Below are positions 1-64,000 of a stretch of 64,000 bases of DNA, one piece after another. The position numbers were made by a program, and so were the translations under genes. The notes under the pieces are model-generated. The model was not told where the DNA came from. It searched no databases and was given only the letters and a program-made list of their open reading frames with translations. The DNA comes from Mesorhizobium sp. B2-4-15 (GTDB lineage Bacteria > Pseudomonadota > Alphaproteobacteria > Rhizobiales > Rhizobiaceae). The stretch spans positions 124,001 through 188,000 of the forward strand of contig NZ_VFUZ01000006.1 of assembly GCF_006658505.1 (NCBI RefSeq), in the 5' to 3' direction. Every line of letters begins with the position of its first letter. The stretch's first letter is position 1.

Positions 1-1270
1 CAACCGTTCCATCAAACAGTTCAACATCTTGCGGCAGGTAGCCGATATGAGCGCCAAGCTGTTCCTGCCCCCATTGGTCGAGCGAGGCCTCGTCCAGCCT
101 TACCGTTCCGCGAAGCGGCTGCCACACACCCACCAGGGCGCGCACAAGCGTGGTCTTGCCAGAGCCGCTTGGGCCGACAATAGCCATGCCTGCTCCCCCG
201 GAGAGGTGGAAGCTGACATTGGTGACGGTGGGCTTTTGCTGGCCGGGCGGGACTATTGTCAGTTCCTCGACCGCAAGCATCGCCTGTGGACGCGGCAGTT
301 CCATGAGTTCGCCATGGCCGCCAAAGGCGGCCAACGCCGCTGCCAGTTGGGAATAGCTTTGCCGGAATGCCACAAACCCCCTCCAGTTTGCGATGGCCGC
401 GTCAACCGGGGCCAACGAGCGGCCCAGCAATATGGAAGATGCTATGATCACACCGGGGGACGCTTCACCCCCGATCACGAGATAGGCACCCAGCCCCAGA
501 ACGCAGGATTGCAAGGCCATCCGGAGCGCCCGCGACAGGGAGCCGGTGGCGCCAACAATATCGGAGAGCCGTTCCTGGTGCGTGAGATATGATTGATTGA
601 TCTCGGCCCAACGACGGCCGAGCCGCCCGGAAAGGCCCATAGCGCGCACAACCTCCGCGTTGCGGCGGCCGGAATCGGCAAGGGTCCGTTGCGACACGAG
701 TGTCTCGGACGCGCGCGCCGCAGGTCCGCGGCCAAGGATTTCCGCGACCACGGTGAGCAGTACGACCACAATCGCACCGCTCGCTGCCAGCAGACCGAGC
801 GAAGGATGCAGGAGATAGATGACCAGCAGATAGAACGGTATCCACGGGGCGTCGAAGATGACGGTCGGTCCCAATCCGGAAAGGAAGCCGCGCAACTGAT
901 CCAGATCACGAAGCGGCTGTATCCGGCTCGCATCCTGCCCGCCGATAAGCGGCAAGGAGAGCGAGAGGCCGAAGACCTTTTGCTGCAGATTTCTGTGGAG
1001 GCGATTGCCGATCCGAACCAGGAGGCGAAGCCGCACGAAATCCAGCAAGCCGTAGACAGCGTAAAGGCCCAGCATTCCGATGGTAAATCCGACAAGTGTC
1101 GGAATGCTCTGCGAAGGCAAAACGCGATCGTAGATTTGCAGCATATAGACGGAGCCGGTCAGGGCGAGAATGTTTATGACCGCCGAGAACAGGCCAACAC
1201 CTATCAGCCCAGGCGCGGTGCCAAGCATGGCGGCGCGCAGATCGGGCGAGCGTCTTCCACCGGGGGTCAT
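1..1270 (-). CDS. Type I secretion ABC transporter (PrtD/HlyB-type ATPase-permease), 3' end cut by window
   Basis: Inner-membrane exporter that would pump an unfolded RTX-type protein out of the cell with an HlyD-type adaptor and a TolC-like channel. The frame is open from the ATG at 1268-1270 to the window edge, 423 codons. The N-terminal ~300 residues carry hydrophobic membrane segments. A Walker A (GPSGSGKTT) lies near residue 362. The ABC signature and Walker B fall beyond the window. There is no N-terminal C39-like domain, which fits the PrtD/HasD subgroup. Its promoter should lie in 1271-1626. The RTX protein at 25800-27323, at the other end of the EPS locus, is the obvious candidate substrate (inference). 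An HlyD-like partner, if present, would be just outside the window to the left. Confidence 0.85.
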   Translation of the reverse strand, partial: MTPGGRRSPDLRAAMLGTAPGLIGVGLFSAVINILALTGSVYMLQIYDRVLPSQSIPTLVGFTIGMLGLYAVYGLLDFVRLRLLVRIGNRLHRNLQQKVFGLSLSLPLIGGQDASRIQPLRDLDQLRGFLSGLGPTVIFDAPWIPFYLLVIYLLHPSLGLLAASGAIVVVLLTVVAEILGRGPAARASETLVSQRTLADSGRRNAEVVRAMGLSGRLGRRWAEINQSYLTHQERLSDIVGATGSLSRALRMALQSCVLGLGAYLVIGGEASPGVIIASSILLGRSLAPVDAAIANWRGFVAFRQSYSQLAAALAAFGGHGELMELPRPQAMLAVEELTIVPPGQQKPTVTNVSFHLSGGAGMAIVGPSGSGKTTLVRALVGVWQPLRGTVRLDEASLDQWGQEQLGAHIGYLPQDVELFDGTV

Positions 1271-1626
1271 GACCTGCGGCCTTTGGCAAAAAATAGTCGC
1301 GCAGGCCCATTGGCTCCGGCGGCCATGGACAAATTTTTGGTTTTCAGGAGCGTTTCCCCTCTTTGCTTTCTAACATTACGCCCCGCTAACGTACGTGCCC
1401 TTCAGTCAAAATGCAGCGAAATCGTGACGCCAGCCAGAGAAACCCGAAACTGACGCGTCAAATCGGGGGAAAACTGCCATTTAGGGTGTTCGGGAAGCCT
1501 GGATCGATAGCGTTCCAGTCAATGAGACCGACGACGCATCATCCTTTTTGAGCGTGATTCGCTCCGCGGGCAGGCGCCGGTTCCCGGCTCCTAATCATTT
1601 CACCTGGCTATTTGCGATTCCGTTTT
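1271..1626. other. Non-coding gap upstream of the type I exporter
   Basis: About 356 bases without a convincing gene lie between the methyltransferase 3' end and the exporter start, both on the minus strand. The gap includes a perfect 10-base palindrome TGACGCGTCA at 1451-1460, a possible operator. I see no clear promoter hexamers or terminator hairpin. The size suggests the exporter has its own promoter. Confidence 0.4.
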
Positions 1627-2538
1627 CTAGCGCTTCTTCGCAACAACCAGGAAATGCTGCGCCAGTTGTCCGGGGATGCGAAGGGTTCTGGACGCCTTCT
1701 CGAAAGGTTCCATCAACGCCTCGCACAGCCCTGGCAAGAGGCGTCCCGGCCGAGGCAGATAACCGTAATGTATCACCTCCTCGACGAGGAATCCCGACGC
1801 GGTCAGGAGCTCCTTGAACCTCGCTTCGCTTAGCGTATTGCGGATTGTGCGTCCAAACAACCGATTGAGCAGCCGGCAGACCAGGCCAATGGGTGACGTC
1901 GCATTCATGTGAACATTGCACACCAGCCGTCCGCCATCTTTCAGCTGCAGATTTATCGCTTTCAGCGCCTCCTGTTTCAGTCGATCCTCGGCATTCAGAA
2001 AGAAGCGAAATGCCGTTACGATATCGAAGGTTTCGTCGAAGGATTCCATCGTCAGATCGGTGTGAAGCAGCCTCACATTGTGGGGAACCTCCGCGCAGGC
2101 AAGCATGGATTTGGAGACGTCGACGCCGACCACCTCGCCGAAGAGCCCAGCCGCGACATTGGTGATGCGACCTGTTCCGCATGCGAAATCGAGGCACTTT
2201 CGGCCAGCTCCGCCCATCGGGCCAAGAACGCCTAGGATCAGAGGCCTTTCGATTTTATCCCACAGCGCGCCGTAGTAGCCGGATTCGTGCGTTCTGTTGT
2301 AATGCGCGCCATAGCCCGGCGCGCAATGGCTGGCCCTGTAGTCGTCCGACACCCCGTCGCCTTGCGTGTGGGCCTTCTGGTTGGACGTCAGGTCCTGCCA
2401 GAGTTCGGGCCCACGGGTCCGGGACTCGATCAAGGGAATTCGCGCCGCCAAAGGCGGATCGAAAGCATAACTTGCCGGCTGGGCCATTTGAGCCGCGTTC
2501 ATCGACCGCGTCGACTTTCGCTTGGAATTGAGCCTCAC
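1627..2538 (-). CDS. Class I SAM-dependent methyltransferase
   Basis: A 303-residue protein with a central Rossmann methyltransferase domain. Motif I reads CLDFACGTGR near residue 110 and the acidic motif II is GVDVSKSM. It most resembles Methyltransf_11/25 enzymes that act on small molecules. I chose the GTG start at 2538 because a GGGAG sits 6-7 bases upstream; the nearest in-frame ATG is 12 codons further in. In this locus it may O-methylate a sugar of the repeat unit or cap the chain (inference), but the sequence does not show the substrate. It follows the ExoF-like gene by about 87 bases on the same strand and is probably co-transcribed with it. Confidence 0.75.
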   Translation of the reverse strand: MRLNSKRKSTRSMNAAQMAQPASYAFDPPLAARIPLIESRTRGPELWQDLTSNQKAHTQGDGVSDDYRASHCAPGYGAHYNRTHESGYYGALWDKIERPLILGVLGPMGGAGRKCLDFACGTGRITNVAAGLFGEVVGVDVSKSMLACAEVPHNVRLLHTDLTMESFDETFDIVTAFRFFLNAEDRLKQEALKAINLQLKDGGRLVCNVHMNATSPIGLVCRLLNRLFGRTIRNTLSEARFKELLTASGFLVEEVIHYGYLPRPGRLLPGLCEALMEPFEKASRTLRIPGQLAQHFLVVAKKR

Positions 2539-2625
2539 CAGGATCTCCCGTTCGGTTCTGTTCGACTGCCTGATCGAACAGTGAGTTTCCCAAGCCCGTT
2601 TCTATCGGCCAGCGATCGAGGCCGC

Positions 2626-3885
2626 CTACCGGATTGCCGCGCTCTGCAGATCACTGCTGAACTTGGCCTCGACGGTATCCCCTGGCATCACGATCGTGTC
2701 CTCGTCGGCCGAGATTTTGCGCCACTCATTGCCGACCTTGCGCACGATGGTGACCTGGGCCCGGATCGTTTCGCCGGCCATCGGCAATGGCTGGGCCGAT
2801 GCTCCGCTCGGTTGTAGCTTTTCGCTGGCGGCGTGGAGTTTGGCGGTGACGTCGGCGAGCCTCGCGTTGGTGTCCTTCAGATCCGTCAGCAAGCCAATCC
2901 TCCTCTGATTGTCATTGCGTTCGTGCTGCCTGACGTAGTCCTCCTGCTGGCGTCGCGCCCTCATGAGCTCCACCGACGTCTGAAGCGCGCCGCTTGAAGA
3001 CAGAAGCAAGGCGCGCCGGACGTCCGCGAGCCGGTTGTTGGTCAGGTTGCCTGACTCAAACACCTTTGTGACGCGCGCAAGGTCTTCCTGATCCGCCTTC
3101 ACACCCTCGGCCTCGACCTGTTCGCGCTTCTGCAAAACGTCGATCTGATCGGCCGCGTCCTTTTCGCCCTTCTCGAGAAAAGTCTGTTCCTGCTGGAAAT
3201 CGCCCAGCGCAATCTTCAGCGCATCCGCTTCAGCCTGGGCGATCGCGGCTCCGATGCTAGGCGAAAGAGGCGATCCCTGTGGGGTCTGCTTGTCGAAATC
3301 CGCCTGGTCCTGAAGTTCGGCACGGATACGGGCGGCATGAAAATAATCCTTGGTGTAGTCGCCCCAAAGCGTTTCGTAATCGCGCCTGAGGTCAACCGGA
3401 TCGGGTCCGGTCTGGCCTGCCCGTGACCGCAAAAGGCTGAAGCCGCCGGAGACGGCGAGCGCCTGCCGTACGGTCATGAGCGGACGGTAGGCCTGCTGTC
3501 CCGGTGTAAGCACGTCGCCCATCACGTAGATCGGACGGTAGTCGGCGATGACGGCGGTGACGTCGCTTGGCTGGACGACAACCATTTGCTCCCGTCCATC
3601 GGGCAGGCGCGCATGAAAAATCTTGGTCGGCAGCAGCGCTTGCATGCGCGTCTGCAGTTGAGTCGCCGTCAGGCCCGCGACCATGACCATCCCGACTTCG
3701 GGAAGGGCGATATTGCCGTCCATCTGGACCACGGCGCGCTGCGTTCGCTCCGGAATTGGGGCTATCCCTATCTCGACGGTATCGCCAGGTGACAGCTGAT
3801 AGGGCCCGGTGTCGCCTGCGGCGGCCGTAGACGTCAGCGACATCACGGCAACTGAAGCAAGAACGGTTCGTTTAGTGAAGGCCAT
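2626..3885 (-). CDS. ExoF-like polysaccharide export protein (OPX family)
   Basis: A 419-residue secreted protein close in length to rhizobial ExoF (about 420 residues). The order is an N-terminal signal peptide (cleavage likely after a TAAAGDT-like stretch), a Poly_export domain starting YQLSPGDTVEIGIAP, a SLBB-like segment (YVMGDVLTPGQQAY), then a long Q/E/K-rich coiled-coil region around residues 170-340 and a C-terminal soluble-ligand-binding-like end. ExoF-type proteins work with ExoP-like co-polymerases to pass the chain through the periplasm. The start at 3885 is supported by AGGAGA about 8 bases upstream. It overlaps the 3' end of the beta-propeller gene by 14 bases, so the two are probably translationally coupled. 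Confidence 0.85.
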   Translation of the reverse strand: MAFTKRTVLASVAVMSLTSTAAAGDTGPYQLSPGDTVEIGIAPIPERTQRAVVQMDGNIALPEVGMVMVAGLTATQLQTRMQALLPTKIFHARLPDGREQMVVVQPSDVTAVIADYRPIYVMGDVLTPGQQAYRPLMTVRQALAVSGGFSLLRSRAGQTGPDPVDLRRDYETLWGDYTKDYFHAARIRAELQDQADFDKQTPQGSPLSPSIGAAIAQAEADALKIALGDFQQEQTFLEKGEKDAADQIDVLQKREQVEAEGVKADQEDLARVTKVFESGNLTNNRLADVRRALLLSSSGALQTSVELMRARRQQEDYVRQHERNDNQRRIGLLTDLKDTNARLADVTAKLHAASEKLQPSGASAQPLPMAGETIRAQVTIVRKVGNEWRKISADEDTIVMPGDTVEAKFSSDLQSAAIR

Positions 3886-5149
3886 TTGTAACAATCTCCT
3901 TCTGGTTCGACACCTGCTCCCAAGGCCATTCAACACGGGCAACGAAATCGTACACCGGGCCGCCAGGCACGCCCCAATTGCTCGACCAGACCACCTGTGA
4001 GCCATCTGGAGATGGCGAGGCATGCGTCTCGTTCCAGTAGTCGAACTGCGCGTTCTGCGTGTTGACGATAGGGCGGACCTCTCCGCTGCCGTCCGTGCGC
4101 AGCGCGATGACCTGCTGCGCATAGGGCGCCCAATCCTTGTGCTTCGACACTTCGGCTGATGTCCCGCCATAGCTCAGAAACACCCAGCCGGGTCTGTCCA
4201 GGGACCTGAGGGACGCATGCATGGCCTCGCCGTACTTCATCAGCGAGGTGACCTTGCCATCGACCAACCTGCGTTTGATCACCTGATACTTGTCGGGGTC
4301 CGATTTGCTGATCCCGACATAGATTTCGGCGCCGTCGGCATCGACGGTCATGTCCCCGTGACCGGGCCGATGATGCTCCGTCCACTTCTGGCGCAAGACG
4401 CCATCGATCGAAAAGATGAAGCTCGGTTCGTTGCCGTCCGGCAATCCCTGGGAACACAGAATGTTGATCCCGAGCGGGGAGATCGAACAGGCGTTGGTGG
4501 TCCCCGGAAGTTGCGCAAGATCGATATCCGGGAATTTCTGCCGCAGCTTGAGGTCGTAGCCAAAGACCACCGCTTTGCCGTCATTGCGCGTTGCACGCAC
4601 CGCGATGCGGTTGCCGTCTCGGCTCGGATTGCCCTTGTAGGGCCCGAACTGCAGATTGCGATAGGCTGCCGAGACGAATACGATATCCTCGTGATTGGTG
4701 CGTGGCGCCCAGGTGGAAATCCGCCGGCCACCAACGCAAATCATCAGGTTGGGATCCTTGGGATGCCATTCGCATTCGATCGAGCGGTCGCGGCGGAACA
4801 ATGGAACGTAGGTATGCCCATCGAGAAAGCACATGGCACCACAACCATTGACGATAAGGAGAAGACTCTGGTCCGCGTTCCAGGCCTGGGCGCTTGAATA
4901 ACGGTGGGTGCAGTATTTCTTGCCGCATACAATCCCTTGGCCGAGGATTCCGGGTCTGGTGATCCGCACGAACGCGGTGCCGAACGCCGTATCCTTTGTT
5001 TCGCGCAGATAGTCAGGCAGGTTCTTCGCCGCCGGTGCCGCCGACTGCTCCGATACGCTGCTTGCCCGTCCGCCGGCTGTATAGATATTGAGGAATACGG
5101 CACCGGCAATCAGCAACAGCGCCAAAACATGCCGGCGGAGCAGGGTCAT
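3872..5149 (-). CDS. Secreted beta-propeller-like protein of unknown function
   Basis: A 425-residue protein with an N-terminal hydrophobic signal/anchor (LLRRHVLALLLIAGAVFLN) followed by about 360 residues of propeller-like repeats with HxxPSPDGS-type turns (for example HASPSPDGSQVVWSS near residue 375). There are several paired cysteines (CGKKYC, CGAMC), which suit an oxidising periplasm. I do not recognise the family. Distant resemblance to TolB-like or PL22-type (oligogalacturonate-lyase-like) propellers is possible, so a polysaccharide-binding or -cleaving role is a guess. It overlaps the dehydratase by 4 bases upstream and the ExoF-like gene by 14 bases downstream, so it belongs to the EPS operon. 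Confidence 0.7.
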   Translation of the reverse strand: MTLLRRHVLALLLIAGAVFLNIYTAGGRASSVSEQSAAPAAKNLPDYLRETKDTAFGTAFVRITRPGILGQGIVCGKKYCTHRYSSAQAWNADQSLLLIVNGCGAMCFLDGHTYVPLFRRDRSIECEWHPKDPNLMICVGGRRISTWAPRTNHEDIVFVSAAYRNLQFGPYKGNPSRDGNRIAVRATRNDGKAVVFGYDLKLRQKFPDIDLAQLPGTTNACSISPLGINILCSQGLPDGNEPSFIFSIDGVLRQKWTEHHRPGHGDMTVDADGAEIYVGISKSDPDKYQVIKRRLVDGKVTSLMKYGEAMHASLRSLDRPGWVFLSYGGTSAEVSKHKDWAPYAQQVIALRTDGSGEVRPIVNTQNAQFDYWNETHASPSPDGSQVVWSSNWGVPGGPVYDFVARVEWPWEQVSNQKEIVTNGLH

Positions 5150-6150
5150 GTCATATAACCCTTTTCGCGCCGTACCCGGCCTTCGCTAAGGCGTGCCCGC
5201 CACCATGCGATCGTTCGCTGCAACCCGTCGCGCAGGCTGGTCTGCGCCCGCCATCCAGCCTCACTCTCAAAGCGCGAGGAATCCGCGAGCAAGGCGCGAA
5301 CCTCCGAATTTTGCGGCCGCAAACGGCTTTCGTCGCGATGGACCGGTTTTTTGGAACCGCTCAACTCGAGGACAAGATCCAATACGTCGGAGATGGTCAC
5401 CGCGCGTTGGCTGCCGGCATTGTAGGCGTGGCCGAATTCAAGCCCGGCAAGGCCCGCAGTCAGGAACGCCGCCGCGGTGTCCTCGACAAAGGTCAGGTCG
5501 CGGATCGGGCTTGTGTCGCCGACCATGATCGCCGGGCAATTCGGGTCGAGGGCCTGCCGGATTATGGTCGGCACGATGGCGCGCTCACTCTGACGAGGAC
5601 CATATGTGTTGAACGGCCGCATGATCACGACTGGGACGTCAAACGACCTGGCGTAGGATTCCGCCATCATGTCGGCACCGATCTTGGAGGCCGAATATGG
5701 CGACTGTCCCTGTAGTGGATGAGTCTCGCGGATGGGCATGGTCAGGGCGGTTCCATAGACCTCGCTCGTGGAGGTATGCACCACCCGCTCCGTCTCCCAT
5801 TGGCGCGCCGCTTCGAGGACGTTCACCGTGCCCAGGATGTTGGTTTCCACATAGGACTGGGCAGCCGCATAGGAATATGGAATCGCGATAAGGGCAGCCA
5901 GATGGAACACAACGGCCTGGCCACGCATGATCCGGTTCAGGAACGCGCAGTCGCGGACATCACCGCGGACAAGCTTCAGCCGGCTCCGAATGTTGTCCGG
6001 CAAATCGTCCAGCCACCCGTGGCTGTCGAAGGAATTGTAGAGCGCCAGAGCCGTGACATCCGCCCCGTTGCGAACGAGCGCTTCGGTGAGATGCGAGCCG
6101 ATAAACCCATCCGCGCCCGTCACCAGAACTTTCTTGCCGTTGTAACTCAT
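5146..6150 (-). CDS. NDP-sugar 4,6-dehydratase/epimerase (extended SDR, LegB-like)
   Basis: A 334-residue NAD(P)-dependent extended short-chain dehydrogenase. The N-terminal cofactor motif TGADGFIGSH is at residues 11-20. The catalytic Ser/Tyr/Lys set is present as HTSTSEVYG and YSASK. The ALYNSFDSHGWLD stretch near residue 37 recalls LegB-type UDP-GlcNAc 4,6-dehydratases, and the RPFNTYGPRQ segment is typical of dehydratases and epimerases. With the aminotransferase and nucleotidyltransferase upstream it would give an NDP-4-keto-6-deoxy sugar and then a 4-amino sugar. Adjacent genes overlap or are tightly spaced. An ordinary 4-epimerase remains the alternative. Confidence 0.8.
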   Translation of the reverse strand: MSYNGKKVLVTGADGFIGSHLTEALVRNGADVTALALYNSFDSHGWLDDLPDNIRSRLKLVRGDVRDCAFLNRIMRGQAVVFHLAALIAIPYSYAAAQSYVETNILGTVNVLEAARQWETERVVHTSTSEVYGTALTMPIRETHPLQGQSPYSASKIGADMMAESYARSFDVPVVIMRPFNTYGPRQSERAIVPTIIRQALDPNCPAIMVGDTSPIRDLTFVEDTAAAFLTAGLAGLEFGHAYNAGSQRAVTISDVLDLVLELSGSKKPVHRDESRLRPQNSEVRALLADSSRFESEAGWRAQTSLRDGLQRTIAWWRARLSEGRVRREKGYMT

Positions 6151-6195
6151 GACCGCGCATTCCCTTGGCTGACTGGGGAACTTCCCATTTGGGTT

Positions 6196-6870
6196 TCATA
6201 CGTCGATCGGCGGTGATGGAACCCAGCCGACAACAGCCAGAAAGCCGCGCAGCATCCAGACGATGTCGGAGACGATGGTGCGCTGCGGATAATAGGAGAG
6301 GTCGAGTTTGGCCTTGGCGGGGAACATAACCTCCCGGTAGAACAGGATCGGATCCACGGACTGTGGAAAGAAATGAGCCTCGTGCCGGAAAAGAACCTGG
6401 GTCGGGCCCAGCAGGCCAGGCTTGTATTGCAGGACGGCCTCCAGGCCACCCCGGAAACAATCGGCGAACGCCAGGCTCTCGGGTCGCGGCCCGACGATCG
6501 CCATCTCGCCTTTGAGGACATTCCACAGCTGTGGCAACTCGTCGAACTTTGTCGCGGCGAGGAACCGGCCCACCGTCGTCATGCGGCTGTCGCCCACGAC
6601 GGTCAGCGCGAACCCATGGGGGCTGCAGTCCACGCCAAACTTGCGGAATTTGTACATGCGGAAGGGTTGGCCACCCACGCCCATGCGGGTCTGTACGAAC
6701 AAGACGGGGCGGCCGCCTTCGAGCAGAAGCGCTACGGCAATCAGCAGCATCAGCGGTGCCAAAATGACGGTCGCGGCGCCTGCGACCGCAAGATCGATCG
6801 CGCGTCTCGCGAAGCCATGCGTGGGGCTTGAGACGAGACGCCGGTGAAAGGAAAGGTCCGTCGCATTCAT
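6196..6870 (-). CDS. Initiating sugar transferase (polyprenyl-phosphate phosphoglycosyltransferase, short monotopic form)
   Basis: A 224-residue bacterial sugar transferase that loads the first sugar-1-phosphate onto undecaprenyl phosphate at the inner membrane. It has one hydrophobic hairpin near residues 25-55, then KFRKFG (usual form KFRSM), the catalytic KFDELPQLWNVLKGEM and VGPRPE. It lacks the four-helix N-terminal domain of WbaP/WcaJ, so it is of the ExoY/PglC size class. The start at 6870 has an AGGAAC ribosome site and overlaps the aminotransferase stop by 4 bases (ATGA), indicating coupling. It initiates the repeat unit, probably with the sugar made by the surrounding enzymes (inference). 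Confidence 0.88.
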   Translation of the reverse strand: MNATDLSFHRRLVSSPTHGFARRAIDLAVAGAATVILAPLMLLIAVALLLEGGRPVLFVQTRMGVGGQPFRMYKFRKFGVDCSPHGFALTVVGDSRMTTVGRFLAATKFDELPQLWNVLKGEMAIVGPRPESLAFADCFRGGLEAVLQYKPGLLGPTQVLFRHEAHFFPQSVDPILFYREVMFPAKAKLDLSYYPQRTIVSDIVWMLRGFLAVVGWVPSPPIDV

Positions 6871-8003
6871 GCCGCAGTTCCTGTTTGAGCGCCGCTGTTG
6901 AGCGCGGCTGCGAGCGCGGCCACAACCGCCTCGGCGACAGGCGAAGTGATCTGGGGGTGCAGTGGAATTGTTAGTTCTCGCTGAGCAAAATCCTCTGTCC
7001 GCGGCAGATTGATGCCGGGATAACGCTCACGATAGAATGTCATCTGGTGCACCGGTGGATAATGAATCGTGGTCTGTATGCCCTGTGTCCGCAGTTCATC
7101 GATAATGTCCTGCCGCCTCGCATAGCGCGGCAAAAGGATCGGCATGATGTGGTAAGCCGACGTCCGGGGTTCGCTGAAGGGAATTGTCACCGCGGGGCAA
7201 CGTTCTGCGATGAGGCGCTGGTACAGGACGGCCAGGATACGCCTGATTTCGTTCCACTCTTGCAGATTCTCGAGTTGAACCAGTCCGATCGCCGCGCGCA
7301 ACTCATCCATGCGGTAGTTGAAGCCAAGCATGGTGACATCATATTGCGGGGTGCGACTGTTCAGCCGCTGATGCGTCCCTGTGGTCATCCCGTGCCCGCG
7401 GGCCTGGCGAACCCGGTCGAGCAGATCGGGGTCGCGAGCAATCACGGCCCCCCCTTCCGCCGTCGTCATGTTCTTGTTGCCATAGAAACTGAAGGCAGCA
7501 GCGGCGCCGAATGTCCCCACCGACCTCAAGCCGGGCGCATGCGCGGCATCCTCGATGATATGCAGCCCTCGGGCACGGGCGAACCGCTGCCATTGTTCCC
7601 GATTGGCGAGATAGCCCGCGAAGTGAACGAGAATGACCGCCTTTGTGCGTGGCGTGCACCGCGCTTCGGCTTCCACAATCGACATCAACGGCACGTCGAC
7701 CGACTCGATATCGACAAAGACCGGCGTCGCCCCGACATACAGCACCGCATTGGCGGTCGCCACAAAGGTCAGCGACGGCACCAGCACCTCGTCGCCCGGG
7801 CCAATTCCCAATGCATGCAGGATGAGATGAAGCGCCGCGGTACAGGAACCGACCGCTACGCAATCCTGCGCGCCATGCATGTCGGCAAAGGCCTGTTCGA
7901 AAGCTCGTACCCTCTCTCCCATTGTAAGCCAGCCGCTATCAATCACTTTTGAAAGAGCTGCCTTCTCCGGCACGCCTAGGATCGGGGCGCTCACCAAGAG
8001 CAT
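6867..8003 (-). CDS. DegT/DnrJ/EryC1/StrS-family sugar aminotransferase
   Basis: A 378-residue PLP enzyme that transfers an amino group to a 4-keto (or 3-keto) NDP sugar. Family hallmarks are visible: GSCTAALHLIL near the N-terminus, EDAAHAPG (PLP-binding Asp/Ala/His), FSFYGNKNMTTAEGG with the Schiff-base Lys in NKN, and GFNYRMDEL. The length matches the family. A strong AGGAGG lies upstream of the ATG at 8003. It is followed by the sugar transferase with a 4-base overlap and preceded by the nucleotidyltransferase. It probably acts on the product of the dehydratase at 5146-6150 to give an NDP-4-amino-4,6-dideoxyhexose. Confidence 0.88.
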   Translation of the reverse strand: MLLVSAPILGVPEKAALSKVIDSGWLTMGERVRAFEQAFADMHGAQDCVAVGSCTAALHLILHALGIGPGDEVLVPSLTFVATANAVLYVGATPVFVDIESVDVPLMSIVEAEARCTPRTKAVILVHFAGYLANREQWQRFARARGLHIIEDAAHAPGLRSVGTFGAAAAFSFYGNKNMTTAEGGAVIARDPDLLDRVRQARGHGMTTGTHQRLNSRTPQYDVTMLGFNYRMDELRAAIGLVQLENLQEWNEIRRILAVLYQRLIAERCPAVTIPFSEPRTSAYHIMPILLPRYARRQDIIDELRTQGIQTTIHYPPVHQMTFYRERYPGINLPRTEDFAQRELTIPLHPQITSPVAEAVVAALAAALNSGAQTGTAA

Positions 8004-8050
8004 CTTGACCTCCTGAACTCTTATTTACGGTTCGGCCTCATCTGAATTCT

Positions 8051-8773
8051 CTATGCGGCCGCGGCGGCGACCTCGATTGAGGTCGACTGCTCTTCCCAGG
8101 AAATCGCCTGTGCATTCTGGAAGTCGTCAACGCGACCGATGTCGAGCCAAAGACCGTCGTGCTTGTACACATGCACGGTTGTGCCGCCCTGCATCATCTG
8201 GAGCATCAGGTCATCGAACCCGAATGGTATGCCGGAAGGAATGAACCGCAGGACGTCCGGGTTCATGCAGTAGATCCCCATGCTGACGAGATGGGAAAGT
8301 GTCGGCTTTTCCCGAAAGAGCTGAACGGCGTTGTCGATCTCGTCGATGACGCCGAAGTCCATCTTGATCAGCCGGCAGGCCGTGGCGATCGTAACCGGGT
8401 CCTTGTGCAAACGGTGCGCGGCGACAAACCGGCTGAGGCTTAGATCGGTGAGAACATCGCCGTTGAGCACGACAAATGTATCGTTCAGTTCATCCCTGAT
8501 TAGGGAGAGAGGCCCGATGGTGCCGAGCGGCTCCATTTCCTGCGTGTATCTGATCTTCAGATTCCATTGCGATCCGTCGCCGCAGACGCTGCGGATCAGG
8601 TGCCCGAGATAGCCGGTCGTGATATAGACCTCTTCTATGCCGTTGCGCCGCAGCCACTTCAGAAGCAACTCAAGAACCGGCCGAGCCCCTATCGGCATCA
8701 AGGGTTTCGGCAAGACCGACGTGAAGGGCCGAAGGCGCGTACCCATCCCACCGCATTGAATCACCGCTTTCAT
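8051..8773 (-). CDS. Sugar-1-phosphate nucleotidyltransferase
   Basis: A 240-residue NDP-sugar pyrophosphorylase. The N-terminal signature is IQCGGMGTRLRPFT, with KPLMPIGARPVLE following. Catalytic Asp motifs (LNGDVLTD, DIGRVDDF) are present. It lacks the C-terminal left-handed beta-helix of GlmU-type enzymes, so it resembles RmlA/HddC/mannose-1-P guanylyltransferase-like short forms. The base specificity cannot be read from sequence. It is the first gene of the minus-strand sugar cassette, with AGGAGG before its ATG. It likely provides the activated sugar used by the dehydratase and aminotransferase downstream. Confidence 0.85.
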   Translation of the reverse strand: MKAVIQCGGMGTRLRPFTSVLPKPLMPIGARPVLELLLKWLRRNGIEEVYITTGYLGHLIRSVCGDGSQWNLKIRYTQEMEPLGTIGPLSLIRDELNDTFVVLNGDVLTDLSLSRFVAAHRLHKDPVTIATACRLIKMDFGVIDEIDNAVQLFREKPTLSHLVSMGIYCMNPDVLRFIPSGIPFGFDDLMLQMMQGGTTVHVYKHDGLWLDIGRVDDFQNAQAISWEEQSTSIEVAAAAA

Positions 8774-9339
8774 CCGATCCTCCTGATTTGCAGTTGGCTG
8801 TGTCCGGGCACTTCGTGTTCGAGTTCATCCGGATCTGGCACCCGGTCAGATCCGATCCGACTCTCGGCGGCAATCCGAACATCATGACTGAAGGGTATGT
8901 GACCGCCGGGGTGGCTGTCGTCGTGCATTCGAATGGCAACGATCCGACGCCTTTCCGGTATCAAATAGCCGCGACATCAAGGGCTGATCCAAGCGTTCAG
9001 GACCTGACCGTGAGACGAACGAAGCCAGCATGTGTCGTGCCGGCATCAAAAGGCTGTACGGCCCCACCGTCCGGACATTGGAACGGGCACCCGGCATCGT
9101 TCGGGAGGCAGGCACCTCACGCGAAAGTTAAGAAAAAATAACAGAAGCTTTTTCGCGATTTAGGACTATATTAGCCATACTTGATATTTTCGGATGGGAG
9201 CGCCGTGGATATCATCGTGATGTCATGACCAGTGGTTGGCTGCGATTTTGGGACCACCGCGGCTCGGTTCATCACAGAGAGTAACGGGAGGCTTCAGCGG
9301 GTTTTCTCGTCGGAGCCGAGTAAGCGTTGGGGTAGTTCA
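8774..9339. other. Divergent promoter region between sugar cassette and response regulator
   Basis: About 566 bases contain no convincing gene. They separate two divergent transcripts and must hold both promoters. The stretch 9130-9185 is clearly AT-richer than its surroundings (runs of A and T around an AAGCTTTTT) and is the best place for the response-regulator promoter or an upstream binding site. I see no terminator. Confidence 0.4.
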
Positions 9340-10017
9340 ATGTATCGGATCGTCATCGCCGACGATCACGGCTTGTATCGGCGCGGCCTTCGGCTGGCAC
9401 TTACGGCTGGAATTCCAAGTGCCGAAATATTCGAGGCTGCGTGTTTCGACGCCGTGGTCAGTCTTCTCGAGGAGCAGGCATCCATCGATCTTGCGATCCT
9501 CGATTTAAATATGCCCGGACTGTTTAATCAGGAAGTTCTTGGCGACGTTCTGTCCGCCTATCCTGATACACGCTTCGCGATCGTTTCGGGAGACGATTCG
9601 CGCTCCGAGATATTGACCGCTCTTTCGATCGGACTTCACGGTTACATCGTCAAATCCCAGAGGGATGAAGAAGTCGTGATGGCCGTCAACGAGATCCTAT
9701 CGGGACGGATCTACGTGCCGGCGCTCTTGTCCCGAACGTCCGCCGGACAAAGATCCTACGCCGCGCAGCCCTCCGCGAAAAATCCGACCCGTCAGCGCGT
9801 GAGCTCGGGCAATCTCGCTAGACTGACATCGAGGCAGAAGGACGTCCTCAAGCTGATGGCGGAAGGGTATTCGAACAAGGAGATCGCCCGCAATCTGGAT
9901 ATTGCCGAAGCGACAACGAAAATCCATGCGGCTGCCATTCTGCGCGAGCTTGGGGTGCGAAACCGGACCGAAGCAGCGGTTTTGCTGCAAACCTGGCTAT
10001 CGAAAAATGTGACCTGA
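9340..10017 (+). CDS. NarL/LuxR-family response regulator
   Basis: A 225-residue two-component regulator. The receiver domain begins YRIVIADDHGLYRRG with the acidic pair in ADD, has the phospho-acceptor Asp in LAILDLNMPG near residue 53, and the Lys in YIVKSQ. The C-terminal LuxR helix-turn-helix reads LTSRQKDVLKLMAEGYSNKEIA. I placed the start at the ATG 9340, where the receiver fold begins, rather than at the GTG 108 bases upstream that would add unrelated residues. No strong ribosome site is visible. It is a natural partner for the HWE kinase encoded convergently at 10115-11863. Its position between the sugar genes suggests it controls EPS synthesis (inference). Confidence 0.85.
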   Translation: MYRIVIADDHGLYRRGLRLALTAGIPSAEIFEAACFDAVVSLLEEQASIDLAILDLNMPGLFNQEVLGDVLSAYPDTRFAIVSGDDSRSEILTALSIGLHGYIVKSQRDEEVVMAVNEILSGRIYVPALLSRTSAGQRSYAAQPSAKNPTRQRVSSGNLARLTSRQKDVLKLMAEGYSNKEIARNLDIAEATTKIHAAAILRELGVRNRTEAAVLLQTWLSKNVT

Positions 10018-10114
10018 TGCCTGTCGCCCATAGCGGGCAACCGCGGTTGGGAACGGGACGTCCCCCAGGATGAGAACCTAAAGCGCCACGAGACCGTTTC
10101 ACGGACGACGCATT

Positions 10115-11863
10115 CTACAGTTCGATTTCCTTTCGCGACAGCCGTAACGAATATCGCAGTCCGTGCTCCGATATTTCCAGTTTCGGGGAATGACCGACGA
10201 GCGGCGCGCCGTCCACGCCGATGATCATGGAGCCGAAACCGTGGCGCACGATGCCTGAATTGTTGCGGTGTCCTGATTCCACCCAGTCCAAGACGACATC
10301 ATCACCTGCGCCGTCGGATGCGAACTCCCACTTCACGTCGACCTTGCCTTGCGAATTACCCAACGCGCCGTATTTCACCGAATTGGTCGTCAGTTCGTGA
10401 AGAACCATTGCCAAGCTCTCGGCCGCGCCACTTGGCACGACAATGGAAGGGCCGCTGATCTTAATGTCCCGTGTCTCCTTGAAAGGCTGCAGTTCCTGGG
10501 CCACGAGATCGTGGAGCATCCCTGAAATACCGCTATGACCTGACAGGAGCAGATGCGTCGCTTCCAGCGTTTTGATCCGATCGACCAGCATCTCCTTGTA
10601 TTTGGCGACGTCGTTCTCGGGAACATTGATCATCTTCACCAGGGCTGTGATCACTGGGAACAGGTTGCTGAACCGATGGCGTTCTTCGCGCATGATGCGC
10701 TCGCGTTTCTTTACGGCCGCGCGCAGAAGTGTGGTTTGTCGGCGCTCGGTGAGATCGGCAGCCACCCCGATGCGCAACTGGCGATCGCCGTGTCTTTCCT
10801 GGCGTCCGCGCAGAGCGATCCAGCGCACATGGCCGTCCGTCCGCCGGACACGGACCTCGACGTCGTAGTTCACCGCCGAAGAGGGTTTGGTCGAAGCCGC
10901 CAGCTTCGGCCAATCGGCCGGATGAATCACGGCCGAGAGCTCTTCCAAGCGGCGGACGGGCGTTGGCGGCAGACCGAGAATGTCCCAGAACTTGTCGGAG
11001 CCCGCGACCGTCCCCTCCCTGAGATCGATTTGCCACGTTCCCAGGCGTCCGGCAGACAAAGCGAGATCAAGCCACTCTTTCTGAGCCCGGAGCGCCTCGC
11101 GAGCCGCTCGTCGCTCCGAAATGTCGTCGACCACCACGAACACGCTCTCGGTGGAGACCTCATCAGGCCGCGATGAAGACACGGCCAGACGCGCCCAGAA
11201 TATCTTGCCGTCCTTTCTCAGCAGGCGAATGTCCGCGGCGGATGATGCGGCGCCACTGTCCACGTCTCTCAACAACTCCCGCACGGCATCTCGATCGTCG
11301 GGAAGAACAAATGCCTCGAGGGGTTGCTGGGCAAGTTCCCGTTCCGCGTAGCCTGTCATCTCACAGAGGCGTCTGTTCGATTGCAGCAGTTCGCCGCGTC
11401 GATTGGTGTTTGCAAAACCCAAGGCGGCACGTTCGAAAGCCAAACGATAACGGCTCTCGGCCGCATCGATGGCGGCAAGCCTCGCCTCCGCAACCTCAAG
11501 CGCCCCGCGCAAATCCTGTCGCAGGCGGTGGAACACAAGCGCTATCAGGCCGCCCGAGACCACAAGGAAAATGGCGCGGGTCCAATCTTCAGCAGAGAGT
11601 TGAGCGTTCAGGACGTGTCGTACCCACAAGCCGACGGCGGCCATGAGAAGCGTCGCAACGATCCCGGCCAAACGGCCTTCGAGGTATACAACGACAATAA
11701 TAGCAGGAATAGACGCCATAAACGCCGTGTCCTGGCCAACGTATACCGTACTTGTTACTTCGAATATTATTGATACTGCCAGCACCAATAGGGAAGCCAC
11801 ATGAGCTAACGGGGTGCCTGACACGTTCGATTCCAGCCAACGCAGATGCGAACCCATGCGCAA
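10115..11863 (-). CDS. HWE-family sensor histidine kinase with two PAS domains
   Basis: A 582-residue membrane sensor. The first ~110 residues contain hydrophobic segments (LLVLAVSIIFEV, IPAIIVVVYLEG, AGIVATLLMAAVG, AIFLVVSGGLIALVF). Two PAS domains follow (about residues 135-255 and 265-380), each ending in a PAC-like ISERRAA or LTERRQT. The phospho-acceptor motif is EERHRFSNLF with His near residue 394. The catalytic domain has HELTTNSVKYGAL and a diagnostic W-x-E in LDWVES near residue 526, which defines HWE kinases. The TTG start at 11863 has GGAAGG 8 bases upstream; an ATG two codons later is the alternative. It converges on the response regulator and diverges from the LuxR gene at 12149. 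Confidence 0.87.
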   Translation of the reverse strand: MRMGSHLRWLESNVSGTPLAHVASLLVLAVSIIFEVTSTVYVGQDTAFMASIPAIIVVVYLEGRLAGIVATLLMAAVGLWVRHVLNAQLSAEDWTRAIFLVVSGGLIALVFHRLRQDLRGALEVAEARLAAIDAAESRYRLAFERAALGFANTNRRGELLQSNRRLCEMTGYAERELAQQPLEAFVLPDDRDAVRELLRDVDSGAASSAADIRLLRKDGKIFWARLAVSSSRPDEVSTESVFVVVDDISERRAAREALRAQKEWLDLALSAGRLGTWQIDLREGTVAGSDKFWDILGLPPTPVRRLEELSAVIHPADWPKLAASTKPSSAVNYDVEVRVRRTDGHVRWIALRGRQERHGDRQLRIGVAADLTERRQTTLLRAAVKKRERIMREERHRFSNLFPVITALVKMINVPENDVAKYKEMLVDRIKTLEATHLLLSGHSGISGMLHDLVAQELQPFKETRDIKISGPSIVVPSGAAESLAMVLHELTTNSVKYGALGNSQGKVDVKWEFASDGAGDDVVLDWVESGHRNNSGIVRHGFGSMIIGVDGAPLVGHSPKLEISEHGLRYSLRLSRKEIEL

Positions 11864-12088
11864 GACTACAACCTTCCGTCTAGCCCGTCGAGACTAGGCC
11901 CCGACAGGGCAGCCTAATACCACTGCTGGATTGCCACGCCTTTGCCGGGGACTAGAATCAGTTGCGGAAGGGCTCATCAGGAACGCGCATTCAACGAAAG
12001 CTGCGAAAGAAACCTGACGCGGATTTCTATAACCGTGTCGAAATTCAAGCCAGAGGAGTGTGATCCCTGTCGAAAGACGGAAATCAAA

Positions 12089-12117
12089 GCAAGTAAATTT
12101 ACACGTCATTTACTTGC
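12089..12117. promoter_or_regulatory. Perfect 10-base inverted repeat, likely operator
   Basis: GCAAGTAAAT and its exact reverse complement ATTTACTTGC are separated by 9 bases. The site ends 31 bases before the LuxR-type gene at 12149 and lies in the divergent gap shared with the HWE kinase. The AT-rich arms stand out from the GC-rich surroundings. It could be an operator for the adjacent regulator (autoregulation) or a 5'-UTR hairpin. Confidence 0.6.
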
Positions 12118-12148
12118 GTCAAATGCAACAAGGGTTGGGGTAGAAGCG

Positions 12149-12826
12149 ATGACACTGATTGACAGGCGCAACGATACGGTTGCGGGTAACCAATATATTG
12201 TGTTGAGGGATACTGGGCATGTACGCTCGACACACTTCTCGGATCGATCAGACGCCAGAATTGGCGGGCCGCAGCGACGCAGTTTGGAATCCATAACCGG
12301 CATGCTTGAACGCATCGGCTGCGGCTATCTCGTGCTGGACCGCGACAAGAAAGTAATCGAATGGAACACGGCCGCTCAAGACACGCTTGAACGCCAAGGC
12401 GAAGCGGCCGATACGGCCTGCGAGCTTTCTGCCGGGCTGAGGCGGCTGGTTGCGAATGTTCCGGTGCATTTCCAGCCAGGCTCACTGTCATGGGTGGTGA
12501 TCCGCAGCAGAGGCGACAGGCCGGTGATCCTGAACGAGACGGGCGTCATCGCTCCTGACGGGACAAGCATCGTCGCATTGCTGGATCGGGAGAACACGTC
12601 GGCGGCAAACCCTCAGACATTGCAAAGAATGTTCGGGTTGACCAGCGCGGAAACGCAGCTGGCGTTGCGCCTGGCTCATGGCGACGCGCCTTTGGAGATC
12701 GCCCGCAGCTGGCACCTCAGCCGCACGACGATTCGCTCCCAGCTCGCCTCGCTGTTCGCCAAGACCGAGACAAGGCGCCAGGCGGAGTTGGTGGCGCTTC
12801 TGGGGCGCATTTCGGTCCTGCCATGA
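12149..12826 (+). CDS. LuxR-type transcriptional regulator with PAS-like sensor domain
   Basis: A 225-residue protein. The middle part resembles a PAS fold (IGCGYLVLDRDKKVIEWN near residue 55). The C-terminal ~65 residues form a LuxR-type helix-turn-helix (LTSAETQLALRLAHGD followed by HLSRTTIRSQLASLF). There is no receiver domain with a phospho-Asp, so it is not a response regulator. I chose the ATG at 12149; the open frame extends upstream without a better start and through the inverted repeat at 12089-12117. The gene is divergent from the HWE kinase and sits at the edge of the EPS blocks, so a role in EPS control is reasonable inference. Confidence 0.75.
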   Translation: MTLIDRRNDTVAGNQYIVLRDTGHVRSTHFSDRSDARIGGPQRRSLESITGMLERIGCGYLVLDRDKKVIEWNTAAQDTLERQGEAADTACELSAGLRRLVANVPVHFQPGSLSWVVIRSRGDRPVILNETGVIAPDGTSIVALLDRENTSAANPQTLQRMFGLTSAETQLALRLAHGDAPLEIARSWHLSRTTIRSQLASLFAKTETRRQAELVALLGRISVLP

Positions 12827-12872
12827 GATAGGCGCCGGGGTGTCACCGGATTCACGCGATCGGAAATCGCGT

Positions 12873-12900
12873 TGCAACGCAACCGCGGCGCTGCGTTGCA
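12873..12900. repeat. Inverted repeat / hairpin downstream of LuxR gene
   Basis: TGCAACGCA and its exact complement TGCGTTGCA form a 9-bp stem with a 10-base GC-rich loop, 46 bases past the LuxR stop. There is no T-run after it, so it is not a canonical intrinsic terminator. It sits just before the truncated epimerase remnant and may mark a rearrangement edge. Confidence 0.4.
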
Positions 12901-12926
12901 GAGATCCGTAGGACGGCCGGCCACGT

Positions 12927-13291
12927 GTGGCGGATTTCACCTATATCGACGACATCGTCGAAGGGGTGGTCCGCCTGCTTGCCATGCCGCCGCATCTGGA
13001 TCCGGATTGGGACAGTCGTACGGCCGATCCCGCCGCGAGTTCGGCACCAGGACCTATCCGGACCTACAATGTCGGCAATGACCGGCCCGAAGAAATCAAC
13101 CGCCTGATGGCGATCATCGAGACGGCCCTTGGCCGCCGCGCCCTTCGCGTCGACGTTCCCTTACCTCAAGGCGATGTACTGGAGACCCACGCCGATGTGA
13201 GCGATCTTCGCCGGGCTGTCGGCCTCGCCCCGGCGACAGCTCTCGAGGATGGCATGCGCCCGTTTCGTCGAATGGTACCGGGATCTCATGA
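12927..13291 (+). pseudogene. Truncated, frameshifted UDP-glucuronate 4-epimerase (LspL-like) remnant
   Basis: The frame from 12927 encodes the last third of a UDP-glucuronate/galacturonate epimerase: DFTYIDDIVEGVVRLL, a PxPDWD segment, YNVGNDRPEEINRLM, and GDVLETHADVSDLRRAVG. No N-terminal Rossmann part (TGxxGFIG) exists upstream. Near 13256 one extra G breaks the frame, and the expected ending resumes one frame over as ARFVEWYRDLMKG. Removing that base joins LEDG to I-ARFVEWYRD, as in intact homologues. So the gene lost its 5' two-thirds and is frameshifted at its 3' end. It is probably the relic of an earlier uronic-acid step in this polysaccharide locus. Confidence 0.8.
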
Positions 13292-13417
13292 AGGGCCCGC
13301 CAGCCGAGAACGGCAAACGTTCATTCAAGCTAGGGGCGCGGGAACCACCGGTCGCAATACCTATTCAACATGCATCCGGTTCAATGGTGAGGGACACCAC
13401 GGCAGGATCGACAGCTG

Positions 13418-15643
13418 TCATTTGCCAACCCTCAAGAACCAATTCCACTGCTGGCCGCCGATCACGCCTGGCCTGATCGAGAGCAGGACAAACACCAAGC
13501 CAGGCAGGATCTTCAGTCGCTTGCCGATATAGATAGCCATGGCAACGCTCCAGATGCCCAGCGCAAGCGCGACACCCACGGCAGCACCAATCGGGCCGTA
13601 CATCGCGACGCCCAAGGCACAGGCTATGATGTTGGCCACCGCACCGGCAATCATGGTCGTGGCGGCGGCCCATTCGTTTCCGGTCATTGCCAAAAGATTC
13701 TGCTGAGGCCCGCACAGCGCGACAAAGATATATCCCAAGATGAGAACCCGAGCGATTGGCGTTCCCGCGTTGTAGCCCTCACCGAAATAGCTCAGGAACG
13801 GTTCGACAATCACCATCAACGGGACGGCCACCACGATGGCGCCGCCAGCAGAAAGCAAGGTGGCCCGCGCGAACAGCTGCTGCAGGCCTTTGCGGTCTCC
13901 CCTGGCATGCAGATCGGCCGCTGTTGGCGAAAACATGGTAGCGACGGCGATGCGGGAGAGCCCCACAAGCATCGCGACGTTCAACGCCAGGGCGAATATA
14001 CCCGCTTCGCGGATATGCTGGGTCCACCCCAACACCAGCACTCCGGCCCGGCTGACAAACACATCGAGACCGGTGATGAGCATGAGCGGAGGGACGGCAA
14101 ACCACCATTCCTTCGCTTCGTAACTGGGCCGGGCCTGCCGCAGGCCGGGCGGTTCAAACTTCGCCGCCGTGATGAACACCAGCCCGACCGTGATCGCGGA
14201 GCTTATCAGCACCGCCAGCATCACCTCCGGCGCATGAACGGCCCGCAATCCGGACTTTGCCATCATCGCCACCAACACCAGCAGGAGCCCATCTCGCACG
14301 ATGCGCTCCGGCAATAGCGCCGAGACGACGCCGCCAAAAGCACGTACAAGCGTAGCGCCGATAGCATAAGCGGTAATCAAGGGGACGGCCGCCATGCCAA
14401 GCATAATGCTTGTATCAAGTCCGTTTTGCGTATGATCCGAAAAAAGGAGAACCAAGGTAGCGCCCGTTATCCCGAATAGCGACGCCGCCAACAGCGATCT
14501 TTGCACCGCGAATTTGATCACCCCTCGTGCCAGATCAAGCCTGCCATTGGCTCTATAGGCAGGTACAAAACGCAACAAGGATACGTTGAAACCGAGCGTT
14601 GCCAGGTAAGCGAGGACGGACGTCCATGCCAGAACGTAGGAATAGATCCCGTAGTTGCGAGGCCCGATGAGCCGTGCAATGGCCAGCTGTGCAAGGCTGG
14701 TCAGTCCGGCACCTCCGATATAGATCAAGAGAGCGAAGACGCTCGCTCGAGCGAGCCGGGAGCCCACATCCTTATTCCGCAAAGGCGCGGCGATCGTGGG
14801 AGGAACGTCCGTGGGACGGTTCGGAGACTTTGCATAAAACCGAGTATCGAGACCTGAGGTGACACTGCTATCGAGAGAGCGTTGTCTTTGGCCTCCAGCC
14901 GTAACTCCCTTATCTGTCCGCGAAAGTGCGGAAATGATTTGTTTCTCGACCTTACAAATGCCGTTGAATTTCGATCGACCGTCGGCGTTTTCCACGGAAA
15001 TGACTTTTCGCCCGGAAATGGCGAGGAGATCATTTATAGATTCAAACACACCAAGAGAACGCATATTCACGTTCATGTCAGCTTCGAAAATTCGCTCCGC
15101 CGGCGGCTCGCGCTCCATCCGTCGCCGCAAGCGATTCTCCACGACCACAGATGGCACCACTAGCCTGACGGTGAGGTCGGCCGGCGGCGCGAGGCTGAGC
15201 GCCTTTGCGAGCGTGGCATGATCAGTGCTCCCGTTGAATGCCGCCAGCGATCCAATCGCTTGAACGTATCCTTGATCGAATATTATGATTTCGGACGATT
15301 GCTTCGCACGGCTCCAGCGACGCGAAAGGTGCAAGATATATTGCCAGATTCGAGCGCGCCATATTCGCCTTTTTGGCGGTATCAGCCGTACCAACGACAA
15401 TGAAATGAAAAGATCGTTCGGCCTTCCTCTGGAAGAAATCAATATTCGTGCGGTCGAAAGGATTGCCGATACGATTCTTGAGACGAACAAAAAAATCCCG
15501 AGATCGAAGCTTCCGGCCCTGGTGCCGGGTTTGTAGCTGAGAGCGACCTTGGCGTGATAGCCTTTCCCACGCAACTGCTCTGCGAGCGCGTGCGCAAACG
15601 TTGTTTTGCCGGATCCTGGGGACCCGAAAAATTCGATGATCAT
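13418..15643 (-). CDS. Fusion of P-loop (thymidylate-kinase-like) kinase and Wzx/MurJ-type polysaccharide flippase
   Basis: A 741-residue protein in one uninterrupted frame. Residues 1-~230 are a small P-loop kinase: Walker A GSPGSGKTTFAHAL at 7-20, a Walker-B-like IIIFDQGYV, and a lid-like RLRRRMEREPP. A polar linker follows. From about residue 295 to 720 there are 12-14 hydrophobic segments of an oligosaccharide flippase (ARASVFALLIYIGGAGLTS, ARLIGPRNYGIYS, SRIAVATMFSPTAAD). Such flippases move lipid-linked repeat units across the inner membrane. The kinase substrate is unknown. The ribosome site before the ATG at 15643 is weak. It lies 76 bases downstream of the ExoP-like gene. A double fusion of this kind is unusual in my knowledge of the family. 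Confidence 0.8.
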   Translation of the reverse strand: MIIEFFGSPGSGKTTFAHALAEQLRGKGYHAKVALSYKPGTRAGSFDLGIFLFVSRIVSAILSTARILISSRGRPNDLFISLSLVRLIPPKRRIWRARIWQYILHLSRRWSRAKQSSEIIIFDQGYVQAIGSLAAFNGSTDHATLAKALSLAPPADLTVRLVVPSVVVENRLRRRMEREPPAERIFEADMNVNMRSLGVFESINDLLAISGRKVISVENADGRSKFNGICKVEKQIISALSRTDKGVTAGGQRQRSLDSSVTSGLDTRFYAKSPNRPTDVPPTIAAPLRNKDVGSRLARASVFALLIYIGGAGLTSLAQLAIARLIGPRNYGIYSYVLAWTSVLAYLATLGFNVSLLRFVPAYRANGRLDLARGVIKFAVQRSLLAASLFGITGATLVLLFSDHTQNGLDTSIMLGMAAVPLITAYAIGATLVRAFGGVVSALLPERIVRDGLLLVLVAMMAKSGLRAVHAPEVMLAVLISSAITVGLVFITAAKFEPPGLRQARPSYEAKEWWFAVPPLMLITGLDVFVSRAGVLVLGWTQHIREAGIFALALNVAMLVGLSRIAVATMFSPTAADLHARGDRKGLQQLFARATLLSAGGAIVVAVPLMVIVEPFLSYFGEGYNAGTPIARVLILGYIFVALCGPQQNLLAMTGNEWAAATTMIAGAVANIIACALGVAMYGPIGAAVGVALALGIWSVAMAIYIGKRLKILPGLVFVLLSIRPGVIGGQQWNWFLRVGK

Positions 15644-15719
15644 TCCGGGTCAGGTCCCATCATGGGAACGCACTTGGTTCCCGGGAATATTCCTTCGCGG
15701 CTGGAGACGACGGCCTTCA

Positions 15720-17936
15720 TCAAACCCTCGCCAGCAGGAGGTCGGCGCTGTCTCCAAGCCTGTAGCCAGCATGCTTCTTGAGATTCACCTGGGTGAGCAC
15801 ACTTCCCACGGGAACGCTGACGGACCCACCGGCTCGCAGTGATTCCAGAACGCCGCGGGCAATGCCGCGCCGCGTCCTGGCCCAGCGGACGGCAAAAAGC
15901 ACTGCATCCGCCCAGCGCTTCAGAAGCCTGGTTTCGGGCCCTCCGAGGCCCAGGGGTCCGTTTATGATGACGACGTCGTAAACCGAGAGCAACTCATCGG
16001 TAAACTGGGACCTGTCCACCGTGGACAGAAGCGTCAGCAGGTCATCCGACGGTGCTGGAGCGGCCATGAGATCGATGCCGATTTCTGGCATTCTCGTGAC
16101 CGCGTCCTGCAGCACACAGCGGTCACTCACATAGTCCCCAAAGGAGTTGCGAGCCCTGACGGTGCTGAATTCGCCCCGAAACTCGTTCGTGAGCCGCACG
16201 TCCTTGCGGTCAAGGTCGAGGAAAAGCACCCTTCCTCCCAGCCGTGTTGCCGCAAGCGCCAAACTCCATGCCAACTCGGTCTTGCCATCGTCCTGGAGAC
16301 TGGACGTTATGAGGATGATGTGTGGCGGATGCCCCCTCCCCTGAGTTGGCGCAGCGGTGACAAGAACGGACGTCACGGCACGACTGAACGGCGAGGTCAG
16401 CTGGCTCAGAACCAGATGCTGCAACTGTTTCGCGTGAAGTCCCGAAACCTTGGGAAGCAGCCCCACGCACGGAATCCCAAGCTCGGCTTCGGCCTCGGCT
16501 TCACTGCGCAAGGTCTGATTGAAGGCGTTGCGGACCATGACGAAAATCGCGCCCATTAGGCCGAACACGATCATGCCGGGCGGGACCAGGAAAACTGCCG
16601 GGAGCGTCTTCGGAGTTGACGGTGGCCATGCCGTCGAAAGGATCGCTACACCGGGTGAAGGAGCGGCGATGTGCTGTATCAAATCCTGTCGCCGGCCAAG
16701 GCGCTCGTTGTATCGCTGCGTTACGATGGCCACCTGAGGCTCGAGGGCACGCAAGCCGGAAAGCTGGCTCGCGGTGTCGGCCACCGCCGTGTCGAGCACC
16801 CTTTCGTGTTCTTCCAGCGCCGCGACCTGGGCGCGGTAGACTTTTGCCTCGGCTGCGATGCGCGCGATGTCCTGTTCCATCTCACGGTTGATCGCATTCC
16901 CCAGATCCTCGTCCGCACCAGCGCCCGGCTGGCGAGCCACCAGGTCGGCCAGCACCGGCGATCCGATTTCTTCAGCGACCGCCGAAACGGGCGCGCCCGC
17001 CTTCCGCAGATCCTCGATACGTTGAAGACGCGCTTCCGAGGCGGAGAGATCGGCTTTCGACAGGGAAATCTGTCGGCTGAGTTCCGCTCTCTCATTGGCC
17101 GCATTGTTTGCCGCACTTTGATCGACGGCGCCGTGGGTCAGCCGATACGTCTCCAGACGGTTGGTTGCGTCGACCAGATCGCTTTGCACTTGCGGCAGGC
17201 CGGCGACCAGCGATTGCAGTTCGACCTGATCCGATGCACGTCGTTTCTGTATGAGGTCGTCAATATAGACCTGAGCGAATGTGTTCGCGACAAGCGCAGC
17301 ACGAGCCGGATTGGCATCGGTGAAGCCGATGGTGATGACCCGCGACCGCAGCTCTTGTCCGACCCTCATTCCGTTCCGAAGCGCCTTGAGCTCGGCCGCG
17401 TCCGCCTCTTCCGGACTTCCTGCCGCCGGCTTGCCCTGTGGCCAGACCCGGTTCAGGAGATCGCCCACGAACGAGCCCGCAGTGTGCTGATCGGCGGGAA
17501 CGAGGCTGGAGCCACTTTTTCCGGCAGCGTTGGCTGCCTCCGCTTTGCGCAGCGACGCCAGAACTCGGCGCAAATGGGCTTGCGAGGAGAGCATCGTCAG
17601 ATGGTCATCGATGCTCGAATCCAGCAAATCCTGAACGGACCCTGCGCTGCCCGAGGTAGCACCGCCGGTTGGAGCGTCGATGATTACCTGCGTCGCCGCC
17701 TCATACAGCACCGGACGAGCAAGACCGGCGAGACCAGCAAGGACGCCACCCAGAACGGCGATGGCAAGCAAGAACCATTTTCTCGTCGCCAAGGTGACGA
17801 CAAGCTGACGGAAAGGAGACGACGGCTCCAGGGGCTCGCTTAGCGGTTGCCTCATCCGCGGATTTGTCTCAAGCGCAGCGACGGCCATTTGCGTGGTGCG
17901 CGGACGTTTGGCGCGGCCAGCTACGGAACCTTCCAT
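15720..17936 (-). CDS. ExoP/Wzc-like polysaccharide co-polymerase with BY-kinase-like domain
   Basis: A 738-residue inner-membrane protein that would set chain length with the ExoF-like exporter and the polymerase. There are two membrane spans (near residues 50-70 and 452-470) around a Wzz domain and long coiled coil, then a cytoplasmic BY-kinase-like ATPase. The Walker A region is SSLQDDGKTELAWS near residue 549 (GKT retained, the upstream Gly replaced) and Walker A' is VLFLDLDRKDVR. The C-terminal tail has one Tyr (HAGYRLGDSA) and no Tyr cluster, so tail autophosphorylation of the usual kind looks unlikely. The ATG at 17936 is two bases from the AsnB stop. Confidence 0.85.
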   Translation of the reverse strand: MEGSVAGRAKRPRTTQMAVAALETNPRMRQPLSEPLEPSSPFRQLVVTLATRKWFLLAIAVLGGVLAGLAGLARPVLYEAATQVIIDAPTGGATSGSAGSVQDLLDSSIDDHLTMLSSQAHLRRVLASLRKAEAANAAGKSGSSLVPADQHTAGSFVGDLLNRVWPQGKPAAGSPEEADAAELKALRNGMRVGQELRSRVITIGFTDANPARAALVANTFAQVYIDDLIQKRRASDQVELQSLVAGLPQVQSDLVDATNRLETYRLTHGAVDQSAANNAANERAELSRQISLSKADLSASEARLQRIEDLRKAGAPVSAVAEEIGSPVLADLVARQPGAGADEDLGNAINREMEQDIARIAAEAKVYRAQVAALEEHERVLDTAVADTASQLSGLRALEPQVAIVTQRYNERLGRRQDLIQHIAAPSPGVAILSTAWPPSTPKTLPAVFLVPPGMIVFGLMGAIFVMVRNAFNQTLRSEAEAEAELGIPCVGLLPKVSGLHAKQLQHLVLSQLTSPFSRAVTSVLVTAAPTQGRGHPPHIILITSSLQDDGKTELAWSLALAATRLGGRVLFLDLDRKDVRLTNEFRGEFSTVRARNSFGDYVSDRCVLQDAVTRMPEIGIDLMAAPAPSDDLLTLLSTVDRSQFTDELLSVYDVVIINGPLGLGGPETRLLKRWADAVLFAVRWARTRRGIARGVLESLRAGGSVSVPVGSVLTQVNLKKHAGYRLGDSADLLLARV

Positions 17937-17937
17937 C

Positions 17938-19935
17938 TCAACCCCCTGTCAGTTCGATATGGTGAGAGAGGCGCGTTGCCGGCGCCGGTGGTTGCGTGGC
18001 TTCGTTGCGCCACGCCTGGAACATGAGCAGAGGCCACAAATCGCGGGAATGATCTTGTTTTCCCTGCAGGTGATCGCGCCAACAGGCGCCGACCTTTGCA
18101 AAGTCGACAACTCCGTCTTCCGAGAGGCGTATTGTGGCGATGATATCCGTTGCCCAGGCGCGCAGGGGCCCTTTCAGCCAAGCTCCGACTGGAACGTCGA
18201 AACCTTGCTTGGGCCGATCGACCAGTCGCCGCGGGACATAACGATCAAGGAGCTGGCGAAGTATCCATTTACCCTTGCCATTCCGAACCTTGGCATTGGT
18301 CGGCAGTCGCCAGGCGTATTCGATGACGCGATGGTCCAGGATCGGGCACCGCCCCTCGAGGCTGTTGGCCATGGTGGCGCGATCGAGCTTCACCAGGATA
18401 TCGCCGGGCAGATAGCCGGTCATGTCGTCGAACAGCAGACGGGATAGCAGGTCGTCGAGCTCTGCTGCACGGGCCTTGGTTGCCGGCGGCCTGTGATGAA
18501 CAAGGTTGTTGGCCGAGGACTCGGTCAGCCGCTGAAGCAGTTCGTCCTCATTTGCAGCCGCGAGCAGGCGGGCGAGGCGATTCAGGCGGTCACTGCGCAA
18601 TCCGTGCCGCGCGTTCGCCGAAAGCGGCAGCCTGCCGAAGATATCTTTCCGGGAGGCCTGGGCCAGCAATCCGGCCCCAGCCGCCAACATCCGGCGAAGT
18701 GGGGATGGAAGCTCATGCTGTCTTCTGAGGCGGGCCGCCAGGAAGTGCCGGGAATAGCCCGCAAAGCACTCGTCACCACCGTCGCCCGACAGCGCTACGG
18801 TCACGTGTTGCCGGGCGAGGCGCGACACCAGCAGTGTCGGTATCTGTGACTCATCGGCGAACGGCTCGTCCCAGATCCGTGGCAGTTCCGGAATGACCTC
18901 ACGCGCGGCGGCCGGTGAAAGGTGAAGTTCGGTGTGGTCGGTGCCCAGATGTCGTGCAACCGCTGCCGCATGAGGGGCTTCGTCGAACCCGCTCTCACCG
19001 AACGCGATGGTGAAGGTGCGGACGGGCTTCCGCGACTGTGCCTGCATCAGGGCGACGACCGTCGAGCTGTCGATACCACCCGACAGAAAGGCGCCAAGCG
19101 GCACGTCGGCGACCATTCGTTCGCCGACGGCAAGGCGAAGCAGACGATCGAGCTCGGCCGTAAGTTCCTCGTCACTGCCGGTGAGCGGTTCCCGCAGCGC
19201 CGTGCTGGCGACATCGGCCAGCGACCACCAGCGTCGAATGCGACGCGCAAGCGAGCCTGCACCGCGGGTATTGGCGAAATCCGCCGCCGTCACGGAAAGG
19301 ACGGAACCGGGTGGCAGCTTGAACACGCCCTGCCAGATGCAACTGTCATCCGGCACCCACCCTTTCGAAAGCATTGTCGCCGCGGCGTCGACATCGAGTT
19401 CCGGGGCGAACCCGGGGAAACAAGTGATCGCCTTCAGCTCCGAGGCAAAGACGAGCGCCTCGCGTGTCGAGGCGACGTAGAGCGGCTTCTTGCCCATTCG
19501 GTCGCGGGCGAGGTGAAGGATACGGTTCTTCAGATCCCACAGCGCGAAAGCGAACATGCCGGCGAAGCGCGCGAGCGCGGCGTCGAGACCCCAGCTTTCA
19601 ATCGCGCACAGCATGATTTCGGTGTCGCTGGTGCCACGGAAATGGTGGCCCGCCCCTTCCAGCTCGCGGCGCAGATCGCGAAAATTGTATATCTCGCCAT
19701 TGAAGGTAATGACGTACCGGCCGCTGGCGGAGTGCATCGGCTGCCGGCCCGCCTCCGACAAGTCGACGATGGCCAGACGCCGGTGGCCGAAGGCGATCCC
19801 GGCTTCGCGGCTCATCCAAAATGCCTCGCCATCAGGTCCACGATGACGAAGGGCCGTCATCATCGGCCCGATCGCCCGTAGCGCGTTCGTATCGGCCGCG
19901 TCGGGCGCCAAGAGAATTCCAGCGATCCCGCACAT
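17938..19935 (-). CDS. asnB: Glutamine-hydrolysing asparagine synthase-like amidotransferase
   Basis: A 665-residue class II amidotransferase. The mature N-terminal nucleophile is Cys2 in MCGIAGILLAP, which fixes the start at 19935 (AGGAG 9-10 bases upstream). Glutaminase motifs HRRLAIVDLS and NGEIYNF are present. The synthetase domain has the PPi loop LSGGIDSSTV near residue 282 and SGDGGDECFAGY. It uses Gln ammonia and ATP to amidate a carboxylate. Homologues inside EPS or exosortase loci often modify something other than free aspartate, for example a uronic acid or a carrier-bound acid. It lies between the polymerase and the co-polymerase genes with 1-2 base gaps, so it is part of the EPS operon. 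Confidence 0.9.
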   Translation of the reverse strand: MCGIAGILLAPDAADTNALRAIGPMMTALRHRGPDGEAFWMSREAGIAFGHRRLAIVDLSEAGRQPMHSASGRYVITFNGEIYNFRDLRRELEGAGHHFRGTSDTEIMLCAIESWGLDAALARFAGMFAFALWDLKNRILHLARDRMGKKPLYVASTREALVFASELKAITCFPGFAPELDVDAAATMLSKGWVPDDSCIWQGVFKLPPGSVLSVTAADFANTRGAGSLARRIRRWWSLADVASTALREPLTGSDEELTAELDRLLRLAVGERMVADVPLGAFLSGGIDSSTVVALMQAQSRKPVRTFTIAFGESGFDEAPHAAAVARHLGTDHTELHLSPAAAREVIPELPRIWDEPFADESQIPTLLVSRLARQHVTVALSGDGGDECFAGYSRHFLAARLRRQHELPSPLRRMLAAGAGLLAQASRKDIFGRLPLSANARHGLRSDRLNRLARLLAAANEDELLQRLTESSANNLVHHRPPATKARAAELDDLLSRLLFDDMTGYLPGDILVKLDRATMANSLEGRCPILDHRVIEYAWRLPTNAKVRNGKGKWILRQLLDRYVPRRLVDRPKQGFDVPVGAWLKGPLRAWATDIIATIRLSEDGVVDFAKVGACWRDHLQGKQDHSRDLWPLLMFQAWRNEATQPPAPATRLSHHIELTGG

Positions 19936-19936
19936 C

Positions 19937-21196
19937 CTAATATCTCCTCTGGCGAACGATGGCGGGGATCGCTTGAGGCGTCCCCGCGACAAGGCAGAGC
20001 GTCACGGAGAACCACACGATCGGATGGCGGATAATCAGGTGCGGAGCACTGAACACAACGATCGATACCATGAGCGCCACGAGGGCATCCAATCTCGCAC
20101 GCCAGGCGGACAAGGCGGCGGAGCCGAGGATCCACAAGAGCGCCATGACTGAAATCAAGCCACCCTGGGTATAGAGATCGAGGATCGTGCTATGGGCCTC
20201 GAAAGGCCGAGGCAGAAACTGCTGATTGGTGATGGGGGGACGTTCAAGGTGAGGCCCGGGGCCGAGGCCGAGCGACCCAGATCTTGCTCCCTTGTCCAGT
20301 GCCTCGTCCCAAAGGTAGAGGCGAAGCTCGGCGGTTTCCGCGGTCGCTTGCCCGCCCTTGTCCTTGGTAAGGCTCTTGGCGAAGTTTTCGGCGCTGGCGG
20401 CGTCGCCGAGGGCGTAAGGCGCGACGGAGATCGCCAACGGAACGAACGCAACCGTGAACAGGAGGGCAATTTGCCGTGAAAGGCTGACCTTGCCGCCATC
20501 GATTGCAAGCCAAGCCCGAATCCGCAGCCCGAGAAGGATCAGGCAAGCCAGGATTGTCGTGTAGAGATAGGTATCGCTCTTTGTCAGCCTTCCGACGTAG
20601 AAGGTGAGGATCAGGCTGGTTAACCCAAGGCACCTCCCCCACGGATTGCGGGTGGTTACGGCAAGATGCAGGGCCAGCGGACCAAGGAGAGCGCAATAGA
20701 GCGCAAGCTGGTTCGGATTGTCGGACCAACCGCTGAAGCGGTCCCAATACCAGGGATTGACGCCAGATTGATGGATCCAGCCCCACCCAAGCCCCAGTTG
20801 AACAACAAAGCATGCATTCGCGACGGCAATGATCCACCAGCCCGTGTTGCGTAGACGGCGACCGGCGTCGGGCTCCGCCGCGGCCAGGCAGGTGATGAAG
20901 ACCAACAGCACATACGCCATCGTGTCATGCATCAACGGAGCGATGAACAGGACGGTCGTCAGATAGCCGACGATCGTCCCAACACTCAGGGCAAGCGTCA
21001 GGATCAGCCAGAAACGTGCAAGCTGGGCCAGGGCCGGCGTGAACTCCAATCGGCCGCCCGCGAGAACCCGCACGATCGACAGCAATATCCAAAGCGCGAG
21101 GAACAATTCGCTGTAGCCGAACGGCAGGCCTGGGATGCTGAGTCGGACCGCATAGGACATTGCGATGCCGCAGGCCAGGAGCGCATCACGGATCAT
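19937..21196 (-). CDS. Wzy/ExoQ-like O-antigen polymerase or ligase
   Basis: A 419-residue polytopic membrane protein with about 10-12 hydrophobic segments and a large extracytoplasmic loop before the last spans. In that loop is the O-antigen ligase/polymerase-type stretch GLGPGPHLERP then PFEAHSTILDLYTQGG, with the His-rich part matching the Wzy_C pattern (G-x-G ... H-N/S). It probably joins repeat units at the outer face of the inner membrane. I set the start at the ATG 21196, which overlaps the glycosyltransferase stop by 4 bases (ATGA); an open frame continues upstream without need. It precedes asnB by one base. Confidence 0.82.
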   Translation of the reverse strand: MIRDALLACGIAMSYAVRLSIPGLPFGYSELFLALWILLSIVRVLAGGRLEFTPALAQLARFWLILTLALSVGTIVGYLTTVLFIAPLMHDTMAYVLLVFITCLAAAEPDAGRRLRNTGWWIIAVANACFVVQLGLGWGWIHQSGVNPWYWDRFSGWSDNPNQLALYCALLGPLALHLAVTTRNPWGRCLGLTSLILTFYVGRLTKSDTYLYTTILACLILLGLRIRAWLAIDGGKVSLSRQIALLFTVAFVPLAISVAPYALGDAASAENFAKSLTKDKGGQATAETAELRLYLWDEALDKGARSGSLGLGPGPHLERPPITNQQFLPRPFEAHSTILDLYTQGGLISVMALLWILGSAALSAWRARLDALVALMVSIVVFSAPHLIIRHPIVWFSVTLCLVAGTPQAIPAIVRQRRY

Positions 21197-22416
21197 TGCC
21201 GCGCCTCCCACAGTCGGGGGCTCCGCGCGCTCTCTTCCATCAGGATCGCGGGGGCTGATCGAGCTAGACTGCCCCGGTACTTTGCCCCGAGGACGGTCTT
21301 GTACAGCTCGCAATACTGATCGACGACCCACGACAGCGAAAAGCGCTCCCGGACAAGTCCGACGGAACGGCCGCCCATGATTTTTCCACGGGCGCGATCG
21401 GACAGGATCTCGATTATCCTGGATGCGAAGCCATCCACATCGCGCGGCGTGACGAGATAACCGTTCCAGCCATCTTCAACCACGTCATTGCAGCCGGGCA
21501 TCCGCGAGGCGACGATCGGCAATCCGGACAATCCCGCCTCCAGCAGGACACGCGGAATACCCTCGCGATATTGCGTCGGAAACGCGAACAGATCGGCCAT
21601 GCCAAGGAGGGCCGGAACATCCTGTCGCGATCCCAAGGCAATGACGTGAGGCGCATATCGATCGATATCGGCCTTGTTGACCGCGAACGGTCCCTCCGAG
21701 TCCTGCGGACCGACAAGGACGAAACGCGCATCGGGTCTTTCGGAAAGGACACGGGGAACCGCCTTGAGGAGGGTCGGAATCCCCTTCTGGCGGGTCAGGC
21801 GGCCGACAAAGATTATGATTTCGGCCGACTGAAGCCCAAGGCTCTCGCGCATCGTCGTGGCCGAAGGGCCACGATACCTTGCTGTCGAGAATGCCGTCGG
21901 GTCGATGCCAGAACTGCGGACCAGCCGCGCTTTGTCGTGACCAACCAGCCGATAGCGTTCGAAGAAGGCCTGATCGTCGCGATTCTGGAAGACGGTCATG
22001 GCTGTCCATAAGGATGCCAGTCCCTGAAGGCCGCAAAAGATCGGACGCAAGGCCAGAGCCCGCGGTTCGAGGGACGAGAATGTCCAACCAAGGCCATTGA
22101 TGGTGCGGACAACCGGCACCTGCCCGCGCACGGCCAAAGGGGTCAGAAGATTGGGCTTGGTGTCGAAACTTTGAACGATGTCCGGACGCAGTTCCGACAT
22201 CAATTTGCGGACCGCGCCAAGAGCGCCCCATTCCCCGCCGCCACTGGTAAAGCGGTCAAATCCCAATCGGCGATGCGCAATGCCATGAAGAGAGAAGGCG
22301 TTGCCCACATCGCTCGATACGGCGGTGACCCGGAAGCCCCTTTCGCGCAGCGCCAGCAGGAACGGAATTCTAAGACGATGATCCTCGCCTCCAACACAGA
22401 CCAGGTGGGGGTTCAT
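21193..22416 (-). CDS. Family 4-type glycosyltransferase (GT-B fold)
   Basis: A 407-residue cytoplasmic or membrane-associated glycosyltransferase. The N-terminal half has VCVGGEDHRLR and QSFDTKPNLLTPLA. The C-terminal half contains IIIFVGRLTRQKGIPTLL, the nucleotide-sugar motif EGIPRVLLEAGLSGLPIV and DGWNGYLV, all typical of group 1 (GT4) transferases and close to the PglA/WbpX-type subset. The start at 22416 has GGAGGGG just upstream. It is the first gene of a minus-strand block (transferase, polymerase, AsnB, co-polymerase, flippase). Notably only one ordinary glycosyltransferase is visible, so other transferases needed for the repeat unit must be outside this window or the repeat is short. 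Confidence 0.88.
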   Translation of the reverse strand: MNPHLVCVGGEDHRLRIPFLLALRERGFRVTAVSSDVGNAFSLHGIAHRRLGFDRFTSGGGEWGALGAVRKLMSELRPDIVQSFDTKPNLLTPLAVRGQVPVVRTINGLGWTFSSLEPRALALRPIFCGLQGLASLWTAMTVFQNRDDQAFFERYRLVGHDKARLVRSSGIDPTAFSTARYRGPSATTMRESLGLQSAEIIIFVGRLTRQKGIPTLLKAVPRVLSERPDARFVLVGPQDSEGPFAVNKADIDRYAPHVIALGSRQDVPALLGMADLFAFPTQYREGIPRVLLEAGLSGLPIVASRMPGCNDVVEDGWNGYLVTPRDVDGFASRIIEILSDRARGKIMGGRSVGLVRERFSLSWVVDQYCELYKTVLGAKYRGSLARSAPAILMEESARSPRLWEARQ

Positions 22417-22808
22417 CCTGCCCCTCCAGGACGCCGGCGGTATCCCGGTCGCGCGAAATGGCTGGCTCTAGAATCTGCTCTCATGGTCCGGCTTCATTGC
22501 CCCTATGCGCACGACACCCAAATCCACGCTAGGAGCAGGCCTTCCCGCTGTCCTCGTCTGTTTGAATGAAGCAGGGCTTCAATGATGCGGCGATGCACCT
22601 GAACCCCTTCATGTCGGATCGGCGAGTTCGGCCGGAATCATTCGTTCTAACGATGCCACGGCCAAGATGGTCGCGTACGACACTGCAAAGCCGGTCAGCA
22701 AAAAAGGGGGTCGTGTTGGAAGCGTTCGAGCGCACGCGTTCTTCAGAAGGCCTGCCTTTGCGCGCCTTGCAGTCCGTCCCGAGGCCGGCGAAGGAGCGGG
22801 ATGTCGCG
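22417..22808. other. Divergent promoter region upstream of the A-T-TE gene
   Basis: About 392 bases separate the minus-strand glycosyltransferase block from the plus-strand adenylation gene. The frame of the latter stays open back to 22566, so a longer N-terminus is possible, but the upstream residues look non-homologous. I see no clear hexamers, repeats or hairpins. Confidence 0.35.
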
Positions 22809-25487
22809 ATGACGCGCGACAATGGTGCTCAAGACGGTTTCACATGGAAGCAGGCATCCACCCGCCCTCTGGACATGGACGGACCGGCAAGCACTGCCTT
22901 CCAAACGATGTGCGATGACTTCTCCGAAAAATCGGCGTTCTGGCACCTCGAGAGAATTGTCGGGAAATATCCGGACAAGATCGCGATCAGCGACGGCTCG
23001 ACATCCCTCAGCTTCCTGGAATTGTTGAACGCGGTCCAAAACCTGGCAGGTGCGATTGCCGGTTCAGTTCCAATGGGTGCGGCAGTCGGGCTTCTGATCG
23101 GGAATACCCTCTGGTACCCGGTGGCCATGCTTGCCGCCATGCGTGCGGGCAGGCCCGCCGTGCCGCTAAACCCCCGGGATCCATTTCAGCGCCTCGCGGC
23201 GATTGCCGCCAGCGCGGGACTGGCTGCAATCGTAAGGCCAGGGCCGGGCAAGCCGGCAGGCTGGCCTGATGCCTCGTCCCTGAAATGGATCGATGCGGGA
23301 AGCTGCATGGCCGCAACGCCGGACGGCATTCTACCGGCGCTGCCACCAGACGTGCCGGTCGATTCGCCGGCGATCGTCCTGTACACGTCAGGCAGCACCG
23401 GAGCCCCGAAAGGCGTCGTGAACAGCCAGCGGGCGATCCTCCAGCGGGTGCAGCAATATGTCGATGCTTGCCACATCGGCCCCGACGATGCGTTCATGCC
23501 GTTGACCGGCCCGGCGACGATCGCGGGCTGCCGCGAGATGATGACCCCGATGCTGTGCGGCGCCACATTGTATCTTTTGGACATTGAGAGTGCCGGCATC
23601 CGCGCTGCGCGCGACAATTTCCAAAAATGGCGGGTGACGATCGCCTATCTCGTGCCGGCGCTGCTGCGTGTGTTGATGACCGATTCAGCGCCGGACGCAT
23701 TCTCGTCACTGCGGGTCGTGCGGGTCGGCGGAGAAAAAGTGTTGTGGTCCGACATCGACCGGCTTCGCGACAATGTCCCTGAGTCCTGCCTTGTCCAGAT
23801 CAGCTATTCGTCCACGGAAACGACCGGCACGCAGTGGTTCCTGCCGAGGGATTACCCGGAGTGCGGCGCGACGGTCCCGGTCGGCTTCGTCCTTCCCGGC
23901 ATCGAATACACCGTGGTGGATGAGAATGGATACGAGGTCGCCCCCGGCGACGAAGGGGAGTTGCTGATCAGGGGCAACTACACCACGCTCGGCTATTGGG
24001 CGGACGGGGGACATGTCCCTCTTCGTGCAAGCTCCGCCAATCCCCGGCTTCGGATCTTCGCAACCGGCGATCTGGTCAAGGTCGACGGCACCGGAATGAT
24101 GTGGATCGTCGGACGAAAGGGACGCCAGATAAAGATCAACGGAAGACGGGTCGAGCCTGCCGAACTGGAACTCGTCCTGCGCCGGGCGCCCCAAGTGAGT
24201 GATGCCGTCGCCGTGGTGACGGACGCGAACGAACTGGTGGCCTTTGTCGTTCCCGCGAGAACTGGCGCAAGCGAAATCATACCCGAATTGCGGGACTTGA
24301 TCAGGACAGCCCTGCCGCCGGCAGTTCATCCAACGCGACTGCACAGTATTGCCGAGATACCGCAGCTCAAGGGCGGCAAGGTCGACACTGTCAAGTTGCG
24401 GGAACTGGATCGCGCACTGAACGCGCAAGACGCCCAGAGCCCGCCAGACGCCCGGCAGGCGGTGAACCCGCTCGATTTCGAAGGCGTGGCAGCGGCCGTA
24501 TGGGAGAGGATACTTCCCGGCAAGAAGGCGGCTGGCAGCCATTGGGACGATGCCGGCGGCGATTCACTGAAGCTGCTGCAATTCGTCATGGAACTTGAGA
24601 CGGCTCTGGGACGGGAACTCAACTTGGATGCCTTCACCGTCGGAATGAGTTTTGCCGACGTCGTCAGGGCAGCGTCCGCAGGGCAAGATACAAGCGGCGT
24701 GCTCGTCGAGGCGTCCGACCCCAGGCCGCTTTTGTTTATTGTGCCGGGATCGATCGGCTACGGGCCAAGCCTGGCGGCTTTCGGTGTCGAGATGAGCGAT
24801 GTCGCCAGGGTTGTCGCCATTCGCTATGGCGACCTCAACGATCTACTGAAGGGGCATGGCACCATACCGCGGATGGTGGATGCGGTTGTCGAGCAGATCA
24901 GCCAGGTCCAGCCTGATGGCGACGTGAAGCTGATCGGCTATTCGCTTGGCGGCGGCGTCGCGTTCGAGGTTGCCGCCAAACTTGTTGCAGCGGGTCGATC
25001 GGTCACGTTCCTGGGAATCCTCGACACCAATATCGGGCCTGGGCAGCACGATTACCGTGAAACTCTCGCTCGCACCGTCCAGCGCATCCGTTCGCATAGA
25101 GTGACGGCGGATCGCATGATGTTACGGGCTCTCGCGAAAGCATTTGCCAGATTTGGCGCTGAAGCCCTGCTCGCCAGGGGCATCGACTGGCTGAAATGGA
25201 GGGCTTTCGCCAGAGTGCGGTTCATTTTGCGCCTTGAGCTTGAGGAAATCCTGCGGATGCGCGCATTTGGGCAATGGCTGGCGCAACCGAAGACCGCGTT
25301 GCCGATTACCGCCACCCTGTTTCGATGCAGGCGTACAGGGGTTCCGACGGATCTTGGCTGGAGTGCCTTTTTTGCCGATCTGAGCATAGTCCCGATCCTC
25401 GGCGGACACCTCGATATGCTCATCGAACCGTATCTGAGCCACAACCGTCCTTTGATAGAAAGAGCCTTTCTGGTGAGCGGCGCATAG
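22809..25487 (+). CDS. Single-module NRPS-like protein: adenylation, carrier, thioesterase
   Basis: About 892 residues. The adenylation domain has the A3 loop YTSGSTGAPKGVV (near residue 192), A5 SYSSTETTG, A7 FATGDLVKVDG (near 418), A8 GRKGRQIKINGRRVEPAE and the A10 Lys in GGKVDTVKL. A phosphopantetheine carrier follows (DDAGGDSLKLLQF, Ser near 584). A type I thioesterase closes the chain, with GYSLGGG (Ser near 710), an Asp in GILDTN and His in GGHLD near 864. There is no condensation domain, so it activates and releases or transfers one acyl unit. The ATG at 22809 follows AAGGAG at about 12 bases. It sits divergently next to the EPS operon and near asnB, suggesting an amino-acyl decoration (inference). 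Confidence 0.87.
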   Translation: MTRDNGAQDGFTWKQASTRPLDMDGPASTAFQTMCDDFSEKSAFWHLERIVGKYPDKIAISDGSTSLSFLELLNAVQNLAGAIAGSVPMGAAVGLLIGNTLWYPVAMLAAMRAGRPAVPLNPRDPFQRLAAIAASAGLAAIVRPGPGKPAGWPDASSLKWIDAGSCMAATPDGILPALPPDVPVDSPAIVLYTSGSTGAPKGVVNSQRAILQRVQQYVDACHIGPDDAFMPLTGPATIAGCREMMTPMLCGATLYLLDIESAGIRAARDNFQKWRVTIAYLVPALLRVLMTDSAPDAFSSLRVVRVGGEKVLWSDIDRLRDNVPESCLVQISYSSTETTGTQWFLPRDYPECGATVPVGFVLPGIEYTVVDENGYEVAPGDEGELLIRGNYTTLGYWADGGHVPLRASSANPRLRIFATGDLVKVDGTGMMWIVGRKGRQIKINGRRVEPAELELVLRRAPQVSDAVAVVTDANELVAFVVPARTGASEIIPELRDLIRTALPPAVHPTRLHSIAEIPQLKGGKVDTVKLRELDRALNAQDAQSPPDARQAVNPLDFEGVAAAVWERILPGKKAAGSHWDDAGGDSLKLLQFVMELETALGRELNLDAFTVGMSFADVVRAASAGQDTSGVLVEASDPRPLLFIVPGSIGYGPSLAAFGVEMSDVARVVAIRYGDLNDLLKGHGTIPRMVDAVVEQISQVQPDGDVKLIGYSLGGGVAFEVAAKLVAAGRSVTFLGILDTNIGPGQHDYRETLARTVQRIRSHRVTADRMMLRALAKAFARFGAEALLARGIDWLKWRAFARVRFILRLELEEILRMRAFGQWLAQPKTALPITATLFRCRRTGVPTDLGWSAFFADLSIVPILGGHLDMLIEPYLSHNRPLIERAFLVSGA

Positions 25488-25799
25488 CGCGTGGACGACC
25501 GCCATCCGCACTCTCCGAAGCGGCTGGAATGAACCAGCGCGATCCTACGCTTTCTGCAGTCCACAACAAAATCCAGCAGTGCCGCCGAGGCAGGAACAGT
25601 CCAGTCCTGCCTTGCCACGCTGGAAATATCCCTGAACAATCAACAAGCCCGGAACCAGGAGCAACGTCCCATCGCGTGGACCTTTCCTCGCCGTGATCAA
25701 TGATTCTATCAACGAGCGTCCGTATTTGATTTGGTTCTAATATACCCTTTCCAATAGGCAGGCGTGGGGCACCTACCGAATCAGACGAAGGATATTTGC
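25488..25799. other. Non-coding gap upstream of the RTX gene
   Basis: About 312 bases hold no gene I can support. The distal part (25690-25760) becomes AT-richer, with a TAATAT at 25738-25743 that could be a -10 element but lacks an obvious -35. I see no terminator for the preceding gene. Confidence 0.35.
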
Positions 25800-27323
25800 A
25801 TGACAACCCTCCATTACGCCTCGGGTGGATCGGCCTCCGAGGTCGCAAACGCCGGATTCAATCTAGTCGACGTTTCATCCGTGGACGAACTCAACGCCCT
25901 GCCGGCGGGCACGAAAGGTCTGGTCTGGCTCGATGAAGCCAATGGGGCAACCTCGTCCTTCATCCAGAAAGTCACGCCCTTTATCGGCAATCCGAAAGCG
26001 TTCGGATTCTTCCTTGTCGATGAGCCGGACCCCACCGGCAAATGGGGAACCTATGCCACCGCCGCGAACCTGAAGGCGGAATCCGACTGGATCCACACCA
26101 ACGTGCCGGGCGCCAAGACCTTCATCACCATGATGAACATGGGGTCTTCCGCAAATCCCGATTTCTCAAACACCTATAATCCCGCCAACACACATATCGA
26201 CTATTACGGGCTGGACCCGTATCCGGTGCGCACCGGGACAAGCACGGTCGACTACAACATGATCGACAGGACCGTGGCCGCGGCTGTCGCTTCGGGGGTC
26301 CCGCTCAACCAGATCGTTCCAGTTTATCAGACGTTCGGGGGCGGCAGCTACACGACCGATACGGGCGGCCAATATGTCCTTCCGACCGCCGCCCAGGAAC
26401 AGACCATGCTGGACCACTGGTCCAAGCTGGTTCCGTCGCCCGCCTTCGACTATGCCTATGCATGGGGTTCCCAGCAGGGCGACACGGCACTTGGAAACTC
26501 GCCGGCGTTGCAAGCCCTCTTCCTTCAACACAACCAAGGCACCGCAAGCGTGCCTCCGGCCAGCGACACGACTTCGTCCGGCACCACTGTGCCCTCGACC
26601 AGCGATACGACTTCGTCCATCACCCCACCTTCGACCAGCACCACCCCTCCGATCAGCACCGCGCCTTCGACCGGCGATCACGTTTTCTACGGCACCGGCC
26701 GCGCGGATGTACTTCACGGCACCACCGGCGCCGACACGATGATCGGTGGCGGCTACAACGACACCTATTATGTCAACAACCCTGGCGACAAGGTGGTGGA
26801 ACTGAAGGGCGCAGGCAACGATACCGTGCTGGCATCGGTGAGCTATGCACTGTCGGCCGGCTCGGAAATCGAGCATCTCGCCACCACGAGCCGGGCCGGC
26901 ACCACTGCCATCAACCTCACGGGAAACGAGTTCTCGCAGACCATACAGGGTAATGCCGGCAACAACGTCATCAATGGCGGCGGCGGGCAAGATGTGCTGA
27001 CAGGAAATGGAGGCAAGGACGTCTTCGTCTTCAATTCCGCCCTCAAGGCAGGCAATGTCGACAAGATCACCGACTTCAATGTGACGCAGGACAAGATCCA
27101 GCTCGACCACACGGTGTTTGCCGGGCTTCAGGTCGGCGCCCTTCCCGCTGATGCGTTTCACACCGGCAGGGGTGCGCATGCCAGTACCGACCACATTATC
27201 TACAACAGTTCGACCGGAGCCCTCTCCTTCGACAGCGATGGTGCCGGCAGCGCTCATCAGATCCAGTTTGCCGCTCTTTCTCCGCATCTGTCGTTGACGG
27301 CATCCTCGTTCGTCGTGACGTGA
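25800..27323 (+). CDS. Secreted RTX protein with glycoside-hydrolase-like N-terminal domain
   Basis: A 507-residue protein with no N-terminal signal peptide. Residues 1-~245 look like a (beta/alpha)8 glycosidase: FFLVDEPDP with an acidic pair, DYYGLDPYPV, VPVYQTFGGG and YAYAWGSQQGD on successive strands. A Ser/Thr/Pro repeat linker spans about 250-297. From about 299 onward are calcium-binding nonapeptides (GTGRADVLHG, GADTMIGGGYNDTYY, GNNVINGGGGQDVLTGNG) and the C-terminal FVFNSALKAGNVDKITDF module seen in type I secreted proteins. GAAGGA precedes the ATG at 25800. It is probably exported by the ABC transporter at 1-1270 and trims or releases the EPS, in the manner of ExsH/PlyA glycanases (inference). 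Confidence 0.85.
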   Translation: MTTLHYASGGSASEVANAGFNLVDVSSVDELNALPAGTKGLVWLDEANGATSSFIQKVTPFIGNPKAFGFFLVDEPDPTGKWGTYATAANLKAESDWIHTNVPGAKTFITMMNMGSSANPDFSNTYNPANTHIDYYGLDPYPVRTGTSTVDYNMIDRTVAAAVASGVPLNQIVPVYQTFGGGSYTTDTGGQYVLPTAAQEQTMLDHWSKLVPSPAFDYAYAWGSQQGDTALGNSPALQALFLQHNQGTASVPPASDTTSSGTTVPSTSDTTSSITPPSTSTTPPISTAPSTGDHVFYGTGRADVLHGTTGADTMIGGGYNDTYYVNNPGDKVVELKGAGNDTVLASVSYALSAGSEIEHLATTSRAGTTAINLTGNEFSQTIQGNAGNNVINGGGGQDVLTGNGGKDVFVFNSALKAGNVDKITDFNVTQDKIQLDHTVFAGLQVGALPADAFHTGRGAHASTDHIIYNSSTGALSFDSDGAGSAHQIQFAALSPHLSLTASSFVVT

Positions 27324-27335
27324 ACCTTTGGAACC

Positions 27336-27370
27336 GTCAGGCCCTCATCAAAAGGGTCTGACGTTTTCTT
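27336..27370 (+). terminator. Rho-independent terminator after the RTX gene
   Basis: A 10-bp stem (GTCAGGCCCT with AGGGTCTGAC, one G-T pair) with a 7-base loop is followed by GTTTTCTT. It begins 13 bases after the RTX stop codon. It is the clearest intrinsic terminator in the window and sets the right edge of the EPS locus. Confidence 0.85.
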
Positions 27371-27418
27371 GAATATATCTCCGCGGAACGAAATCGCTTC
27401 GACGAACATTAGTTCGTC

Positions 27419-27631
27419 ATGAGCGCTCGCGGCATCGAATTCCTGCAGAAATGGGTGGAGGAAAATGTTCCACCCTATTCGACGTCCGATCCGGCGCTTG
27501 CGGCGAAACTCGCCAAACAAGCGACGGCGGACGCCATCAAGGCGGGAATTCGCCCCGAGGAAATATCGGAAGAAGTCGGAAGCATGTTGACCACCATGCT
27601 TGAAGTGCTCGAAAACCCCGACACTGAATGA
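27419..27631 (+). CDS. Small DUF768-family protein
   Basis: A 70-residue acidic, helical protein. The start MSARGIEFLQKWVEENVP is the conserved DUF768 opening, and the C-terminal half (GIRPEEISEEVGSML) also fits. Pfam DUF768 members are small Mesorhizobium-type proteins of unknown function, often in many paralogous copies. It lies just past the RTX terminator and so has its own promoter. Nothing indicates a link to EPS synthesis. It supports the Mesorhizobium assignment. Confidence 0.85.
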   Translation: MSARGIEFLQKWVEENVPPYSTSDPALAAKLAKQATADAIKAGIRPEEISEEVGSMLTTMLEVLENPDTE

Positions 27632-27819
27632 TTGCGAGCCGACAACGACGGCAACAGGAGAGCCCGAAGCCGGCGTGGATGTGGTTTCCGGTTGCCGCTG
27701 GATAGATCCTCGAGCGGGATTTCCGGCATAGTTTCAAGACTTCTACTCCCGCTGGTTATTGATCCCAGCTTGAGCTGTGGCACCCCCTCAATCCCACCAA
27801 GCGCGGAACTATCACCGCA

Positions 27820-28791
27820 TCAGGCCTCGCGAGATATGCGGCCTGGATGTCTGAGGTTCGTTGGCGTGATGCCGGTATGCTGACGGAAGGCGCGGCTGAA
27901 ATGCCCGGCATTGCCGAAGCCGCACCTGAACGCAATTTCCCCTATCTGCAAGTCGCTGGCTTCCAGCAGCGACTTCGCGTGGTGCACCCGCAGCGCCAGA
28001 TAGGCGGCCATTGGGCTGATGCCCAACTCGATGCCGAAAAGGCGCTCCAGCTGGCGCCTGGAGCAATTCAATCTGGCCGCGATTTCGGTAACCGAAACCT
28101 TCTCCTGAAGATTGCTCTCCATCAAGAGCAAGGCTCGCTTCACCGGACGGCTGGAGGCTCCGGGAAACAGATCTCCGACCGGTTGAACGTCACGGATGTT
28201 CCGGATTCGATCAAGGACAAGGATCTTGGCGGCCTTTTCCGCTGCCTTGTGACCAATGAATTTCGACACGAAATAGCCGGCCAGGTCGGCTGCACCCGTG
28301 CCTCCGGCGCAAGTAGAGCGGTTGCGGTCGACGGAAAACAGACTGTCCGCATGGGCGTTTACGTCGGGGAATTTCGCCCGGAAGTCCTTGATATGAAACC
28401 AGCTGACCGCGGCACTATAACCGTCCAGCAACCCGTAGCGCGCGAGCACGAAGCTGCCCGTGCAAAGGGCGGTGAGCGGCACGCCTTTCTCGGCAGCCCG
28501 CAAAAGGAATGCCTCCTTTTCAGAACTCAAGCCGCGGTTGGTGTCGAGCAGGCCACCAACCACAACGACATTGTCGAAGTCCTCGGGATGTCCAATCTCT
28601 TTTGTCGGCAGCAGTTCTACGCCGCAGCTGGCCCTGATCGGCAGACCGCGCTCTCCGATCACCTGCCAGTCAAATTCCACGCGACGGCTTCGATCGCCCT
28701 CATCACCCGCCAGGCGCAGTGTGTCGATGAAAAGCGACAGGGGTGACAATGTGAAGTCGCGGACCAGAAGGAATGCAAATTTCTTGGACAT
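27820..28791 (-). CDS. GlxA-family transcriptional regulator (DJ-1/PfpI domain plus AraC HTH)
   Basis: A 323-residue regulator. Residues 1-~190 form a class I glutamine-amidotransferase-like (DJ-1/PfpI) sensor domain with LTALCTGSFVLARYGLLDG around the pseudo-nucleophile Cys. The C-terminal ~100 residues are AraC-type (EIAARLNCSRRQLERLF and GEIAFRCGFGNAGHFSRAFRQHTG). I chose the start MSKKFAFLL at 28791, because the upstream extension lacks homology. Members often control catabolism of quaternary amines or amino acids (GbdR, CdhR, ArgR types). It lies beside the QuiC gene on the same strand with a 150-base gap, which may be its target or an unrelated neighbour. Confidence 0.85.
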   Translation of the reverse strand: MSKKFAFLLVRDFTLSPLSLFIDTLRLAGDEGDRSRRVEFDWQVIGERGLPIRASCGVELLPTKEIGHPEDFDNVVVVGGLLDTNRGLSSEKEAFLLRAAEKGVPLTALCTGSFVLARYGLLDGYSAAVSWFHIKDFRAKFPDVNAHADSLFSVDRNRSTCAGGTGAADLAGYFVSKFIGHKAAEKAAKILVLDRIRNIRDVQPVGDLFPGASSRPVKRALLLMESNLQEKVSVTEIAARLNCSRRQLERLFGIELGISPMAAYLALRVHHAKSLLEASDLQIGEIAFRCGFGNAGHFSRAFRQHTGITPTNLRHPGRISREA

Positions 28792-28941
28792 TGGTTCAGC
28801 GCTATCCGCGATTAATTTCAGCAGGACCAAAACTATGTGTTTGGGCACAGTCTGCACAGGAAATCACCCGAAAGGAGATTATGCCCCATCCGCCTCCAAA
28901 GTCGTCCCGTCCAGGATCCATGGCCTCCCGTGCAGTCGAGC

Positions 28942-30834
28942 TCAACTGCGCGGCATGGCCGCCGGGCGTGCGTGCCGTTTTTGCGCCGCGATCCGAAAGA
29001 TCGCGTTCGCCGCGCCATAGCCACGGTAGTCGCGCCGCCGTTCGGCGATTTCAAAGAAGAAGCCTTCGCCATTGACCGGGCTGCAAAGCTGGAAATATTC
29101 CCCCGTCTCGTCCCGATCATAGAGAATATTCGCCGCCCGCAGCCGTTCGGCGAACTCGGGATCGAGCCCTAACCGCGCTTCGATATCATCATAATAGTTT
29201 CGACTGATCGCCAGCGGTCTGAAGCCGTTTTTCGACAGCGCCTCGGCGGTGGTGAATATATTGCTCGTCTGAAAAGCCAGGTGCTGAATGCTGGAACCGA
29301 AATGCTCGGCGATGAAGTGTCCAGCAAATGTCCGATAGTTTTCAGCGCCATTCAGCGTCACCCGCAAACCGCCGGAAGAATTGAAGACCAGCTGACTATG
29401 CACCACGCCGGCAGGATCCATGATGTCGACGACCGGTGTCTTCTCCACCTCGAGAAAGGACGTATAGAACAGGACGGCGGTCAGCAGTTCGTCATATCTG
29501 ACCGCCTGGGCGATATGATCGATCGTCCTCAAGCCGACGGGCGCGGCGGCGTCGCTATCTTGCTCAGCCAGGAAATCCGTGGTCCAGACGCTCGCCAATT
29601 GGCGCGTTTCGTCCAGAAAATAGAAGACGCCGCCTCCTGGGCCGAAGACGCCAGGAAGCGCCGTTTCGCTCTGGCCCGCAGGCTGGGAGAATGCCTCTGC
29701 GCCCAGGCCAACAGCCCGCTTCACCGCGTCATGGGCATTGGCAACCTTCAAGCCGACTGCATAGGCCGTCGTTCCATGCATGTTGTAGGCAGCCTTGGCG
29801 AAGCCGACCGTTTCGGTGTTGATGACGATGCGGATTTCACCTTGCTGGTAGACGACGACGGATTTCGACTTGTGGCGCGCCGTCTTGCGGAAACCCAGCG
29901 CATGAAGCAGCGCGATCAACTCGGCCGCATCTTTTTCAGCGGTGGCAAATTCGATGAAAGCGATCCCCTCGACCTTGATACGGTCCGGAAGATCCGGCAT
30001 CGCCAGCCCGGCATCGGGCTCCAGCCGCCGAACCTGGTCACCCAGATAGATCAGGGACCGTCGCCCATCCATGGCAATCAGACGGGTAGAACCACCACGG
30101 AACTGGTCGTTGAATATTTCCAAGGAGTAGTAGCCATCATAGCCTGTCGCGGCAACCGCTCTCGTAAACTCCGTCACCGGCAGGTCGCCCTCGCCCGGCA
30201 TGTTGCGATAGTGCCTGCTCCAGTGGAGGATATCCATATCGATCAGCGGCGCATCGGCAAGCTGGACGATGAAGATCTTCTCTTTCGGGATGGAGCGGAT
30301 GGAATTGATCTCGATCTTGCGGGCGAGTATGTGGAAACTGTCAAGGATCAGCCCGACATTGGGATGATTGACATGCCGGACGATTTCCCAGGCATCACGG
30401 TAGTCGTGGATGTGCTGCCCCCAGGCCAGGGCCTCATAGCCAACCCGCAAGCCACGTTTCGCCGCGCGCTCCCCAAGATCATGAAAATCGGCCGCGGCCC
30501 TGTCCAGACCTCCCAATGCGATCGACGACACATTCGAACACACGAGCACCAGATCCGCGCCCAGCTCCTGCATAACGTCGAATTTCCGCTCGGCGCGATT
30601 GAACGTTCGGCGTCGGTGAGGCTCCGGCATGCCTTCAAAATCCCGGAATGGCTGGAATAGCGATATCTCCAGCCCGCAGTCTCGTACCATCCTCCCGACC
30701 TGACGCGGCTTTTTGTCGAACACGAGAAGGTCGTTTTCGAATATCTCGACGGCGTCGAAACCAGCCGCGGCAATCGCCGCAAGTTTCTGATCGAGCTCTC
30801 CGCTCAGGGAAACAGTGGCGATGGAGGTCCTCAT
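28942..30834 (-). CDS. quiC: 3-dehydroshikimate dehydratase, QuiC type (fused to HPPD-like domain)
   Basis: A 630-residue bifunctional-looking enzyme. The N-terminal ~290 residues are a sugar-phosphate isomerase-like TIM barrel (AAIAAAGFDAVEIFENDL, GYEALAWGQHIHDY, LILDSFHIL, YYSLEIFND) that dehydrates 3-dehydroshikimate to protocatechuate. The C-terminal ~330 residues are a 4-hydroxyphenylpyruvate dioxygenase-like VOC region (IDHIAQAV, SIQHLAFQTSNIF, GEYFQLCSP, FFFEIAER), as in the QuiC1/DSD family. The start at 30834 has GAGGAGAT at good spacing. It feeds quinate or shikimate carbon into the beta-ketoadipate pathway in the cytoplasm. No other quinate gene is visible nearby. Confidence 0.85.
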   Translation of the reverse strand: MRTSIATVSLSGELDQKLAAIAAAGFDAVEIFENDLLVFDKKPRQVGRMVRDCGLEISLFQPFRDFEGMPEPHRRRTFNRAERKFDVMQELGADLVLVCSNVSSIALGGLDRAAADFHDLGERAAKRGLRVGYEALAWGQHIHDYRDAWEIVRHVNHPNVGLILDSFHILARKIEINSIRSIPKEKIFIVQLADAPLIDMDILHWSRHYRNMPGEGDLPVTEFTRAVAATGYDGYYSLEIFNDQFRGGSTRLIAMDGRRSLIYLGDQVRRLEPDAGLAMPDLPDRIKVEGIAFIEFATAEKDAAELIALLHALGFRKTARHKSKSVVVYQQGEIRIVINTETVGFAKAAYNMHGTTAYAVGLKVANAHDAVKRAVGLGAEAFSQPAGQSETALPGVFGPGGGVFYFLDETRQLASVWTTDFLAEQDSDAAAPVGLRTIDHIAQAVRYDELLTAVLFYTSFLEVEKTPVVDIMDPAGVVHSQLVFNSSGGLRVTLNGAENYRTFAGHFIAEHFGSSIQHLAFQTSNIFTTAEALSKNGFRPLAISRNYYDDIEARLGLDPEFAERLRAANILYDRDETGEYFQLCSPVNGEGFFFEIAERRRDYRGYGAANAIFRIAAQKRHARPAAMPRS

Positions 30835-30892
30835 CGATGATCTCCTCATCGGACCGCAAAATGAGAAACAGCTCGGACAGCTAGCGCCACGA

Positions 30893-31132
30893 ACCGGCGT
30901 TTCAAGATTGCTCTCGTACCTGATTTGGTGGGACTTTGACGTTACTCGGGATCAGCACCCGCCGCCAGCAATATTGCGATACGACCGACAGCAAGTTGGT
31001 AGCCTTCCGTCCGTCGCTTCTGGCGAGCTTCTCACGATGCTCCCCGAAAGCGCCGTGCCGACCGACTGGCGGCGGCTTGGCTCCGATGAGGGAATGCCCG
31101 ACCTTCCATCGTTACAATTGACGATGGTGCTA
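30893..31132 (+). pseudogene. Probable remnant of a LysR-family regulator C-terminus
   Basis: In one frame the translation shows TGVSRLLSYLI, close to the GxGIARLLSYQV segment of LysR effector domains, then VASGELLTMLPE, close to the VAxGRLVxLLPE motif that follows it. The next residues (DEGMPDLPSLQLTM) are also LysR-like. No N-terminal helix-turn-helix exists upstream, and QuiC begins divergently 59 bases away. The two motifs are further apart than in intact proteins, so the fragment is both truncated and eroded. Confidence 0.45.
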
Positions 31133-31356
31133 CCGCAGCAGCTGCGTCTTCAATCCGCCAGCTCGCAGGTCATCGTCGACAACTATGTCCTTTCGGCAAG
31201 CAAGCCGCTCGTGCTGGCCGCCATGCGGTTGGCATGTCGCGACCGAAGACCAATATTCCCCAACCGATTTGGGCATATTGTCCGATGCCGACGGAGCACT
31301 AAACTTAAGAAACTGATTTTATTCGCCATTCAAAATAGACGCGCGAGTTGCTAGCA

Positions 31357-31390
31357 GGCAGGGCCAAGAGGGAGGCAGGGCCAAGAGGGA
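31357..31390. repeat. 17-base direct tandem duplication
   Basis: GGCAGGGCCAAGAGGGA occurs twice head-to-tail with no mismatch. It is probably a slippage or repair scar in non-coding DNA, 74 bases before the frameshifted small gene. Confidence 0.9.
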
Positions 31391-31463
31391 AGAGCGAAAC
31401 ACGCGGGCGCCCGAAAGCCGCGCTCCGGCGCCATTCCGCTGCCGGTCCAGGAGAATCGAAGCG

Positions 31464-31657
31464 ATGCCGGAACATGATCTCTACATCAAGGTGAAGAAGC
31501 CAGGCATAGCCTTTATGTGCGCAAGGGCTCGGCTCTCCCCGATTTCGCCGATCCGAAGGAATGGCTCTTTGATGGCACGGCGGCGCAGGACCTGCTGCCT
31601 CCGAGCGTCGTGGACGGCGCCGCCGCTGACGGGCATGCGTTCCGGGATATGGATTAG
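31464..31657 (+). pseudogene. Frameshifted small gene of unknown function
   Basis: A strong AGGAGAA lies 9 bases before the ATG at 31464, and the frame starts MPEHDLYIKVKKPG. It then becomes nonsense. One base back, from about 31505, an open frame reads HSLYVRKGSALPDF, ADPKEWLFDGTAAQ and DLLPPSVVDG, ending GHAFRDMD at a TAG (31655-31657). The composition of the second part is plainly coding. A one-base deletion near 31503-31506 would explain it, and repair gives a ~64-residue acidic protein. I recall similar small rhizobial proteins but cannot name the family. Programmed -1 slippage or a sequencing error are alternatives. Confidence 0.65.
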
Positions 31658-31824
31658 GATGCTGTCAATCGCCGGGAATGCCGCGACCGTAGAACCCGCT
31701 TCTTGAAGTCCGTCCCCAGCGCGATGGCCGGTGTTCCTGATTTCCCCCTGCCCCCGATTTCCCATGCGGATTCCGCCGCAAATGTCCTATGATCGACAGA
31801 CAGCTCGCCGTCGCGAGTCCCGCA

Positions 31825-31830
31825 TATAAT
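31825..31830 (+). promoter_or_regulatory. Candidate -10 element for the encapsulin operon
   Basis: A perfect TATAAT lies 66 bases before the ATG at 31896. No good -35 stands 17 bases upstream. If used, transcription would begin near 31837, making a TTG start at 31839 impractical and supporting the ATG at 31896 for the peroxidase. Confidence 0.35.
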
Positions 31831-31895
31831 GACCTGGCTTGAGCGCCACGGCCAATGCCGGCATCGCGCTTCAAACCATACTCAACGGATCGAAC

Positions 31896-32948
31896 ATGGT
31901 TTCAAGCTTGCCACCTCCCGTCTCTCAATCGGTCGCCGCCAGGCTTACGCGGGCAGCGATATTCCTGGTCGTGACGATCAATCCCGGATCGGCGTCCGAA
32001 GAAACGGTTCGCGGCTTGTGCGCCGATCTCTCCAGCCTGCTCCGCGGCGTGGGTTTCCGCAATCTCAACGGACAGCTGTCGTGCGTCATGGGGTTCGGAT
32101 CCGATGCCTGGGACCGGCTGTTCGGGGCGCCGAGGCCGAAAGACCTGCATCCTTTTCGCGAAATTCGCGGCGTGCATACCGCCGTTTCGACGCCCGGCGA
32201 CATCCTCTTTCACATCCGCGCTGCGAGCATGGACCTCTGCTTCGAACTTGCGACACATGTCATGTCGCGGCTCGCCGGCGCGGTCTCGACCGTGGACGAG
32301 GTGCACGGCTTCAAGTTTTTCGACGACCGCGATCTGATCGGCTTTGTCGACGGTACCGAAAACCCGGTCGGCCAGGCCGCGGACGCGGCCACCCTTGTCG
32401 GCGATGAGGACGCCGCCTTTGGCGGCGGCGGCTACGTGATCGTGCAAAAATACCTGCACGACGTGGAGCGGTGGAACAAGGTGCCGGTCGAGGAACAGGA
32501 AAACATCATCGGGCGGCATAAGCTGTCCGACATCGAACAGCTCGATTCGGTGAAGAAGCCGTATGCACACAATGTCCTGACGTCGATTGAAGAAAACGGA
32601 GAGCAACTTCAGATCGTGCGCGACAACATGCCATTCGGCGAAGTGGGCAAGGGCGAGTTCGGCACCTATTTCATCGGCTACGCGCGGTCCCCCCACCGCA
32701 TCGAGAAGATGCTGGAGAACATGTTTATCGGCAACCCGCCGGGCACCTACGACCATCTGCTGGATTTCAGCCGCGCGGTGACGGGGTCGCTGTTCTTCGT
32801 GCCGACCGCCACCTTCCTCGATGATGTCGATCCCGAGGCAGGACCGGTTGCCGACGCCGACGCGAAAGTGCCGCAAGCGCCGGAGGCGCCTCGGCCGGAC
32901 GCGCTTCCCAACGATGGTTCACTCGGCATTGGATCACTGAAGAAATGA
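31896..32948 (+). CDS. DyP-type heme peroxidase, encapsulin cargo
   Basis: A 350-residue class-B dye-decolourising peroxidase. It has the GFVDGTENP motif (catalytic Asp) near residue 150, a proximal His candidate in KKPYAHNVL, and the distal Arg/Asn set RDNMPFG followed by GTYFIGYARSP. It oxidises substrates with H2O2. A flexible Ala/Pro-rich tail ends in DGSLGIGSLKK, matching the known encapsulin cargo-loading peptide, so the enzyme should be packed inside the shell encoded by the next gene, 7 bases on. The frame extends to a TTG at 31839, but the ATG at 31896 is preferred since homologues begin close to LTRAAIFLVVTI. Confidence 0.92.
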   Translation: MVSSLPPPVSQSVAARLTRAAIFLVVTINPGSASEETVRGLCADLSSLLRGVGFRNLNGQLSCVMGFGSDAWDRLFGAPRPKDLHPFREIRGVHTAVSTPGDILFHIRAASMDLCFELATHVMSRLAGAVSTVDEVHGFKFFDDRDLIGFVDGTENPVGQAADAATLVGDEDAAFGGGGYVIVQKYLHDVERWNKVPVEEQENIIGRHKLSDIEQLDSVKKPYAHNVLTSIEENGEQLQIVRDNMPFGEVGKGEFGTYFIGYARSPHRIEKMLENMFIGNPPGTYDHLLDFSRAVTGSLFFVPTATFLDDVDPEAGPVADADAKVPQAPEAPRPDALPNDGSLGIGSLKK

Positions 32949-32955
32949 GGCGGAC

Positions 32956-33783
32956 ATGAACAATCTTCATCGAGAACTGGCTCCCATCTCCGACGCGGCC
33001 TGGGCGCAAATCGAAGACGAGGCGTCCCGTACCCTGAGGCGCCATGTGGCGGCGCGGCGTGTTGTCGACGTTGTCGGCCCAAAGGGCGTCGACTTCTCGG
33101 CTGTTGGCACCGGTCATCTCAAGCAGCTTCCCGCCTTCGGTGACGGGGTCCAATCCGCACAACGCGAGGTGAAGGCGCTGGTCGAATTGCGCGTTCCGTT
33201 CGAGCTCACGCGCCAGGCAATCGATGATGTGGAGCGCGGCGCGACGGATTCGGACTGGTCACCCGTGAAGGAAGCCGCGCGCAAGATCGCCTTCGCCGAG
33301 GACCGCTCCGTTTTCGACGGATATGCGGCGGCTAGCATACAGGGCATCCGGCAAGGAAGCAGCAATCCAGCCTTGAGGCTCCCCTCCAATGTGATGAACT
33401 ATGCGGAAGCTGTCGGGCACGCGGTCAGCCAGTTGCGGCTGGCCGGGGTCAATGGTCCCTACGCGCTCGTGCTGGGTGCCGCCGCGTACACGGCCGCGAG
33501 CGGTGGCAGCGACGAGGGCTACCCGGTGTTCCATCATCTCGAGCGTGTGGTCGAGGGAGGGATCATCTGGGCGCCGGCCATCGAGGGTGGGTTCGTGCTT
33601 TCCACGCGTGGCGGCGATTTCGAGCTGGATATCGGCCAGGACATCTCTATCGGCTACCTCAACCATTCCGGCACGGCCGTTGAACTCTATCTCCAGGAGA
33701 CCTTCACCTTCAGGCTTCTGACAACCGAGGCGGTTGTGGTGCTCGCGGCTGAAGAAGCGGCTCAACCGCGCGGCAGGAAGTAA
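32956..33783 (+). CDS. Family 1 encapsulin shell protein (linocin M18-like, HK97 fold)
   Basis: A 275-residue capsid-like protein of the usual family length (about 265). Recognisable segments are NNLHRELAPISDAAW at the N-terminus, RRVVDVVGPKGVDFSAVGTG, LRVPFELTRQAIDDVERG, AEDRSVFDGY, GPYALVLGAAAYTA and ISIGYLNHSGTAVELYLQETF near the end. Subunits self-assemble into a small icosahedral protein compartment. Seven bases separate it from the peroxidase, so the two form one operon. The N-terminal arm, which binds the cargo peptide, appears intact. Confidence 0.95.
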   Translation: MNNLHRELAPISDAAWAQIEDEASRTLRRHVAARRVVDVVGPKGVDFSAVGTGHLKQLPAFGDGVQSAQREVKALVELRVPFELTRQAIDDVERGATDSDWSPVKEAARKIAFAEDRSVFDGYAAASIQGIRQGSSNPALRLPSNVMNYAEAVGHAVSQLRLAGVNGPYALVLGAAAYTAASGGSDEGYPVFHHLERVVEGGIIWAPAIEGGFVLSTRGGDFELDIGQDISIGYLNHSGTAVELYLQETFTFRLLTTEAVVVLAAEEAAQPRGRK

Positions 33784-33918
33784 ACCACGCATATCCGGGA
33801 CGCCGCCGAGGCATTCACAGGCTGCCGCGAGCGTATGGTGACGGGCTGCCGCGGAGCCTGGACAACCGTCCGCCACGCTTGATGCCCAAAACGGTTGAAA
33901 TCCCACGGGGCACATGGT

Positions 33919-33934
33919 TGGCACGAAGGTTGCT
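33919..33934 (+). promoter_or_regulatory. Sigma-54 (RpoN) promoter
   Basis: TGGCACGAAGGTTGCT matches the sigma-54 consensus TGGCAC-G-N4-TTGCW at every fixed base, with the -24 GG and -12 GC correctly spaced. It lies 115 bases before the Rieske-reductase start, in the 266-base gap after the encapsulin gene, and points toward the reductase. An enhancer-binding activator would be required. I see no activator gene next to it. Confidence 0.8.
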
Positions 33935-34049
33935 CGTCCTATGTCATTCTATGTGCTGTGCCGGGAGCCCCCATCGTCACAGCTCCGCGCGCCGACGGCG
34001 GCAGGTGGCCTTCCCATTCCAGGAGCGCCAAAGGGGCAAGGAGACAGGG

Positions 34050-35576
34050 ATGACTGAGCATTCATCGTCGCCGGCCGGCCCCGATTTCACCCAGGGTGTC
34101 GCTTTGGCGGATATTCCCGAGGGCGGCATGTTGTCCGGCCACGTGAACGGCAAGGCCGCATTGCTCGTGCGCCAAGGCGAAGAACTGTTCGCCGTCGGCG
34201 CAACGTGCACCCACTATGGCGGACCGCTGGCCGACGGGCTGCTGGTCGATGACACGATCCGCTGCCCCTGGCACCATGCCTGCTTCAGCCTTCGCACCGG
34301 CCAGGTTCTTCGATCACCCGCTTTGAGCGATCTCAAATGCTGGGATGTGGCGCGGCGAGACGGTCATGCATTTGTGGGCGACGAGCTGCCGACGCCACAA
34401 CCGCCCAAACTGACGGCCGCGGGGCTGCCCGAATCCGTGGTCATCATCGGCGGCGGCGCGGCCGGAAACGTCGCCGCCGAAACGTTGCGCCGCGAGGGTT
34501 ATCAGGGACCCGTCACGATGTTGAGCGCCGATCGTTCGCCACCATACGATCGGCCGAATTTGTCGAAAGACTATCTCGCCGGGACGGCGAAGGCCGCCTG
34601 GCTTCCTTTGCGATCGCCGAAATTCTACGCGGATCATCATATCGATGTCAGATGTGATCAACGCGCCGTCAAGCTCGATCCCGCGCGGAGAACGATAGCG
34701 CTCTCGGATGGCAGCGAGATGACCTATGGGGCACTGCTGCTTGCCACGGGCGCCGAACCCGTCCGGCTCACCGTTCCCGGCGCAACCTTGCCGCAGGTGG
34801 AAGTGCTGCGCACCCTGGCAGACTGCGATACGTTGATCGCGCGTTGCGGCACGGCGCGACACTGCGTCGTGGTCGGCGCGGGCTTCATTGGCCTCGAAGT
34901 AGCGGCGTCATTGCGAAAGCGCGGACTGGAGGTCCATGTCGTCGCGCCCGGCTCACGCCCCATGGAACGCCTCCTCGGCGCGGCGCTCGGCGACATGGTC
35001 AAGACACTTCACGAATCGCATGGGGTTGTCTTCCATCTCGGGACCACCGTGGCCGAAATCCACCAGGATGGCGTCAGACTTTCGACAGGCGTGGATTTGA
35101 GCGCCGATCTGGTGATTGTGGGGATCGGAGTGCATCCCGAGGTAAGTCTGGCGAAGCAGGCCGGCCTCGCCATGGACGGCGGGGTGCTGGTGGACGGGTT
35201 TCTTCAAACAAGCGCTGCGGCAGTCTACGCGGCCGGCGATATCGCGCGCTGGCCGGACCGCAGGACGGGAGACCGCATCCGCGTCGAGCACTGGGTGGTT
35301 GCGGAGCGCCAGGGCGCCGTTGCGGCGCGCAATATTCTGGGGCAGCGGCAGCGCTTCGCCACGGTTCCGTTCTTCTGGAGCCAACACTACGACACGACCA
35401 TCAACTATGTGGGTCATGCCGAACAGTGGGATCGGCTGGACATGGATGGCGATCCTGCCGCGCGCGACTGCATGGTCAGCTATTGGCGCAGAGACAAGCG
35501 GCTTGCCGTGGCGACCGTGGGGCGTGACCTGGACAGCCTGCGCGCGGAGGCCGAGTTTGAGCAGGAGACGCCTTGA
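34050..35576 (+). CDS. Rieske-fused FAD-dependent NAD(P)H reductase (AIF-like ferredoxin/rubredoxin reductase type)
   Basis: About 508 residues. The N-terminal ~105 residues are a Rieske [2Fe-2S] domain with ligands in CTHYGGPL and CPWHHACF. A flavoprotein disulfide-reductase fold follows: FAD motif VIIGGGAAGNVAAE near residue 130, PYDRPNLSK, LLLATGAEP, NAD motif VVVGAGFIGLEVAASL and VYAAGDIARWPD. It closes with a BphA4/AIF-type C-terminal domain. It transfers electrons from NAD(P)H to an unknown acceptor. The start at 34050 has AAGGAG 6-7 bases upstream. A sigma-54 promoter precedes it. It may supply reductant linked to the peroxidase compartment, but the separate promoter argues for an independent role. 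Confidence 0.88.
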   Translation: MTEHSSSPAGPDFTQGVALADIPEGGMLSGHVNGKAALLVRQGEELFAVGATCTHYGGPLADGLLVDDTIRCPWHHACFSLRTGQVLRSPALSDLKCWDVARRDGHAFVGDELPTPQPPKLTAAGLPESVVIIGGGAAGNVAAETLRREGYQGPVTMLSADRSPPYDRPNLSKDYLAGTAKAAWLPLRSPKFYADHHIDVRCDQRAVKLDPARRTIALSDGSEMTYGALLLATGAEPVRLTVPGATLPQVEVLRTLADCDTLIARCGTARHCVVVGAGFIGLEVAASLRKRGLEVHVVAPGSRPMERLLGAALGDMVKTLHESHGVVFHLGTTVAEIHQDGVRLSTGVDLSADLVIVGIGVHPEVSLAKQAGLAMDGGVLVDGFLQTSAAAVYAAGDIARWPDRRTGDRIRVEHWVVAERQGAVAARNILGQRQRFATVPFFWSQHYDTTINYVGHAEQWDRLDMDGDPAARDCMVSYWRRDKRLAVATVGRDLDSLRAEAEFEQETP

Positions 35577-35633
35577 AGGACGTGCCTGCTGAAGAGACGA
35601 GGAAAACACGCGGCGAGGAGCCAAGCTTTTTTC

Positions 35634-35775
35634 GATACTATGATCCTGGCGACCGGGGGTTCGCCATGCCTGTTTCGGCCATGACGAATGCGAACCCTTC
35701 GCGCCAGGTCTGAAGACGCTGGAGGATGCCGCCAAGATCTGAAAAACCGCTCCGCATCTTCCTGCACATGCTTTA
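35634..35775 (+). pseudogene. Remnant of a type II NADH dehydrogenase (NDH-2)
   Basis: Three frames together give a recognisable NDH-2 segment: [11 protein letters not shown], then one frame over [12 protein letters not shown] plus [10 protein letters not shown], then another shift to a PLRIFLHML-like ending that matches EIRRRILLAFE. In intact enzymes these form one run, LATGATxxYFGHDEWxxxAPGLKTxEDAxxIRRR. There is no FAD-binding N-terminus or C-terminus. The scrap lies between the Rieske reductase and the FMN reductase and overlaps the latter's stop region. Confidence 0.6.
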
Positions 35776-36345
35776 GGCGTTTCTCGGCAGCACCTGGAGC
35801 ACCCTGGCGATGAACATGCCGAATTCGGCCATGTAGTTGCGCAGGAATTCCTGGGTGGATGCAACCGTGACCTCCCCGGCGTCGGTGACCAGGCCAGGCG
35901 TGAATTGGATATAGGCTTCAGGGGCGTTCATCTGCGGCGAGTTGCAGAAGCTCAGCACGCTGCGCAGACCTTGCTGGGCGACCGCGGTGCCAATCGGGCC
36001 GGGCGATGTGCCAATGACCGCGGACGGCTTGCGGGCGAAGGAATTCTTGCCAAAGGGACGGCTAGCCCAGTCGATGGCGTTCTTCAGACCGCCGGGGATG
36101 GAGCGATTGTATTCCGGCGTCACGAAAAGGACGGCGTCGACAGCGGCGATGGCATCCTTGAAGGCGCGAGCGACGGCCGGAAAGTCGGCGTCGTAGTCGT
36201 AGCTGTAGAGCGGCAAGTCCTTGAAGGAGATCTCCGACATTTCGAGTTGCGGCGGGGCAAGCTGCACCAGCGCCTTCGCGAGCTTGCGGTTGATGGATCC
36301 GCGCGCGAGGCTGCCGATGAGATAGCCGACTTTGTGCTTGGTCAT
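35773..36345 (-). CDS. NADPH-dependent FMN reductase (flavodoxin-like, ChrR/azoreductase type)
   Basis: A 190-residue flavodoxin-fold enzyme. The phosphate-binding loop is IGSLARGSINRKLAKAL near the N-terminus, followed by DLPLYSYDYD, the FMN-binding FVTPEYNRSIPGGLKNAIDW and a C-terminal helix region with a small GTSPGPIGTA loop. It uses NAD(P)H to reduce FMN, quinones or metal ions such as chromate. AGGAGG precedes the ATG at 36345. It converges on the Rieske reductase, with the NDH-2 scrap between them, and has no operon partner. Confidence 0.88.
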   Translation of the reverse strand: MTKHKVGYLIGSLARGSINRKLAKALVQLAPPQLEMSEISFKDLPLYSYDYDADFPAVARAFKDAIAAVDAVLFVTPEYNRSIPGGLKNAIDWASRPFGKNSFARKPSAVIGTSPGPIGTAVAQQGLRSVLSFCNSPQMNAPEAYIQFTPGLVTDAGEVTVASTQEFLRNYMAEFGMFIARVLQVLPRNA

Positions 36346-36654
36346 TCATACCTCCTGCGTTTTGACTTGTGCTGACGATGACTTCGATCCGTGCTGGGCA
36401 TGGTTCGCCATTGGCGAATGCCGCCCGCCACGACGTGCGGCAGCGTGCGTGCGAGGTTCGGGCGCCGTCATCCAGCGGTAGGGCATGCCGCATCGTACGT
36501 CCCAGTTCTCCGCGTCACGCAATATCAATGGCTTAAGTTGACCCTCGCTTCGTTGCTGGACTTTCCGGCCATGGCCGAGAGACAAATTGCCCATAGATTT
36601 CAATAATTTGGTGCAGAAGTTGCAATGGTCAAGCCTGAGGTCTTCGACACTGGC
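36346..36654. other. Upstream region of the FMN reductase
   Basis: About 309 bases between the reductase start and the transposase remnant. It should contain the reductase promoter on the minus strand. I see no gene, and no clear hexamers or repeats. Open frames here look like chance. Confidence 0.35.
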
Positions 36655-36826
36655 TTCAGTCTGCACTATTATGCAACCCAGGCCCCAGCCAAGCCACGAA
36701 CGCCTGCGTCGGCATCTTGCCGACTTCGTCGCGGCCCGCAACCTTGGCCGCGGATGCATCCGCAAGGAAACCCTGAGCGTTTCATCCCCGATGCGTTCCA
36801 CCGAATTGCCAGAACTAAACATCTAG
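36655..36826 (+). pseudogene. IS481/IS3-like transposase C-terminal remnant
   Basis: Pieces of the usual IS481 transposase tail appear in order but in different frames: HYY, SHERLRRHLADFVAARN (compare HDQLRTHLADFMAAYN), then PERFIPDAFHRIA (compare PERFTLNPIHQMP) and finally ELNI at a TAG. The RLKTLKGLTPYE segment that should link the middle pieces is missing. An extra T near 36806 separates FHR from the final frame. The TAG at 36824-36826 overlaps the stop codon of the permease on the opposite strand. So this is a decayed insertion-sequence end marking an old junction. Confidence 0.65.
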
Positions 36827-38925
36827 GCGCCTCGATCAGGGACCAGGGTCCGACCCCCCACCCATCCCGCTACCATGCGATCCGCCAGGATCGCCAGGAA
36901 GGCGATGGACAGGCCGGCGATCAGGCCCATGCCGGCATCGGCCTTGCCGAGCGCGACATAGACCGCCTGCCCGAGATCGCGCGTGCCGACAAGGGCTGCG
37001 ATCGCGAGCATCGACAAGGCTGCCATGATGGTCTGGTTGAGCCCCAGCATCACCACCGGCAGGGCCAGCGGCAGCTTGGCCTGCAACAATGTTTGGGCAG
37101 GCGTCGCGCCCATCTGCTCGACCGCCTCGACGACATCGACACGCACATGCCGCAAGCCATGCTCGACGTAACGGATCGGCGGCACGATGGCGTAGAGCAT
37201 GATGGCGATCAGCGCGGTGAACTCGCCGACCTTGAAGAACATCAGTGCCGGAATGAGGAAGACGAATTGCGGCATGGTCTGCAGTGCGTCGCAGATCGGC
37301 TTCAGAATGCGCGAGACGCGGTCGCTGTAGGCGGCCCAGACACCAAGCGCACCGCCTATGATCAAGCAGAGCAGCACCGCCAGCGTACAGAGGTAGAGCG
37401 ACTGGATGAGCTGGGGCCACAGCCCGTTGACCAGGATCAGGGTAAAGCCGGCAAGCGCGAAAAGGCCAAGCCGGATGCCCGCCACCTGTGCGGCAAGCAA
37501 GGCGATGCCGAGGATAAAGACCGGCCAGGGCAGGCCGAGGAAGCCGGTGAACAGGACCAGGCCCGCCGCCAGTGCGGCCACGGCGGCCCGCCACCCGAAG
37601 CGGTGCGCCGACAGTGCGGCGACGCCCAGGATCAGCGCGCAATATCCAGCCGTCATCGGCGGCGACAGCGCAAAGCCCCAGAGTGCAGGCGTGGCGGCTC
37701 CCGAAATGCCGATCCTGAGCGGCAGCAACAGACAATAGAGGACGCTGTTGCGGATATCGTCGAAGAACCAGGCGTAGTCGCGGACCAGGCCGAGCAGCCA
37801 TTGATTGACACCGCCGACCTGCATGCGCAGCCCGCCGGCTGGCAAGGTCTCGACAGGCCACAAGACACGAATGGCAATCGCCAGCACGGCGGCAAGAAAC
37901 AGGAACATCGCAAGCCTGCGACCGGTCATCCATGTCATGGCGGCGGTCGGTCCGGTCGGCCGTTCCCTGGCGAAGCCGATCGTCAGGCGATCGACGAGGA
38001 TGGCGAGCAGCGCGATGACCAGTCCGGACAGAATGCTCTGGCCGAACTCGGCTTTGCGCATCGATGACAGCACCTCCCAGCCGATGTCCTCGAAGCCGCC
38101 GATGATGGCGGCGACAATGACCATCGAGAGCGCCGCCATCGTCGTCTGGTTGAAGCCGACGAGCATTTGCGGCAGCGCGGTCGGCACTTCGACCTGCCAG
38201 AATTGCTGGCGGCGCGTGCAGCCGCTCATCAGCCCGGCCTCGCTGATATCGGATGGCACGCGGTCGAGCCCGAGCATGGTGTTGCGCACCATCGGCGGCG
38301 TCGCATAGATGGCGCTGGCGATCAGCCCGACAACAGGGCCGAAGCCGAACAAAAGAAGCAACGGGATGAGATAGGCGAAGGCCGGCACGGTCTGCATCAG
38401 GTCGAGTGCGCCGAGCAGTGCGGGCCGCAGCCCCGGTCTGCCATGACCCAGCACGCCAAGCCAAAAGCCGAGCACAACGGAGATCGGGACGGCCAGCAGC
38501 ACCAGCGACAGCGTGCTCATGCTTTGCGGCCAGTAGCCGGCAAACAGGATGTAGGCGAGCGCCAGAACGGCGAAGACCGCCAGCCGAATGCCGCTCGATT
38601 TCAGCGCAAGCGCCGCGACCGCCAGCATCACCGCCGGCCACGGCAGCCATACCAGCACCAGGCGCGCGCCGCGCATGGGTGCATCGAGCACAGCGGACAG
38701 GGCGCGGAATGCGGGCTGGACGACGGTCACGACCGTATCGGTGACCAAATTGATGGCCGGTGCGAACGGCAGCGTCCATTCCTTCGGAAATGTCACCAGC
38801 CAGGGGAAATCGGCCTTCAGCACGAGACATAATGCGGTCAGCACGATGAATGCGTACCAGGGTAGAAGCGCCGGCTCGATCGCGACCCTGGGCGAGGATC
38901 GAAACGATGCGGCTGGCGCGGTCAC
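36823..38925 (-). CDS. Double-length glycine betaine/proline-type ABC permease (two fused BPD domains)
   Basis: A 700-residue inner-membrane protein with about 16-18 hydrophobic segments and two ProW-like permease domains in tandem (about residues 130-325 and 505-690). Each copy has its own EAA-type coupling loop (ISEAGLMSGCTRRQQFWQVEVPTALP is split over the first; VEAVEQMGATPAQTLLQ in the second) and the same GFNQTTMAALSM/GLNQTIMAALSM signature. Usual ProW proteins carry one such domain and dimerise, so this one may form a complete pore by itself. Its ATG overlaps the ATPase stop by 4 bases. It is the last gene of the operon and abuts the transposase remnant. Confidence 0.88.
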   Translation of the reverse strand: MTAPAASFRSSPRVAIEPALLPWYAFIVLTALCLVLKADFPWLVTFPKEWTLPFAPAINLVTDTVVTVVQPAFRALSAVLDAPMRGARLVLVWLPWPAVMLAVAALALKSSGIRLAVFAVLALAYILFAGYWPQSMSTLSLVLLAVPISVVLGFWLGVLGHGRPGLRPALLGALDLMQTVPAFAYLIPLLLLFGFGPVVGLIASAIYATPPMVRNTMLGLDRVPSDISEAGLMSGCTRRQQFWQVEVPTALPQMLVGFNQTTMAALSMVIVAAIIGGFEDIGWEVLSSMRKAEFGQSILSGLVIALLAILVDRLTIGFARERPTGPTAAMTWMTGRRLAMFLFLAAVLAIAIRVLWPVETLPAGGLRMQVGGVNQWLLGLVRDYAWFFDDIRNSVLYCLLLPLRIGISGAATPALWGFALSPPMTAGYCALILGVAALSAHRFGWRAAVAALAAGLVLFTGFLGLPWPVFILGIALLAAQVAGIRLGLFALAGFTLILVNGLWPQLIQSLYLCTLAVLLCLIIGGALGVWAAYSDRVSRILKPICDALQTMPQFVFLIPALMFFKVGEFTALIAIMLYAIVPPIRYVEHGLRHVRVDVVEAVEQMGATPAQTLLQAKLPLALPVVMLGLNQTIMAALSMLAIAALVGTRDLGQAVYVALGKADAGMGLIAGLSIAFLAILADRMVAGWVGGRTLVPDRGA

Positions 38926-39983
38926 AGCCGTGTGCGCCTTTTCTGTTCCCGCTCCAACACGGCAAGCACGGAACCGGCGCCAAGCAGCCGCGGCGGACTG
39001 GCGCCCTCGCCCGGCACGGTGAAGGCGCCGATACCGGACGCCAGACGTGGGATCAGGTCCTCGAGGCTGGCACCGGCAGCGACGCTTTCGTCCGGCATCG
39101 TGGCTCCGTTCGCCGGCGCCGCCAGATCGCCCGCCTTGATGACGCGCAACAGCGGCATGTCCTCGGTGAACTGCGCCACATAGTCGTCGGCGGGATTGAG
39201 CACGATATCGGCAGGGCGGCCGATCTGAACGATCTTGCCGGCGCGCATGATGGCCAACCGGTCGGCCAGCCGGAAGGCCTCGGCCATGTCGTGAGTGATG
39301 AAGACGATGGTTTTCTGCAGCATGCGCTGCAGACGCAGGAACTCGTCCTGCATCTGCCGCCGGATGAGCGGATCGAGCGCCGAGAACGGCTCATCGAGGA
39401 ACCACAATTCCGGCCCGACGGCGAGCGAACGGGCAATGCCGACGCGTTGCTGCTGGCCACCGGAAAGCTGGTGCGGAAAAGAAGTCTCGCGGCCTTCGAG
39501 ACCGACGAGCGCGATCATCTCACGGGCGCGGGCTTCGCGTTCTTTCACCGGTTTGCCTTGGATCTTCAGCGGGAACGCCACATTGCCGAGAATGGTGAGA
39601 TGCGGCAGCAGGCCGAAATTCTGGAACACCATGCCCATGGCGTGGCGGCGCAGTTCGATCAGTTCCTTGCCGGAGACTTTCGAGAGGTCGCGGCCGTCGA
39701 GCAGTATTTCGCCGGCGCTCGGCTCGACCAGCCGCGACAGGCAACGCACCAGCGTCGACTTGCCTGAGCCGGACAGCCCCATGATGACGAAGATCTCGCC
39801 GGTGGCGACCTCGAAGGTGGCATCGACCACGGCGGGCAGATGCGCTTCGGCACGCAGCCGCTCGGCCAGGACGTCGGGTTCGATGATGTAGCCGCGTGAA
39901 TCGAAATAATAGGCGGGACGCCGCCCATAGACCTTCCAGACATTGCGGCAGGCTAGTTTTATCTCTCGGACCGCCTTGCTCAT
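38922..39983 (-). CDS. ProV-like ABC transporter ATPase (quaternary amine uptake)
   Basis: A 353-residue ATPase with Walker A GLSGSGKSTLVRCL near residue 73, a Q loop QNFGLLPH, signature [16 protein letters not shown], Walker B LWFLDEPFSALDP and the switch His in FITHDMAEA. The N-terminal extension with YGRRPAYYF and the overall shape match the glycine betaine/carnitine/choline (QAT) subfamily. The C-terminus shows no clear CBS pair. It couples to the permease downstream (4-base overlap). It lies 95 bases below the substrate-binding gene, with a hairpin in that gap. Confidence 0.9.
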   Translation of the reverse strand: MSKAVREIKLACRNVWKVYGRRPAYYFDSRGYIIEPDVLAERLRAEAHLPAVVDATFEVATGEIFVIMGLSGSGKSTLVRCLSRLVEPSAGEILLDGRDLSKVSGKELIELRRHAMGMVFQNFGLLPHLTILGNVAFPLKIQGKPVKEREARAREMIALVGLEGRETSFPHQLSGGQQQRVGIARSLAVGPELWFLDEPFSALDPLIRRQMQDEFLRLQRMLQKTIVFITHDMAEAFRLADRLAIMRAGKIVQIGRPADIVLNPADDYVAQFTEDMPLLRVIKAGDLAAPANGATMPDESVAAGASLEDLIPRLASGIGAFTVPGEGASPPRLLGAGSVLAVLEREQKRRTRL

Positions 39984-40013
39984 CGTCGGCCGCCCGCACC
40001 AAGCAAGCGTCCA

Positions 40014-40033
40014 GTTCCCGGATCACCGGGAAC
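40014..40033 (-). repeat. Intercistronic hairpin after the betaine-binding-protein gene
   Basis: GTTCCCGG and CCGGGAAC form a perfect 8-bp stem around an ATCA loop, in the 95-base gap between the binding-protein gene and the ATPase gene. There is no T-run. It probably protects the upstream mRNA end or attenuates the downstream genes so that binding protein is made in excess. Confidence 0.65.
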
Positions 40034-40078
40034 CGAGCGGCAATTCTCGTCAGTGCCTGGGCACGGCATCGGCCGAGA

Positions 40079-41017
40079 TCACCCCTTGGCCGCGTCGACC
40101 CAGGGTTTCCACACCGCTTCGTTCTTGTCGAGCCAATCCTTGACGACGGCGTCGAGGTCCTTGCCCTGCTTGTCGACCGCCAGCATCATCTTCTGCTGTT
40201 CGGTGGCATCCATCTTGAACGCCTTGAGGAAGGCATAGGCGGCAGGCCATTTGGCGCCGAAGCCGGACCAGACGATCTTGTCGACATCGGGTGGCGTGAT
40301 GCAATGTTCGTTGGTCTTGTCTTTACAGGGCGGCATGGTGATCCAGCCGACATCGTTTTCGGCCAGCGCGTAGTGCGGCCCCCAGAACATCATGACCAGC
40401 GGCGACTTGGCGGCTTCCGAGGCCTCGAGTTCGGCGACCAGCGCGCCTTCCGAGCCAGCCGGCACGGCGGTGTACTGCATGTTGTTGTCGGCCAGAATGG
40501 TCGCGGCCCGCGAACCCCAGTCGGCCGGATAGTCGAGGAAGCGGCCGTTGGGCGCGGTCTCGGGTGTCGACAGCGCCTGGATGCACTCCGGCTTGTTCAG
40601 TGCGTTCCAATCCGGCAGGCCAGGGCAGACCTTCTCCATGAACTTTGGATAGATCCAGCCTTCCCGCGTCTTGAGATCGAGCTTGCCGATGTCCTCGATC
40701 TTCTTTTCGGCCAGCACTTTGGGATAGATGTCACCGACATTGTTCAGCCAGATTTCGACCGAGGCGCTCAGCGTGCCGTCGGCAAGGCCGGAGAATTGCG
40801 GGAAGTTGCCGGCGGTGACGTATTCGACCTTGTAGCCGAGCTTTTGAAGCAACTGCCCGGCGATGTGCGTAGACACATGCGATCCGGTCCATTCGAGCAT
40901 GGCGAGCTTGATCGGCTCGTCCTTAGCGCCGAGATCGGCGGCTCGTCCCTGAGCGGTTACAGCAAGCACAAGCGCCAGCCCGACGCCGGCGCCTTTCAAG
41001 GCAAGTGTTCTTGTCAT
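40079..41017 (-). CDS. Periplasmic substrate-binding protein, glycine betaine/choline type (OpuAC/ProX family)
   Basis: A 312-residue exported protein. The signal peptide is MTRTLALKGAGVGLALVLAV followed by an Ala-x-Ala cleavage site (GRAADLG). The mature part begins IKLAMLEWTGSH, typical of OpuAC-like proteins, and contains many Trp/Tyr residues (EIWLNNVGD, FWGPHYALAEN, WITMPPC) suited to caging a quaternary ammonium group by aromatic side chains. Two Cys pairs (VCPGLPDWN and PPC...EHC) resemble those of choline and betaine binders. I chose the ATG at 41017 (AGGGGA upstream) over an earlier start that would precede the signal peptide. Confidence 0.87.
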   Translation of the reverse strand: MTRTLALKGAGVGLALVLAVTAQGRAADLGAKDEPIKLAMLEWTGSHVSTHIAGQLLQKLGYKVEYVTAGNFPQFSGLADGTLSASVEIWLNNVGDIYPKVLAEKKIEDIGKLDLKTREGWIYPKFMEKVCPGLPDWNALNKPECIQALSTPETAPNGRFLDYPADWGSRAATILADNNMQYTAVPAGSEGALVAELEASEAAKSPLVMMFWGPHYALAENDVGWITMPPCKDKTNEHCITPPDVDKIVWSGFGAKWPAAYAFLKAFKMDATEQQKMMLAVDKQGKDLDAVVKDWLDKNEAVWKPWVDAAKG

Positions 41018-41103
41018 GTCGGTTCCCCTGTCGTTGGACTTTTTCATTCCTTACCTTTTGCCGACCTCCTCCCATGAAGGCCCGCAGCCATCCCGCGCGG
41101 ATG

Positions 41104-41931
41104 CTACCACAATGCTCCGCCGGTGATCTGTATGTTTTCCATGGTGATGCCCTTGGCGATATCCGAGCAAAGGAAGACGGCAAGTGCTGCGATCTCCTCC
41201 GGCTGCATCATGCGCCCCTGAGGATTGCCCTTCCTGAATTCATCCATGACCTCCTCGGCGCTGCGGCCCTTGCCCTCCCGCTCGACCACCTGCGCCACAT
41301 TGCGGCGCATCAGTTCGGTCTCTACCCAGGTCGGGCTGATCATGACGCAGGTAACACCGTGCGAGGCGCCTTCCAGAGCCACGCAACGCGTCAGGCCCAG
41401 CAGGCCAGCCTTGGAGGCGCAGTAGGCCGGATTGTCCTTCCAGCCGACCGTAGCGGCGGTCGAGCCAATATTGACGATGCGGCCCCAGCCGCGCCCGATC
41501 ATGCCTGGCAGCACAGCGCGGGTGGCTCGGAAGGCGCCGGTCAGGTTGGTGTCGACGATCTTGTCCCACAGTGTGTCGGAATGACCGCAGACGGGTTGCT
41601 CGGCCGTTGTGCCGGCGGCGTTGACCAGAATGTCGGCGGGACCGATGACGGCTTCAGCCTCGGCGGCGAAAAGGTTGGTCACGTCGCTGTCACGCACATC
41701 AAGATGGGCAGCATAAACTTTGATGCCATGGGCCGACAGCGCCGAACGCACGCGCTCGATCTCGCCGGCGCCGGGATAATAGGCGGCATCGGATTTGTCG
41801 GCGCCTGCGGGGGCGATGTAGGAGCCGACGGCGACGTTGGCGCCGGCCCTTGCCAAGGCGGTGGCAATCGCAAACCCCATTCCGGAGAACCCGCCGGTGA
41901 CGATCGCGCTGCGGCCGGAAAGGTTTGTCAT
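41104..41931 (-). CDS. Short-chain dehydrogenase/reductase
   Basis: A 275-residue classical SDR. It has the cofactor loop TGGFSGMG near residue 12, NAAG, an active-site Ser (NIGST) and the catalytic YCASK. The C-terminus ENIQITGGALW fits the family. A GGAG lies 12 bases before the ATG at 41931. It would oxidise a secondary alcohol or reduce a ketone with NAD(P). It follows another SDR by 51 bases in the acetone-carboxylase-like operon, so its substrate is probably the alcohol precursor of the ketone, or the beta-keto acid product. Confidence 0.87.
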   Translation of the reverse strand: MTNLSGRSAIVTGGFSGMGFAIATALARAGANVAVGSYIAPAGADKSDAAYYPGAGEIERVRSALSAHGIKVYAAHLDVRDSDVTNLFAAEAEAVIGPADILVNAAGTTAEQPVCGHSDTLWDKIVDTNLTGAFRATRAVLPGMIGRGWGRIVNIGSTAATVGWKDNPAYCASKAGLLGLTRCVALEGASHGVTCVMISPTWVETELMRRNVAQVVEREGKGRSAEEVMDEFRKGNPQGRMMQPEEIAALAVFLCSDIAKGITMENIQITGGALW

Positions 41932-41982
41932 CAGGCGAGATCTCCACAAGGTTTGGTGCGGGCGGCAAGGCCCGGCGGGAAT

Positions 41983-42762
41983 TCACACGGCAAGATAGCC
42001 TCCATCGACGACCATCTCGGAGCCAGTGACGAATTTCGATTCATCCGAAGCGAGGTAGAGGACCATGTAGGCGATGTCGTTGGGCTCGCCGAGGGAGCCG
42101 ATCGGATGGCGCGACAGCGCTTTGGCCTTTTCCTGGTCGAGCGTGCCGAGATCGCGCAGATAGTTTTCGGTCTGCGGGGTCCAGATGTAGCCGGGGTGGA
42201 TGGAGTTGCAGCGGATGCCGTAGCGCTGTTCGGCGCAGTGCACGGCGACCGCCTTGGTCAGCGTGCGCACGCCACCCTTGGAGGCGCAATAGGCGGCAAG
42301 CTCGGCCTCGCCGATGATGCCGTCGATGGACGACAGGTTGACGATCGAACCGCCGCCAGAACGCTTCATCAGCTTGATGCCTTCCTGACAGCCGAGGAAG
42401 ACACCGTCGAGGTTGATGGCCATGGTCCGCCGCCATTCGGCAAGCGTGGTGTCTTCGATGTTTCTGGCAATCGCGATGCCGGCATTGTTGACCAGAACGT
42501 CGAGCCGCCCGAACCGCTCCTCGATCGCGGCCATGACGCAAGGCCAGTCCTCGGGCTTCGAGACATCGTGGCGAAGCGCCAACGCCTCGCCGCCCGCCTT
42601 CTCGATCTGCCTCGCCGTATCGGCGGCAAGCGCCTCATCGATGTCGCTGACGGCCAGCGTCGCGCCTTCCGCCGCCAAAAGCAGCGCGGATGCCCGCCCG
42701 AGGCCGAGACCGGCCCCGGTGACGAGCGCTATCTTGCCTGCAACGCGACCTGTTTTTGCCAT
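41983..42762 (-). CDS. Short-chain dehydrogenase/reductase
   Basis: A 259-residue classical SDR with TGAGLGLGRA near residue 15, Asp in AVSDID (suggesting NAD over NADP), NNAGIA, SSIDG and YCASKGG, and the DGGYLAV end. It is clearly a different enzyme from its neighbour at 41104. Its ATG shares a base with the stop of the gamma-subunit gene (TGATG), so translation is coupled to the carboxylase. Likely roles are oxidation of a secondary alcohol to the ketone for carboxylation, or reduction of the acetoacetate-like product. Confidence 0.88.
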   Translation of the reverse strand: MAKTGRVAGKIALVTGAGLGLGRASALLLAAEGATLAVSDIDEALAADTARQIEKAGGEALALRHDVSKPEDWPCVMAAIEERFGRLDVLVNNAGIAIARNIEDTTLAEWRRTMAINLDGVFLGCQEGIKLMKRSGGGSIVNLSSIDGIIGEAELAAYCASKGGVRTLTKAVAVHCAEQRYGIRCNSIHPGYIWTPQTENYLRDLGTLDQEKAKALSRHPIGSLGEPNDIAYMVLYLASDESKFVTGSEMVVDGGYLAV

Positions 42763-43268
42763 CAGCTTTCCTTGTTCATCGGCTCCAGCGGCTTGCCCAG
42801 CCAGTCACGGTAGAATCCTTCGAGGTCCGGTTCGAAATCGTGCACGATGGGATAGCCGGGTGCGGCAGCCTCCACCTCGTGCATCGTGCCGCATTGCGGG
42901 CAGATGAACTCGCGGATCTCCATCCATTCGGGATCCGGCAAATCGCTGTTGGGATAGATTTCGCGCAGCGTTTCCTCGGTGTTGCGCACGATGATGGATG
43001 CGTTGAGCTTCCAGTTCTTGCGGTAGTCGCCGAAGGAGTGGCCACACTCGCACCGGGTCACCCGCTCGTCGCCGCTCTGGCAGATGAACAGATGGTCGGA
43101 GACCGGCAGCAGGATCGGGTCCTTCCAGCCGACGCGATCCTGCAGCACCGCGACATATTTGAAGAAGCGGTCGTCGTCCTTGTAGGCACTCATGACGCGG
43201 CGCGTCTGTGGCCAGGGCAGCGTGCCCGCGACCAGATCGGCGATGACTTCCTTGCTGTACGAGGTCAT
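42762..43268 (-). CDS. acxC: Acetone carboxylase gamma subunit-like
   Basis: A 168-residue zinc-site protein, the same length I recall for the Xanthobacter AcxC subunit. Cysteine pairs CECGHSFGDY and CPQCGTMHEVE form the metal site. WKLNASIIVRNTEE and FYRDWLGKPL are typical of this subunit. It completes the alpha2beta2gamma2 carboxylase, which uses ATP and bicarbonate to carboxylate acetone to acetoacetate. It lies 6 bases after the alpha-subunit gene. Confidence 0.88.
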   Translation of the reverse strand: MTSYSKEVIADLVAGTLPWPQTRRVMSAYKDDDRFFKYVAVLQDRVGWKDPILLPVSDHLFICQSGDERVTRCECGHSFGDYRKNWKLNASIIVRNTEETLREIYPNSDLPDPEWMEIREFICPQCGTMHEVEAAAPGYPIVHDFEPDLEGFYRDWLGKPLEPMNKES

Positions 43269-43274
43269 GGTCCC

Positions 43275-45470
43275 TTACTCCACGCCGAAGGCCGACTTGG
43301 CGTCGACATTCCAGAAGGTTGAAAAGTCCTTGGTGAAGCGCGGCGACAGCTTCATCGCGCTGGCGTACATCTTCTTCACCTCAGGTGCGAAGTCGGCCTT
43401 TTCGACCCGGCCACGCTCCTTCGCGATCCACTCCGATACCGGCCTTGCCTGGGCGAGCCGCTTCGCGCGCATCTCGGCGCGGTGGCGCTTGGTGGCCTCG
43501 ATATTGGCGACGGGATAGCCGTCAGCATCCTCATCCAGCATGATGCCGAAGATGCCTTCGGCGGCTTCGCGGGTGAGATAGCCGTTCTCGACATCCGAAG
43601 CCGTCTTGATGGGATCGCGTTCCAGCACGTCACCATAGCCGCCGCCGCCATTGTAGGAATGGGTGAAGACATCGCCTGTCTTGTGCGGCGCGGTGATGTA
43701 AGGGCCTTCCATCGTCACATGCTCGCCCTGCAACCGGACTTCGAGTTCCGACCGGTGAGGGTTGGTGCCGGTATGATGCGCCAGCGGCGCCCCTTTTTCA
43801 GCCAGTTCGAAGATGTTCGAACCGCGCACGGCGCGATGCTTCTGGCAGGTCGGCGCCGGATAGCCGCCGCACATGCCACCATTGTCGAAGACGCGCGAGG
43901 AATGCTCGGAAGTGACCAGCCTCAGGTGGTCGGTCTTGCTGACCAGCCATGTCGACAGGAAGGAGCAGCCGCCGCGGTATTTGCCGGCGCCGCCGGAATT
44001 GGGAACGATGGAGCGGCCGATATAGACCATCGGCATGTTCTGTTCCCATATCTCGATATTGCCCATGTCGGATTCCGGGTTCCAGCCGACATAGGCGGTG
44101 TCGAGCCCATCCTTGATGGCCAGCGCGCCGGACCCGGCGGCCGCGCATTCGAAATGCGCCATGCCGAACAGCGAGCCGTACTGGCTGGTGCCGCCCATTT
44201 CGATCATCGGGCTGTTGACCTGGCCGACGAAGGCCTCCTCGACGAAACCGCGCGCGATGAACGAGCGCGACAGCAGCCGTTGGAACACGCCGTAGGCCGG
44301 CAGCAGCAAAGCCCATGAGGTGGCGGTCGCCACCATCTCATTGTCGGGATTGGTCCAAGTGCCATGCGGCAGCTTCAGTTCGGTCGCCATCCAGGCACCG
44401 TCATTGACCAGACCCTCGAAATTCATGTGCTGGGTCAGGGTAACGAACATGCCGCCATCCATGCCGGCCGGCGTGCAGTTCATCGAATGGTAGCCCCAGG
44501 GCTGCGTGCCTTCGAAGTCCATGATGATCTTGCCGCCTGACGTGATCTCCATCTCGATCGGCATGTTGTAGAGCCAGTCGGGATCGCCGAGCGGCTGATA
44601 GCCCGGCTTGCCCGCGGTGACGTGGCCATAGAAGGTGTGGCCACGATAAATGCCCGGCACGGTCAGCTGGCGGGTGCGGGCAAGCTGGGCGCGGCGGCCT
44701 TCCTCGATGAACTCCTTCGATATCTTCATCCAGTAGTCGAGGCCGATCTCGTCGATCAGCGCCTTGACGCTTTCGCGCATGTCGATGCAGGAGGCGACCT
44801 TGGCCTTCTCGTCCAGCACCCAGTAGATCGGCATGCGCAGATTGCGCTCGCAGCGGATCACGTAGTCGCGCCGCAACTCGTCGTTCTGGCCGACCTTTTC
44901 GGCGCAGACGAACAGGCCCTCGGTGAAACGCTCCTGCGCCAGCGCCACGTCGCCACCGGGCGTGATGCCGCCGGCTTCGAGTTCGTGGCAGACGGCGCCG
45001 GCCCAGCCGACGAGCTTGCCCGAATGGAAGATCGGCACCACGTCCATCACGTCGGGCACCTGGACGGTGCCGATGAAGGCGTCGTTGTTGGCGAAGATGT
45101 CGCCATCGACGATGCCGGGATTCTCTTCGTAGCCTTGCCTGATCATCCATTTGATGAAGCGGCTCATCGTGTGCACATGCACCATGATGCCGTTGGAGAG
45201 CGCGATCGCATCGCCTTCCGGCGTGTAGATGGCGACCACCATCTCGCCGACCTCGCGCACGCCAGGCGAGGCCGAGATGCGGCGCGCCATCTCGCGGGCC
45301 GACACGCAGTAGGCGCGCAGCTTGGTGTGCAGCGTCTCGAATTTCAGCGGATCCTGGTTGCGCAGCGAAAGTTCCGTGATGCCGTCGTAGCAGCCGGTCT
45401 CTTCCATGAGCCGTTCGGATTCGATCAGCCGCTCGCGGATGCGCAGGGCGGAAGCGGGTTTGTCCAGCAT
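43275..45470 (-). CDS. acxB: Acetone carboxylase alpha subunit-like (hydantoinase B family)
   Basis: A 731-residue HyuB-family subunit, slightly shorter than Xanthobacter AcxB. Family segments include DPLKFETLHTKLRAYC, DGDIFANNDAFIGTVQVPD, GWAGAVCHELEAGG, GTSQYGSLFGMAHFEC, MVYIGRSIVPNSGGAGKYRGG and HSYNGGGGYGD. This subunit binds the metal and carries out the carboxylation. The ATG at 45470 has AGGGCG upstream and lies 14 bases from the beta-subunit stop. The related acetophenone or 2-oxo-alkane carboxylases are alternatives, since a substrate cannot be fixed from sequence. Confidence 0.88.
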   Translation of the reverse strand: MLDKPASALRIRERLIESERLMEETGCYDGITELSLRNQDPLKFETLHTKLRAYCVSAREMARRISASPGVREVGEMVVAIYTPEGDAIALSNGIMVHVHTMSRFIKWMIRQGYEENPGIVDGDIFANNDAFIGTVQVPDVMDVVPIFHSGKLVGWAGAVCHELEAGGITPGGDVALAQERFTEGLFVCAEKVGQNDELRRDYVIRCERNLRMPIYWVLDEKAKVASCIDMRESVKALIDEIGLDYWMKISKEFIEEGRRAQLARTRQLTVPGIYRGHTFYGHVTAGKPGYQPLGDPDWLYNMPIEMEITSGGKIIMDFEGTQPWGYHSMNCTPAGMDGGMFVTLTQHMNFEGLVNDGAWMATELKLPHGTWTNPDNEMVATATSWALLLPAYGVFQRLLSRSFIARGFVEEAFVGQVNSPMIEMGGTSQYGSLFGMAHFECAAAGSGALAIKDGLDTAYVGWNPESDMGNIEIWEQNMPMVYIGRSIVPNSGGAGKYRGGCSFLSTWLVSKTDHLRLVTSEHSSRVFDNGGMCGGYPAPTCQKHRAVRGSNIFELAEKGAPLAHHTGTNPHRSELEVRLQGEHVTMEGPYITAPHKTGDVFTHSYNGGGGYGDVLERDPIKTASDVENGYLTREAAEGIFGIMLDEDADGYPVANIEATKRHRAEMRAKRLAQARPVSEWIAKERGRVEKADFAPEVKKMYASAMKLSPRFTKDFSTFWNVDAKSAFGVE

Positions 45471-45484
45471 GGCGTTCGCCCTTC

Positions 45485-47626
45485 TCAAGCGTGGGTGTAG
45501 TGCAGCAGCGTCCACTCATCGACATGGACACGGTCTTGCGGATGGACGACGAGCGTCGTGGCGGGGTGTTCGATGATGGCCGGGCCGATCACCTCGTGGC
45601 CGGGCTGCAGAAGGTCCATCTCGTAGAGGTCGGCCTTGTGCCAGCGGCCTCCGATATAGGCCTCTCGAACGCCCTTGTGGGCCGACGCCGGATCGGACTT
45701 GCCGAGCGGGCGCTTCAGGAGCACAGGCTTGACCTTGTCGGCGGTGGCGATGAGCCCGAGCTCGGTGATCGAGAAGCCGGCTTCGCCGTAGCGCGACACG
45801 CGATGGTTTACCTTTGCGTAGACCGCCTCGAATTCGTCGATCACCTTGCGCATGTCGTCGGCCGAGTTGATGGCCGACAGCGGCGCCATCACCTCGACGT
45901 CCTCGAGCTGGCCGGTATAGCGCATCATCAGGAACGGCACGGTCTTGACCTTGTCCCTGCTATGGCCATCGGCGATCATCTCGTCGACCGCCGCCTTGGT
46001 GAGATCGTCCCAGATGGCGGTGACTTTCGTTCCGAAGGCCACCAGCTGGTCATCGCTTGCGCGCGCGCCGATGTCGATCTGCGTCGACACCGAATGCCGG
46101 CGCATGAAATCAGCCGTTGTGCAGCCGAAGGCGGAGAAGGCGGCGGCGAACTGGAAGGTGATGATGTCCTTGAAGCCGATGCCGCGCGAGCAGCCGGCCA
46201 GGTGCAGCGGACCCGAGCCGCCATAGGAGAGCAGCGTGAACTCCGACGGATGGATGCCCTGGCCCGAGATGACGCGGCGGAGTGCGTTGTTGGCGTCGGC
46301 TTCCAGCATGTCGATCATGCCTTCGGCTGCCTCCTCCACGCCGACGCCAAGCAGACGGGAACACTTTTCCTCGAAGGCCTTGCGCGCCTTCTCGACCTGC
46401 AGCACGACCTTGCCGCCCAGGAAGTAATGCGGGTTGAGACGGCCGAGGATGGCGTCGCAATCGGCGATGGTGGGTTCGGTGCCACCCTTGGCGAAGCAGA
46501 TCGGGCCGGGATCGGAGCCAGCGCTTTCCGGTCCGAGGGAGACTTTCCTGGTCAGAGGGTCGACCTTGAGGATCATGCCGGCGCCGGCGCCAATCGTGTC
46601 GAGATGCAGCGTCGGCACGTTGAGCTTGAAACGATCCATCAGCGGCTCATTCTCGATCCGCGTCTGGCCGCGGGTGATGACGCCCATGTCGAAGGAGGTT
46701 CCGCCCATGTCCGAGCAGATCAGCGAGTCGTTGCCGATCAGCTTGCCGACATAGGCCGCGCCCAGGATGCCGCCGATCGGGCCGGAAATCATGGTTTCGT
46801 GCAGGCGTGGATGATTGATCGAGGTCAGGCCGCCGAAGGAGAGCAGCGTCTGTACGCCATATTTGAAGCCGTATTTCTTCGAGACGTCCTCGATGCCCTT
46901 GAGCTGCTTGCGGCCGCGCGAAGTGGCATAGGCCTCGATCAGCACCGAGTTCAGCCGCGACTGTTCGCGGATCACCGGCCGCACCTCATGGCTGGTGTAG
47001 ACAAGGATGTCGGCGCCGACAGCGGCGATCTCCTCGCGGCAGATCTCGGCGATGCGCTTCTCATGCGCCGGATTGACGTGGGAGAAGACGGTCATGATGC
47101 AGATGGCCTCGACCTTGTCGGCGATCAGTCTCTTCGCGGCGGCATGCACCTCATGCTCGTAGAGCGGCAGGATGACGTCGCCGAACTGGTCGATGCGCTC
47201 GGTGACGCCATGGGTGCGGCGACGCGGCACCAGCGGATCGGGATGGTGGTGGGTGACCGCGTGCAGCCGGTCGGCATAGGAGTAATCCGCCCATGCCTGC
47301 AGGCCGCGACCCATCAAGATCATGTCCTCGAGGCCCTTGGTGGTGATCAGGCCGAGCTTGCGGCCGGTGCGCGACAGCAGCGTGTTGAGCATGCCGGTGC
47401 CGGAATAGAGCACGACGTTGACGCCCGAGAAGAGGTCCTGCAGCGAGATGCCCCAGGCATCGGCCGCATCCTCGGCCGAGGCCAGGAAGCCTTCGGCCTC
47501 GTTCTTCGGCGTGGTCGCCGATTTGCCGATCTTGAAGTGGCCGTCCTGATCGACAAGGATAGTGTCGGTCATGGTGCCGCCGGCGTCGATGCCGATAACG
47601 ATGGGGTTGGTGGTAATCTGGTCCAC
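45485..47626 (-). CDS. acxA: Acetone carboxylase beta subunit-like (hydantoinase A family)
   Basis: A 713-residue HyuA/oxoprolinase-type ATP-binding subunit. The phosphate-binding motif IGIDAGGTMTDTILVD is near residue 10. DMGGTSFDMGV, AGAGMILKVDPLT, GPESAGSDPGPICF and LLSYGGSGPLHLAG are hallmarks of the family. It activates acetone and bicarbonate through phosphorylated intermediates. I prefer the GTG at 47626 (GGAAGG 6 bases upstream) over the GTG at 47656. It is first in a tightly packed operon: beta, alpha, gamma, two dehydrogenases and a betaine-type ABC importer. Confidence 0.88.
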   Translation of the reverse strand: MDQITTNPIVIGIDAGGTMTDTILVDQDGHFKIGKSATTPKNEAEGFLASAEDAADAWGISLQDLFSGVNVVLYSGTGMLNTLLSRTGRKLGLITTKGLEDMILMGRGLQAWADYSYADRLHAVTHHHPDPLVPRRRTHGVTERIDQFGDVILPLYEHEVHAAAKRLIADKVEAICIMTVFSHVNPAHEKRIAEICREEIAAVGADILVYTSHEVRPVIREQSRLNSVLIEAYATSRGRKQLKGIEDVSKKYGFKYGVQTLLSFGGLTSINHPRLHETMISGPIGGILGAAYVGKLIGNDSLICSDMGGTSFDMGVITRGQTRIENEPLMDRFKLNVPTLHLDTIGAGAGMILKVDPLTRKVSLGPESAGSDPGPICFAKGGTEPTIADCDAILGRLNPHYFLGGKVVLQVEKARKAFEEKCSRLLGVGVEEAAEGMIDMLEADANNALRRVISGQGIHPSEFTLLSYGGSGPLHLAGCSRGIGFKDIITFQFAAAFSAFGCTTADFMRRHSVSTQIDIGARASDDQLVAFGTKVTAIWDDLTKAAVDEMIADGHSRDKVKTVPFLMMRYTGQLEDVEVMAPLSAINSADDMRKVIDEFEAVYAKVNHRVSRYGEAGFSITELGLIATADKVKPVLLKRPLGKSDPASAHKGVREAYIGGRWHKADLYEMDLLQPGHEVIGPAIIEHPATTLVVHPQDRVHVDEWTLLHYTHA

Positions 47627-47688
47627 GGGTCGCCTTCCCTTGCCGAGAGTGACCACAGGCTAGATTCAACGGGCCAGATCGCGCCATA

Positions 47689-47722
47689 TGCCTAAAGGCA
47701 CAATGACGAGCGAAGACTCGTC
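47689..47722. promoter_or_regulatory. Two inverted repeats in the divergent acx/LuxR gap
   Basis: TGCCTAAAGGCA (47689-47700, arms TGCCT and AGGCA) and GACGAG-N6-CTCGTC (47705-47722) lie 4 bases apart in the 116-base gap between acxA and the LuxR-type gene. Both are dyads of the size bound by dimeric regulators. They could be the operator of the divergent regulator. No sigma-54 site is present on either strand here. Confidence 0.5.
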
Positions 47723-47742
47723 GCCGACAAAGAGGCATGCGC

Positions 47743-48519
47743 ATGGGCAATATCTGGGCGCCGCTCGCCAAAGCGATCGCCGCCACCGGTACGGACAAGC
47801 ATGTCGATTGCCTGATCGACCTGATCGGCGCGGATATCGAGCACGACCTCGTCACGGTGACGCGCTACTCGACGACGCAGACACCGGAATTCGTGAAGCA
47901 CCGGCGCTTCTCGGATGAAATGGTCCGGCGCTATCTCGACAACTACTATGTGTTCGACCCGTTCTATGCCTCGTGGCGGCGCGAGCGCCGGCTGGGCATC
48001 ATGCCGCTCAAGCGACTGGCGGATGAGGAGGCCAAGCGCGGCCAGTACATAGCCGGCTTCCTGGCACAGTCGGAAATCTGCGACGAGGTCGGCATCATGC
48101 TGGCCGATGGCGGCGACTGGTGTCTTGGCATCTTCCTCGATCGCTCGACCAGTTCGTTCAAGGAAAGCGAGATCGCCTTGCTGGACGAACGGCTGCCGGT
48201 GTTCGAAGCACTGCACGCGCTCGACATCAAGGCGCGCGGAGCCGAGTTTTCCCGCACCTCAGCGCCGACAAGTCCCGGCGCTTCACCGCGACAGAAACCG
48301 ACAATCCCCGTTAGCCTGTGGCCGGAACTCTCGCTCAGGGAGAGGGAACTCGTGCAGCTCGTCCTGGCCGGCCACCCGACCGCCACCATCGCCGAGCGGC
48401 TCGGCATCACGGTGGGCACGGTCAAGAACCATCGCCGCCGCATCTACGACAAGCTCGACATAACGACTGAGCGAGAGCTTTTCCTCCAATTCTTTCAGCG
48501 CCGCGATCCAGAAGTCTAA
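47743..48519 (+). CDS. LuxR-type transcriptional regulator
   Basis: A 258-residue regulator with a ~170-residue N-terminal sensor domain (DHDLVTVTRYS region, YYVFDPFYASWR, GDWCLGIFLDRS), which resembles autoinducer-binding/GAF-like domains, and a C-terminal LuxR helix-turn-helix (LSLRERELVQLVLAGHPTATIAERLGI split as L-x-ERE then TVGTVKNHRRRIYDKL). I chose the second ATG (47743) because a GAGG lies 7 bases upstream, too close to the ATG at 47737. It is divergent from the carboxylase operon and probably controls it. Known acetone operons use a sigma-54 activator (AcxR) instead, so this arrangement is different. Confidence 0.83.
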   Translation: MGNIWAPLAKAIAATGTDKHVDCLIDLIGADIEHDLVTVTRYSTTQTPEFVKHRRFSDEMVRRYLDNYYVFDPFYASWRRERRLGIMPLKRLADEEAKRGQYIAGFLAQSEICDEVGIMLADGGDWCLGIFLDRSTSSFKESEIALLDERLPVFEALHALDIKARGAEFSRTSAPTSPGASPRQKPTIPVSLWPELSLRERELVQLVLAGHPTATIAERLGITVGTVKNHRRRIYDKLDITTERELFLQFFQRRDPEV

Positions 48520-48627
48520 CTGGACCAGAAACGAGCTGTGTCGCAGAAAGACGATCGGAGCGAACCGGTCAACGTCGCGGCTGCCCAGTTCATCGGATGG
48601 GTGAAATTCGGGTTACCTTGGATACCC

Positions 48628-49686
48628 TCAAGCTGCCGGCTGCATAGCCGCCCTCAGCAACATGCCAAACAGGTCGCGTGGTTCATCGGGATCGGCGAGC
48701 AGGTCGAGTTCCTCGTAGAGGCCGGTCGCTTGCAATTGGTCGCGTACATAGCGCAGCGCCGAAAAATCCTCGATCGCAAAGCCGACCGAATCGAACAGCG
48801 TGATCTGCTTGGCGTCTCGGCGGCCTTGGGCCTTGGTGGTGATTACTTGCCAGAGTTCGGTTACAGGATGGTCGGGGGCCAGTTGCTGGATCTCGCCTTC
48901 GATGCGTGTCTGTGGCGGGAACTCGACGAAAATATCCGAACGCAGCAGGATATCCTTATGCAGTTCGGTCTTGCCGGGGCAATCGCCGCCGACAGCGTTG
49001 ATGTGGACGCCGGAGCCGACCATGTTGTCGGTGAGAATGGTGGCGTTCTGCTTGTCGGCGGTAACGGTCGTGATGATCCCGGCACCTTCAACCGCTTCCT
49101 GCCCGGTCCCGCAGATGGTGATATCAAATCCCATGCCTGAAAGGTTCTTCGCGCATTTCAGCGAGGCGGACCGATCGATGTCGTAAAGCCTGAGCCGATC
49201 GATACCCGTGAGCGCCTTGAAGGCAATCGCCTGGAATTCCGATTGGGCGCCATTGCCGATGATGGCCATGGTACGCGCGCCGCTCGGCGCCAGATACTTG
49301 GCCGCGACAGCGGAGGTGGCAGCGGTGCGCAGCGCGGTCAGGATAGTCATTTCGGTGAGCAGCATCGGGTAGCCGCTGCCGACATCGGCGAGCACGCCGA
49401 AGGCCGTGACCGTCTGCAAGCCCTGGCGCATGTTCTTGGGATGGCCATTGACATATTTGAAGCCGTAGAGGCGCCCATCGCTTGTCGGCATCAGCTCGAT
49501 GACCCCGTCATGGCTATGCGAGGCGATACGCGGCGTCTTGTCGAACAGTTCCCAGCGACGGAAGTCTTCCTCGATGTAGCTTGCAAGCTCGGTCAGGAAG
49601 CGCTCGACACCGATGGCAATCACCAGCTTCATCATGCGGTCGACGCTGACGAAGGGGACGATGTTCAGCTTTGCCGTGGTCATCAT
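48628..49686 (-). CDS. Ornithine cyclodeaminase (mu-crystallin family)
   Basis: A 352-residue NAD-dependent enzyme that turns L-ornithine into L-proline and ammonia. It has the NAD loop IIGNGAQSEFQAIAFKAL near residue 135, LYDIDRSASLKCAKNL, TEMTILTALRTAATSAVAA and INAVGGDCPGKTEL with the catalytic Asp. The length and motifs match bacterial OCD of Agrobacterium type. The start at 49686 shares its A with the arginase stop (TGATG) and has GGGGAG 6 bases before it. Its partner supplies ornithine directly. Confidence 0.92.
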   Translation of the reverse strand: MMTTAKLNIVPFVSVDRMMKLVIAIGVERFLTELASYIEEDFRRWELFDKTPRIASHSHDGVIELMPTSDGRLYGFKYVNGHPKNMRQGLQTVTAFGVLADVGSGYPMLLTEMTILTALRTAATSAVAAKYLAPSGARTMAIIGNGAQSEFQAIAFKALTGIDRLRLYDIDRSASLKCAKNLSGMGFDITICGTGQEAVEGAGIITTVTADKQNATILTDNMVGSGVHINAVGGDCPGKTELHKDILLRSDIFVEFPPQTRIEGEIQQLAPDHPVTELWQVITTKAQGRRDAKQITLFDSVGFAIEDFSALRYVRDQLQATGLYEELDLLADPDEPRDLFGMLLRAAMQPAA

Positions 49687-50618
49687 CAAAAGCTCCCCGA
49701 ATGGCTGCGGGTGGGGCGGTCCATGATGCGGCGACCCATCAAGCTGGCGGTCAGGTCGACCATCAGCGTCGCGGTTCGGCCCCGCTCGTCCAGAAAGGGA
49801 TTCAACTCGACCAGGTCAAGGCTGGAAACGAGACCGCTGTCGGACAGCATCTCCATCACCAGATGCGCCTCGCGAAAAGTGGCACCGCCGGGAACGGTGG
49901 TGCCGACCGCCGGGGCGATCGACGGGTCGAGAAAGTCGACATCGAGGCTGACATGCAGCAGGCCGTCTTCCGCCGACACGCGCGCCAGGAAAGCACGCAG
50001 CAGCGGAGCTATGCCATGCTCATCGATGGCGCGCATATCGTGCACGGTTACTCCCGCGTCGTTGAGCGCCGTTCGCTCGGCCGGGTCGACACTGCGCAGG
50101 CCCATGGTGCAGATACGCGAGGGATCGACCGCTGCCGGCAGATCCGGAAAATAGCCGCGGAAACCCGGCTGGCCGCTGGCATAGGCGAGCGGAACACCGT
50201 GCAGATTGCCGCTGGCCGTGGTGTCGAGCGTGTGGAAGTCCGGATGCGCGTCGAGCCACAGCACGAATAGCGGACGCCCGCTTTCGGCGGCGCGGCGGGC
50301 GATGCCCGATACGGTGCCGGCCGAGATCGAATGGTCGCCGCCGAGAAAGATCGGCATGGCATCCTTGCTCGCAGCGTAGGCGGCCTCGGCGATGGCGGAT
50401 GTCCAGGCCGATACCTCAGGCAGGGCCTTCAGTGCCAGGTTGCCGTGCACGAGGCGTCTTGTCGGAACCGGCTGGACGGCACCCAAATCCTCGACAGTGT
50501 GGCCGAGGCCCGACAGCACCTGGGAAAGTCCGGCGGTCCGCAGCGCACTCGGACCCATTTCACATCCCATTCTGCCGGCGCCGTCCTGCACCGGCGCCCC
50601 GACGATTCTGCAACGCAT
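49686..50618 (-). CDS. Arginase
   Basis: A 310-residue ureohydrolase that cleaves arginine to ornithine and urea. The Mn ligands are visible in GGDHSISAG, DAHPDFHTLDTTASGNLHG and SLDVDFLDPSIAPAVGT, with the C-terminal Glu in SLDLVELNPFLDE. The start at 50618 (GGGAGA upstream) gives the standard length; an open frame upstream is ignored because it crosses the promoter. Overlap with ornithine cyclodeaminase forms an arginine-to-proline module, probably controlled by the divergent Lrp-type gene. Confidence 0.93.
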   Translation of the reverse strand: MRCRIVGAPVQDGAGRMGCEMGPSALRTAGLSQVLSGLGHTVEDLGAVQPVPTRRLVHGNLALKALPEVSAWTSAIAEAAYAASKDAMPIFLGGDHSISAGTVSGIARRAAESGRPLFVLWLDAHPDFHTLDTTASGNLHGVPLAYASGQPGFRGYFPDLPAAVDPSRICTMGLRSVDPAERTALNDAGVTVHDMRAIDEHGIAPLLRAFLARVSAEDGLLHVSLDVDFLDPSIAPAVGTTVPGGATFREAHLVMEMLSDSGLVSSLDLVELNPFLDERGRTATLMVDLTASLMGRRIMDRPTRSHSGSF

Positions 50619-50741
50619 GGTTTCTCCCGCTGGCAACGCTTGAATAGTCGGGAAGGAACCATGGCGGCATGGCGACGTGAACATATTAAATTGGCAATCC
50701 GACAAGGCTATTTTATCATATCGGCACCGATTCTGATCTAA

Positions 50742-51194
50742 ATGGCAGCACAAATGGATTCTTTAGACGAACGGCTCGTGACCTTGCTTCGGCACGACGG
50801 GCGGCGCAGCGTATCTGACCTCGCCGTTGATCTCGGTGTTTCACGCGCCACGGTCAGGGCGCGCATGGAGCGGCTTGAACGGTCCGGCCAGATCATCGGC
50901 TACACGGTCGTGCTCCGCGCCGATGCGGTCGATCAGCGCATTCGGGGTATCATGCTGATCGAGATCGAAGGCCACGCCGCCGATCGTGTGGTGCGATCGT
51001 TAGGGGGCTTCCCCGAGGTTTCGGACATCCACACTACCAATGGCCGCTGGGACCTTGTGGTGGAACTCGGGACGGCGTCGTTGACCGATTTTGATGCTGT
51101 ATTGCGCCGCATTCGCCTCATTCCCGGCATAACCGGCAGCGAGACGAGCCTCCTCCTGGCAACGCCGCGCACGACTCGGGCACGGCTGGCCTAG
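50742..51194 (+). CDS. Lrp/AsnC-family transcriptional regulator
   Basis: A 150-residue regulator with an N-terminal helix-turn-helix (RRSVSDLAVDLGVSRATVRARM) split around the recognition helix and a C-terminal RAM ligand-binding domain (GIMLIEIEGHAADRV, VSDIHTTNGRWDLVVEL). It is divergent from the arginase gene across a 123-base gap whose central part (50688-50730) is AT-rich, as Lrp-type sites tend to be. It probably senses arginine, ornithine or a related amino acid. No clear ribosome site precedes the ATG at 50742, and the ATG 12 bases on is as likely. Confidence 0.85.
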   Translation: MAAQMDSLDERLVTLLRHDGRRSVSDLAVDLGVSRATVRARMERLERSGQIIGYTVVLRADAVDQRIRGIMLIEIEGHAADRVVRSLGGFPEVSDIHTTNGRWDLVVELGTASLTDFDAVLRRIRLIPGITGSETSLLLATPRTTRARLA

Positions 51195-51441
51195 CCCTGC
51201 GGATAATGACGGTCGGGGTCTTCATTCCCCGAACTTGCGGGTCAGCAGCATGTGCGTGGCGACGGCGAACCCGCTGTCTACGGTGAGGCGCGGGTTCAAG
51301 CGATCCGGTACATCGCTGTCCCTGCAGATTGGTCAGGACCAGCATCCGTCACGACGGCTGGTGTGAACGAAACTGGTCAGCCGTTCGGGATCACCTGTGA
51401 CGTCTTCGTGCGGCCGCACCCATTTGTCATTGGAACTTTTT

Positions 51442-52527
51442 TCAGCCCTTGCTGCCTTGGCTGCGGTCCTCCCCGGCCCACGCCGATCTCAGCAGACCGA
51501 GGATTTCGTCGCGTATCAGCGGCCGCGGATTCCAATAGGCGGCCGACATCGCAATATCTGCTGCGCCGGCGATATCCGCTTCGCGCATTCCAAGCTCACG
51601 CAAGGCCCGTGGCGCTCCGACGCCGTCCGCGAAGATTGCAAGTGCATAACCGACGTCGCCGTCATCAAAGATTTCGCGCATCGGATCCAGAAGGGCACCT
51701 GTGGCGGTCGCGTTGAAAGCGATCGTATAGCGCAGCATTACCGCGTGGGTCTCGGCATGAGGCAGGCCGAAGGAGCCGCCCAGCACATGGCATAGCTTGT
51801 GATGCAAGGCCATGCCGACTTGCCCGAGCACAGTGCCGCACAGCCATGCCCCATAGAGGGTCTCGCCACGCGCCGTGAGATCCCGAGGATTGCGGCAGAC
51901 GTCGGGCAACGCCCTCCGGAACGCTCGAAGCCCCTCTGTCGCGAGAAGCGTCGATATCGGATTGCGATCGCGCGCATAGAGCCCCTCGGCCGCATGCGCC
52001 ATGGCGTTGAGCGCGCTTGCCACGGTCGTCGAAGCCGGCAGCGAACGGATAAGTTCTGCGTCGTAGAGGATGACCTGGGGCTGAACCCGGGCATCCGTCA
52101 ACGTCGTCTTGACCCCGTCTTCGGTCTGACCGAGCACCGGAGTGGCTTCGCTGCCGGCATAGGTCGTCGGCAGCACGATTTGCGGCAGTCCGGTTCTCAG
52201 TGAAAGCGCCTTGGCAAGCCCAACGGTTGATCCACCGCCGATCGCGACCAGGCAATCCCCGTCCATTTGTCCAACTTGTAACATGGCCTCCTGGGTCACC
52301 GGCACGGGCGTGTGCATTTGCGCGAGCGGCAGTACGCCTGCAGCGAGGTCGCCCATATCCGTCCTCAGGTCGTGCGCCATCGCGACCTGGCCGGGGGTCG
52401 AAATTATGATCGCGCGCCTGCAGCCGAGGCGCTCGACCTCGGCGCCGGTGTCATGGCGAACCCCTGGAGCAAACCGGACCCGGACTGCTGCCTGGGAGAA
52501 TGCGAATTCAGGTAGAAACGATGACAT
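51442..52527 (-). CDS. Maleylacetate reductase (iron-containing alcohol dehydrogenase family)
   Basis: A 361-residue enzyme that reduces maleylacetate to 3-oxoadipate with NAD(P)H. It has the cofactor loop VAIGGGSTVGLAKALSL near residue 95, LPTTYAGSEATPVLG (typical of maleylacetate reductases), and metal-region His residues in LHHKLCHVLGGSFGLPHAETHA. The length matches the family. It follows the LysR gene by 18 bases on the same strand. It would complete a hydroquinone or hydroxyquinol pathway together with the divergent ring-cleavage genes. Confidence 0.9.
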   Translation of the reverse strand: MSSFLPEFAFSQAAVRVRFAPGVRHDTGAEVERLGCRRAIIISTPGQVAMAHDLRTDMGDLAAGVLPLAQMHTPVPVTQEAMLQVGQMDGDCLVAIGGGSTVGLAKALSLRTGLPQIVLPTTYAGSEATPVLGQTEDGVKTTLTDARVQPQVILYDAELIRSLPASTTVASALNAMAHAAEGLYARDRNPISTLLATEGLRAFRRALPDVCRNPRDLTARGETLYGAWLCGTVLGQVGMALHHKLCHVLGGSFGLPHAETHAVMLRYTIAFNATATGALLDPMREIFDDGDVGYALAIFADGVGAPRALRELGMREADIAGAADIAMSAAYWNPRPLIRDEILGLLRSAWAGEDRSQGSKG

Positions 52528-52545
52528 CGGCCTGCTTTCTCCGGC

Positions 52546-53445
52546 TCAGAACGAGCGGATTTCCTGGATATAAGCTTCGAAAAAATCGGAGAAGGTGGCA
52601 ACCCGGAGCGGTAGCTTTTCGTAAGGCGGATAGTAGAGCGTGAGCCAGATCTGCGGAGTGGTCCAGTCCGCAAGAACCTCCACCAGCCCTCCAGCGGCGA
52701 GATCATCGTCGACGATGAACCGGGGCAAGAGCACGATCCCTTCGCCGTTGAGGGCAAGTCGGGCGAGCAGATCGCCACTGTTGGAGCTGAAGGCGCCGGT
52801 TGCCTTGTGGGTTCGCCGGCCGCCGCCTTTCGAGAGTTCCCACTGCTCATCGCGCGCATCCGACCCGTAGCTGAGGCAATCATGCTCCGCCAGATCGTCG
52901 GGCGACTGCGGGGTACCGCGGGAGGTCAGATATTTTGGGGCAGCAACCAGCACCCGCGGCACCTCCCTTATCTTGCGCCAGATGGTCGACTTGTCGACGG
53001 GCGGTCCGGAAATCCGGATCGCGAGATCGTAGTCCTCTTCGACGATGTCGACGAACCCGTCGGAAAGCGCCAGGGAGACGTGCGTCTGCGGATACAGGAT
53101 CGCGAATTGCGAGAGTACGGGGGGTAGCACTTTCAGCCCTAGTGAAAGCGGGGCGCTGATGCGGATGCCACCGGACGTTATGCCCTGAGCCTCGCGGGTT
53201 TCCTCGGCCGCTCGGACGAGCCCCAGGGAAAGAGGCGCCACGCGCGCCGCGTAGACGGCTCCGGCGGATGTCAGGGACACCTGCCGCGTCGTGCGCACCA
53301 GCAATTGCACGCCGAGCTGCCGTTCAAGCCCGGCGATGGTGCGCGTCACCGAGGCTGGCGTCATGCCGAGCTGGCGCGCCGCGCCGGCAAAACTGCCTTG
53401 TTCGGCGACGGCCAGGAATACGCGCAGAGATTCGAGTTCGCCCAT
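52546..53445 (-). CDS. LysR-family transcriptional regulator
   Basis: A 299-residue regulator. The N-terminal winged helix-turn-helix reads LESLRVFLAVAEQGSFAGAA and RQLGMTPASVTRTIAGLE. The substrate-binding domain has the usual ISAPLSLGLKVLPPVLSQF and an RISGPP. It belongs to the CrgA/PecT-like subgroup. It lies upstream of and is probably co-transcribed with maleylacetate reductase, and is divergent from the VOC dioxygenase across a 114-base gap. It therefore probably controls both arms in response to a quinone or aromatic inducer. Confidence 0.9.
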   Translation of the reverse strand: MGELESLRVFLAVAEQGSFAGAARQLGMTPASVTRTIAGLERQLGVQLLVRTTRQVSLTSAGAVYAARVAPLSLGLVRAAEETREAQGITSGGIRISAPLSLGLKVLPPVLSQFAILYPQTHVSLALSDGFVDIVEEDYDLAIRISGPPVDKSTIWRKIREVPRVLVAAPKYLTSRGTPQSPDDLAEHDCLSYGSDARDEQWELSKGGGRRTHKATGAFSSNSGDLLARLALNGEGIVLLPRFIVDDDLAAGGLVEVLADWTTPQIWLTLYYPPYEKLPLRVATFSDFFEAYIQEIRSF

Positions 53446-53559
53446 TCGGAGATTATTACGATAGAGGCAACAATCAATGCAAGATTATGCCTATTCCGAG
53501 GGCGAAAGTGGGGGGCTATCTGTTGCTCAACGAAGACAACCAAGAGCGAGGACACTACC

Positions 53560-54492
53560 GTGCTTACCCAGATCAAAGGACTGCATCACGTCACTTCGAT
53601 GGCTGCCGATGCACAGGAAAACAATGACTTTTTCACCAAGACGCTGGGCCTGCGCCGGGTCAAGAAAACCGTCAATTTCGACGCGCCGGACGTCTATCAC
53701 CTCTATTATGGCGACGAGGTCGGTTCCGCCGGCACTGTCATGACCTATTTCCCGTTCCCGCATATCGCCAAAGGCAATCGCGGCGCCGGTGAGGTCTCCG
53801 AAACCGTGTTTTCGGTGCCGAAGGAAACGCTTGGCTACTGGAAAGAGCGTTTTGCCGGCAAGGGCGTGCTCGGACTGCAAGAGGTCGAAGCTTTCGGGGA
53901 GAAGCGCCTGCGCTTCCTCGGCCCGGATGGCGACGGATTTGCCCTGACTGAAGTCGATGGCGACAAGCGTCAGCCCTTCGCCGGCGGAACGGTGCCGACC
54001 GCCGAGGGTGTCCACGGATTCCACGGAGTGACCATGCGGCTGCGTGACGGCGGTGCGACGGGCGAACTCCTGAAATATATGGGCTACGAGGAAGCCGATC
54101 GGCGGGGAGCGCTGACCCGTTACGCCATCAAGGGCGGCAATGGCGCCGACTTCGTCGACATCGAGGTGTTGCCCGGCGCCCCGGCGGCACGCCAGGGTGC
54201 CGGCTCGGTCCATCACGTCGCCTTCGCGGTCGAGGACAGAGCGGCCCAGGCCGAGGTGCGCAAGGCACTGATGGACACGGGCTATCACGTCACCCCGGTT
54301 ATCGACCGCGACTATTTCTGGGCCATCTATTTCCGCACGCCCGGAGGTGTCCTGTTCGAGGTGGCGACGCATGAACCCGGATTCAATCGCGACGAGGACA
54401 CCGCCCATCTCGGCGAGGCGCTGAAGTTGCCGCTTCAGCACGTCAACCTGCGCGACCGGATCGAAGAGATCCTCCCACCCATCGTCGACTGA
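53560..54492 (+). CDS. VOC-family ring-cleaving dioxygenase (MhqO/LinE-like)
   Basis: A 310-residue protein with two vicinal-oxygen-chelate halves. Metal ligands are His in GLHHVTSMA, His in SVHHVAFAVED and Glu in GVLFEVATHEPGF. Members cleave hydroquinone-type rings (MhqA/E/O in Bacillus quinone resistance). The GTG start at 53560 begins the homologous region and has GAGG about 10 bases upstream; an earlier frame start would extend into the LysR gene. A hydrolase gene follows 57 bases later, separated by a strong hairpin. Confidence 0.87.
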   Translation: MLTQIKGLHHVTSMAADAQENNDFFTKTLGLRRVKKTVNFDAPDVYHLYYGDEVGSAGTVMTYFPFPHIAKGNRGAGEVSETVFSVPKETLGYWKERFAGKGVLGLQEVEAFGEKRLRFLGPDGDGFALTEVDGDKRQPFAGGTVPTAEGVHGFHGVTMRLRDGGATGELLKYMGYEEADRRGALTRYAIKGGNGADFVDIEVLPGAPAARQGAGSVHHVAFAVEDRAAQAEVRKALMDTGYHVTPVIDRDYFWAIYFRTPGGVLFEVATHEPGFNRDEDTAHLGEALKLPLQHVNLRDRIEEILPPIVD

Positions 54493-54505
54493 CATCGGAA
54501 ATCCC

Positions 54506-54527
54506 GCCGCCGGCTCCGGCCGGCGGC
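54506..54527 (+). repeat. GC-rich hairpin between dioxygenase and hydrolase genes
   Basis: GCCGCCGG pairs perfectly with CCGGCGGC around a 6-base loop, 14 bases past the dioxygenase stop and 23 before the hydrolase start. There is no T-run, so it is more likely an mRNA-stability or attenuation element than a terminator. Confidence 0.65.
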
Positions 54528-54549
54528 CTTCGGTGAATAGGAGAACATC

Positions 54550-55161
54550 ATGTCTCGTGACGCTTACCGACATTTCGCAAAGCAGCCCGAAATCGGGGCT
54601 CCGCTTGTTTTCGCGTTCCACGGAACCGGCGGCGACGAACAACAGTTCACCGGTCTGATAGGGCAGATACTGCCCGGAGCCGGCATCATCTCGCCGCGAG
54701 GCGACGTGTCCGAGCATGGCGCAAACCGCTTTTTCCGCCGCAAGGCGGAAGGTGTCTACGACATGGCGGACCTTGCGACCCGTACCAGGAAGATGACCGA
54801 TTTCATCCGCGCCCACCGGGAAGCGAATGAAAGCGCAACGGTCCTCGGACTCGGCTACTCCAACGGCGCGAACATTCTCGCTTCGGTAATCTTCGATGCA
54901 CCAGAGCTCTTCGACCGGGTGGTGCTGATGCACCCGCTGATCCCTTGGTCGCCGCGACCCAATCCGGGTCTTCGATCGCTTGAGGTTCTGATCACCGCCG
55001 GCAGGCGCGATCCGATCTGCCCGCTGCCTTTGACCGAGGCGTTGGCCGGCTATCTCGAAGGCCAGGGCGCGAAGGTCGATTTAAAATTGCACGATGGCGG
55101 GCATGAGGTCAGGCAGCAGGAGATCGATGCCGTCGCCACCTTCCTGACCCGCGGCCCATAA
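54550..55161 (+). CDS. Alpha/beta hydrolase (carboxylesterase/phospholipase type, MhqD-like)
   Basis: A 203-residue serine hydrolase. The oxyanion region is VFAFHGTGGDEQQF, the nucleophile Ser is in GLGYSNGANI, Asp is in TAGRRDPICP and His in DGGHEVR. MhqD-type enzymes accompany VOC dioxygenases in quinone or aromatic detoxification and hydrolyse ring-cleavage or lactone products. AGGAGA lies at ideal spacing before the ATG. It belongs with the dioxygenase gene immediately upstream, and a fused version of the same pair follows at 55457. Confidence 0.88.
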   Translation: MSRDAYRHFAKQPEIGAPLVFAFHGTGGDEQQFTGLIGQILPGAGIISPRGDVSEHGANRFFRRKAEGVYDMADLATRTRKMTDFIRAHREANESATVLGLGYSNGANILASVIFDAPELFDRVVLMHPLIPWSPRPNPGLRSLEVLITAGRRDPICPLPLTEALAGYLEGQGAKVDLKLHDGGHEVRQQEIDAVATFLTRGP

Positions 55162-55172
55162 GGCGCCTTGCG

Positions 55173-55203
55173 GCGACCGGTTTTCCGTTACCCAGCCGGT
55201 CGC
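55173..55203 (+). terminator. Candidate terminator-like hairpin after hydrolase gene
   Basis: GCGACCGG and CCGGTCGC form an 8-bp stem with a 15-base loop, 12 bases after the hydrolase stop. The loop begins with four T. There is no T-run after the stem, so termination is uncertain. It may separate the first operon from the fused gene at 55457. Confidence 0.4.
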
Positions 55204-55456
55204 TGCGACCGCATGTTTGACCGATCTTCGAGAACGAGAGTATCCACTTCGATTGCGGGCCAGAAATTTGAGGCGGGGCAGGTGAGAGGCTCGATGCCGC
55301 AAGACAGGTCTGGATTCCGCCCGCCGCCCGGAGACGACGCCGAATTTTCTCGTCCCGCTATCGACGCTTCAGGTCACTGATCTTAAGCAATGCCATTCCC
55401 CCGATGCGCCGACGGGCCGCCTTCATGCATATAAACCCGACAGACAGGATGCCGAC

Positions 55457-57013
55457 ATGAGCAGCCATCAGCCAAGCGGCATCCATCACGTCACCCTGAT
55501 CACCCGCAATGTGCAGGCGAATGTCGATTTCTATGCCGGTTTCCTTGGGTTGCGGCTGGTCAAGCGCACAGGCGGTTATGAGGATGCCGAACAGCTCCAT
55601 CTTTTCTATGGGGATGGGCTTGGATCTCCAGGTTCACTCGTCACCTTCCTTGTCTGGGAAGACGGCGCGCCGGGGCGCGTGGGCAATGGCCAGGTTTTTG
55701 AAATAGCCTTCGCGGTTCCTCCGGCCAGCCTTGGCGAATGGATGACGCGCGCCTTGAAATATGGCGTTGCGGTTGACGGGCCGATGCACGAATTCGGCGA
55801 AGCTGTCCTGAGACTGAAGGACCCGGATGGCATCATCGTGAAACTGGTCGCTTCCGATCTTTCCGCGACGCATCCATGGGGCAAAGCCGAGATCGCCCCG
55901 CGTCGGTTGCGGGCCGTGACGATCCTGTCGGAAGTTCCGGAAGAGACCGCCGCTTTCGTCGAGAGGTTCGGCTATCGGCGTGGTCCCAGCCGGGGCATTA
56001 TCACGCGTCTTCTGTCCGATACCGATGCCGTCGACATCCGTGACGGCTCTGGCTATGTCCCTGGCATTCCCGGCACCGGTACGGCCGACCATGTTGCATT
56101 CCGTGCCCCGGACACCGCGGCCATTGATGCATTGCGGGAGCAACTGTCGCGGCTCAATTCGTCGCCCACCAATGTCCACGACCGGCGCTATTTCACGTCG
56201 CTCTATGTGCGCGAGCCCGCGGGCACTTTGCTGGAAGTGGCAACGGACGGGCCGGGCTTCACCGTCGACGAAGCGGCGGAGCAACTGGGGACAACCTTGA
56301 TGCTGCCTCCGGTCGACAAGGACCGCGCCGATGATCTTCGGATCATGTTGCCGCAGTTCGCCTTGCCTGGAGAGGCGCGTATGCCACGGCGCGACCTGCC
56401 ATTCGTGCATCGCTTTCATACACCCGAAAATCCGGACGGCAGCACAATCATCCTGCTGCATGGCAGCGGCGGGACCGAGGCGGATCTGATGCCGCTGGCG
56501 CATCGGATAGCGCCGCGCGCGACATTGCTCGGCGTGCGCGGACGCAGTCACGAAGAGGGAAGCGCGCGCTGGTTCCGCCGGATGACGGCCACCACCTTCG
56601 ATCAGGCCGACATCCAAGCCGAGGCTGAGGCCTTCGCGGCCTTCGTGGAAGGCGCCATCACGGGTTATGGGCTCGAATCCGGACGCATAAGCTTTCTCGG
56701 ATTTTCCAACGGCGCGAATTTCGCCGCCGCGATGATTGGTCTGCAACCGGGAGTCATCCGCCGGGCGATCTTTTTGCGATCAATGCCGGTGCTGGAGACC
56801 TTGCCCACGGCCGACCTGAGCAACGTTGGCGTTCTGATGGTCTCCGGCTCGCGCGATCCGTTGGGTGACGGCTCCCGACTGGCGAATTGGCTCGCAGCGT
56901 CCGGCGCGACGCTGGAGGTGCACACTATCGATGCAGGGCATGAACTTGTCCCGCAGGATACGTTGGTCGCACAGGAGTGGTTTGGCAGGAACAACGGAGA
57001 AGATCATGGCTGA
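55457..57013 (+). CDS. Fused VOC ring-cleaving dioxygenase and alpha/beta hydrolase
   Basis: A 518-residue protein in one frame. Residues 1-~310 repeat the two-half VOC dioxygenase plan, with metal ligands His (GIHHVTLIT), His (TADHVAFRAPD) and Glu (GTLLEVATDGPGF). Residues ~325-518 are an MhqD-like hydrolase with LLHGSGGTEAD, Ser in FLGFSNGANF, Asp in SGSRDPLGD and His in DAGHELV. Both active sites look complete, so one polypeptide could cleave a ring and hydrolyse the product. AGGA lies 8 bases before the ATG. Its stop overlaps the GNAT-like start by 8 bases. Confidence 0.88.
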   Translation: MSSHQPSGIHHVTLITRNVQANVDFYAGFLGLRLVKRTGGYEDAEQLHLFYGDGLGSPGSLVTFLVWEDGAPGRVGNGQVFEIAFAVPPASLGEWMTRALKYGVAVDGPMHEFGEAVLRLKDPDGIIVKLVASDLSATHPWGKAEIAPRRLRAVTILSEVPEETAAFVERFGYRRGPSRGIITRLLSDTDAVDIRDGSGYVPGIPGTGTADHVAFRAPDTAAIDALREQLSRLNSSPTNVHDRRYFTSLYVREPAGTLLEVATDGPGFTVDEAAEQLGTTLMLPPVDKDRADDLRIMLPQFALPGEARMPRRDLPFVHRFHTPENPDGSTIILLHGSGGTEADLMPLAHRIAPRATLLGVRGRSHEEGSARWFRRMTATTFDQADIQAEAEAFAAFVEGAITGYGLESGRISFLGFSNGANFAAAMIGLQPGVIRRAIFLRSMPVLETLPTADLSNVGVLMVSGSRDPLGDGSRLANWLAASGATLEVHTIDAGHELVPQDTLVAQEWFGRNNGEDHG

Positions 57014-57341
57014 CATCAAAATCAGCAAGGAACAAACCGGTGAGCGGCATGGACGCTATGTGGCCCGCATAGAGGGGATCGCCGCAGAGGCCGAGATCAC
57101 CTTCACGAAGAGGGGCGCCGATCTGATCAGCGCCGATCACACGGGTGCGCCGGAAACGCTGAGGGGAACTGGCGCTGCCGCGGCCTTGGTTTCCTTCATG
57201 GTGGAAGATGCACGCAGGAGCGGCTTCAGGATACTGCCGATATGTCCCTATGTCCGCGCGCAATATCGCAAGCATCCCGAATGGGCCGACGTCATGACGC
57301 TGCCTCCGGGCGCGGAGCCCAATCCCGGGAAGCACGGTTGA
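57006..57341 (+). CDS. Short GNAT-type (YjdJ-like) N-acetyltransferase domain protein
   Basis: A 111-residue protein of the small YjdJ/NATD1 acyl-CoA N-acetyltransferase type, with AEITFTKRGADLISADHT, the CoA-loop-like LRGTGAAAALV and RILPICPYVRAQYRKHPEW (a Cys conserved in the subgroup). The substrate is unknown. GGAGAA precedes the ATG at 57006, which overlaps the fused dioxygenase-hydrolase gene, so it belongs to that operon. Confidence 0.85.
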   Translation: MADIKISKEQTGERHGRYVARIEGIAAEAEITFTKRGADLISADHTGAPETLRGTGAAAALVSFMVEDARRSGFRILPICPYVRAQYRKHPEWADVMTLPPGAEPNPGKHG

Positions 57342-57393
57342 TCCATCCGGATTTGTAGCTCGCTCGCCGCTGGCGCGTCGAGGGGAAGCACCG

Positions 57394-58116
57394 TCACGAG
57401 GCTGCCGAAGACGGTGCGGCCGCAACCCGGCGTGACGAGGTCTCGTGCCGCATGAGAAAACGCTCGATGGAGCGGATGATCGCGATCAACAGCAGATTGA
57501 TCACCAGATAGAGCACCCCGGCGATGGCGAAAATCTCGAAGATCGCGAAGGTCTGGCTCATCAGCCGCTTGGCATAGCCGGTGATTTCCAGCACCGTGAT
57601 TGTCGATGCGAGGCTGGTGCCCTTGACGACGAGGATGAGTTCGTTGCCATAGGCCGGCAGCGCCTGGCGGATGGCGAGCGGGAACTCGATGCGCCGGAAC
57701 CGCAGCGTGCGCGACATGCCGCACGCCTGGGCCGCCTCGACAAGCCCGACCGGAACCGACATCAATCCGCCGCGCAGGATCTCGGATGTGTAAGCGGCCG
57801 TGTTCAGCGCTAGGGCCAGGACGGCGCAGCGCGCGCCGTCGCTGATCACCCACCACAAAGCCGCGTTGTCCTTGATCAGGGGAAGCTGGCCGAGCCCGTA
57901 GTAGAACAGGAAAATCTGCACCAGCAGCGGCGTCCCGCGAAAGACGTTGCTGTAGTATTTGGCGAAGCCTGACAGAAGGCGGTTCGAGGACAGGCGCATC
58001 AGCGCCAGGCCGAGGCCCAGATTGGAGCCGATCAGCACCGAAACGAACGTCAGCGCGGCCGTTACCCACAGGCCCTTGAGCAGAACGGGAACCGCAAGGT
58101 GAATGAGTTCCATCAT
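57394..58116 (-). CDS. Polar amino-acid ABC permease (HisM/GlnP type)
   Basis: A 240-residue inner-membrane protein with about five hydrophobic segments. It carries the polar amino-acid permease pattern FRGTPLLVQIFLFYYGLGQ and the coupling EAA loop VGLVEAAQACGMSRTLRFRRIEFPLA. It pairs with the next permease to form the pore of an importer. The ATG at 58116 is two bases from the upstream permease stop, and translation is likely coupled. It is convergent with the GNAT gene. The C-terminus has a short basic/Ala tail. Confidence 0.9.
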   Translation of the reverse strand: MMELIHLAVPVLLKGLWVTAALTFVSVLIGSNLGLGLALMRLSSNRLLSGFAKYYSNVFRGTPLLVQIFLFYYGLGQLPLIKDNAALWWVISDGARCAVLALALNTAAYTSEILRGGLMSVPVGLVEAAQACGMSRTLRFRRIEFPLAIRQALPAYGNELILVVKGTSLASTITVLEITGYAKRLMSQTFAIFEIFAIAGVLYLVINLLLIAIIRSIERFLMRHETSSRRVAAAPSSAAS

Positions 58117-58117
58117 G

Positions 58118-58825
58118 CTACTTTCTTGTCCGCAGCCTGAGCAGGCGTTCGATCCCGTCGAACCCGGCCTGACTTGCAAGCGTGATGAGGAGATAAACCA
58201 CCGCCGCGATCAGATAGAAGATGAACGGATGGCGGGTGGAATTGGCGCCGATGAATGAAATGCGCATCAGTTCCTGAAGGCCAACCACCGAGACCAGGGC
58301 CGTGTCCTTGATGGTGGTCTGCCAGACATTGTTGATGCCGGGAACCGCGATGCGCAGCATCTGCGGGGCGATGATGCGGCGAAAGATCCGACCGCCTGGC
58401 AGCCCGAGCGCGCGAGCGGCCTCGATATGCCCATTCGGGATGGCGCCGAGCGCCCCGCGCACGACCTCGGTCGAATAGGCGCCGGAGATGGCGCCGATGG
58501 CGATGACCGCGATGACGAACGCATAGCCGCTCTCCGCGACGCCGGCATAGCCGAAAGCCGTCACGACCCTGGTCACGAATTCAACCGAACTGAAAAACAA
58601 GAGGTAGATGATGAGCAGCTCCGGCACGCCGCGCACCAGCGACGTATACGCATCGACCAGGAGCGAAAGCGGAAATATCCGGGCCCATTTGATCAGGCCG
58701 CAGACAATGCCGATCACCAACCCGGCCGCCATGCTGACGAGACCGACGAGGATCGTTATCGAAGCGCCGCGCAAGATCGCGGGCACCCAACCCGCTTCCC
58801 AAACCTGCCAGAGACCGAATTCCAT
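58118..58825 (-). CDS. Polar amino-acid ABC permease (HisQ/ArtQ type)
   Basis: A 235-residue permease. Features are TSLVRGVPELLIIYLLFFSS, the EAA loop GHIEAARALGLPGGRIFRRI and NVWQTTIKDTALVSVVGLQEL, all typical of histidine/lysine/arginine/octopine-type importers. It lies downstream of the binding-protein gene, separated by 85 bases containing a strong hairpin, and just upstream of the second permease. Confidence 0.9.
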   Translation of the reverse strand: MEFGLWQVWEAGWVPAILRGASITILVGLVSMAAGLVIGIVCGLIKWARIFPLSLLVDAYTSLVRGVPELLIIYLLFFSSVEFVTRVVTAFGYAGVAESGYAFVIAVIAIGAISGAYSTEVVRGALGAIPNGHIEAARALGLPGGRIFRRIIAPQMLRIAVPGINNVWQTTIKDTALVSVVGLQELMRISFIGANSTRHPFIFYLIAAVVYLLITLASQAGFDGIERLLRLRTRK

Positions 58826-58865
58826 GTGAGTGCCCTAGTCTGCGCGAAGGATACGAAGCCCGGAT

Positions 58866-58893
58866 GCATGCGCCCGGTTGCCCGGGCACATGC
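58866..58893 (-). repeat. Intercistronic hairpin after the amino-acid-binding-protein gene
   Basis: A 12-bp stem with one C-A mismatch (GCATGCGCCCGG with CCGGGCACATGC) and a 4-base loop sits between the binding-protein stop and the permease start. There is no T-run. It is the same arrangement as at 40014-40033. Confidence 0.7.
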
Positions 58894-58910
58894 GATAGAA
58901 GTCCACGGCG

Positions 58911-59708
58911 TTATTGGCAGGGCCGGGAAATGTCCGTCTTGAACCATTTCTGGCTGGCCTTGCCGACCGAACCATCGGCGATCAGCTCGCAAAGCCCCTT
59001 GTCGATCTTGGCCTTGAGTTCGGTGTTGTCCTGCGCGATGCCGACGCCGATGCCCTCGCCAAGCGTCGGATCGAACGTGCTCTTGATCTCGACACCGACC
59101 AGTTGGAAGTTCTTGCCATCCGGCTTGTCCAGAAAGTCCTGCAAGGCCGATTGATCGGCGAAAGCGGTGTCGATACGGCCGCTCGCAAGGTCGATCTGCA
59201 TCTGGTCGAGCGTATCGTAGGTTTTCAGGTCGGCGTTCGGCGCACGCTTCTCGAGGAAATGCGCGTGCGTCGTGCCGGCCTGCACGCCGACTTTCTTGCC
59301 GTCGAGCGATTTCAGCAGCGTGTCGACGTCGGTGATGGCGGCCAGATCAGAGCCCTTGGCCGCGACGAACATATTGGCCAGTTCGGCGTAGCCGACGCTG
59401 AAATTGATCTCCTTCTTGCGATCGGCGGTGATCGACATGCCCGAGATGATGACGTCGAAGCGCTTGGCCTTCAGCGCCGGGATCAACCCGTCGAAGGCCT
59501 GCACGACGAAGTGGCACTTCACTTGTAGCTTGGTGCAGAGCAATGCGCCGACATCGGCGTCGAAACCGGTGACATTGCCATTGGCGTCGGACATGCTCCA
59601 TGGCGGGTAGGCGCCTTCCGTTCCGATGGACAATTCGCCTTCGGCGGCCAATGCGCCGCCCATGCTTCCCGCGAGAAAGGCGAGCAGCGTCAAGACTTTC
59701 AGTTTCAT
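58911..59708 (-). CDS. Periplasmic amino-acid-binding protein (lysine/arginine/ornithine/octopine type)
   Basis: A 265-residue exported SBP_bac_3 protein. The signal peptide ends at GGALAAEG. The mature protein starts LSIGTEGAYPPWSMSDANG and contains DVIISGMSITADRKKEINFS and GVQAGTTHAHFLEKR, the pattern of basic amino-acid or opine binders. AAGGGGA precedes the ATG at 59708. It lies 72 bases below the fused peptidase-ATPase gene, so all four genes probably form one importer. Confidence 0.9.
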   Translation of the reverse strand: MKLKVLTLLAFLAGSMGGALAAEGELSIGTEGAYPPWSMSDANGNVTGFDADVGALLCTKLQVKCHFVVQAFDGLIPALKAKRFDVIISGMSITADRKKEINFSVGYAELANMFVAAKGSDLAAITDVDTLLKSLDGKKVGVQAGTTHAHFLEKRAPNADLKTYDTLDQMQIDLASGRIDTAFADQSALQDFLDKPDGKNFQLVGVEIKSTFDPTLGEGIGVGIAQDNTELKAKIDKGLCELIADGSVGKASQKWFKTDISRPCQ

Positions 59709-59780
59709 GTCAGTTCCCCTTGTTGTTGATCTTCATTGCCGTTGTCCGGTGCGAACCGAACGCTTCGAGGGTGTGGTTCC

Positions 59781-61823
59781 TCACTGCGTGCGCGCCAGGA
59801 ACTGACGCAAACGCTCCGAGCGCGGGCTGCCGAACAGCTCCGCGGGCGCACCCTCCTCCTCCACCTTTCCCTGGTGGAGAAACAGAATCTTGTGGGAGAC
59901 CTCGCGCGCGAACTGCATCTCGTGCGTGACGAGGATCATGGTGTTGCCTTCCTCCGCCAGTTGGCGGATCACCCGCAGCACCTCGCCGACCAATTCGGGA
60001 TCGAGCGCCGATGTCGGTTCGTCGAAAAGGATGACCTTGGGCCGCATCGCAAGCGTTCGGGCGATCGCCGCCCGCTGCTGCTGGCCGCCGGAAAGCTGGC
60101 CAGGATAGTGGGCGTGCTTGTCGGCAAGACCAACCTTCTTCAGCAACGCATGGGCGTGTTCGATGGCCTTCTCGCGGGGCTCTTTCAGCACATGCCGGGG
60201 CGCCTCGATGATGTTCTCCACCACCGTCATGTGCGGCCAGAGATTGAAGTTCTGGAACACCATCCCGACGCGGGCGCGGATGCGTTCGACCTGCGCCATG
60301 TCGGCCGGCCCGACTCGGCCGTTCGACAGCGGCTTCATCTTGATGACCTCGCCGTCGATGGCGACCTTGCCGCCATCCGGCTGCTCCAGGAGGTTGATGC
60401 AACGCAGGAACGTGCTCTTGCCGGATCCGGACGAGCCGATCATGGAAATCACCTCCCCGGCATGGGCCGTGAGATTGACCCCCTTCAACACCAGAAGGGA
60501 GCCGAAGCTCTTGTGAAGTTCGTCGATCTGCACGGCTGGCGTCGTGGGCTTCGGTTCCTGGGCGGGAGCCTCGGCAACCATCGCGGCGCGAACGGTTGGC
60601 GACGTTTGTTCGCTCCCGACGGCCTCGTCCTGGCCGATCTCGACAGCCTGCAGGTCCGCCAGTGCACGATCGAAATAGCGCAGGCTGCTGGACAGGCAGG
60701 TCCGCTGCCAATCCGCATCGTCCGGAATGAACGCCGAGCGCAGCGTTTCCCGGATCCGCTTGCCCAGCGGCGAATCGAGCTTGCCGAACAGATGCAGCCA
60801 GTTGTCGGCTTGCACCGCTTCCATCACGGTCGGGCCGTCGAGCGTGCCGCATTCGACGACTAGAGGCAGCACGCGCGCGTTCGGCATCGCCTTGCGGACG
60901 GCGTCGGAGACATAGCCGGTCGCGGTCGCCGCGATGCCTGTGCCCGTCTTGACGCCCGGACCTGTCAGGACTGTCGCAAGCGCCGGCCCGAAGATGGATT
61001 TGCCCCAGGCAAGGCCGGGATGCTCGGAACTCGCCACCGAGAGCAGAGCCGGATAACCATAGGGCCCGGCGCCGGTATGCAGGTCGAAGACGATGACCTG
61101 GCGCGCCCCGCCGGCAAAAGTCTTCAGGATCTCGTGCAAGGTGCGGTTCGACCAGACGGGACCGCCGCCACCGTAATACAGCCCGTCGGCGAATTCGTAC
61201 TGGCCGGCCTCGACGATTGCCGCCAACCCGGCATGCCCGAGTTTCTTGCGCGCCGCGGCGAGCTTCTCGTCGGCCGCTATGCGATCCGGCCCTTCCCATT
61301 CATGGTAGGCCAGCGCGTCGTGCAAGCCGGCATAGCCGTTGTTGACGGGAGCGCCCGACGACCAGTCGATCAAGTTGCGGTTGAGATCGACATTGTCTTC
61401 ATTGACGCGCCGAGACCACGCCGTGCCCCAGGGATTGATGAGGTGGATGGCGAGGATCGCCGTGTCGTCGGGCAAGCGGCGCAGGTTCTTCTGGCCGAGC
61501 CAAGCGGTCTGGCAAGCCGAGCCGAACGGACCTTCGACGCCATGCGTTCCGGAGATGAGCACGATCAGTTTCGGCGCATCGCGGCGGCCAAGCAGCGCCA
61601 CATCGGTCGCCAGAGCCTCGCCATCCGGTCCGTTCAGCGGATGAATATGTTCCGACAGTTCCGCGCCCGCCCGCTTGGCCGCTTCGCGAAATCCCCGGCG
61701 CAAGCCGGCGAAATCCGAGGCATAGGGCGCCGGCTCTTCATGGCGTACCATTGGTCCCGCCGGGCGACTAGCAGCTGCGGTCAATCCGTTCATTCCCTGT
61801 CGTTCCGCCGTGGGGCTATTCAT
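59781..61823 (-). CDS. Fusion of DUF2817 (M14-like) peptidase domain and amino-acid ABC ATPase
   Basis: A ~680-residue protein in a single frame. Residues ~20-395 are a DUF2817 domain, a predicted M14-like zinc peptidase: [10 protein letters not shown] (HxxE near residue 92), [17 protein letters not shown] with a further His. A linker rich in Pro/Ala/Gln follows. Residues ~430-680 are a HisP-type ATPase: Walker [14 protein letters not shown] near 461, [37 protein letters not shown] and LVTHEM. The start at 61823 overlaps the flavoprotein gene by 8 bases; an ATG at 61793 is an alternative. An internal ATG at 60581 lacks a ribosome site. Possibly it splits an imported peptide-like or amide compound at the transporter (inference). 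Confidence 0.85.
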
Positions 61824-63342
61824 CGTTGAGGTCGCTCGCGTTCTTAAGGGGCAATCGGCGCTCGTTGCCGGAGGGTAGCGGGCTGCAGGACCGGACGAAC
61901 CAGGCATCGCAGGCAAGCACCTTGTCCGGGTTCATGATCGACTGATCGTCCAGTGCTCTTTTCACCCGCTCCATTGCGGCGAGTTTCGTCGGGTCGGCTG
62001 TCGCCAGCAGGGAATGGATGCGCTTCGACCCAACGCCATGCTCGGCGGAAAAGGAACCGCCAATCTCCCGAAGCTGTTGATACAGGACGTCCTCGACCGC
62101 CTTCGCGATGTGAGGAGCCAGCGGACCCTGGCGGTTGAGCACGATATGCAGGTTCCCATCGGCCAGATGGCCGAAGACATAGGGCACAAGTTCCGATTCG
62201 ATCCCGGCAAGGCCGGGTATGATCCTTTCGAGATAGGTTGAAATCTCCGACAATGGCACGGATACGTCGAAGGAAGGCGCATTGGGATGAGCGCGGTAAA
62301 GCACGCCGGTGTCCTCGCGCAGCCGCCACAAATCGTCCTCCTGCCGCCGTGAGCCGGCAATGATGCCGGTCGCTTCGGGATAGCGGTCCATCGCTTCCGA
62401 ATAAATCCGCTCGAAATCCTCGCGCAGCGCGTCTTCGCGGGCCCCGCCAAGCGACAGCAGGAGAAACAGCGGCTGCTCGGGCGCAACCCCGGGTTCTGAC
62501 CATCCATGCGCGGCGGCAGCCAGCCCGAAATACGAGTTCCACATCGCCTCCGCCGCGCGCAGATGCCCGACATCCGATTCCAGCGCCATGCGGATGGTCT
62601 GCAAAGCCGCCTCGACCGACGGCAGGCCGAACAGCGCGGTGGCGGTGGCTCGCGGCGAAGGGTCGAGCTTGACGACCACGCGGGTGACGATGCCGAGCGT
62701 GCCCTCGGCGCCGATGAAGAGATGCTTCAGGTCGTAGCCGGCGGAATTCTTCACCACCCGGGTCAGATCGGAATAGATTGATCCGTCGGCCAGCACGGCC
62801 TCGAGGCCAAGCACGCGATGGCGCATGACGCCATTGCGAAAGGCCATTACCCCACCGGCATTGGTGGACACCATGCCGCCGATCGTGGCCGAGCCGCGCG
62901 CGGCAAGGTCTATGCCCGGTTCCAGCCGGTGTTCGAGCGCGGCCTCCTGCAGGGCTTCCAGAGTGACGCCGGCGCCGACCACCGCGACGCGCTCGACCGG
63001 ATCGAGCCGATCGATGCGGTTCATGCGCGCCGTCGACAGGACGATCTCGCCGGGACGCGAAATGCTGCCCCCGACCAGGCCGGTCCGTCCGCCTTGCGGC
63101 ACAATGGGAACCTCGTTGCGGCGGCAGATGCGCACCACTGCCGCGACCTCCTCCGTCGACGAAGGCGTGACAATAATGCCGGCGCCGCAATCCGTGCCGT
63201 TCAACCCAAAGTCGATTGCCGTGGCATCGTCGCCGGTCCGCACGTTCGAGGCGCCGACGACACCGCGGATGCTGTCGACGACAGGCAATGGCACCGCCTG
63301 GCCTATCCAGCTCGTTTGCCCTGGAGAAGCGCCGCCGCTCAT
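61816..63342 (-). CDS. FAD-binding oxidoreductase (GlcD / D-lactate or D-2-hydroxyacid dehydrogenase type)
   Basis: A 508-residue flavoprotein with an N-terminal FAD_binding_4 domain (VPQGGRTGLVGGSI, GATIGGMVSTNAGG-like TIGGMVSTNAGGVMAFRNG, GAEGTLGIVT) and a C-terminal FAD-oxidase_C domain (GHLADGNLHIVLN, SAEHGVGSKRI). It oxidises D-2-hydroxyacids such as D-lactate, glycolate or 2-hydroxyglutarate. Its ATG overlaps the aminotransferase stop by 4 bases, and its stop overlaps the peptidase-ATPase start, so the three genes are co-translated. Confidence 0.9.
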   Translation of the reverse strand: MSGGASPGQTSWIGQAVPLPVVDSIRGVVGASNVRTGDDATAIDFGLNGTDCGAGIIVTPSSTEEVAAVVRICRRNEVPIVPQGGRTGLVGGSISRPGEIVLSTARMNRIDRLDPVERVAVVGAGVTLEALQEAALEHRLEPGIDLAARGSATIGGMVSTNAGGVMAFRNGVMRHRVLGLEAVLADGSIYSDLTRVVKNSAGYDLKHLFIGAEGTLGIVTRVVVKLDPSPRATATALFGLPSVEAALQTIRMALESDVGHLRAAEAMWNSYFGLAAAAHGWSEPGVAPEQPLFLLLSLGGAREDALREDFERIYSEAMDRYPEATGIIAGSRRQEDDLWRLREDTGVLYRAHPNAPSFDVSVPLSEISTYLERIIPGLAGIESELVPYVFGHLADGNLHIVLNRQGPLAPHIAKAVEDVLYQQLREIGGSFSAEHGVGSKRIHSLLATADPTKLAAMERVKRALDDQSIMNPDKVLACDAWFVRSCSPLPSGNERRLPLKNASDLNDE

Positions 63343-64000
63343 TGTCCCGTCAATTCCTGGAGCGCAGTGATCAGCCGGTCGTTGTCCGCCGGGGAGCCGA
63401 TAGTGACGCGCAGAAAGCGCTCATAGCCGGCCTCACGCCACGCCTTGACGATAATCCCCTGCTCCAGGAGACCAGCGGCGAGGCTCGCACTGTCGCCCTT
63501 GCCCTCGAAGAACAGGAAGTTTGTTTGCGACGGCGCGACCTGGAAGCCAAAACCGGCGAGCGCGGCGGCGACACGGGCACGCTCGCCTCTGATGCGCCCC
63601 ACCGACGCCTTCATCCAACCTTCGTCGGCAAGGGCGGCAATAGCGGCTGTCTGCGCCGCGGCGTTGACGTTGAACGGCGTCTTCGCGGCGGCAATCACTC
63701 TCGCCAGTTCAAGGCCGGAACAGACGGCATAACCCGCGCGCAGTCCGGCCAGGCCATAAGCCTTCGAGAAGGTCCGCAGCACGACATGGTCGATAGAACT
63801 GTCGCGCAGAACCTCGATGCCGTCCGGCGCGCCGGGATCGGCAAACTCGAAATACGCCTCGTCGAGGACGAGAAGCGTGCCGGGCCGAACGGCGCCGATC
63901 AGCCGTCGCAAGCTGGAACGGTCGAGACCTGGGCCGACCGGGTTCCAGGGCGAGGATATGAAGACCACTCGTGGCCCGGCGGTGATCGCCGATTCGAGCG
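63339..64000 (-). CDS. Class I/II aminotransferase (HisC/Cobd-like), 5' end cut by window
   Basis: The C-terminal ~220 residues of a PLP aminotransferase. It has VFISSPWNPVGPGLD, LVLDEAYFEFADPG, the Schiff-base Lys in RTFSKAYGLAGLRAGYA and the C-terminal substrate-binding FLRVTIGSPADNDRLI. The frame is open to the window edge, so the start is outside. HisC or aromatic aminotransferases fit best. It is the visible first gene of the importer operon, and it would transaminate an amino acid imported by the ABC system (inference). Confidence 0.88.
   Translation of the reverse strand, partial: LESAITAGPRVVFISSPWNPVGPGLDRSSLRRLIGAVRPGTLLVLDEAYFEFADPGAPDGIEVLRDSSIDHVVLRTFSKAYGLAGLRAGYAVCSGLELARVIAAAKTPFNVNAAAQTAAIAALADEGWMKASVGRIRGERARVAAALAGFGFQVAPSQTNFLFFEGKGDSASLAAGLLEQGIIVKAWREAGYERFLRVTIGSPADNDRLITALQELTGQ

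Follow-up and report, generated by a model that had tools for sequence, protein, structure and literature searches.

An adenylation-carrier-thioesterase protein linked to an exopolysaccharide locus in Mesorhizobium and related bacteria is a candidate polysaccharide N-acyltransferase

In the window, by which we mean the whole 64,000-nucleotide stretch of DNA analysed here, an exopolysaccharide (EPS) locus lies next to a gene for an adenylation-carrier-thioesterase (A-T-TE) protein (Table 1). The closest named relatives of the window's genome (6.09 Mb) are Mesorhizobium, and the A-T-TE protein, present in one full-length copy, shares 96% identity with a protein from Mesorhizobium sp. B2-4-17. 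Its gene is divergent from the operon encoding the GT4-family glycosyltransferase and the AsnB-type amidotransferase, and lies 149 bases from the GT4 gene if translation starts at 22566. In genomes G236 and G294 (G and L numbers denote the genomes and loci of our survey), A-T-TE shares a strand with the GT4/AsnB genes.

Table 1. Features of the EPS locus and of the A-T-TE protein in the window.
Feature	Coordinates	Strand	Basis or remark
Polysaccharide export protein (Poly_export)	2626..3885	-	Family match
Predicted secreted beta-propeller, signal-like N-terminus	3872..5149	-	Fold match to oligogalacturonate lyase 3pe7
LegB-like NDP-sugar 4,6-dehydratase	5146..6150	-	TIGR04180, 408 bits (cut-off 475)
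Priming sugar phosphotransferase (Bac_transf)	6196..6870	-	Family matches
DegT-family sugar aminotransferase, likely source of the free sugar amine	6867..8003	-	Family matches
Sugar nucleotidyltransferase	8051..8773	-	Family matches
LuxR-type response regulator	9232..10017	+	
HWE histidine kinase	10115..11863	-	
LuxR-like protein	11942..12826	+	By eye; no Pfam match
P-loop kinase-like domain fused to Wzx-like flippase	13418..15643	-	Weak family scores
ExoP/Wzc-like chain-length protein	15720..17936	-	Family matches
Class II amidotransferase, AsnB/WbpS kind	17938..19935	-	TIGR03108, 562.2 bits (cut-off 816.9)
Hydrophobic protein, putative Wzy polymerase	19937..21196	-	Inferred from position and make-up
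GT4-family glycosyltransferase	21193..22416	-	Used as locus marker
A-T-TE protein, 973 aa from first ATG	22566..25487	+	Pfam domains, conserved catalytic residues, AlphaFold2 model
Adenylation domain, residues 129-605	22950..24380	+	Pfam; numbering by motif alignment, without ligand-bound structure
Carrier (PP-binding) domain, Ser667	24477..24674	+	Pfam, homologue alignment
Thioesterase-type domain, triad Ser793/Asp820/His948	24723..25484	+	Pfam, homologue alignment
RTX-repeat protein, inferred EPS glycanase	25764..27323	+	Glycosidase-like N-terminal part by eye

The A-T-TE protein matched the Pfam families AMP-binding (residues 129-478, 207 bits) and AMP-binding_C, PP-binding (23.3 bits against a cut-off of 20.8) and Thioesterase (60 bits). 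No Pfam match to a condensation domain was found anywhere in the 973 residues of the ORF 22566-25487. The protein thus has the adenylation (A) and carrier domains of a nonribosomal peptide synthetase (NRPS) module and lacks its condensation domain. The catalytic set is present, namely the carrier Ser667, the thioesterase (TE) residues Ser793, Asp820 and His948, and Lys605 of the A domain. The carrier Ser, the TE Ser and the TE Asp were conserved in 167/167 aligned sequences, and the TE His in 166/167. The domains and intact catalytic residues bear out the original prediction, which had described an A-T-TE protein without a condensation domain next to an EPS operon. The end of its proposed coding region, 22809-25487, also stood, while several starts are possible: in the alignments, close Mesorhizobium homologues begin at residues 14-48 and distant ones at about 77-102, so the start lies somewhere from 22566 to 22809.

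In the AlphaFold2 model (mean pLDDT 73), the best structure matches were EntF A-PCP-TE (5ja1) and other NRPS chains. EntF aligned over 746 residues between positions 94 and 969 with an rmsd of 15, a value that reflects different domain placement. The A-T-TE protein therefore resembles this terminal NRPS module in the fold of the A, carrier and TE domains; unlike EntF, it has neither a condensation domain nor the pocket Asp235 discussed below, and no peptide partner module was seen in the locus.

The AsnB-type protein starts with Met-Cys-Gly, with Cys2 as the class II nucleophile, and carries glutaminase and Asn-synthase domains, as had been proposed for 17938-19935. TIGR03108 was its best family match, yet the score was below the cut-off. 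A class II amidotransferase with an Asn-synthase domain in a polysaccharide locus is the situation of the WbpS/WbqG-type enzymes. The genome gave three strong and two weak partial Asn_synthase matches, and one of the strong ones lies beside A-T-TE. The segment 5146-8773, previously called an amino-sugar cassette, indeed encodes the LegB-like dehydratase, the priming transferase, the DegT protein and the nucleotidyltransferase. No separate N-acetyltransferase or other N-acyltransferase for the DegT amine was found among the window locus proteins scanned. GT4 was the only non-priming glycosyltransferase among these proteins, which makes a short repeat unit likely. Genes for UDP-glucose dehydrogenase, as needed for a uronic acid, lie near the G294 and G227 loci.

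The hydrophobic putative polymerase had no match in Pfam or NCBIfam. The kinase-like and Wzx-like parts of the fused protein are encoded separately in G294 and G371, and the profile of the kinase domain found P-loop proteins only among the 60 matches listed in the search of solved structures. For the beta-propeller, the sequence profile found no relative among solved structures. The fold search placed oligogalacturonate lyase first, with a TM-score below 0.6 and generic propellers next, and for this reason we regard the likeness as weak. The RTX-repeat protein neighbours A-T-TE at many loci, and homologues of the regulators encoded within 9232..12826 occur at Mesorhizobium loci and at that of G371.

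The A-domain pocket is formed by Ile319, Ala320, Arg323, Tyr361, Arg386 and Lys605, which we take to be GrsA positions 235, 236, 239, 278, 299 and 517. The pocket alignment comprised 167 sequences, some representing the same gene: the window protein, 46 locus translations and 120 listed of 965 database proteins. All six residues were invariant (167/167). Hence, Ile occupies the position where A domains for alpha-amino acids have Asp235, and HMMER aligned the Asp of the LgrA motif to Ile319. In the 38% identical relative from G329, Ile, Ala and Arg are kept and position 299 is Lys; the two A domains of G359 (30%) do not keep the pocket Arg. By motif position, two basic residues appear to point into the pocket. 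Because the amine-binding Asp is replaced by Ile and two Arg are conserved, a charged acid without an alpha-amino group is the probable source of the acyl group. The Arg pair further suggests a second negative charge, as in a dicarboxylic, hydroxy- or phospho-acid. On the evidence of this pocket, we rejected an ordinary amino acid as the donor.

To place the locus in a wider context, 146 Mesorhizobium genomes were surveyed for A-T-TE at E 1e-100 and for GT4 at E 1e-80. A-T-TE was present in 56 and GT4 in 63, the latter including 56/56 A-T-TE genomes (Fisher p 5e-33, uncorrected for kinship). The two genes lay on one contig in 52 of the 56, at distances of 1.4-34.2 kb (24.8-34.2 kb in 35/52), and on different contigs in the other four. 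GT4 occurred alone in seven genomes, in three of them at just 46-51% identity. Among 397 genomes of the order, A-T-TE matched at E 1e-60 in 14, of which 12 showed at least 49% identity. The same 12 genomes had GT4 at 55% identity or more (Fisher p 2e-19, uncorrected for kinship and with identity limits chosen after the lists were seen). Five further genomes had GT4 at 47-54% and no A-T-TE, and the remaining two A-T-TE matches, G329 (38%) and G359 (31%), came without a GT4 match. The co-occurrence of A-T-TE with EPS genes in other genomes, proposed earlier as a check, was thus found in 56/56 Mesorhizobium carriers and the same 12/397 in the order. The linkage is not chance.

In 42 homologue loci from a scan of named genomes, the stretches covered held an AsnB-type gene near A-T-TE in 39 cases and one or more EPS core genes in 37. 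The 39 loci with AsnB included 17 with the window type (at least 55% identity) and 27 with a second type (at least 60%), five having both. AsnB was missing from L015, L016 and L031, and EPS core genes from L016, L022, L026, L031 and L038. The stretches of L015, L026 and L031 end at contig ends, L038 lies on a plasmid, and the end of L022 shows a Poly_export match slightly below the coverage limit. The true exception is L016 (genome G535), where A-T-TE lies among catabolic genes. It is the one clear case of the homologues without EPS neighbours that were named at the outset as grounds for refutation, and even G535 carries, on a different contig, genes for GT4, a Wzy-like protein, AsnB, ExoP and Wzx.

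Three other family groups contribute seven loci in which A-T-TE is surrounded by most of the locus genes (G371, G294, G207, G227, G263, G236 and G299); in G299, a different epimerase stands where LegB would be, and the propeller gene is absent. Moreover, the G329 relative lies among polysaccharide deacetylase, GT4, O-antigen-ligase-type and GH16 genes. Co-occurrence and locus comparison support the view, already put forward in the original prediction, that A-T-TE, AsnB and the amino-sugar cassette act together; they belong to a single EPS system, which occurs in four family groups. The EPS locus with AsnB is kept in four Mesorhizobium genomes (G418, G458, G521 and G495) that have neither A-T-TE (E 1e-100) nor FemAB, from which it follows that A-T-TE is dispensable for the locus.

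Core genes of the window locus recur in five sister loci that lack A-T-TE. These loci come from four of the five order genomes with GT4 only (G108, G216, G285 and G344; the fifth, G009, is fragmentary and was left out) and from Mesorhizobium G429. A FemAB protein scored above the TIGR03019 cut-off in 5/5. A polysaccharide deacetylase was also found in all five, above the TIGR03006 cut-off in G216 and G285, below it in G108, and by BLAST alone in G344 and G429. TIGR03019 was exceeded in 5/397 order genomes (the four above and G011) and 1/146 Mesorhizobium genomes (G429), with no A-T-TE carrier among the six. A-T-TE and FemAB occurred together in none of the 115 fetched sequences, overlapping ones included, and the window's genome had no TIGR03019 match at E 1e-30. 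An AsnB gene was not seen in 4/5 FemAB stretches; G108 has one at 47%.

In a GT4 tree of 34 rows, the A-T-TE and FemAB types were split by well supported branches (100/99). G535 was labelled by genome, as its A-T-TE lies elsewhere. Six rows had neither enzyme: G418, G458, G495 and G521 on the A-T-TE side, and G514 and G515 on the FemAB side, for which the stretches read covered no more than 19.9 and 15.5 kb. With these rows set aside, the A-T-TE/FemAB change was counted once; all three labels required five changes. Since the tree of 34 rows holds a single change and no independent repeat, the swap is one event and not repeated evidence. We must also note that DegT was found in both locus types, so that the DegT amine is not necessarily the target of FemAB and A-T-TE. 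By analogy, the sister loci with FemAB and deacetylase instead of A-T-TE suggest acylation of a sugar amine.

In those Mesorhizobium loci with 24.8-34.2 kb between A-T-TE and GT4 that were read (distant-type loci), A-T-TE heads a module of NadE-like protein, second AsnB (AsnB2), acyl ligase, acyl carrier protein (ACP) and PrmC-like protein at the far end of the EPS locus. In G236, G227 and G263, this module is located elsewhere, with a stand-alone TE beside the separate ligase and ACP. The stand-alone TE is 50% identical to that of A-T-TE, and such TEs may therefore act with other carriers as well. The only NadE2 match in the window's genome was weak and partial, and the two other AsnB-type proteins encoded there are no more than 28-30% like AsnB2; we therefore rejected the module as a requirement for A-T-TE in this strain. 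It may nevertheless supply or process the acyl group, though the window's genome is without its NadE, and it could be the real partner of A-T-TE in the distant-type loci, which speaks against our reading of the enzyme.

In Porphyromonas, the putative deacetylase VimE and VimA, which matches TIGR03019, were proposed to free a sugar amine and to add Ser or Gly to it, and an AsnB-type enzyme named WbpS, which is close to Pseudomonas WbpS and E. coli O121 WbqG in the TIGR03108 family, makes the uronamide (PMC7468200). This pathway combines an acylated sugar amine with a uronamide made by TIGR03108 kin, and TIGR03019 kin and a deacetylase are what the sister loci contain here. The difference lies in the protein proposed to transfer the acyl group, which is FemAB-related and would add Ser or Gly there and would here be A-T-TE, with a pocket unlike the alpha-amino-acid type. 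The earlier view that EPS assembly has no need of AsnB was not borne out, as the WbpS/WbqG relatives of TIGR03108 kin make uronamides (PMC7468200). By analogy with these synthases, we predict that AsnB amidates a carboxyl group of the EPS that A-T-TE would acylate. In Caulobacter, the holdfast is likewise shaped by a Fem-like acyltransferase, HfsK, and by a deacetylase, HfsH (PMC5362036).

Another comparison is offered by Vibrio cholerae O1, in which RfbL/WbeL activates 2,4-dihydroxybutanoate for N-acylation of perosamine (PMC12208996, PMC3441752). RfbL/RfbK and the window system would share an AMP-forming ligase, a hydroxy acid, its putative transfer onto CoA or a carrier, and a 4-amino-6-deoxy sugar N-acylated in a surface polysaccharide. 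Ligase and carrier are separate in the RfbL/RfbK system, whereas activation, carriage and release are fused here in an NRPS-like chain with a TE. On this analogy, RfbL is a functional precedent for the chemistry proposed for A-T-TE.

The XrtA/PEP-CTERM EPS loci share the amidotransferase, acyl ligase, FemAB and deacetylase families (TIGR03108, TIGR03098, TIGR03019 and TIGR03006) with the loci studied here, and variant Mesorhizobium loci have a TIGR03098-like ligase (below the cut-off) and an ACP. The Zoogloea and Aquincola EPS clusters also have two asparagine synthetase genes (PMC9012009). Unlike those systems, the locus showed no exosortase in scans of 19 window proteins with Pfam and of 13 with NCBIfam, its AsnB is below the TIGR03108 cut-off, and A-T-TE is not known to be a part of the XrtA/PEP-CTERM system. 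With no exosortase among these proteins and no TIGR03019 match in the window's genome, membership of the locus in the XrtA/PEP-CTERM group was rejected. We found no description of A-T-TE in an EPS locus in the open-access literature searched by title or abstract start. A-T-TE is a new element of an EPS system, and AsnB is one with precedent.

The A-T-TE order without a condensation domain and the absence of Asp235 are features that we take to be shared with the ralfuranone and atromentin synthases, and the protein encoded at 22566..25487 has this architecture. Such an enzyme would join two keto acids into a diffusible product that is co-regulated with the EPS and not built into it. L016, outside any EPS locus, fits a small-molecule role. 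We consider such a role unlikely, as A-T-TE, unlike these synthases, lies in an EPS assembly context with tight linkage in several families (on the same strand in G236 and G294), FemAB takes its place in the sister loci, and the Arg pair in its pocket suits a charged substrate over an aryl one. The nature of the acceptor must also be weighed. A-T-TE might esterify an EPS hydroxyl, or its TE might free the acid or pass the acyl group to another protein; TE domains also form esters and hydrolyse, and the 50% identical stand-alone TE lies beside a separate ligase and ACP. An acceptor other than an amine is nonetheless doubtful, given that a family of amide-forming enzymes, FemAB, replaces A-T-TE in the sister loci and that the window proteins scanned offer no other enzyme to acylate the DegT amine.

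A single pathway, with a dicarboxylic acid loaded by the A domain, its free carboxyl amidated by AsnB and the resulting carbamoyl-acyl group passed to the sugar, would account for the presence of both genes in 39/42 loci, for the two pocket Arg, which suit a second carboxylate, and for the four of five FemAB loci in whose stretches AsnB was not seen. However, AsnB is kept in the four Mesorhizobium loci without A-T-TE, and also, at 47%, in the FemAB locus of G108. Its TIGR03108 kin amidate uronic acids, and the 38% A-T-TE of G329 has no AsnB in the 39.8 kb fetched of its 65.9 kb contig. We regard this pathway as very unlikely.

Our preferred reading, to which we assign a probability of about 0.55, is that A-T-TE loads a non-alpha-amino acyl group and likely passes it to the amine of an EPS amino sugar, and that AsnB amidates a carboxyl of the polysaccharide. 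The EPS linkage and the FemAB/deacetylase pair of the sister loci make N-acylation of an EPS amino sugar by NRPS logic the most likely role of A-T-TE. We infer the acyl group, the acceptor and the transfer by A-T-TE from features that were seen directly: the domain make-up, the catalytic residues, the conserved pocket, the linkage with EPS genes in several families and the enzymes of the sister loci. Thioesterases can simply hydrolyse, and we counted this against the transfer model. The original prediction was partly supported: its observation was confirmed, and of its interpretation the acyl substituent on a sugar amine gained support from the sister loci, while the ordinary amino acid was not supported by the pocket.

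In the proposed sequence of steps, the nucleotidyltransferase, the LegB-like dehydratase and DegT would make an NDP-4-amino-6-deoxy sugar, which the priming transferase would put on undecaprenyl phosphate. The A domain would adenylate the acid and the carrier would hold the acyl group as a thioester; the TE Ser could then take it over and give it to the sugar amine rather than to water. GT4 would attach another sugar, probably a uronic acid, and AsnB might amidate the carboxyl of that sugar in the manner of WbpS/WbqG. Flipping, polymerisation and export of the chain would fall to Wzx, Wzy and ExoP. We give even odds to the reading that an NRPS module standing on its own was recruited to N-acylate a polysaccharide: it would select a charged non-amino acid, keep it on the carrier as a thioester and deliver it through the TE to a nucleotide- or lipid-linked amino sugar, replacing FemAB/deacetylase across an alphaproteobacterial EPS lineage.

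If this is true, thiotemplate chemistry reaches from secondary metabolites to surface polysaccharides, and bacteria would have a new way of decorating their outer coat. It would also explain an orphan NRPS-like gene of Mesorhizobium, Bradyrhizobium, Tardiphaga, Kaistia and Bosea, which databases name 'AMP-binding protein' or 'non-ribosomal peptide synthetase', and would assign a testable chemical function to the sets of FemAB, AsnB and deacetylase found in EPS loci. For root-nodule bacteria, the acyl group could be important in attachment or in recognition by the plant.

A module of six genes, encoding an A-T-TE protein or a stand-alone TE, a NadE-like protein, a second AsnB (AsnB2), a TIGR03098-like ligase, an ACP and a PrmC-like methyltransferase, was found repeatedly, both inside and outside EPS loci. 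An additional A-T-TE copy in G207, broken by a stop (L090, G207:C1:548796-551108), adjoins such a module. A 72% identical A-T-TE homologue (L016:10097-12787) is surrounded by genes for transport and catabolism, pyruvate-dehydrogenase-like ones included, and is the sole clear homologue not within an EPS locus. The 38% identical A-T-TE of L077 (G329) has a polysaccharide deacetylase gene immediately upstream, in an EPS locus that also holds GH16, GT4 and O-antigen-ligase-type genes; no AsnB was found there within 39.8 kb.

Features of the window and loci of relatives carrying the NadE/AsnB2 module
Feature	Position or loci	Strand	Remark
Propeller protein	3872-5149	-	Signal-like N-terminus
P-loop kinase-like domain fused to Wzx-like flippase	13418-15643	-	
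RTX-repeat protein	25764-27323	+	N-terminal part glycosidase-like, as judged by eye
Xylose-isomerase-like barrel fused to HPPD-like domain	28942-30849	-	
Six-gene NadE/AsnB2 module	L080, L082, L075		Mesorhizobium
Six-gene NadE/AsnB2 module	L087, L088, L089		Other families

In the kinase-flippase fusion, the kinase-like domain spans residues 1-250; G294 and G371 encode the two parts separately. A stand-alone kinase (26-27% identical) adjoins the second A-T-TE in several Mesorhizobium. The barrel-HPPD fusion, which has the domain composition of a dehydroshikimate dehydratase, is ordinary.

The highly conserved propeller protein had no Pfam match. Its top fold match, albeit weak (TM-score < 0.6), was oligogalacturonate lyase, a match that would fit a polymer containing uronate. 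Type I secretion genes frequently lie near the RTX-repeat protein gene, and the protein likely has a role in EPS remodelling.
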